Below the pieces are notes generated by a model. It worked only from the letters and a program-made list of their open reading frames with translations, did no database searches and had not been told where the DNA came from. From positions 1 to 24,085 of IMG/VR virus record IMGVR_UViG_3300031902_000053: a stretch of DNA of 24,085 nucleotides; one strand, written 5' to 3'. Below, piece after piece: positions 1 to 24,085 of this stretch (position 1 is its first letter; each line of letters begins with the position of its first letter). Both the position numbers and the translations under genes were made by a program. The DNA is from a virus.

Positions 1-227
1 TAAGAGGCTCGCAGGCGCTTGTCGCCGCAGAGACGTACTTCGATGTCGTCCTCTCGTCGGATGGTCGCGAGGTGACGCCTGAGGGCGTGCGCGCGTTCAT
101 GAAAACAGAATCGCTGTCTGCGGCTGATCTGGATCTGTCTGCTCGCGTATTTGCTGAGATCTACCATCTCGTCTGCAAGACTCCGACGCATGTGCATCAC
201 GGTCCGCCTGCGCGGCGTCGACCGTAA
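1..227 (+). CDS. 3' end of an unidentified phage gene (5' truncated)
   Basis: An open frame runs from the window edge (first whole codon at base 3) to TAA at 225-227 and gives 74 C-terminal residues. The piece is mildly acidic in the middle (motif SLSAADLDLSARVF) and ends in a basic tail with HVHHGPPARRRP. It is read in the same direction as the packaging genes and stops 93 bases before the next start. I do not recognise the family. From its place just upstream of the terminase genes it could be a late-region regulator or another packaging-module protein, but nothing in the visible residues decides this. Coding is supported by the codon pattern and by the strong hairpin that follows the stop. 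Confidence 0.6.
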   Translation, partial: RGSQALVAAETYFDVVLSSDGREVTPEGVRAFMKTESLSAADLDLSARVFAEIYHLVCKTPTHVHHGPPARRRP

Positions 228-247
228 GAGTTGCGGGCCGCGCCCTC

Positions 248-271
248 GGGCGCCCCGCCGTAGGGGCGCCC
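248..271 (+). terminator. Perfect 9-bp hairpin after the first gene, terminator-like
   Basis: GGGCGCCCC at 248-256 pairs perfectly with GGGGCGCCC at 263-271 around a 6-base loop. It lies 21 bases after a stop codon and 50 bases before the next start. There is no real T tract, only TCTC, so it may be a weak terminator, a transcript-stabilising hairpin or a Rho-associated stop. Confidence 0.4.
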
Positions 272-320
272 TCTCGCCCCCAGAAGTCGCGCGCCGATGC
301 GCGGCATGAGGAGCTCTCCC

Positions 321-761
321 ATGACGAAGACCCCGAACAAGCGCGGCCGCCCGAAGGGCTCGAAGAATCGATCGAAGACACTGCCCAGCAGCGGCGCCGG
401 ACTTGTCCAGGCCGTGACGGCGGATACTGCGGTCGGTCCTTCGAGCCCTTCGACAACGCGCGCCGGTCTCGTCGCCGATCGCGATCGGCTGCTCCGCGGG
501 ATCGCGGAGTGCTCGAAAGCCGCCACCGAAGATCGCGCCGCCGAGACTGATTGGAAGACCGTCGCCGCGCTGCAGAGCCAGCTGAACGGCGTCACGAGGA
601 TGCTGCTCCGCATCTCCGGCGAGACCGCGCCTACCGACACGAACCTGATCAGATCGCCGCAGTGGGGCCGCCTGAAGGCGCGGCTCTTCGACTGCCTTGC
701 GAAGAAGCACCCGAAGGCGTGGGCGGACTTGCTGGCGATCGAGACCGACGAGGCACGCTGA
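321..761 (+). CDS. Candidate small terminase subunit / AT-hook DNA-binding protein
   Basis: The product has 146 residues. I chose ATG 321 over the in-frame ATGs at 297 and 306 because GAGGAG at 308-313 sits 7 bases before it. The N-terminus carries an AT-hook-like core, KRGRPKGSK at residues 7-15, which typically inserts in the minor groove of AT-rich DNA. A low-complexity linker follows, then a charged, probably helical region (about residues 48-100) and a C-terminal segment rich in K, R and W. Its place directly before the large terminase, its size and the DNA-binding motif fit a small terminase subunit that recognises phage DNA for packaging. I do not see a family signature beyond this, so the role is inferred mainly from position. 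Another possibility is a small DNA-binding regulator. Confidence 0.55.
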   Translation: MTKTPNKRGRPKGSKNRSKTLPSSGAGLVQAVTADTAVGPSSPSTTRAGLVADRDRLLRGIAECSKAATEDRAAETDWKTVAALQSQLNGVTRMLLRISGETAPTDTNLIRSPQWGRLKARLFDCLAKKHPKAWADLLAIETDEAR

Positions 762-767
762 TCTTCT

Positions 768-836
768 GGGGTGCAGGCCATGGCGGCCAAGCGGATTCCA
801 ACACCGAAGGACAGGGTTCGATTCCCTGGCATCCCG
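768..836 (+). tRNA. tRNA-like element, anticodon loop reads CCA (Trp), reduced D arm
   Basis: Acceptor strands GGGGTGC (768-774) and GCATCCC (829-835) form seven pairs with one G-U. The T stem is perfect: CAGGG (812-816) with CCCTG (824-828) around TTCGATT, which matches the TTCRANT consensus. The anticodon loop TTCCAAC (796-802) has T before and A after the anticodon CCA. Its stem has three central CGG/CCG pairs but mismatches at both ends. The D arm is short: GGCC (776-779) with GGCC (785-788) and a 5-base loop. Discriminator G836 is followed by CCCC, so CCA is not encoded. It fills almost all of the 79-base gap between the terminase genes. The arms clearly derive from a tRNA. Whether it is charged is uncertain because of the D arm and the anticodon-stem mismatches. 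Confidence 0.6.
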
Positions 837-840
837 CCCC

Positions 841-2541
841 ATGACCGCCACCGCCGAAGCAAAACGCAGGCGGCCCGGTCGTCCGAAGTCTCCCACGCTG
901 CTCGAGGAGTTCTTCGCGAGCGCCCGCGAGTACGCCGCGCAGGAGTCGACGCTCTCGTTCCCCTGCGTCCGGTACCAGAAGGACATCATCGGCTTCGCGC
1001 GTGACGTCCTCGGCTTCACGCCGTGCCGCACGCTCGGCGAGCTCATCGCGATCCGCGACGACGAGGACGCGCGCGACGTGCCCGAGCACGAGCGCGTCCC
1101 TTGCCTCTGGCCGAAGCAGATCGAGATCCTCGAAGCGTTCATGCCGGACGACGCGCGCGTCTCGACGGCGAGCGGTCACAAGATCAGCAAGAGCCACACG
1201 TTCGCGATCCTCGCGCTCTGGTTCTACTCGTGCTTCCACGACGCCAAGGTCGTGTTCTCGAGCACGACGTACCGGCAGGTCGAGACCATCCTCTGGACCG
1301 AGTTCCGGAAGATGCGGTACCGGGCGAAGGTCAACATCCCCGGCGACATGCACGAGGTCGCGTCGAGCGGCTTCAAGTCGACGGACTTCCGCGAGGTGTA
1401 CGGCTTCACCTCGAAGCAGCCCGAGGCCGTAGCCGGCATCTCTGGCAAGAACCTGCTGTTCCTCGTCGACGAAGCGAGCGGCGTCGCTGACGCCATCTTC
1501 GAGGCGATCCAGGGCAACCGCGCGGGCGGCGCGCGGATCGGGATGATGTCGAACCCGACGAAGACGACCGGCACCTTTGCCGAGTCTCACGACGGGAAGT
1601 CCGAGTTCTACACGTGCTTTCAGGTCTCGAGCGAGGAGACCCCGAACGCTGTCACCGGCCGCCGTCTGATCCCCGGGCTCGCTACGCGCGAGTTCGTGGA
1701 GGAGTGCAAGCGCGAGTGGGGCGTCGACTCGGCGTTCTACAAGATTCGGATCAAGGGCGAGTTCGTCCGAAACGACGACTCGAAGCCCTTCAGCATCGAG
1801 CGGATCACGCAGGCGCAAGAGCTTTGGCACGTCCTGCCGAGCGAAGGGCGCCTGCAGATCGGGATCGATCCCGCGGGCCCGGGGAAGAACGGCGACGAGT
1901 CGGGCTTCGCCGTGCGGCGCGGCCGCAAGATCCTGAAGGTCTACACGAAGAAGCTCACCGAAGAGCAGCACCTCGAAGAGCTCCTGCACATCCTCCGCGA
2001 GCACCGCGGCGCGCGCGAGCTCGGCGACGACATCATGCCGGTCGTGAAGATCGATCGCGAGGGGCCGATCGGCTTCGGCGTCTACGCGAGGATCAAGGCG
2101 CACTTCGAGCTGTCCGCTGACGCCCCCGTGGTCGTCGTAGGCGTGCGCGCGAGCGACAAGGCGCAGCGCCTGCCCGAGCAGTACGGACTCGTCCGTGACG
2201 AGCTCTGGGCCGGCTTGTCGGCCTTCCTGAAGGAGGGCGGCGCGCTGCCCACCGACAAGAAGCTCGAGAAGGAGCTGAACGCCGTCGAGTGGACGACGGA
2301 CATTCGAAACCGTCTGAGGGCGACTCCGAAGGACGACCTTCGAAAGATCCTGAACCGATCACCCGATCGTGCTGACGCGTGCGCCCTCGCGGCGTGGGAG
2401 TCGGCCGGGTACCGCGACGACAACGGGACGCCCCCTCAGGCGGCGCCCGCGGCCGCGCCGCCTCCGCGGCTCGATCCGTATCTCACGATTTCCAACGCGC
2501 AGTCTCCAACCGGGATCGATCCCTACGGAGCCATGAAATGA
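841..2541 (+). CDS. Terminase large subunit, Mu gp28-like
   Basis: This is the packaging ATPase and nuclease, 566 residues from ATG 841. It would dock on the portal, pump DNA into the prohead and cut it. The ATPase half shows a Walker A-like loop, ASGHKISKSHT (about residues 113-123), and Walker B LLFLVDEA, followed by a coupling-type SNPTKTTG. The nuclease half has the usual acidic positions: GIDPAGPGKNGDES, then VKIDREGPIGFGVY with the carboxylate and glycine pattern of RNase H-fold terminase nucleases. The N-terminus has RRRPGRPKSP, a second AT-hook-like motif echoing the gene before it. The C-terminal 40 residues are Ala/Pro-rich. The frame stays open upstream to 697, but that stretch runs through the preceding gene and the tRNA-like element, so I reject it. 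No Shine-Dalgarno sequence precedes 841. The stop is 7 bases before the portal start. Confidence 0.9.
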   Translation: MTATAEAKRRRPGRPKSPTLLEEFFASAREYAAQESTLSFPCVRYQKDIIGFARDVLGFTPCRTLGELIAIRDDEDARDVPEHERVPCLWPKQIEILEAFMPDDARVSTASGHKISKSHTFAILALWFYSCFHDAKVVFSSTTYRQVETILWTEFRKMRYRAKVNIPGDMHEVASSGFKSTDFREVYGFTSKQPEAVAGISGKNLLFLVDEASGVADAIFEAIQGNRAGGARIGMMSNPTKTTGTFAESHDGKSEFYTCFQVSSEETPNAVTGRRLIPGLATREFVEECKREWGVDSAFYKIRIKGEFVRNDDSKPFSIERITQAQELWHVLPSEGRLQIGIDPAGPGKNGDESGFAVRRGRKILKVYTKKLTEEQHLEELLHILREHRGARELGDDIMPVVKIDREGPIGFGVYARIKAHFELSADAPVVVVGVRASDKAQRLPEQYGLVRDELWAGLSAFLKEGGALPTDKKLEKELNAVEWTTDIRNRLRATPKDDLRKILNRSPDRADACALAAWESAGYRDDNGTPPQAAPAAAPPPRLDPYLTISNAQSPTGIDPYGAMK

Positions 2542-2548
2542 GGCCCTG

Positions 2549-3883
2549 ATGGCGTGGAAGGAAGCTGTCGCAGCGCTGCTCGGGATCAGCGCGTACCAGC
2601 CGCCGATCACGCCGTTCGCGCCGACGCTCGACGATCCGGCCGTGGAGAAGACGCGCGCGCTCCAGGGCGGCCAGCTCTCGCCGCTCCCGAACACGAAGAC
2701 GCGGTGGTACCTCGCGGATCTCGAGTCCGCGCAGCACTCCGCCGACAACGGAGATCTCGCGAACGCCGCGCGCCTCTGCCGAGCGATGCGCCGAGACGGC
2801 GTGCTCGCCGGCCTGCTCTCCACGACGTCCGGCGGACTCGTGCGGCTCCCGAAGCGCTTTAGCGGCGCCGCGGGCCCGGTGAAGTCGCTTGAGGGCCGGC
2901 ACGGCGTGCGGAGCCGCTTCGATGACATGTGCCCGCCTGGCGAGCTCGAGATGATGGCCGCTGACGGCGTCCTGCTCGGCGTCAGCGTCGGCGAGCTCGT
3001 GCCGGTCCCCGGCCGAGAGTTCCCGGTCCTCGTGAGGCTCGATCCGGAGTTCCTCCGGTTCCGCTGGAACGAGAACCGCTGGTACTACATGTCGATCGTC
3101 GGGAGCATCCCGATCACGCCCGGCGACGGGCGGTGGGTCCTGCACGTGCAGGGCGGGCGCACGGCCCCCTGGCAGAACGGACTATGGCACGCGCTAGGGC
3201 GCGCCTGGATCAACAAGGAGCACGCGCTCCTGCACAAGGCGAACTGGGAAGCGAAGCTCGCGAACCCCGCGCGCGCCGCGACGGCGCCGGCGGCGGCGAC
3301 CGAGGCGCAGCGAAACGGCTTCATTCAAGGCCTGATCGCCTGGGGCGTGAACACCGTATTCGAGCTCCCCGTCGGATGGGACGTCAAGATCATCGAGTCG
3401 AACGGCCGCGGCTGGGAGTCGTTCAAGGACACGATCGACTGGGCGAACAACGAATTCATGATCTCGCTCGCCGGGCAGGTCGTCACCACGACGGGCGGCA
3501 CCGGGTTCGCGAACGCGGACGTGCACAAGTCGATTCGCGCCGATCTCATTGAAGCTCGCGCGGACTCGCTCGCGTACACGGTGAATACCCAAGTCCTCCC
3601 GCAGTACACGCTGGAGAACTTCGGCGAAGAAGATCTCGAGGAGTCGCCGTGTCTCGAATGGGACACGACGCCCCCGCGTGATCTCGCCATCGAGGCGCAG
3701 GCGCTCATGCAGGCAGGGCAGGGGATTGCGCAAATGCATACGGCGCTCGCGCCGTACGGCCGCGATCTCGACATCGATGAGGTGGCGCATCAGTACGCGC
3801 TGAAGCTCATCGAAGTAGAGGCGAGCGAGCCTGGCGCCGAAAAGCAGCCGGAGGAGACGAATGAAGACGATCCAACGTCGTGA
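2549..3883 (+). CDS. Portal protein, DUF935 / Mu gp29-like
   Basis: The product is 444 residues and is the probable portal, the dodecameric ring at the head vertex through which DNA enters and to which terminase and neck bind. Family features visible are its place directly after the gp28-like terminase, the length, a conserved-looking core (SVGELVPVPG, then VRLDPEFLRFRWNENRWYY), WVLHVQGGRTAPW with GLWHALGRAW near residue 200-215, and AWGVNTVFELPVGWDVKIIES followed by ISLAGQVVTTTGGTGFANADVH, which is typical of DUF935 portals. The C-terminus is acidic. Start ATG 2549 has TGAGG five bases upstream, overlapping the terminase stop. The gene overlaps the next by 23 bases, implying coupled translation. 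Confidence 0.9.
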   Translation: MAWKEAVAALLGISAYQPPITPFAPTLDDPAVEKTRALQGGQLSPLPNTKTRWYLADLESAQHSADNGDLANAARLCRAMRRDGVLAGLLSTTSGGLVRLPKRFSGAAGPVKSLEGRHGVRSRFDDMCPPGELEMMAADGVLLGVSVGELVPVPGREFPVLVRLDPEFLRFRWNENRWYYMSIVGSIPITPGDGRWVLHVQGGRTAPWQNGLWHALGRAWINKEHALLHKANWEAKLANPARAATAPAAATEAQRNGFIQGLIAWGVNTVFELPVGWDVKIIESNGRGWESFKDTIDWANNEFMISLAGQVVTTTGGTGFANADVHKSIRADLIEARADSLAYTVNTQVLPQYTLENFGEEDLEESPCLEWDTTPPRDLAIEAQALMQAGQGIAQMHTALAPYGRDLDIDEVAHQYALKLIEVEASEPGAEKQPEETNEDDPTS

Positions 3884-5045
3884 CGCGAAGTCGTTCGCGT
3901 CCGTCGAGCGCGCTGAAGAGAACGGCCCGCCGACGGCCTTCCTGATCTGGAAAGACGGGATGAACGTCACCGATCACGGTCCTACCGTCTTCTCCGCGCG
4001 ATCCGCGCGGCTCCTCATGCAGGAGCAAGAGACGCGCGGCAATCGGTATTCGATGGACGTCAACCACCTCTCCCTGAATCCCGACGCGCCTATCCTGAAT
4101 CAGATAGCGGTCGGGTTCTTCTCCCTCGAAGTGCGGGACGGTTGCCTATGGGCAATCGATTGCGAGTGGAGCGACACCGTCAGCGCGGGCCTCACCAAGA
4201 GCCCGCCCGAGTGGAAATATTTCTCTCCTGCGTATGACGTGGATAAGGCAACTGACGAAGTTGTTAGTTTCCTGAACTGCGCCCTTACGAACAACCCCGC
4301 GACTCACAACGTCACGGCCCTTGCGACTCGCGGGGCAACACCTAAGGATCTCATGAAATACGCAGATGCGATTGCGGCCATGGCCGGCGAAGACGAGGAC
4401 AAGAAGACCGCGGCGATTGCTGCGATCAAGGCCGCGTTCGGCGAGGACGACGAGGAGGCCCCGAAGTCCGAGAAGAAGGAAGCGGCGGCCGAGCCCGACG
4501 AGAAGGACGGCGAGGACATGCCCCCGAAGAAGTCCGACGACTCCGCCGGCGACGGCTCCGAGGGCGAGAAGAAGGACTCTGAGGAAGAGGCTGACAAGAA
4601 GGACTCCGCCGCATCGATCACTGCCTCGCTTGATGCGAAGGTCCGCGGGCTGGAAACTCAGCTCAAGGTCTTCACGGCCGAACGTGACATGAAGGAGCGC
4701 AAGAGCCTCATCGCGGGTCGCGTCATGAGCACGGACCTCGCAAAGCTTCTTTCCAAGAAGCCTGTCGAGGAGGTCGCCGCGATCTGCGCGACGCTCCCCC
4801 GGAAGACGCCGAAGGATCTCGCCGCGGAGACGCGCGTGATCGCGACGCGCGGCGAGGATCAGGGGCAGCGCTCGGCGCGCCTCTCCCCCGAGGAGCGCTC
4901 GCAAATGGACGCTCGGATGGGCCTCAAGAAGAAGGCCCCCGAGGTGAGACGCGATGGGCGCACGCAGGTGTTCGAGACGATGACCGCCTCTGACGCGCGC
5001 AGCGCGATCCGGGCCTCTGCCACGAAGAAGGATGGTGCGAAGTGA
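3861..5045 (+). CDS. Prohead protease with C-terminal scaffold, Mu I protein-like
   Basis: The product is 394 residues and fits the Mu-like I protein, which matures the prohead and carries the scaffold in its C-terminal part. The N-terminal domain (about 1-155) contains FLIWKDGMNVTDHGPTVF, MDVNHLSLNP near residue 65-74, GFFSLEVRDGCLWAIDCEWS and KSPPEWKYFSPAYDV, the pattern seen in phage I proteins. Residues about 177-250 are an extremely charged Asp/Glu/Lys linker. Residues 250-290 look like a coiled coil, followed by a basic helical tail, as expected for a scaffold that is degraded after assembly. ATG 3861 has a strong GGAGGAG before it. The stop overlaps the next start as GTGA. A possible separate scaffold product from an internal start is listed at 4353. 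Confidence 0.85.
   Translation: MKTIQRRDAKSFASVERAEENGPPTAFLIWKDGMNVTDHGPTVFSARSARLLMQEQETRGNRYSMDVNHLSLNPDAPILNQIAVGFFSLEVRDGCLWAIDCEWSDTVSAGLTKSPPEWKYFSPAYDVDKATDEVVSFLNCALTNNPATHNVTALATRGATPKDLMKYADAIAAMAGEDEDKKTAAIAAIKAAFGEDDEEAPKSEKKEAAAEPDEKDGEDMPPKKSDDSAGDGSEGEKKDSEEEADKKDSAASITASLDAKVRGLETQLKVFTAERDMKERKSLIAGRVMSTDLAKLLSKKPVEEVAAICATLPRKTPKDLAAETRVIATRGEDQGQRSARLSPEERSQMDARMGLKKKAPEVRRDGRTQVFETMTASDARSAIRASATKKDGAK
4353..5045 (+). CDS. Possible nested scaffold protein from internal start
   Basis: Inside the protease frame, Met165 (ATG 4353) is preceded by AAGGA at 4344-4348, a usable ribosome-binding site with a 4-base spacer, and lies just after the protease domain ends. Translation here would give a 230-residue product containing only the charged linker, coiled coil and basic tail. 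In Mu itself a free scaffold (Z) is made from an internal start in gene I, so the same arrangement is plausible. The evidence is position plus ribosome-binding site only. Confidence 0.4.
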   Translation: MKYADAIAAMAGEDEDKKTAAIAAIKAAFGEDDEEAPKSEKKEAAAEPDEKDGEDMPPKKSDDSAGDGSEGEKKDSEEEADKKDSAASITASLDAKVRGLETQLKVFTAERDMKERKSLIAGRVMSTDLAKLLSKKPVEEVAAICATLPRKTPKDLAAETRVIATRGEDQGQRSARLSPEERSQMDARMGLKKKAPEVRRDGRTQVFETMTASDARSAIRASATKKDGAK

Positions 5046-5791
5046 CTGCACTTGCTGCTGAGAAGGCTCGACGATCCGAGCAGTGGAAGTACAAGGCGTT
5101 CACCCTCCCCTCCGGGAAGGCGTGGAAGGGCGCGCGCGCCTGCCTGAACGGCTCTGGTCAGGTGGTCCCCGCGACTGCCGCGACGGGCCTCGTCGCGATC
5201 GGCGTCTTCGCCGAGACCGTCGACGCGACGTCCGGCGCTCTGCCCGTGACCGTCGACTTCGAGCGCGAGATCACCGTCGAGCGCTTCGTCAACGCGACGA
5301 GCACCGACGCGTGCGCGTCCACCGACGTCGGCTCGATGGGGTACATGCTCGACGATCAGACCGTCGGCATTCTGCCGTCGCTAGCTGGCGTCGCTCGCTC
5401 TCCGGCGGGTCGCATCCTGGACGTCGACGCGGTGAAGGGCGTCGCCATCGAGAAGGCGTACGCGCCGACGCGGAGCGCATCCGCCGTCGGTACGATTCCG
5501 GCGTTCAGCGCAGGAAGCTCCGCCCCCGTCGGTCTCATCAACAGCGCCGCGTATGATGTCCCGACGACGGCTGCGGCCAGCGTTGTGATTCTTCCCGCGG
5601 TCGCGCCGGACGGTACTACGGTCTTCTTCGTTGCGGACGGAACGAAGAACGGTCACACGATCGTCTACACCGACGCGACTGGCAGCGTTGCGCTGAATAC
5701 CGTCGCGCAGACGCCGGCGTCGAAGCGCCACCTCGCGGTGTGCACGAAGTCGCTCGGCAAGTGGGTCACCAACGTCTTCTCGGCGCCGTGA
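5042..5791 (+). CDS. Capsid cement / decoration protein-like
   Basis: The product is 249 residues, beginning at GTG 5042 that overlaps the protease stop (GTGA). The N-terminal 150 residues are beta-rich with alternating Gly/Val/Ala, for example ATAATGLVAIGVFAETVDA, followed by VTVDFEREITVERFVN and VGSMGYMLDDQTVGI and then RILDVDAVKGVAIE. This is the layout of DUF2190-type cement proteins that sit between protease and major capsid genes in Mu-like phages. The C-terminal third (about 160-249) is a second beta-rich segment that ends in KRHLAVCTKSLGKWVTNVF. It would stabilise the expanded head. The family assignment is by layout and context. Confidence 0.6.
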   Translation: MTALAAEKARRSEQWKYKAFTLPSGKAWKGARACLNGSGQVVPATAATGLVAIGVFAETVDATSGALPVTVDFEREITVERFVNATSTDACASTDVGSMGYMLDDQTVGILPSLAGVARSPAGRILDVDAVKGVAIEKAYAPTRSASAVGTIPAFSAGSSAPVGLINSAAYDVPTTAAASVVILPAVAPDGTTVFFVADGTKNGHTIVYTDATGSVALNTVAQTPASKRHLAVCTKSLGKWVTNVFSAP

Positions 5792-5815
5792 TCTCGTCGC
5801 CTCTCTGATCTCTCC

Positions 5816-5883
5816 GCGCGCGTTGCGCGCCTGACAACTCGTTTCGCGCCTCCGCACTGCTCGGCATACGCCGCGCGGTGCGG
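5816..5883 (+). promoter_or_regulatory. Two hairpins in the leader of the major capsid gene
   Basis: The 121-base gap between the cement gene and the capsid gene holds two structures. GCGCGC (5816-5821) pairs with GCGCGC (5825-5830). A larger hairpin spans 5852-5883: CCGCAC with GTGCGG, extended inward by TGC/GCG (one T-G) and CGGC/GCCG around ATAC, with one mismatch. No U tract follows, so a 5' stabiliser, an RNA-processing signal or an attenuator is more likely than a simple terminator. The capsid ribosome-binding site, AAAAAGG at 5897-5903, lies just beyond. Confidence 0.45.
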
Positions 5884-5912
5884 CGGCGCTTTGTCCAAAA
5901 AGGTTCCGCGCA

Positions 5913-6995
5913 ATGCCCGCTCTGACTCCGTCTTTCCTCTTCGACTTCGAGAGCAACCTCTCGGCAATCGTGGAGGACGAATACAAGCGCTTCTCCGCAA
6001 ACATGTGGTGGTCCAAGTTCATGAAGGAACGCCCGAGCTCCAGCCGCGTGGAGATCATCTCCTGGCTACTCTCGACGGCGCAGATCGAGGATCTCGGGAA
6101 GATGGGCGGGAACCTGCCCTTCGAGGATCTCGTCTCGAAGTACACCACGTACGAGCCGAAGTTCTCGGGCGCGGGCCTGAAGCTTCGCCGTCCGCAGATC
6201 GAAGATCTCGACGGCAACGGCCTCGAGCTCGGTGCGAAGTGGGCCGCCGACATCGGCGCGCAGATGGGCTACTGGCCCCAGAAGGTCCTCACGAACATGC
6301 TCAAGCTGGGTCACCTGACCACGCTCGGCACTGCCTACGATGGCCTCTCGTTCTTCAACATCGCGCACCCCGTCAACCCGTTCAACACGGGCGCCGGCCT
6401 CTACGCGAACCTGTTCACCGGCGCGCCGACCGCCCCCAGCGCGGGCGTGGCGTTCAGCCCCGGCGCGCTCCCGATCGACGACTCGGTCACCGTCGACGTC
6501 GCGCTGACGAACCTCTCGAAGGCCGTCGCCGCGATCCGCGCGATGAAGATGCCCAACGGCGTCGATCCCCGCTTCCTGCGCGCCGCGACGATCGTCGCGC
6601 CCCCGCGCATGCAGGCGCGCGTCGCGCAGCTCACGAACGCGAAGTTCATCGCGCAGGCGTCCGCCGGCGGCACCGGCGCGTCGGGCTCTGCCGACGTCGA
6701 GGCGTTCATCTCGTCCCTCGGCACCGTGGAGCCCGTCATTGCCGACGAGCTTGCGGCGTTCGAGTCCGACACCACGTGGTTCCTCGCGTGTGAGGAGCAG
6801 GCCGCGAGCACGCTCGGGAGCTTCGTCTACGTGAACCGCGAGCCGTTCAAGATCACGTACTACACGGGACAGGGCGGCGGCAACGGCACGGACGCTGATC
6901 TGGATCGAGCCGAGGAGCTCGAGTGGCACTGCAAGGGACGCAACACGGGCGGCTACGGCCACCCGTACACGTTCTTCAAGATCAAGGCGGCCTGA
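5913..6995 (+). CDS. Major capsid protein, Mu gpT-like
   Basis: The product is 360 residues and is the main head shell protein, forming hexamers and pentamers with the HK97 fold. Recognisable Mu gpT-family features are the N-terminal FDFESNLSAIVEDEYKRF, the WWSKF segment, ISWLLSTAQIEDLG followed by FEDLVSKYTTYEPKFSG, the GLELGAKWAADIGAQMGYWP helix with LTNMLKLG, GLSFFNIAHPVNP, and the C-terminal LACEEQAASTLGSFVYVNREPFKITYYTGQG. ATG 5913 is preceded by AAAAAGG with a 9-base spacer. The gene is isolated by hairpins on both sides, unlike its tightly packed neighbours. That fits a need for separate, high-level expression. Confidence 0.9.
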   Translation: MPALTPSFLFDFESNLSAIVEDEYKRFSANMWWSKFMKERPSSSRVEIISWLLSTAQIEDLGKMGGNLPFEDLVSKYTTYEPKFSGAGLKLRRPQIEDLDGNGLELGAKWAADIGAQMGYWPQKVLTNMLKLGHLTTLGTAYDGLSFFNIAHPVNPFNTGAGLYANLFTGAPTAPSAGVAFSPGALPIDDSVTVDVALTNLSKAVAAIRAMKMPNGVDPRFLRAATIVAPPRMQARVAQLTNAKFIAQASAGGTGASGSADVEAFISSLGTVEPVIADELAAFESDTTWFLACEEQAASTLGSFVYVNREPFKITYYTGQGGGNGTDADLDRAEELEWHCKGRNTGGYGHPYTFFKIKAA

Positions 6996-7008
6996 GCGCC
7001 TGACGTCG

Positions 7009-7039
7009 AACCCCGCACCGCGCAAGCGGTCGCGGGGTT
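7009..7039 (+). terminator. Terminator-like hairpin after the major capsid gene
   Basis: AACCCCGC (7009-7016) pairs with GCGGGGTT (7032-7039). Inside, ACCGC pairs with GCGGT around a GCAA tetraloop (7022-7025), with one bulged C at 7031. Only three T follow. It lies 14 bases after the capsid stop and just before the next start. It probably acts as a partial terminator or 3' stabiliser separating head from tail expression. Confidence 0.6.
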
Positions 7040-7049
7040 TGCGGCGTTG

Positions 7050-7532
7050 ATGGGATACCTCACGCTCGCCTCGTTCCGACTTCGCACGCTGATGCCGAAG
7101 CTCGATGTCGATGCCGTCGAGGCAGACGTCTCGGGATTCACGCAATCGCGACTCGATACCAATTCCGCTAAGATCGATACCCGACTCCGCAAGCGCTACG
7201 CGGTCCCGTTCTCGGCGCTCGTTCCGTATCCCGAAGCCGTTCTAGAGTGGCTGACGAAGATCACGACGTACGAGCTCTACCTGAAGCGCGGCGTGGATCC
7301 GTCGGATCAGACGCTCGCGCTCGTGCGCACCGACAAGGAGCAGGCGGAGGCGGAGCTGAAGGAGGCTTCGGACTCCGTCACCGGGCTCTTCGATCTTCCT
7401 GTCCGCGACTCCGCGGACGGCTCCGCGGTCGTGAAGGGCGGCCCGATCTTCTACACGGAGACGAGCCCGTACACGGGGTTCGACATCCAGCGCCAGACCG
7501 GCAGCGACGAGGATCGCAATGGCCGACGGTGA
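7050..7532 (+). CDS. Head-tail connector, gp36-like (DUF1320)
   Basis: The product is 160 residues. Key features are MGYLTLASFRLRTLMP at the start, then FTQSRLDTNSAKIDTRLRKRYAVPF, the hallmark of DUF1320/Mu gp36 proteins, in which a long helix binds the head-tail interface. EAVLEWLTKITTYELYLKRG follows, and an extended Gly/Pro-rich C-terminus contains GGPIFYTETSPYTGFD. It follows the major capsid gene exactly as gp36 does in Mu-like phages. I chose ATG 7050 over the in-frame TTG 7047. The 3' end overlaps the next gene by 14 bases. Confidence 0.8.
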   Translation: MGYLTLASFRLRTLMPKLDVDAVEADVSGFTQSRLDTNSAKIDTRLRKRYAVPFSALVPYPEAVLEWLTKITTYELYLKRGVDPSDQTLALVRTDKEQAEAELKEASDSVTGLFDLPVRDSADGSAVVKGGPIFYTETSPYTGFDIQRQTGSDEDRNGRR

Positions 7533-7893
7533 CGAGACGCTGCGTGCGATCGTGAAGCGGCTCCGCGCGTTCGGTCTCGCCGCGTCGATGGCGACCGAAG
7601 CGGTTCCCCTCGTGGAGGCGGCCGTGAAGGCGACAGCGGCCGCGGGGACGGATCCCTACGGCGAGCCCTGGCGACCGAAGAAAGACGGCGGGCGGGCCCT
7701 TCCAGACGCCGCGGACGCCGTCTCCGTCGAGTCGAACGGCAAGATCATCCGGATCACGGTGCGCGGCGGAGAGGCCGCGCAGAACCGCTACGGCGTCCGT
7801 CGGCTCCTGCCGAGACGGAAGCTCCCGAAGGCAATCCTCGAAGCGCTTCGCGAGGGCGCTCGGCGCGCGTGGGTGAAGGCGATGAGCACATGA
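7519..7893 (+). CDS. Tail completion / virion morphogenesis-like protein
   Basis: The product is 124 residues, basic and mostly helical. It begins with a helical stretch and then shows GTDPYGEPWRPKKDGGRALPDA. The GxxPxGxxW motif followed by K/R and a strand (KIIRITVRG) is typical of the phage virion morphogenesis / HK97 gp10-like tail-completion proteins that cap the tail and join it to the head. ATG 7519 has GAGGA six bases before it, inside the previous gene. The stop is shared with the next start as ATGA. Context between gp36-like and sheath genes supports a neck or tail-terminator role. Confidence 0.6.
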   Translation: MADGDETLRAIVKRLRAFGLAASMATEAVPLVEAAVKATAAAGTDPYGEPWRPKKDGGRALPDAADAVSVESNGKIIRITVRGGEAAQNRYGVRRLLPRRKLPKAILEALREGARRAWVKAMST

Positions 7894-8516
7894 TCCCGCC
7901 TCCGAACGTCATCATCCAATCCGGGCTGCTCGCCGCCGCGGACGCCGTCGCCGCCTACTTCGTCGCGAACGGCGTCACCGCCGTTACGGACGTCGGATGG
8001 CGGAAGCGCACGCAGGGCGTCAACCAGGGCGCCGGCGGTGCGAACCGCGTGCTCTTCAGCCCGAGCGACGACAGCGGCGACGGCGGAGAGCTCGCGCCCC
8101 CGCGCTTCCCCGGCGCGCGTCAGCTGCGCGTTGCGGCGGATCAGCCGCCCCTTGCCTCGATTCGATCACTCGCGAACTGGAATCGCAAGGTGACGCTCTC
8201 GATCTGGGCAGTCGATCCGGATCCTACGAAGCGTGCCGTGGAGCGCGCGCAGATCGCCGCGACCGAAACGCTTCTCGAGTGGACCGTGCGCGCGGTGCAC
8301 TCCGCGCCTGGCTGCTTCGCCGCGGTGAAGTTCGGCAAGGCGAAGTGGACAGTTCCCGCTGAGCGCTCGTTCGGACTCGAGATCCTTGTCGGACTCGAGT
8401 TCTCGCAGCCGATCTTCGATGTCCCGAATCAGACCTTCTTTCCGAATTCCGCGGCCGTTGCGCGCGGGCCCCACACGATCCCGACGCCGACGACTACCGG
8501 CAAGGGCGACACCTGA
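7890..8516 (+). CDS. Mu gp37-position tail/neck protein
   Basis: The product is 208 residues. ATG 7890 overlaps the previous stop (ATGA). A longer frame opens at GTG 7869 but adds only seven residues of no evident value. The N-terminal helix is followed by GWRKRTQGVNQGAGGANRVLFSP, a Gly-rich loop, and then the strand-rich RKVTLSIWAVDPDP and FGLEILVGLEFSQPIFDVP. It sits where Mu-like phages encode gp37 (DUF1834) and a tail terminator, immediately before the sheath. I do not see a decisive motif, so tail terminator or connector is inferred from position. Confidence 0.5.
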   Translation: MIPPPNVIIQSGLLAAADAVAAYFVANGVTAVTDVGWRKRTQGVNQGAGGANRVLFSPSDDSGDGGELAPPRFPGARQLRVAADQPPLASIRSLANWNRKVTLSIWAVDPDPTKRAVERAQIAATETLLEWTVRAVHSAPGCFAAVKFGKAKWTVPAERSFGLEILVGLEFSQPIFDVPNQTFFPNSAAVARGPHTIPTPTTTGKGDT

Positions 8517-8528
8517 GGATTCCTCCGC

Positions 8529-9992
8529 ATGATTCCGCAAACCAAAGTTACGAAGCTGAACGGAAACACCGGCACGATCAAGCCGGGCGCGAAGGGCATC
8601 CACGCGATCATCGCGCCGAGCTCCGCGGGCACCGCGAACCAGCCTCAGGGCGTCTCCAAGGTCAGCATCGCGCAGGCGAGCTTCGGCGGCGGCATGCTCG
8701 TCGAGGCGGCCGCGTACATCATGGCCGCGTCGGGCAATCCCGTCGTGATGATCAAGGGGACGGCGACGACGGCGGGCACGAACAGCGCCGTCGTGAAGGT
8801 CGGTACCGGCACCTCCGTGATCACGGCGACCGGCGTGCCGATCGACGACTACAACGTGCTCGTCACGTGGGTGAACGGCGGAACGCAGGGCATCGCCGGG
8901 ATCACCTACAAGATCAGCCTCGACGGTGGAAACACCTACGGCCCGGTCACCGCGCTCGGAGTCGCCGTCACGCTCGCGCTGAACGTCGGCACGATCACGA
9001 CGGGCGTTTCGCTGGCTCTCGCGGCGGGAACCATCGTCACCGGCGACACCGCGGCGGTCGTCTGCACCGGCCCGCGCATGACCACGAGCGACATCACGAC
9101 GGCGCTCGAAGCGCTGCGGACGTCCTCGCTCCCTTGGGAGATGGTCGTCGTTCTCGGGCACGACGCGATCGGCACCACGGTGACCGCGCTCGACGCGTGG
9201 CTCGCTCTCCGCGAGGCTGAGGGCCGCTTCCGCGGCTTCATCTGCAACAACGCGTTCCGCGGCGTCGCGACCGAAGCGGCCTACCTCACGGCCCAGCAGA
9301 CCACATGGGCCGGCGTCGCGTCGATTCGCGGGCTCGTCGGCGCAGACGGCGGAGATCTCGTCTCCGTCCTGCCTGGCAACAGCCTGACGCAGAAGCGCCC
9401 GACGGCGCTCGCCGTCGCCGGCCGCGTCGCGAAGGTCAACTACGGCGTGGATCCCGCGTACGTCTCCGACGGCCCCGTGCCGGGCTTCGCGCTCGCCGAC
9501 GCGCGCGGCAACCCGAACAACCACGACGAGAACCTGTACCCGGGCCTCGACGCGATCAAGCTCTGCACGCTGCGGACGTTCGATCGCCGGGCGGGCACGT
9601 TCATCACGGGCGCGAACGTCATCTCGAGCGACGGCAGCGACTTCGTGTGGGTGCAGCACATCCGCACGATGAACCGCGGTTGCGAGATCGCGTTCGACAC
9701 GCTCACCTCGCAGCTCTCGCGCGGCGTCGGGAAGAACCCGAAGACGGGGCCGAGCGGAGAGGTCTACATCGCGGAGGAGGACGCGCAGCGCATCGAGGCG
9801 CTCGTGAACCAGAACCTGACCGAGCTCCGCGGGCAGGTCTCCGATCTGCTCTTCACGCTCTCGCGCACCGACAACATCGGCGCAAACGGCCCTGTCGTTC
9901 TGAACGGCGAGCTGAAGGTTTCCTCGCTCGCGTACGTCAAGGAATTCGACGTCAACGCGAGCTTCGTCCGCACGATCACCGTGCAGCAGTGA
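8529..9992 (+). CDS. Contractile tail sheath protein (DUF2586-type)
   Basis: The product is 487 residues and is the contracting outer tube of a myovirus tail. The C-terminal half has sheath hallmarks: DSDG-like loops, NNHDENLYPGLDAIKLCTLRTFD, DFVWVQHIRTMNRGCEIAFDTL, YIAEEDAQRIEALVNQNLTELRGQV, and a final strand LAYVKEFDVNASFVRTITVQ that would form the interlocking C-arm. Residues about 85-180 form an Ala/Gly/Thr-rich insertion with YKISLDGGNTYGP, a common bulge in Mu-like sheaths. ATG 8529 is preceded by TGAGGA. The next gene is the tail tube, as in other contractile systems. Confidence 0.85.
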   Translation: MIPQTKVTKLNGNTGTIKPGAKGIHAIIAPSSAGTANQPQGVSKVSIAQASFGGGMLVEAAAYIMAASGNPVVMIKGTATTAGTNSAVVKVGTGTSVITATGVPIDDYNVLVTWVNGGTQGIAGITYKISLDGGNTYGPVTALGVAVTLALNVGTITTGVSLALAAGTIVTGDTAAVVCTGPRMTTSDITTALEALRTSSLPWEMVVVLGHDAIGTTVTALDAWLALREAEGRFRGFICNNAFRGVATEAAYLTAQQTTWAGVASIRGLVGADGGDLVSVLPGNSLTQKRPTALAVAGRVAKVNYGVDPAYVSDGPVPGFALADARGNPNNHDENLYPGLDAIKLCTLRTFDRRAGTFITGANVISSDGSDFVWVQHIRTMNRGCEIAFDTLTSQLSRGVGKNPKTGPSGEVYIAEEDAQRIEALVNQNLTELRGQVSDLLFTLSRTDNIGANGPVVLNGELKVSSLAYVKEFDVNASFVRTITVQQ

Positions 9993-10003
9993 AGGGCTAA
10001 GCC

Positions 10004-10501
10004 ATGACCGATCTCATCGAAACTCGGCTGAACGATACCCCGTTCAGCGCGACGTCTTGCTCGTGGAACATCGCTCTTGCGCCGTTCGTCGGCATCACCG
10101 CTCTCTCGTATTCCGAGAAGCGCGAACGCAAGTTCGTGCACGCGTCTCGGAAGGACGGCACCCCGCTCGGCATCACGAACGGAAAGTACTCCGTCGACGG
10201 CCTCTCGATGACGATGCTTCGATCGTCCTTCCAGCGGCTGATCGAGATCCTCACCGTGCAGGGGTTCGGCTCCTACGGTGACGCGCGATTCCCGATCATC
10301 GCGACCTACAGCGAGCCGCTCGCGCTGCTCGCCGGCGTCCCGCCGATCACGGTCGCCGTCGCCGGCGCGCGCATCACCGGCGTCAAGGACTCGTATGCCG
10401 AGGGCATCGACGAGCTCGTCACCGAAGTGGAGATGACTGCCCTCGCGATCACGCGCAACGGCCTGCGTCTCTGGTCTGTCATCAACGGGATTGGAGTCTG
10501 A
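10004..10501 (+). CDS. Tail tube protein
   Basis: The product is 165 residues and probably forms the inner tail tube under the sheath. The composition is that of a compact beta barrel: SCSWNIALAPFVGITALSYSEKRE, then GKYSVDGLSMTMLRSSFQRLIEIL, YGDARFPIIATYSEP, and a C-terminal GIDELVTEVEMTALAITRNGLRLW, which matches the inner-strand segment of gpM/FII-like tubes. It lies between the sheath and the tail assembly chaperone, the standard order. AAGGG precedes ATG 10004. It ends two bases before the chaperone start. Confidence 0.75.
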   Translation: MTDLIETRLNDTPFSATSCSWNIALAPFVGITALSYSEKRERKFVHASRKDGTPLGITNGKYSVDGLSMTMLRSSFQRLIEILTVQGFGSYGDARFPIIATYSEPLALLAGVPPITVAVAGARITGVKDSYAEGIDELVTEVEMTALAITRNGLRLWSVINGIGV

Positions 10502-10503
10502 GC

Positions 10504-10956
10504 ATGAGCGATCAGGATGTGACCGACGTTCCCGAGGCGTTCGCGCCGAAGACTCCCGCGCAGAAGCTCGCCGAGCTGCAGAAGCGCAAGGCCGAGCGCG
10601 ACGCGGCGAACGAAGCCGCGGCGGTCTCTGCCAGGATCGAGCGTCTCGAGCTCGAGGAGAAGTTCGCCGAGAAGCTCGGCGGCGACGTCGACAAGGCGTT
10701 CTGCATCGTCGACGTCTCGGATCTCGGCGAGGGCTTCGTGGTGCTGAAGCTCGGCAGCGATGTCGAGTTCAGCGCGTTCAAGGCCTCGAAGATGAACGTC
10801 GTAGACATCGACACGTTCGTCGCGCCGAACATCGTGCACCCGTCGCTCGACGCGTACCGCACGCTTGCGAAGCGCCGCGGTGCCTTTCCCGATCGGTGCG
10901 TCATGGCTCTCTCGGGGCTCTACGGCTACCGGGCGAAGGAAGACGCGGGAAAATAG
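10504..10956 (+). CDS. Tail assembly chaperone, short form (G-like)
   Basis: The product is 150 residues. It has an acidic N-terminus, then a Lys/Glu/Arg coiled-coil segment (about 18-60, KLAELQKRKAERDAANEAA) and a C-terminal globular part with FCIVDVSDLGEGFVVLKLG and ALSGLYGYRAKEDAGK. It lies between the tube and tape-measure genes, where tail assembly chaperones are always found. In Mu this is gp41, and in lambda gpG. It keeps the tape measure soluble and helps the tube polymerise around it. The stop TAG 10954 follows directly on a slippery heptamer, so part of translation should continue in the -1 frame (see the fusion). Confidence 0.8.
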   Translation: MSDQDVTDVPEAFAPKTPAQKLAELQKRKAERDAANEAAAVSARIERLELEEKFAEKLGGDVDKAFCIVDVSDLGEGFVVLKLGSDVEFSAFKASKMNVVDIDTFVAPNIVHPSLDAYRTLAKRRGAFPDRCVMALSGLYGYRAKEDAGK

Positions 10957-11177
10957 CCGCCCTCGTCACGCGGGGCCGCAAGGACGTGACGACGTTCGCG
11001 GACTGCCTCACGGCGTTCGCGCATCGAGCGGAAGACGCGCGGAACGCTGCAAGCGTCAACGTCGCGTTCGGTGCGCTGGCCGATCGGAGCGCAGCGCTAG
11101 ACGAACAACGGAGATCAGCGAGGGCAGGAGCAATCCTCCTCGCGGAAGCTTTCATGAGGCTGGGCAATGGCGGCTGA
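10504..11177 (+). CDS. Tail assembly chaperone, -1 frameshift fusion (GT-like)
   Basis: A -1 shift on GGGAAAA (10947-10953) turns the 150-residue chaperone into a 224-residue fusion that adds 74 residues, IAALVTRGRKDVTTFADCLT and onward. Codons are joined 10504-10953 and then 10953-11177, so A10953 is read twice. The added part is helical with an aromatic/Ala pattern and ends in EAFMRLGNGG. This region has no start and no ribosome-binding site of its own, yet it has clean coding character, so it is otherwise unexplained. The stop overlaps the tape-measure start (11167) by 11 bases. The family precedent is lambda G/GT and many other contractile and siphophage tails. The short:long ratio would set chaperone stoichiometry. 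Confidence 0.75.
10947..10953 (+). promoter_or_regulatory. -1 ribosomal frameshift slippery heptamer GGGAAAA
   Basis: The codon phase is G GGA AAA, followed immediately by TAG. This matches the X XXY YYZ rule exactly: both tRNAs can slip back one base onto GGG and AAA. The stop codon directly after would favour pausing and slippage. Confidence 0.85.
10963..10992 (+). promoter_or_regulatory. Frameshift-stimulating stem-loop (possible pseudoknot)
   Basis: TCGTCACG (10963-10970) pairs perfectly with CGTGACGA (10985-10992) around a 14-base loop. The spacer from the slippery heptamer is 9 bases, in the usual range. CCGC in the loop (10976-10979) could also pair with GCGG (10998-11001) to make an H-type pseudoknot. 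Confidence 0.65.
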
Positions 11178-13203
11178 GAACGAAGCGGCAACGTTTGCCA
11201 TCAACCTCGAAGGTGACGTAGCGACGAAGTCTGCGCAGATCGCGGACAGCATCGAAGGACTCCGCCAGAAGATCTCTGGCGGGGTCAACGCTATCAAGGA
11301 GATGAACACCAATCTCCGCGCGCTGAAGGGCAACTCCGACGAGGTGAAAGCCGCGAAGGAGAAGCTGAAGGACAGCATCGCCGCCGAGAAAGACGCTCTC
11401 TCCAGCGCGAAGTCGGCAATGGCCGATCAGGGCAAAGAGATGAAGAACCTCGTCAAGGGCTCGAAGGCCCTCGCGGACGAGAAGAAGAAGCTCGCGGAGA
11501 AGAACAAGAAGCTCCGCGAGGAGCTGAAGGACGACGCCGAGAAGAAGGCGGCCGATCGCACGAAGGCGCTCGGCGCCGCGATCAGCACCGCAGGCGGCCC
11601 CGTCGCGGCGCTCCGCGACAAGCTGGCTGGCCTGAAGGACATCATGGGAGAGGGCGGCGCAGGCGGCGCCTCGAGCCTCCTGACGCTCGGGATCGCCGGG
11701 CTCGCGGCGGCGGCGGCCGCGCTCGTCGTCGGTGTCATCGCCGCGGGCTACGCGCTCTCGAAGTTCATCCTGCGAGGTGCCGATGCGGCGCGCTCGCTCG
11801 GCCTCATGCGCGAGGCTGCGATGAACGGCAATGCCCAGTGGGGGAAGAATTTCGGCGAGCAGGTGGACGCGCTCGCGCTGAAGGTCCCGACGTCGAAGGA
11901 CAAGATCGATGAGCTCGGCAAGAGCCTCGCGAAGAGCCGCATTGGCGGGCAGATCTGGGTCGACACGCTGAACGCGGTCACGCAGGCGTCCGCGGCGCTC
12001 GGCGAGGACTCCGGCAACGCGCTCAAGGGTTTCATCGAGCGCGGGAAGCAGTTCAACCGCTTCCAGCTGAACCCGCTCGAGATGGTCGGCACCGGGATCG
12101 ACTTCAAGGACGTGGCGGAAGCCCTGTCCAAGAACATGAAGATCGGCGTCAAGGACGCGACCGCGGCGCTCTTCGAGGGCCGCGTGAAGCTCGGCGACGG
12201 CGCGAAGGCGCTGCGCGATGCGGTCGAGAAGAAGGTCGGCGGGATCAACCTCCGGCAGATGCTGTCCCTGGACAACATCGTGAAGAAGCTCGGCGAGACG
12301 TTCGACTCCCTCACGAAGGGCGTGGACATCGAGCCGATCCTGAAGGGCTTCAAGGAGCTCGCGGACCTCTTCTCCCTGAACAACGTCACCGGCCAGGCGC
12401 TGAAGACGATCGTGGAGACGTTCGGCAAGGAGATGGGCGTGTCGATCACGTCGACGACGCCGATCGCTAAGCGCTTCATCCAGGGCCTGGTCATCGGCGC
12501 GCTGCAGATCACGATCGCGTATCTGCAGGTCCGCAACTCGCTCCGCGACACGTTCGCCGACTCGAAGATCCTGAAGGGGGTCGACGGGCTCGGCATCGCG
12601 CTCACGGTCGGCAAGTACGCGGCGATCGGCCTGGCTGTCGCGGTCGTCTCTATCGCGGCCGTGATGGCTGTCGGGCTCGTCCCGATCCTCGCGTTCGGCG
12701 CGGCGATGGTGTGGATCAGCAAGAAGTCGAGCGAGCTCGGCAAGAGCATCCGCGAGACGTTCATCGACATCGATTGGAAGGCAACCGGCGCCGCGATCCT
12801 CGACGGGCTCCTGCTCGGGATCACGAGCGGCTCGAGCGCGCTCCTGAAGGGGATCAAGGGGCTCGCGAAGAGCATCAAGGGCGCGTTCACCGGCGAGCTC
12901 GAGATCCACTCTCCGTCGAAGGTGTTCGAGCGCTACGGCGAGAACATCGACGCGGGCCTGGAGAAGGGCGTCGAGAACGGCGCGCCGGGCGCGCAGAGCG
13001 CCGTGAGCTCGATGGTGTCCGTCCCCTCGGGCGGCGGCGGTGGCGGTGGACGCGCGGCACCGATCATCAACATCACGATCAACGCGAGCGGCGGGAACGC
13101 GAAGGAGATCGCGGAAGCGGTCTCCAGCTCGTCGGTCATCGAACAAATCGTCAAGGCGATCATCGACGCCTCGCAGGGCGGCGGGGTCGGTGTGCCTGCG
13201 TAA
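11167..13203 (+). CDS. Tail tape measure protein
   Basis: The product is 678 residues and sets tail length and is ejected with the DNA. Residues about 15-140 form a long Lys/Glu-rich coiled coil (KLAEKNKKLREELKDDAEKK). A hydrophobic segment of roughly 35 residues near 180-205 (Ala/Gly/Val-rich) and a second cluster near 480-515 are probable membrane-insertion helices. The C-terminal part has ELEIHSPSKVFERYGENI (around residue 578-595), the SPSKVF motif common near the end of tape measures, followed by a Gly linker and IINITINASG. GAGG precedes ATG 11167, inside the chaperone fusion. At this length the tail would be short to medium. Confidence 0.85.
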   Translation: MAAENEAATFAINLEGDVATKSAQIADSIEGLRQKISGGVNAIKEMNTNLRALKGNSDEVKAAKEKLKDSIAAEKDALSSAKSAMADQGKEMKNLVKGSKALADEKKKLAEKNKKLREELKDDAEKKAADRTKALGAAISTAGGPVAALRDKLAGLKDIMGEGGAGGASSLLTLGIAGLAAAAAALVVGVIAAGYALSKFILRGADAARSLGLMREAAMNGNAQWGKNFGEQVDALALKVPTSKDKIDELGKSLAKSRIGGQIWVDTLNAVTQASAALGEDSGNALKGFIERGKQFNRFQLNPLEMVGTGIDFKDVAEALSKNMKIGVKDATAALFEGRVKLGDGAKALRDAVEKKVGGINLRQMLSLDNIVKKLGETFDSLTKGVDIEPILKGFKELADLFSLNNVTGQALKTIVETFGKEMGVSITSTTPIAKRFIQGLVIGALQITIAYLQVRNSLRDTFADSKILKGVDGLGIALTVGKYAAIGLAVAVVSIAAVMAVGLVPILAFGAAMVWISKKSSELGKSIRETFIDIDWKATGAAILDGLLLGITSGSSALLKGIKGLAKSIKGAFTGELEIHSPSKVFERYGENIDAGLEKGVENGAPGAQSAVSSMVSVPSGGGGGGGRAAPIINITINASGGNAKEIAEAVSSSSVIEQIVKAIIDASQGGGVGVPA

Positions 13204-13763
13204 TGCCCAATCCCACCGATCTGCTGGACGGCCCCCCGAACCAGGATTTCATCGTCCTGGCGGGGGCGCCGTCGCCGGGCGCCGCGGTCGTGAAGGGCGC
13301 GGGCTCTCCGCGGAAGTGGGACGTGCGCGACGGCTACGGGCTCTCCGGCGCCGTCGTCGTCTTCATGGGGCAGGGCCTCTCGGCGTTCGACGTCGACATC
13401 TTCTGTTGGGAGCCGGAGCACTTCCTTGCCTGGAAGCTGTTCGCGACGCTCACGCTCACGAATCCCCCGATCGGCGCGCGGCCTACTTCGATGGCCATTC
13501 AGCACCCTGCGCTGAACGACGCGCCGCTTTCGATCAAGCAAGTAGTCGTCACGAACGTGACGCAGTGGGAGCAGGATCCCGAGGGCACCGGCCTCTGGTG
13601 CCGCACGATCTCGTTCCTCGAGTACCGCAAGCCGCGGCCCGCCCTGGTGAAGCCCTTCGAGGGGCCGCCCGGCAGCCCGGTCGCTGTCGCTCCTCCGGCG
13701 AGCCCCGACGAGGTGCTGATCGCCTCGCTCACCGCGACCGTCGCCAAGCTCGCAGGGCCGTGA
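13203..13763 (+). CDS. Tail/baseplate protein after the tape measure
   Basis: The product is 186 residues. ATG 13203 overlaps the tape-measure stop (TAATG). The strand-rich core contains FIVLAGAPSPG, KWDVRDGYGLSGAVVVFMGQGL, FDVDIFCWEPEHF, then MAIQHPALNDAPLSIKQVVV and GLWCRTISFLEYRKPRP. The HPxL motif followed by two strands and an EYR end recalls small baseplate or tube-initiator proteins that sit between tape measure and spike genes. The C-terminal 35 residues are a Pro/Ala linker and helix. I cannot name the family with confidence; a tail tip adaptor is the best inference. Confidence 0.55.
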   Translation: MPNPTDLLDGPPNQDFIVLAGAPSPGAAVVKGAGSPRKWDVRDGYGLSGAVVVFMGQGLSAFDVDIFCWEPEHFLAWKLFATLTLTNPPIGARPTSMAIQHPALNDAPLSIKQVVVTNVTQWEQDPEGTGLWCRTISFLEYRKPRPALVKPFEGPPGSPVAVAPPASPDEVLIASLTATVAKLAGP

Positions 13764-13766
13764 TCC

Positions 13767-15065
13767 ATGCTCCCCATCCTCCTGAATCAGCTGCAGGTCG
13801 TTTCGGCGATCGTCAACATGCCGGCGAACGGTGTGTGGACTGCCGATCTAGACGTCGATCTTGACGTGTCGATGATCGTGCCCTCTGGGAAGTGCGTCCT
13901 GACCATCGGGACGACTCCCATGATCGGCACGATCGATCCTCGCTCGACGGGGAGGTTCGGCGCGAAGGCGCACGTGCAGGTCTCGGGCGGCGGCGGGGGA
14001 TGGGACAAGCCCGTGCTCGGGCTGCACCTGCACAACGATGTTGGCGTGCTCTCGTCTGCGATTCTCGCCGTCACCGCGGCGGAGGTCGGGGAGGCTGTCG
14101 TCGACACGATCCCGAAGCGGCTCGGCGTCGACTACGTGCGGACCGCGGGCCCCGCGTCGCGCGTGCTCTCCGGGTTTGACTGGCACGTGGACACCTCGGG
14201 CGTGACCGTCACCGGCCCGCGCCTCCCGATCCCGTTCAACCCGCTGACCGTCGACATCCTGTCATGGGACGCCGAGACGCGCTGCGCGACGCTCGCGAGC
14301 GACGAGCTCGTGCTTCCCGGGACCGTGCTCGTCGACATCCGTTTCGGTACGGCGATCGTCCGCGACGTCGAGCAGACGTTCAGCGCTGAAGGCTCGAAGG
14401 TCTCGGCGTGGTGCGACACGTCCACGCTCTCTCTCCCCGTCCCCGGGGTGCAGAAGGAGACGCCCGGCAACCGCATTGCTCGAGCGATCGGGATGATGGC
14501 GCGCGAGGCGGCCGGCGTGCAGTACCTGAAGCGCTGGCACTACCGCGTGGTCCTGCAGAACCCCGCGAACAAGCGCGTCACGCTGCAGCTCGTAGACATC
14601 CTCGGCGGCGCGCCGCTCGCGCTCGCAGAGATCGACATCTGGCCCGGCGTCTGCGGATCCTCCCACGTCCTCGTGCCTGGCACTGAGGTGCTCGTGGCGT
14701 TCATCGAGGGAGATCCGGCACAGCCTATCGTTGTCGGCTTCGCGAAGCTGGCGCCGCCTCCGCTGGAAACGAAGCTCGAAGCTGTGCGCATCGCGCTCGG
14801 TTCTGTCGCCGTAGATCCCGTCGCGAAGGCGCCGGGGACGCAGGCGCAGATCGCGGCGCTCACGACGGCCGTAGGCGCGCTCGCCGCGTACGTCGCGGCG
14901 CTCACCGCGCTCGCCGCAACCCCCCCGACGTCGACGACGTTCACGCTCTTCGGCGCCGCGATGGCCGCGCCGGGCGCTGCGGTCGCGACCGCGCTCGGCG
15001 GCCTCGCCGCCGCTGTCGCTGCGCAAGTGCCGCTCGCGACATCCACGAAAACCTTCACCGACTAG
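13767..15065 (+). CDS. Baseplate hub/spike protein with OB-fold region (gpV / gp45-like)
   Basis: The product is 432 residues. The N-terminal part (1-175) is strand-rich with a PxxGxxxxxIGxxxxxG pattern like phage hub domains. The middle carries VQYLKRWHYRVVLQNPANKR followed by VTLQLVD and GTEVLVAFIEGDPAQPIVVGF (about 304-324), the OB-fold signature of gpV/VgrG-type spikes. The C-terminal 90 residues are an Ala/Thr-rich helical segment (QIAALTTAVGALAAYVAALT) that could form a trimeric coiled coil. It would sit at the centre of the baseplate below the tube. A short true spike tip with a metal-binding apex is not visible here. Confidence 0.7.
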   Translation: MLPILLNQLQVVSAIVNMPANGVWTADLDVDLDVSMIVPSGKCVLTIGTTPMIGTIDPRSTGRFGAKAHVQVSGGGGGWDKPVLGLHLHNDVGVLSSAILAVTAAEVGEAVVDTIPKRLGVDYVRTAGPASRVLSGFDWHVDTSGVTVTGPRLPIPFNPLTVDILSWDAETRCATLASDELVLPGTVLVDIRFGTAIVRDVEQTFSAEGSKVSAWCDTSTLSLPVPGVQKETPGNRIARAIGMMAREAAGVQYLKRWHYRVVLQNPANKRVTLQLVDILGGAPLALAEIDIWPGVCGSSHVLVPGTEVLVAFIEGDPAQPIVVGFAKLAPPPLETKLEAVRIALGSVAVDPVAKAPGTQAQIAALTTAVGALAAYVAALTALAATPPTSTTFTLFGAAMAAPGAAVATALGGLAAAVAAQVPLATSTKTFTD

Positions 15066-15073
15066 AGGCCCCC

Positions 15074-15436
15074 ATGGCGGACGTCGTTTGCTACGACGAT
15101 CTCGACGAGTTCGGGCGCGATCTAGACGATCCCGTCACCGAGCTCGAGCAGGACGTCGTGCACATGCTGCTCGAGTCCTACCGGACGAACGTCGACGCGC
15201 TCGAGCGAAGCATCGGGCTCGAAGACGCGCTCTCCGGCCCGACCGATCCGGGGCTGCGGCACCGGATCGAAACGAAGCTCTCCGACGATCCGCGCATCGA
15301 CGCGGCGAAGGCGGTGCTCACGGCGACCGACAACCAAACCGTGCGCGTCGATCTGTTCCTGCAGGTGAACGGCGCCGAGCTCGGCATCTCGCTCGAATAC
15401 GACGCCGCGGGAAACCTGAAGAGGATCGCCACATGA
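15074..15436 (+). CDS. Baseplate wedge protein, gp46 / gp25-like
   Basis: The product is 120 residues and is the small wedge protein that links baseplate arms to the hub. It has LDEFGRDLDDPVTELEQDVVHMLL, then RSIGLEDALSGPTDP, RIETKLSDDPRIDAAKAVL and a closing beta hairpin DLFLQVNGAELGISLEYD. This is the classic gp46/gp25 layout, where a helical start with an acidic D/E patch leads to an RIxxxLxxDPRI motif and amphipathic strands. GAGG precedes ATG 15074. The stop overlaps the next start (ATGA). Confidence 0.8.
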   Translation: MADVVCYDDLDEFGRDLDDPVTELEQDVVHMLLESYRTNVDALERSIGLEDALSGPTDPGLRHRIETKLSDDPRIDAAKAVLTATDNQTVRVDLFLQVNGAELGISLEYDAAGNLKRIAT

Positions 15437-16581
15437 TCACGGTCTCGGATCTCGTCACCCCCGTTACGGCCGATCAGGCGGAGGAGACGCTTCTCCTCAC
15501 GATCGAGGGAACGGGGCTGAAGCCGCGCGCCTGGCGCGAGGGCGGCTCGCTCCGCACGATCCTGCGCGTCTGCGCGATCATCTTCGCCGCGTTCACGAAG
15601 GCGATTGCCGATCTCGCCGCCGCAGGCTTCCTCGAGACGAGCACGGGCGGCTGGCTGACGCTGCTCGCGTACTACGTCTACGGCGTCACCCGGATCAACG
15701 CGACGTTCGCGACCGGATCCGTCACGCTGACGAACGGCGGCGGCGGGATCTACAGCGTCGCCGCGGGCGCGTTCCGCTGCACCTCGAACGTCACCGGCAA
15801 GGCGTACACGAACGTCTCAGCGTTCACGCTGAACCCCGGGGATGTGCTCCTCGTCCCCGTGACGGCGGTGGAGCTCGGCTCCGCGAGCTCGGCGACGCCG
15901 GGGACCGTGACGCTCTTCACGACGACGCCGCTCGCCGGCGTCACGTGCACGAACCTCGCCGCGATCGTCGGATCTGACGCAGAGCCCGATCTCGTGCTGC
16001 AGCAACGCTGCAAGGACAAGCTCGCGACGCTCTCCGGGCTCGGCCCGCGCGGCGCGTACTCCTACGCGGTCCGCTCCGCCGTGCGCGGCGACGGCTCGAT
16101 CGTCGACATCAACCGCCTGTCGATCTCTCCCTCGAGCTCCACGGGTGTCGTCACGATCTACTGCGCGTCCCCCGCGGGCGCGCCGCTCGCGACCGATCTC
16201 GACTTCGTCCGCGCGAGCATCGAGCTCTACGCGCGCCCCGACAGCGTGACGTGCACGGTCATCGGCGCGAACCCGCTGCCCCTGTCGAAGACGCTCACGG
16301 TCTGGGCCATCGCTCAGACAGGCGTTTCGGCGACGGATCTTTCGACGCTCGTGTCGGCCGCGCTCCTCTCGATGATCACCGCCTACCCGATCGGCGGCGT
16401 CGCGAAGACGCCCGATCCGCTCGGCTACCTCTTCGCCACGCGGATCGAGGGCGCCGTCATCGGCGCGCACCCGAGCATCTTCGCCGTGGACGGCGTCGGG
16501 GCTGACGTCCTGATGTCCGCCGGCGACGTCGCGACGCTCGCCACGACGCTGACCATCCGCATCGTCACCAAGGAGATCTGA
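15433..16581 (+). CDS. Baseplate J-like protein (gp47-like)
   Basis: The product is 382 residues and is the large wedge subunit partnering the gp46-like protein. It shows the N-terminal LVTPVTADQAEETLL, RAWREGGSLRTILRVCAIIFAA, LETSTGGWLTLLAYYVYGVTR, and then repeats of strand-rich TGSVTLTNGGGG and FTLNPGDVLLVPVTA. The J-like signature is GSDAEPDLVLQQRCKDKLATLSGLGPRGAYSYAVRSA near residue 180-215, followed by VTIYCASPAGAP. Start ATG 15433 overlaps the gp46 stop. Confidence 0.85.
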   Translation: MITVSDLVTPVTADQAEETLLLTIEGTGLKPRAWREGGSLRTILRVCAIIFAAFTKAIADLAAAGFLETSTGGWLTLLAYYVYGVTRINATFATGSVTLTNGGGGIYSVAAGAFRCTSNVTGKAYTNVSAFTLNPGDVLLVPVTAVELGSASSATPGTVTLFTTTPLAGVTCTNLAAIVGSDAEPDLVLQQRCKDKLATLSGLGPRGAYSYAVRSAVRGDGSIVDINRLSISPSSSTGVVTIYCASPAGAPLATDLDFVRASIELYARPDSVTCTVIGANPLPLSKTLTVWAIAQTGVSATDLSTLVSAALLSMITAYPIGGVAKTPDPLGYLFATRIEGAVIGAHPSIFAVDGVGADVLMSAGDVATLATTLTIRIVTKEI

Positions 16582-16583
16582 TC

Positions 16584-17387
16584 ATGGCGGACTCTGGATC
16601 TGTCCGCCTGCGGGACTACCTCGCCAAGCTCCTGCCGTGGTGGCTGTCCGATCGCCGGCTCTCGTCCGGGAAGTGGACCGGCTACCGGTTCCTCTGGGCC
16701 ATCGCGGCATACCTGGATGTGGCCATCGAGAGCGCCCTGCAGGCGCTCAAAGCGCCTTGGCCGGGGCTGGGCACTCCTACTGCCCTGCCGCTCATCGGGC
16801 GCTCTCGGGGCATCCTGAGAGGGCAGGCCGACACCGACGCGGGATTCGCGGCGAAGCTCGTCCGCTGGCTCGACAAGTGGCGCCGGGCGGGATCTCAGTT
16901 CCAGCTCGCCACCGAGCTGCACGAGTACCTCGGCAACTCCCCGCGCGTGCGGGTGATCAACCGCGCCGGGCGGTGGGTGACCGTCAACGCGGACGGCTCG
17001 ACGATCACGCAAGACGCTACGTGGAATTGGGATTCCGTCTCGAATCCCGAGCGCGCCGGCTACTGGTCCGAGCTCTTCATCGTGATCTATCCCACGCAGT
17101 GGGCGAACCAAGGCAACTTCGGCGCGGCCGGCACGCTCGGCACGGCGTTTGGCGTCGGGCATCTCGCGAACCGTCAGGAATGGGACGCCGTTCACGCGAT
17201 CATCGCGCAGTGGAAGAGCGCGCACACGAAGGTGCGCGCGATCATCTGGACGAGCGACGCCGCGCTCTTCGATCCAACCGCTCCTCTGACGTGCCCTGAC
17301 GGGACGTGGGGGGAGTGGAGCAGCCAAACCAGCGCTCGCGTCCCGAGCGCGCGCGCAATCTCAACCTGCAGATATTGGGAACTCTGA
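16584..17387 (+). CDS. Tail protein I / gp48-like baseplate periphery protein
   Basis: The product is 267 residues. AAGGAGAT (16570-16577) precedes ATG 16584. It begins with RLRDYLAKLLPWWLSD and has LWAIAAYLDVAIESALQALKAPWPG, typical of tail protein I family members that start with a helical segment after a PWWL-like motif. DAGFAKLVRWLDKWRRAGSQFQLATELHEYLG and a Trp-rich middle (NWDSVSNPERAGYWSELFIVIYPTQW) with WKSAHTKVRAIIW follow. It lies after the J-like gene and before the fibre genes, matching the connector between the baseplate edge and tail fibres. Confidence 0.7.
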   Translation: MADSGSVRLRDYLAKLLPWWLSDRRLSSGKWTGYRFLWAIAAYLDVAIESALQALKAPWPGLGTPTALPLIGRSRGILRGQADTDAGFAAKLVRWLDKWRRAGSQFQLATELHEYLGNSPRVRVINRAGRWVTVNADGSTITQDATWNWDSVSNPERAGYWSELFIVIYPTQWANQGNFGAAGTLGTAFGVGHLANRQEWDAVHAIIAQWKSAHTKVRAIIWTSDAALFDPTAPLTCPDGTWGEWSSQTSARVPSARAISTCRYWEL

Positions 17388-17390
17388 ATC

Positions 17391-18409
<1,019 letters not shown>

Positions 18410-18413
<4 letters not shown>

Positions 18414-19633
18414 CGCAAAACCTCTCCTACCTGGATTCGTTCTTCGGCCCCGCGGTCCCCCGGTACCTCGGGACGGACGGGAACAAGCGCCCGACCGTCG
18501 AATACGTGGGTGCGGGCGTCGTCGTCTCCGACGACACCGTGAACAACCGCACAATCGTGACGATCGCAGGCGCGGGAACGTTCGGCGCGGGCGTCGCAAC
18601 GTGGCTGACGACTCCCTCGAGCGCGAACCTTCTCGCGGCGCTGACGGACGAGACGGGCACGGGCCTGCTCGTCTTCAACACCGCGCCGACGTTCAAAACC
18701 ACGATCACGCTGCGCAACCCGGCCGACACGTTCAGCTACATCTTCACGCCGGCGGCGATCGTCGCCAATCGCGTCGTGACGATGCCACTCCTCGCCGGAA
18801 ACGACACGCTCGTATGCGAGGCGTTCGCGCAGACGCTGACGAACAAGACCGTGGTGCTCGCGAGCAACACGATCACCGACACGAGCGCGGCAACCGGCGA
18901 CGTCATGCGCCACAACGGAACGAAGTTCGTCCGTCTCGCGCGCGGCACCGCCAATCAGGTGCTCGCGGTGAACGGCGGCGGCACCGACATCGCGTGGGCG
19001 ACCGCGCCCGGCGGGCTCGGCACGAACGTTCTCTCCGGGACGAGCTTCATTTCGATAGGCGTCAATCCGGCGGCGGTGGGCGGGCTTCGCATGGCGAACG
19101 CGCTTGCGATCACCGGGCGCAACTTAGGTAACACGGCAGACTTCAATTTCTGCAACGTCGATGCGTCGAATCAGATCAACGTCGGCGACGCTGGCGCGGG
19201 AACTAGCATCTCCGGCACCTACGTACAGCTCGTATCCTCGGGCAGTCTCTACCTCTACGCGGCGAGCGCGCAGGCTATTACGGACGACGGCACCACGACG
19301 AGCATGGCGCACCCGATCGTCGGGCTCGGTACCGCGTGGGGCGCCGTCGACGGTCAGGTGCAGGTTGCTGTCGCGGCGGCGAACATCACGCTATCGAGCG
19401 TGCAGTACAACACCAAGATCCAGAAGTTCACGGGCGCGCCCGCTGCGCAGCGAACGATCACCTACCCGCTCCCCGCTGACGATGCCCACTCGTACGTGAA
19501 GATCATCTGGTGTCAGACCACGGTGAGCGGGATCGTAATCACGAATACGGGCGGTCTTACCGTAACGCTCGTCATCAACGACGCGCCGCACGTCCTTCTG
19601 TTCACTCCTACCGGCGTCGTCAAGATCACCTGA
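18410..19633 (+). CDS. Tail fibre / collar-type repeat protein
   Basis: The product is 407 residues from GTG 18410, which overlaps the previous stop (GTGA) and has GGTGAT just before it. An open extension further upstream is only a shadow of the glycine-rich gene. The N-terminus (QNLSYLDSFFGPAVPRYLG) leads into repeated Thr/Ala/Gly segments: TDETGTGLLVFNTAPTFKTT, a FSYIFTPAAIVANRVVTMPLL strand, FAQTLTNKTVVLASNTITD, then GTANQVLAVNGGGTDIAWAT, a well-known tail-fibre repeat motif. The C-terminal part is strand-rich. It probably forms the fibre shaft or a second binding protein beside the adhesin. Confidence 0.7.
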
Positions 19634-19669
19634 TTCCTTGCCTTGTGGCAATTCAACCGAGGCACTCCC

Positions 19670-19855
19670 ATGTCCGAAAAGATCGATATCAAGAACCTGA
19701 CTTGGCAACAGGTCGCTCTCTGTCTCATCCTGCTCGCGTCCGTGATGGGCGCCTACAAGCTCTTCGGGGAGATCCCCGCGGGCGTCCTGCTCGTCGTGTC
19801 GAGCGTGGTCAACCTCCTGCTCGGCCGCTCGGACTCGAAGGGGGGCAAGGAATGA
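19670..19855 (+). CDS. Small holin-like membrane protein
   Basis: The product is 61 residues from ATG 19670, with GAGG (19659-19662) before it. It has a charged N-terminus, TM1 about residues 14-32 (VALCLILLASVMGAYKLF), a short turn GEIP, TM2 about 37-51 (AGVLLVVSSVVNLLL), and a basic/hydrophilic tail. Two short membrane helices, the size and the position just before small secreted genes and the muramidase fit a class II holin that opens the inner membrane at the lysis time. It is not an obvious sequence relative of a named holin. The ATGA overlap couples it to the next gene. Confidence 0.65.
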   Translation: MSEKIDIKNLTWQQVALCLILLASVMGAYKLFGEIPAGVLLVVSSVVNLLLGRSDSKGGKE

Positions 19856-20259
19856 CCCCGCGTCGCGTGCGCGCTCTCTTCTTCGCGCTCGTCGTCCTGC
19901 CGATCACCGCGCTCGTCGCGCGCGTGACGGTGGGGTGCGGGCAGCTGACGCCGGCCGATCACGCGACCATCGCGGCGGACGGCGTCCGGATCGCGACCTG
20001 CCAGGCGATGACGTTCGAGTGCAAGCGCACCTCGCCCTCGGGCGAGGAGGCGAAGTGCTGGGGCGTCTACGATCGCTGCATGGTGGGCGCGGGCCTCTCC
20101 GACGCGGCCATCGCGGCGGCCCCCCGGGACGCAACGGTGGAGGCGGCGCCCGCCAGGGACGCCGCTCCGCCGAAGAGCGACGCCGAGCTGATCCGGGACA
20201 TCTTCGCCGCTCTCGACGCAACGGACGCCGGCGACGCCGGCAAGGAAGGGGGGCTCTGA
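19852..20259 (+). CDS. Small exported Cys-containing protein in the lysis cassette
   Basis: The product is 135 residues. Start ATG 19852 overlaps the holin-like stop. Residues 1-28 are a signal sequence or anchor (PRR, then a hydrophobic stretch to VTVGC). Cys29 has only a weak lipobox, since the -3 residue is T. Four further Cys (50, 57, 69, 76) lie in CQAMTFEC and CWGVYDRC, suggesting two disulphides in the periplasm. The C-terminal half is Ala/Asp/Pro-rich. Sitting between a holin-like gene and the muramidase gene, it could be a spanin-like or envelope-disrupting subunit, but it has no spanin signature that I can see. Function is inferred from place only. Confidence 0.5.
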   Translation: MTPRRVRALFFALVVLPITALVARVTVGCGQLTPADHATIAADGVRIATCQAMTFECKRTSPSGEEAKCWGVYDRCMVGAGLSDAAIAAAPRDATVEAAPARDAAPPKSDAELIRDIFAALDATDAGDAGKEGGL

Positions 20260-20480
20260 TGCCGCCGATCGTGATGACGACTCTGGCAATCGGGACGTTC
20301 CTCGTCGAGCACGGGGACATGATCGAAGCGATCCTCGCCGCGTTCGGCGCGGGCACCTCGAAGGCCGAGGTGATGGCGGGGATCCGCGCGAGCATGATCA
20401 CGGCGTCGGACGCCGCGGTCTTCGCCGAGCTCGGGCCCCGCGAGACGGAGCCCGTGACGCTCCGCGGGGGCGGCACGTGA
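20259..20480 (+). CDS. Small unknown protein before the muramidase
   Basis: The product is 73 residues from ATG 20259, which overlaps the previous stop (TGATG). The N-terminal hydrophobic stretch TTLAIGTFLVEHGDMIEAILAAFGAG could be a short membrane or amphipathic helix, and the tail is acidic and Arg/Gly-rich. I do not recognise it. Its stop overlaps the muramidase start by 4 bases (GTGA), so the four lysis-region genes are coupled in translation. A second holin or regulator is possible but unproven. Confidence 0.5.
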   Translation: MPPIVMTTLAIGTFLVEHGDMIEAILAAFGAGTSKAEVMAGIRASMITASDAAVFAELGPRETEPVTLRGGGT

Positions 20481-21172
20481 TCAAGGGCCTCGACGCTTCG
20501 AGCGTGCAAGGGCTCCTCGACGTCGAGGCGCTGCACGCCGCGGGGTGCCGGTTCCTCCTGCACAAGTGCCAGCAGGGCAACGACGGCAAGGATCCGTTCT
20601 TCGAGCGGAACGTCTCGGCCGCGCGCGCGAAGGGCTGGCGCGTCGGCGCCTACCACTTCCTGTACCCGCTCCCGCACCTCGATCCGGAGAAGCAGGCCGA
20701 GGGCTTCTACGCAGCTTCGCAGCTTGGTGCGTATAACGGAGAGCTCCCGCCGGCGCTCGATCTCGAATGGCCGGATCCTGACGCAGGATTCGCGAAGTGG
20801 GGCTGCACCCCGAAGCAGGTGAGCGACTTCGCGCGCCGCTGCGCGGAGAGGATGACGCAGCTCTTCGGGCGCAAGCCCGTGATCTACATCTACCCCTACT
20901 TCGCGCAGAAGCTCGCCGCCGGCGCGGACGTCTCGTGGCTGGCAGAGTACCCGCTCTGGATCGCCTCGTACGAGAAGGCGCCGCGCATCCCGAAGCCTTG
21001 GACGTCGTGGGCCCTCTGGCAGTACGACGGCAACGGCGGCGAGAAGCTGCCCGGCGGAGGGGATGCTGACTTCAACTGGTTCAACGGGGACGAAGAGGCG
21101 CTCGCGGCCTTCTGCGCCTTCCCGCCCGAGCTCTTCGAGCACACGGATCCCGTCTACGTCGAGCCCGCCTAG
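20477..21172 (+). CDS. Glycoside hydrolase family 25 lysozyme (endolysin)
   Basis: The product is 231 residues and cleaves the beta-1,4 bond between N-acetylmuramic acid and N-acetylglucosamine in peptidoglycan. The GH25 pattern is clear: N-terminal GLDASSVQG with Asp6, RFLLHKCQQGNDGKDPFFERN, AYHFLYP, the catalytic DLEWPDPD with Asp95 and Glu97, KPVIYIYPYF, PLWIASYEKAP and SWALWQYDGNG with DADFNWFNG near the end. There is no signal peptide, so release should depend on the holin-like protein. GTG 20477 overlaps the previous stop. A strong terminator lies 10 bases after the stop. Confidence 0.9.
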   Translation: MIKGLDASSVQGLLDVEALHAAGCRFLLHKCQQGNDGKDPFFERNVSAARAKGWRVGAYHFLYPLPHLDPEKQAEGFYAASQLGAYNGELPPALDLEWPDPDAGFAKWGCTPKQVSDFARRCAERMTQLFGRKPVIYIYPYFAQKLAAGADVSWLAEYPLWIASYEKAPRIPKPWTSWALWQYDGNGGEKLPGGGDADFNWFNGDEEALAAFCAFPPELFEHTDPVYVEPA

Positions 21173-21181
21173 CTTCGCTTC

Positions 21182-21217
21182 AACCCCCGCCCTCGAGAGA
21201 GGCGCGGGGGTTTTCTC
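21182..21217. terminator. Bidirectional rho-independent terminator
   Basis: AACCCCCGC (82-90 of this block) pairs with GCGGGGGTT (21204-21212). Inside, CCTC pairs with GAGG around GAGA with one bulged C. A T-rich run (TTTTCTCGTTT) follows on the plus side, and A's flank the hairpin on the other side. It lies between converging genes (muramidase plus, HExxH protein minus) and should stop both transcripts. Confidence 0.85.
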
Positions 21218-21220
21218 GTT

Positions 21221-21676
21221 TCAGAGCTGCGCCTGTTCGCGCGCCGTCCACGCCATCGGCCACACGACATGCATGAGGCCCGCGCTCTCGGGATCGTCCT
21301 TGAACCCGAGCTCGCAGTGCGCGAGCTCGTGCGCGGCGAGCCCGGCGAGGCTGCCCGGCGTCGCGTTCGGATCCTCGGGATCCAGGTAGACGGTCGCGTC
21401 CCTGCAGAGGCCCGTGGTCGTCTCGGCGCCGAGCGTCCCGCGCTCGCGCCGGATGGTGTGCGGGAGCGCTTCGGTGCTCGTCACCGCGTAGGACCACTCG
21501 AACGTCGCAGGCGCGCGCCCCGCGTGAGCGGCGAGCCAGCCTTCGCCGTCCTCGATCGCGGCGCGCTCGGACGCGGAGAAGCGCGCGTCACCGTGCCAGT
21601 CCGCCTCAGGGGCGGCGCAGCCCGCCGTGCACGAGGGCGCGAGCGCGTAGAACAGGACGAGCAGGCCGAAGCGCAT
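21221..21676 (-). CDS. Small exported HExxH protein (metallopeptidase-like)
   Basis: The product is 151 residues from ATG 21676. The reading frame stays open further upstream, but that stretch crosses the att region and has no coding look. Residues 1-20 are a signal peptide (RFGLLVLFYALAPSCTAGC). Cys20 is a possible lipidation site, although T at -3 is unusual. HELAH at 116-120 is followed by CELGFKDDP and GLMHVVWPM (133-141), the order seen in zinc metallopeptidases with a Met-turn. The third zinc ligand is unclear, because the metzincin HxxGxxH spacing is not exact. As a small reverse-strand gene next to the att site it looks like a moron or lysogeny-phase gene. Peptidase activity is a guess. 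Confidence 0.55.
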   Translation of the reverse strand: MRFGLLVLFYALAPSCTAGCAAPEADWHGDARFSASERAAIEDGEGWLAAHAGRAPATFEWSYAVTSTEALPHTIRRERGTLGAETTTGLCRDATVYLDPEDPNATPGSLAGLAAHELAHCELGFKDDPESAGLMHVVWPMAWTAREQAQL

Positions 21677-21744
21677 GCGTCCAAGCGTCCCCCGGATGCT
21701 CGCCCGCGCGCGCCATCCCCAGGGAGTACGGGGCGCCGAAACCC

Positions 21745-21765
21745 GCGGGCACCCCGCGGGCACCC
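21745..21765 (+). repeat. Left arm: two tandem copies of GCGGGCACCC
   Basis: GCGGGCACCC occurs at 21745-21754 and again at 21756-21765, spaced 11 bases start to start. The same element recurs on the other side of the tRNA-Phe fragment. This is the layout of arm-type integrase sites. Confidence 0.7.
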
Positions 21766-21835
21766 GACCGGCATTCTGGGAGGCGACTGGGGCGCCTGGC
21801 GCGAACCTTGCCGCTGCTGTTTCAGCGGGATTTGT

Positions 21836-21883
21836 GGGTGCCCGGGGACGGAATCGAACCGCCGACACGGGGATTTTCAATCC
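21836..21883 (-). other. 3' half of a tRNA-Phe gene, likely attP core
   Basis: Read on the minus strand this is the 3' part of tRNA-Phe. The anticodon loop and stem are GGATTGAAAATCC (plus-strand dyad GGATT-TTC-AATCC at 21871-21883). They are followed by the variable region, a T arm GGCGG-TTCGATT-CCGTC with one G-U, acceptor 3' strand CCCGGGC, and A then CCCA. The match ends in the anticodon stem, and no 5' half or D arm follows. A fragment starting in the anticodon loop is the usual identity block of a tyrosine-integrase attP or attachment remnant. Direct repeats on both sides favour attP. No integrase gene lies in the window. Confidence 0.75.
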
Positions 21884-21930
21884 TTCCAGATCATGGGCTT
21901 TCATCGGTAGATCCTGGGGTTCGGGGTTCG

Positions 21931-21951
21931 GCGGGCACCCGGTGGGCACCC
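21931..21951 (+). repeat. Right arm: GCGGGCACCC and GTGGGCACCC in tandem
   Basis: GCGGGCACCC at 21931-21940 and GTGGGCACCC at 21942-21951 repeat the left arm with the same 11-base pitch and orientation. Together with the left pair and an inverted GGGTGCCCG at 21836-21844 (at the tRNA acceptor end) this gives five copies of CGGGCACCC-like sequence around the core. Confidence 0.7.
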
Positions 21952-21955
21952 GAGG

Positions 21956-22195
21956 TCATTCGTCGGAGGTCGCCAGGCCCTTGGCCGCGATGCGCGCAGC
22001 GTGAGCCGAGCCCTCCACGTAGGTCGCCATGCCAGCGATCTCGGCCAGCGCCTCCCGCGCGCTCGACAGCCGAGAGCGCAGGTTCTCGATCTCTTCGCAG
22101 GCCGAGGCGTAGTTGTGCGGGGTCTGGCAATCGTCGCAGACGGTCGCGGTCTTCTCGTTCACGTGTGCGCACACATCACACTGCCACTCTGTCAC
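21956..22195 (-). CDS. Small RanBP2-type zinc-finger protein
   Basis: The product is 79 residues from GTG 22195. GAGGG lies just upstream, and the start overlaps the previous gene's stop (GTGA). Residues 4-23 match the RanBP2-type finger: W-x-C-x2-C-x3-N-x6-C-x2-C, here WQCDVCAHVN then CDDC. Four Cys should hold one zinc, in a fold that binds single-stranded RNA or ubiquitin in known families. Residues about 33-72 form a helical, coiled-coil-like stretch (EEIENLRSRLSSAREALAEI) that may dimerise. It is the last gene of the reverse operon and ends 5 bases from the right att repeats. The target is unknown. Confidence 0.65.
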   Translation of the reverse strand: MTEWQCDVCAHVNEKTATVCDDCQTPHNYASACEEIENLRSRLSSAREALAEIAGMATYVEGSAHAARIAAKGLATSDE

Positions 22196-22437
22196 GACGC
22201 CCTCGGGTCGGTCGGCTTCTCGAGGAGCGCGCGCATGCTCGTGATCGCTTCGTCGATGCCCGCGCCCAAGCCAGGCGTCTGCCACGCGGCCTCGATTGCC
22301 TGCGAGACGCCTAGCTCCCAGACGCGTGAGAGCTCCTCGGCAAGCCTTTGCTCCGTCGTCGGGTTCGCGTACCCGGTCGTGGTCTTGAGCCACTCGCGGG
22401 CCATCGTGAGGAAGTCGAGGAAGTCGGGGCGGGTCAT
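22192..22437 (-). CDS. Small helical unknown protein
   Basis: The product is 81 residues from ATG 22437, which overlaps the previous gene's stop as ATGA. Its own stop overlaps the zinc-finger start as GTGA. The sequence is mainly helical with aromatic residues: DFLDFLTMAREWLKTTTGYANPT, then RLAEELSRVWELGVSQAIEAAW and a C-terminal helix. I see no known motif. The 4-base couplings on both sides indicate one transcription unit and probably a joint task or assembly with the neighbours. Confidence 0.6.
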   Translation of the reverse strand: MTRPDFLDFLTMAREWLKTTTGYANPTTEQRLAEELSRVWELGVSQAIEAAWQTPGLGAGIDEAITSMRALLEKPTDPRAS

Positions 22438-22880
22438 TTCAGCATCTCCCATTCGGCCGTGCCGAGCATCGTCGGATCGTACTTGCAGCGGAAGCGGGCG
22501 CGAACGCCCTGCGTGTCGACGTAGGAATCCAGGAAGTACCTGCACCCGTCCGCCGAGCTCAGGCCTGTCGTGTCGCTGTCGGGAGGCAGGGGAGGGAACG
22601 CAGCGTTCGGGAGACCTGCGCGCACCTTCGCGTTGCAGTCCTCGAGCATGGCCCTCTTCGTCTTCGGGAAGACGAGCTCTCCGGGCTTCAGCCCGCAAGC
22701 CTTCCGCGTCTTCGCTTTCCAGGGCTCGATCTTCGCCGCGTACTGCGCATCGGCGTCCGCCTTGTCGATCTCGGCCTGGACGACGAGCGCGATCTGTTGC
22801 GCCTCCGCGTCGGCCTTCTCGGCCTTCGTCTCTGCGTGGCATGCCGTGAGAACGAGCATCAACACCGGGGCGGTTCGCAT
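22434..22880 (-). CDS. Phage-encoded lipoprotein, Cys-rich
   Basis: The product is 148 residues. I chose ATG 22880 because the first 13 residues form a signal peptide ending in the ideal lipobox LTAC (Cys14). An open frame reaches 23057 but would bury this signal. His at +2 does not give the Asp inner-membrane retention signal, so the outer membrane is the likely location. Residues 20-55 form an acidic/basic helical stalk (EKADAEAQQIALVVQAEIDK). Four later Cys (62, 82, 113, 132) could form two disulphides around GCRYFLDSYVDTQG. Lipoproteins expressed beside an att site are often superinfection-exclusion proteins, but that role is an inference. It overlaps its upstream partner by 22 bases. Confidence 0.65.
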   Translation of the reverse strand: MRTAPVLMLVLTACHAETKAEKADAEAQQIALVVQAEIDKADADAQYAAKIEPWKAKTRKACGLKPGELVFPKTKRAMLEDCNAKVRAGLPNAAFPPLPPDSDTTGLSSADGCRYFLDSYVDTQGVRARFRCKYDPTMLGTAEWEMLK

Positions 22881-23647
22881 CTCGGGAGCGTATCCGCCCG
22901 CGCTTCGGCTGGGGAAAGCGCACCCGAGTTTGCTCGGCGATTGTTGGCGTAGCAGCGGCGGCACTGGCCCTTGACTTGGGCGGGTTCCGCGCAACCTGGA
23001 TGCGGCGCGGAACCTGAGCACGTGGCCGGCTTGATCAGCTTCATTTTCTTCGCCCACGTTTCGCTTCTCTTACGAGAGCTCTCCGCCCTCATCGCGGGAC
23101 CCCTCGCACGTGCAGCCTTGACGGCTTGCGCCACACGCTCTTCGGGGGTTCGTCTCGCAGTTGCCAGGAGCAGAGCTTGAGTGGCTTTTGCGACGGTGCA
23201 CTTGCGACACTGAACAGAGCGCCCGGCCCTAGCTGCCGTACGGGCTGCTTTCTTCGATATTGCAGCGCCGCAAGCGCAACGGGTTTGGCAGCCTTCCGTG
23301 CAAACTCTCGGCACGATGGCGGACTTTACAGGCACGCTCTTCCCGCAGTTCTGGCACACCACCTCCTTCGGCCGCACGCCCTCCTGCACGACGTGCTCGA
23401 GGCCCTGGATCTTCGCCAGGCCGCGGAGCACATCCCGACCGACGCCAGGGCGCACGGTGCCGTCCTTGGCGACGATCTGGATCTTGCGGTTCAGCGTCTT
23501 CTCGCTGGCTCCGCGGAACACGGCGGCGTCGAGCGCAGCGAGTTCGAGGGCCTCCTTCGCGGTCAGTCCCTGAGGCACGAACACGTCAGGGACGTCGCGC
23601 GCCTCATCTCCCGCCCCGCCCTCCGGTCTTCTCTCTGCGCTCTTCAT
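22859..23647 (-). CDS. Multi-zinc-ribbon protein
   Basis: The product is 262 residues from ATG 23647, with AAGGAGG five bases upstream. A longer frame extends to 23947, but it lacks a ribosome-binding site and runs through another small gene. The N-terminal helical part (about 28-90) may be a DNA-binding or dimer domain (KEALELAALDAAVF, then TLNRKIQIVAKDGTVRPGVG). It is followed by CQNCG (98-101), C116/C120/C124/C126, C147-x2-C150, and a separate C210-x8-C219-x9-C229-x2-C232-Y ribbon like those in HNH or Vsr-associated zinc domains. The C-terminal tail again has two Cys. HNH catalytic residues are not evident. Nucleic-acid binding is likely; the exact role is unknown. Confidence 0.6.
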   Translation of the reverse strand: MKSAERRPEGGAGDEARDVPDVFVPQGLTAKEALELAALDAAVFRGASEKTLNRKIQIVAKDGTVRPGVGRDVLRGLAKIQGLEHVVQEGVRPKEVVCQNCGKSVPVKSAIVPRVCTEGCQTRCACGAAISKKAARTAARAGRSVQCRKCTVAKATQALLLATARRTPEERVAQAVKAARARGPAMRAESSRKRSETWAKKMKLIKPATCSGSAPHPGCAEPAQVKGQCRRCYANNRRANSGALSPAEARADTLPRCEPPRC

Positions 23648-23658
23648 GTCGTCCTCCT

Positions 23659-23799
23659 TCACTTCGTCTTCAGCTCGGCCAGCCGCTCGTCTTTGGTCAA
23701 GGCGAGCTCGAAGAGCAGTAGATGTGCGCGCCACTGCGTCAGCCCCCAGGACAGCGCCTCGTCGTGCGCTTCCTCTACTCTTCTCTCCTCGCTCGTCAT
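23659..23799 (-). CDS. 46-residue acidic peptide
   Basis: ATG 23799 has AGGAG six bases upstream. The frame gives MTSEERRVEEAHDEALSWGL and onward to TGA at 23659-23661, 11 bases before the next start. The peptide is helical with a mid Trp pair and a Leu-rich run (WRAHLLLFELALTKDERLAEL), so an amphipathic helix is likely. I do not recognise it. Its good ribosome-binding site and position in the operon support expression. Confidence 0.6.
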   Translation of the reverse strand: MTSEERRVEEAHDEALSWGLTQWRAHLLLFELALTKDERLAELKTK

Positions 23800-23827
23800 G
23801 TTCGTCTCCTGTTGGCTGGCTCGTCAG

Positions 23828-23868
23828 CGCGGGTAGCCAATCCCGCGGACCCCCGAGGAGGGGTTTCG
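23828..23868. other. Gap with two small inverted repeats
   Basis: CGCGGG (23828-23833) pairs with CCCGCG (23842-23847), and ACCCC (23849-23853) pairs with GGGGT (23860-23864). They lie between two minus-strand genes. On the minus strand they could be a weak terminator or leader structure. There is no T tract, so the role is uncertain. Confidence 0.3.
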
Positions 23869-23879
23869 CCTTGAAGTTT

Positions 23880-24085
23880 TCAGGCGCGGGTGCGTCCGCT
23901 GCGCGCGACATTGAAGGGCAACGCGATAAGGACCGCCTCGAACCCATCCCACCCGGCTTCCTCTATGCGGCGCTCCGCAGCCTCTTGCGTCTCGAACCGC
24001 ATCGGCTCGCCGTTGTCGAGATAGACGACGTGGCCCGGGTCACACCGGATCCTCCACGGGCCTGTTGCCGTGCTGCGCTCGACCT
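23880..24085 (-). CDS. Small unknown protein (5' truncated)
   Basis: An open frame enters from the right edge and ends with TGA at 23880-23882, giving 67 residues, VERSTATGPWRIRCDPGHVV and onward. It contains YLDNGEPMRFETQEAAERRIEEAGW, the pattern of small phage proteins with a strand, then an F-x-T-x-E-x-A helix. No name can be given. It reads in the same direction as the reverse operon and is separated from the next gene by 80 bases that contain two short hairpins. Confidence 0.55.
   Translation of the reverse strand, partial: VERSTATGPWRIRCDPGHVVYLDNGEPMRFETQEAAERRIEEAGWDGFEAVLIALPFNVARSGRTRA

Follow-up and report, generated by a model that had tools for sequence, protein, structure and literature searches.

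Does the 3' part of a tRNA-Phe gene that lies among short repeats near one end of a phage contig serve as the site by which the phage enters a host chromosome, and if so, in which bacteria? The window analysed here, meaning the whole stretch of 24,085 bases, is a complete IMG/VR record that is classed as linear, and the locus occupies positions 21745-21951 of it. We conclude that the locus is very probably the attP of a temperate, myophage-like phage of Polyangia that recombines with a host tRNA-Phe gene by means of a lambda-type tyrosine integrase.

The tRNA-Phe core and its phage context

The genes of the window follow the order terminase, portal, head protease, major head protein, tail sheath, tape measure, baseplate and GH25 endolysin. 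Longer relatives, recognized by their portal proteins, reach 37-46 kb, and the window is therefore probably a fragment of a phage genome. The endolysin gene (20477-21172, plus strand), the last of the late block, places phage DNA on the tRNA 3' side of the core. Between it and the locus is a small minus-strand ORF (21221-21676) for a lipoprotein-like product with a HELAH zincin-type motif; used as a query, this protein gave one weak match, at a locus where no tRNA fragment was found. The flank on the tRNA 5' side (21956-24085) is a run of small minus-strand ORFs that includes zinc-ribbon proteins and a possible Rz-like spanin, and no integrase. Proteins from this right flank returned nothing useful when they were used to look for a contig running beyond 24085. 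Contig L072 (L027/L072) is 99.99% identical to the window, over positions 54-16782 only. Its end falls 53 bases into the window, just ahead of the terminase gene, possibly at a shared packaging end or at an assembly break.

The core (21836-21883, minus strand) is the part of a tRNA-Phe(GAA) gene that extends from the third anticodon-stem base as far as the 3' end, and this 48-base block reads GGATTGAAAATCCCCGTGTCGGCGGTTCGATTCCGTCCCCGGGCACCC. An earlier note on this DNA had recognized a 48-base tRNA-Phe 3' end starting in the anticodon stem and proposed that host genomes be searched for an intact gene with the same end. Such genes exist: 47 of the 48 bases (21837-21883) align ungapped and free of mismatches with intact tRNA-Phe genes from several Pseudomonas and Halopseudomonas genomes as well as from a Polyangiaceae MAG. 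Identity to the host gene sets in at the third anticodon-stem base and does not extend upstream of it. ARAGORN called no intact tRNA gene in the window, and an Rfam scan of the attP region gave no match for the partial tRNA. We then compared scripted junctions. The attP alone and the predicted attR yielded no tRNA call by ARAGORN, and the predicted attL, a hybrid of the L015 host 5' half and the phage block, was called as tRNA-Phe. The core is thus a host tRNA 3' part over 47 nt, and joining it to the host 5' half restores a recognizable tRNA.

Within the core, the dyad of the anticodon stem-loop, GGATT-GAA-AATCC (21871-21883, minus strand), probably contains the core-type integrase sites and the strand-exchange region, as read from the sequence. 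The 5' limit of identity, taken with published attB sites in anticodon loops (PMC3706429, PMC10865867), suggests a crossover in this region. We propose that the phage would encode a lambda-type tyrosine integrase beyond the window, and that the core-binding domain of this enzyme would bind the dyad and its N-terminal domain the four arm sites described below. If active, the attP would recombine with the matching part of the host tRNA-Phe gene, and strands would be exchanged within the anticodon loop or beside it. This would join the 5' half of the host tRNA to the phage 3' part and rebuild a working tRNA-Phe at one prophage end; the opposite end would retain a truncated 3' piece, and the arm pairs would be divided, one to each end.

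Putative arm repeats and comparable attachment sites

Tandem pairs of short repeats flank the core on both sides, and we regard the four copies as putative arm-type sites. On the tRNA 3' side, GCGGGCACCC is found at 21745-21754 (copy 1) and, at an 11-base pitch, at 21756-21765 (copy 2). On the tRNA 5' side, copy 3 at 21931-21940 is again GCGGGCACCC, and copy 4 at 21942-21951, also at an 11-base pitch, is GTGGGCACCC, with one mismatch; all four are on the plus strand. The two 23-bp arm blocks are 91% alike and 186 bp apart, and GGGCACCC is confined to the four arm positions in the whole 24 kb. When windows of the same dinucleotide make-up were simulated with a Markov model, none of 300 contained one 8-mer in two tandem pairs 100-260 bp apart. 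The layout described in the earlier note, tandem pairs at an 11-base pitch on both sides, is therefore real, with the qualification that one of the four arms is imperfect. The same note had counted an inverted copy at the core edge. The inverse motif GGGTGCCC does occur once in the window, at 21836; this position is the 3' end of the tRNA block, and the supposed copy is the tRNA's own end rather than an independent repeat. Exact scans of the viral collection, with the tRNA block and with the arm pair, found no further contig.

The same plan was seen in other phages. Three IMG/VR portal relatives (G397, G391 and G383) carry a tRNA 3' fragment adjoining a tyrosine integrase gene, and the anticodon loops, judged by eye, indicate a Cys-like, a Gly GCC and a Leu CAG isotype, respectively. 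In G397 and G391, tandem pairs of a short motif flank the fragment on both sides at an 11- or 12-base pitch, and the motif differs from phage to phage. The orientation of the arms is inverted between the two sides in G397 and is the same in G391 and in the window. In G383, CCCACCC repeats are visible by eye on both sides, and the pair test was not passed. Overall, two-sided pairing was present at five of six att sites, as against 57 of 7,139 other positions (0.8%) in the same sequences.

Two Polyangia genomes, G548 and G562, contain what look like the two ends of an integrated prophage in tRNA-Phe. In G548, an endolysin relative, a TGGTACC repeat pair and a tRNA-Phe fragment cut at the breakpoint of the window are found on contig C34; contig C274 carries an intact tRNA-Phe and a GGTGGTACC repeat pair, together with an integrase, the domain match of which begins 128 bp beyond the tRNA. 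Contigs C41 and C294 of G562 show the same arrangement with TGYTACA repeats. In both of these draft genomes the ends lie on separate contigs, and their pairing therefore rests on the shared motif and breakpoint; each end has one pair of the shared motif. Offsets of the arms from the anticodon centre are -75/+111 in the window, -76/+111 in G548 and -85/+112 in G562. These putative prophage ends resemble the window in their tRNA-Phe target, in the breakpoint in the anticodon stem, in near-equal arm distances and in the 11/12-bp pitch. They differ in their arm motifs (GGTACC and TGYTACA, in contrast to GGGTGCCC in the window) and in having an integrase directly beside the intact tRNA, where the window has none within its bounds. 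The G548 endolysin, moreover, is on the opposite side relative to the tRNA, and is 29% identical to that of the window. The two elements are examples of the same target and not close relatives of the window phage.

These comparisons bear on whether the repeats have anything to do with integration. GGGYRCCC is partly self-complementary and could, from its sequence, bind other regulators, so that the repeats would be terminators, operators or part of a replication origin, and the tRNA piece a chance capture. We find this barely credible, given that the paired layout recurs around the tRNA pieces of relatives with different motifs, and that G548 and G562 have one pair at each end. The reading of the earlier note, a tyrosine-integrase attachment site composed of core and arms, gains support from the same observations: the plan is shared by relatives and appears split over the apparent prophage ends.

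The earlier note had further called the likeness of the arms to the tRNA acceptor end unusual. In the window, all four arms match the tRNA 3' end (inverted GGGTGCCCG) at 8-9 of 9 bases, a level reached by random 11-mers in about 2% (8/9) or about 0.1% (9/9) of trials. At the other att sites the likeness is 7-8/9 in G548 and 4-6/9 in G562, G397, G391 and G383; it is thus a property of the window that is partial in one of five other sites and absent in four. We gave up the idea that such copying of the tRNA end is obligatory: G562 has tRNA-Phe as its target too, with arms unlike the tRNA end. One could imagine that the 3' end of the tRNA itself (inverted GGGTGCCCG) gives the integrase an additional arm-type site, which we consider very doubtful. 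If it did, attB too would carry an arm-like site, and arm and tRNA sequences would be matched to each other.

Probable state of the site and expected place of the integrase

Integration at the core would yield one end with an intact tRNA and phage DNA on its 3' side, and another with a truncated tRNA and phage DNA on its 5' side. The window has a truncated piece, late genes on its 3' side and arms on both sides, and therefore only an attP or a junction between tandem prophages fits. From the paired repeats left and right of the core, the earlier note had suggested an unintegrated form, which is borne out by a tRNA that is truncated at its 5' end and has phage genes on its 3' side; a tandem junction is the other form that agrees. 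The linear form of a metagenomic contig would be compatible with an integrated source, i.e. with a host contig that includes one prophage end (attL or attR), or with such a tandem junction, and yet we judge these origins highly improbable. The late genes are on the tRNA 3' side, where an attL would have an intact tRNA that ARAGORN does not find, and matching arm pairs stand on both sides, whereas the ends in G548 and G562 each have a single pair of the shared motif. A tandem junction, for its part, would itself have the sequence of attP.

The window contains no PF00589 match in any frame, and no integrase was found in the 2.1 kb available on the tRNA 5' side, or in the stretch from the core to the endolysin on the 3' side. 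In relatives, about 120-370 bp separate the core from the integrase domain match. Therefore the integrase of this phage, if encoded, is farther off than in relatives; its gene could come later in the run of minus-strand ORFs, or else the site could be a relic. By the latter account the phage once integrated at tRNA-Phe and has since lost its integrase, leaving the site unused, and the bare flanks, so different from those of relatives in which the gene adjoins the site, speak for it. Nevertheless, we think a relic unlikely. A relic site would be expected to drift, and here the core agrees with living tRNA genes at every one of 47 nt, and the four arms are all intact and spaced as in G548. Judging by the 37-46 kb of the longer relatives, moreover, the window may lack over a third of the genome. 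A functional attP whose integrase gene is outside the window seems to us the better account.

Likely host group and known systems

The tRNA block alone is also compatible with Pseudomonas, and it is the portal protein that points to a host group. Portal relatives of up to 62% identity occur in genomes of the class to which the Polyangiaceae MAG belongs (20 of 290 sampled), whereas named phages match distantly, at 31% or less. Polyangia are therefore the likely hosts of the window phage. In a sample of this class, a tRNA-Phe 3' part with at most three mismatches from a 44-base pattern is present in 54 of 280 genomes, and the Polyangiaceae MAG is the only one of the 280 to match it exactly. A search of 379 genomes of the phylum for the tRNA-Phe block followed by the next phage bases (CCCACA), allowing up to two mismatches, found none; apparent attL and attR junctions were seen for the other elements, in G548 and G562, and not for the window phage.

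In kind, the site is ordinary: its design is well known in tRNA-integrating phages, and the group of phages of Polyangia soil bacteria in which it appears here has been little studied. We base this on mycobacteriophage precedents (PMC3706429, PMC10865867). Cluster J phages (Omega, BAKA) have a 44-bp core that extends from the anticodon loop of a tRNA-Leu gene to its 3' end, and paired 10-bp direct arm-type repeats on both sides of it (PMC3706429). The window shares with them a tRNA 3' core from the anticodon region and paired direct 10-bp arms on both sides, and differs in its target (tRNA-Phe rather than tRNA-Leu), in its arm sequence and in lacking an integrase, which in Cluster J is about 100 bp from the core. 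More generally, mycobacteriophages that use tyrosine integrases typically have shared cores of 30-45 bp in which the 3' half of a tRNA is included, and pairs of arm-type sites flanking the core are described as well (PMC10865867). The lambda-type attP of Boilgate (PMC10865867) likewise has a core flanked by arm-type sites; it uses tRNA-Lys with five core mismatches, in contrast to tRNA-Phe and none over 47 nt here. Fionnbharth represents another design, tRNA-dependent lysogeny, in which the core is about 10 bp and the tRNA is not rebuilt (PMC10865867). That type would combine so short a core with a tRNA of the same isotype carried by the phage; the window has a core of 47-48 nt and no tRNA gene.

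The site ties an uncultured phage lineage, distant from named phages, to Polyangia hosts, and provides a candidate attP from which integration vectors might be built for bacteria with few genetic tools. It further enlarges a series of related att sites, equal in geometry and differing in arm motif, which should be useful for studying arm recognition by integrases.

Several other tRNA parts came to light in the genomes examined. In G527:C1, truncated and intact tRNA-Phe 3' parts at about 5614075 and 5720725 (L139, L140) lie in the same orientation, 106 kb apart, and could delimit a large integrated island; paired arms of the window kind are absent there. In G572:C65 (L157), at about 3645-4093, a truncated tRNA-Phe 3' part is found about 230 bp past an integrase domain match. 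Some genomes have several tRNA-Phe 3' parts at contig ends (L141, L142 and L143 in G070; L148 and L149 in G520; L150 and L151 in G148), which we take for assembly breaks at a repeated tRNA end and possibly further att sites. The prophages of G181, G201, G535 and G564 were set aside as tRNA-Phe evidence, because tmRNA genes occur in the region. These genes adjoin an integrase in three of the four; in G181, G201 and G564, which have portal relatives, the tmRNA gene is about 80-230 bp from the integrase, which makes tmRNA a possible target in part of this phage group.
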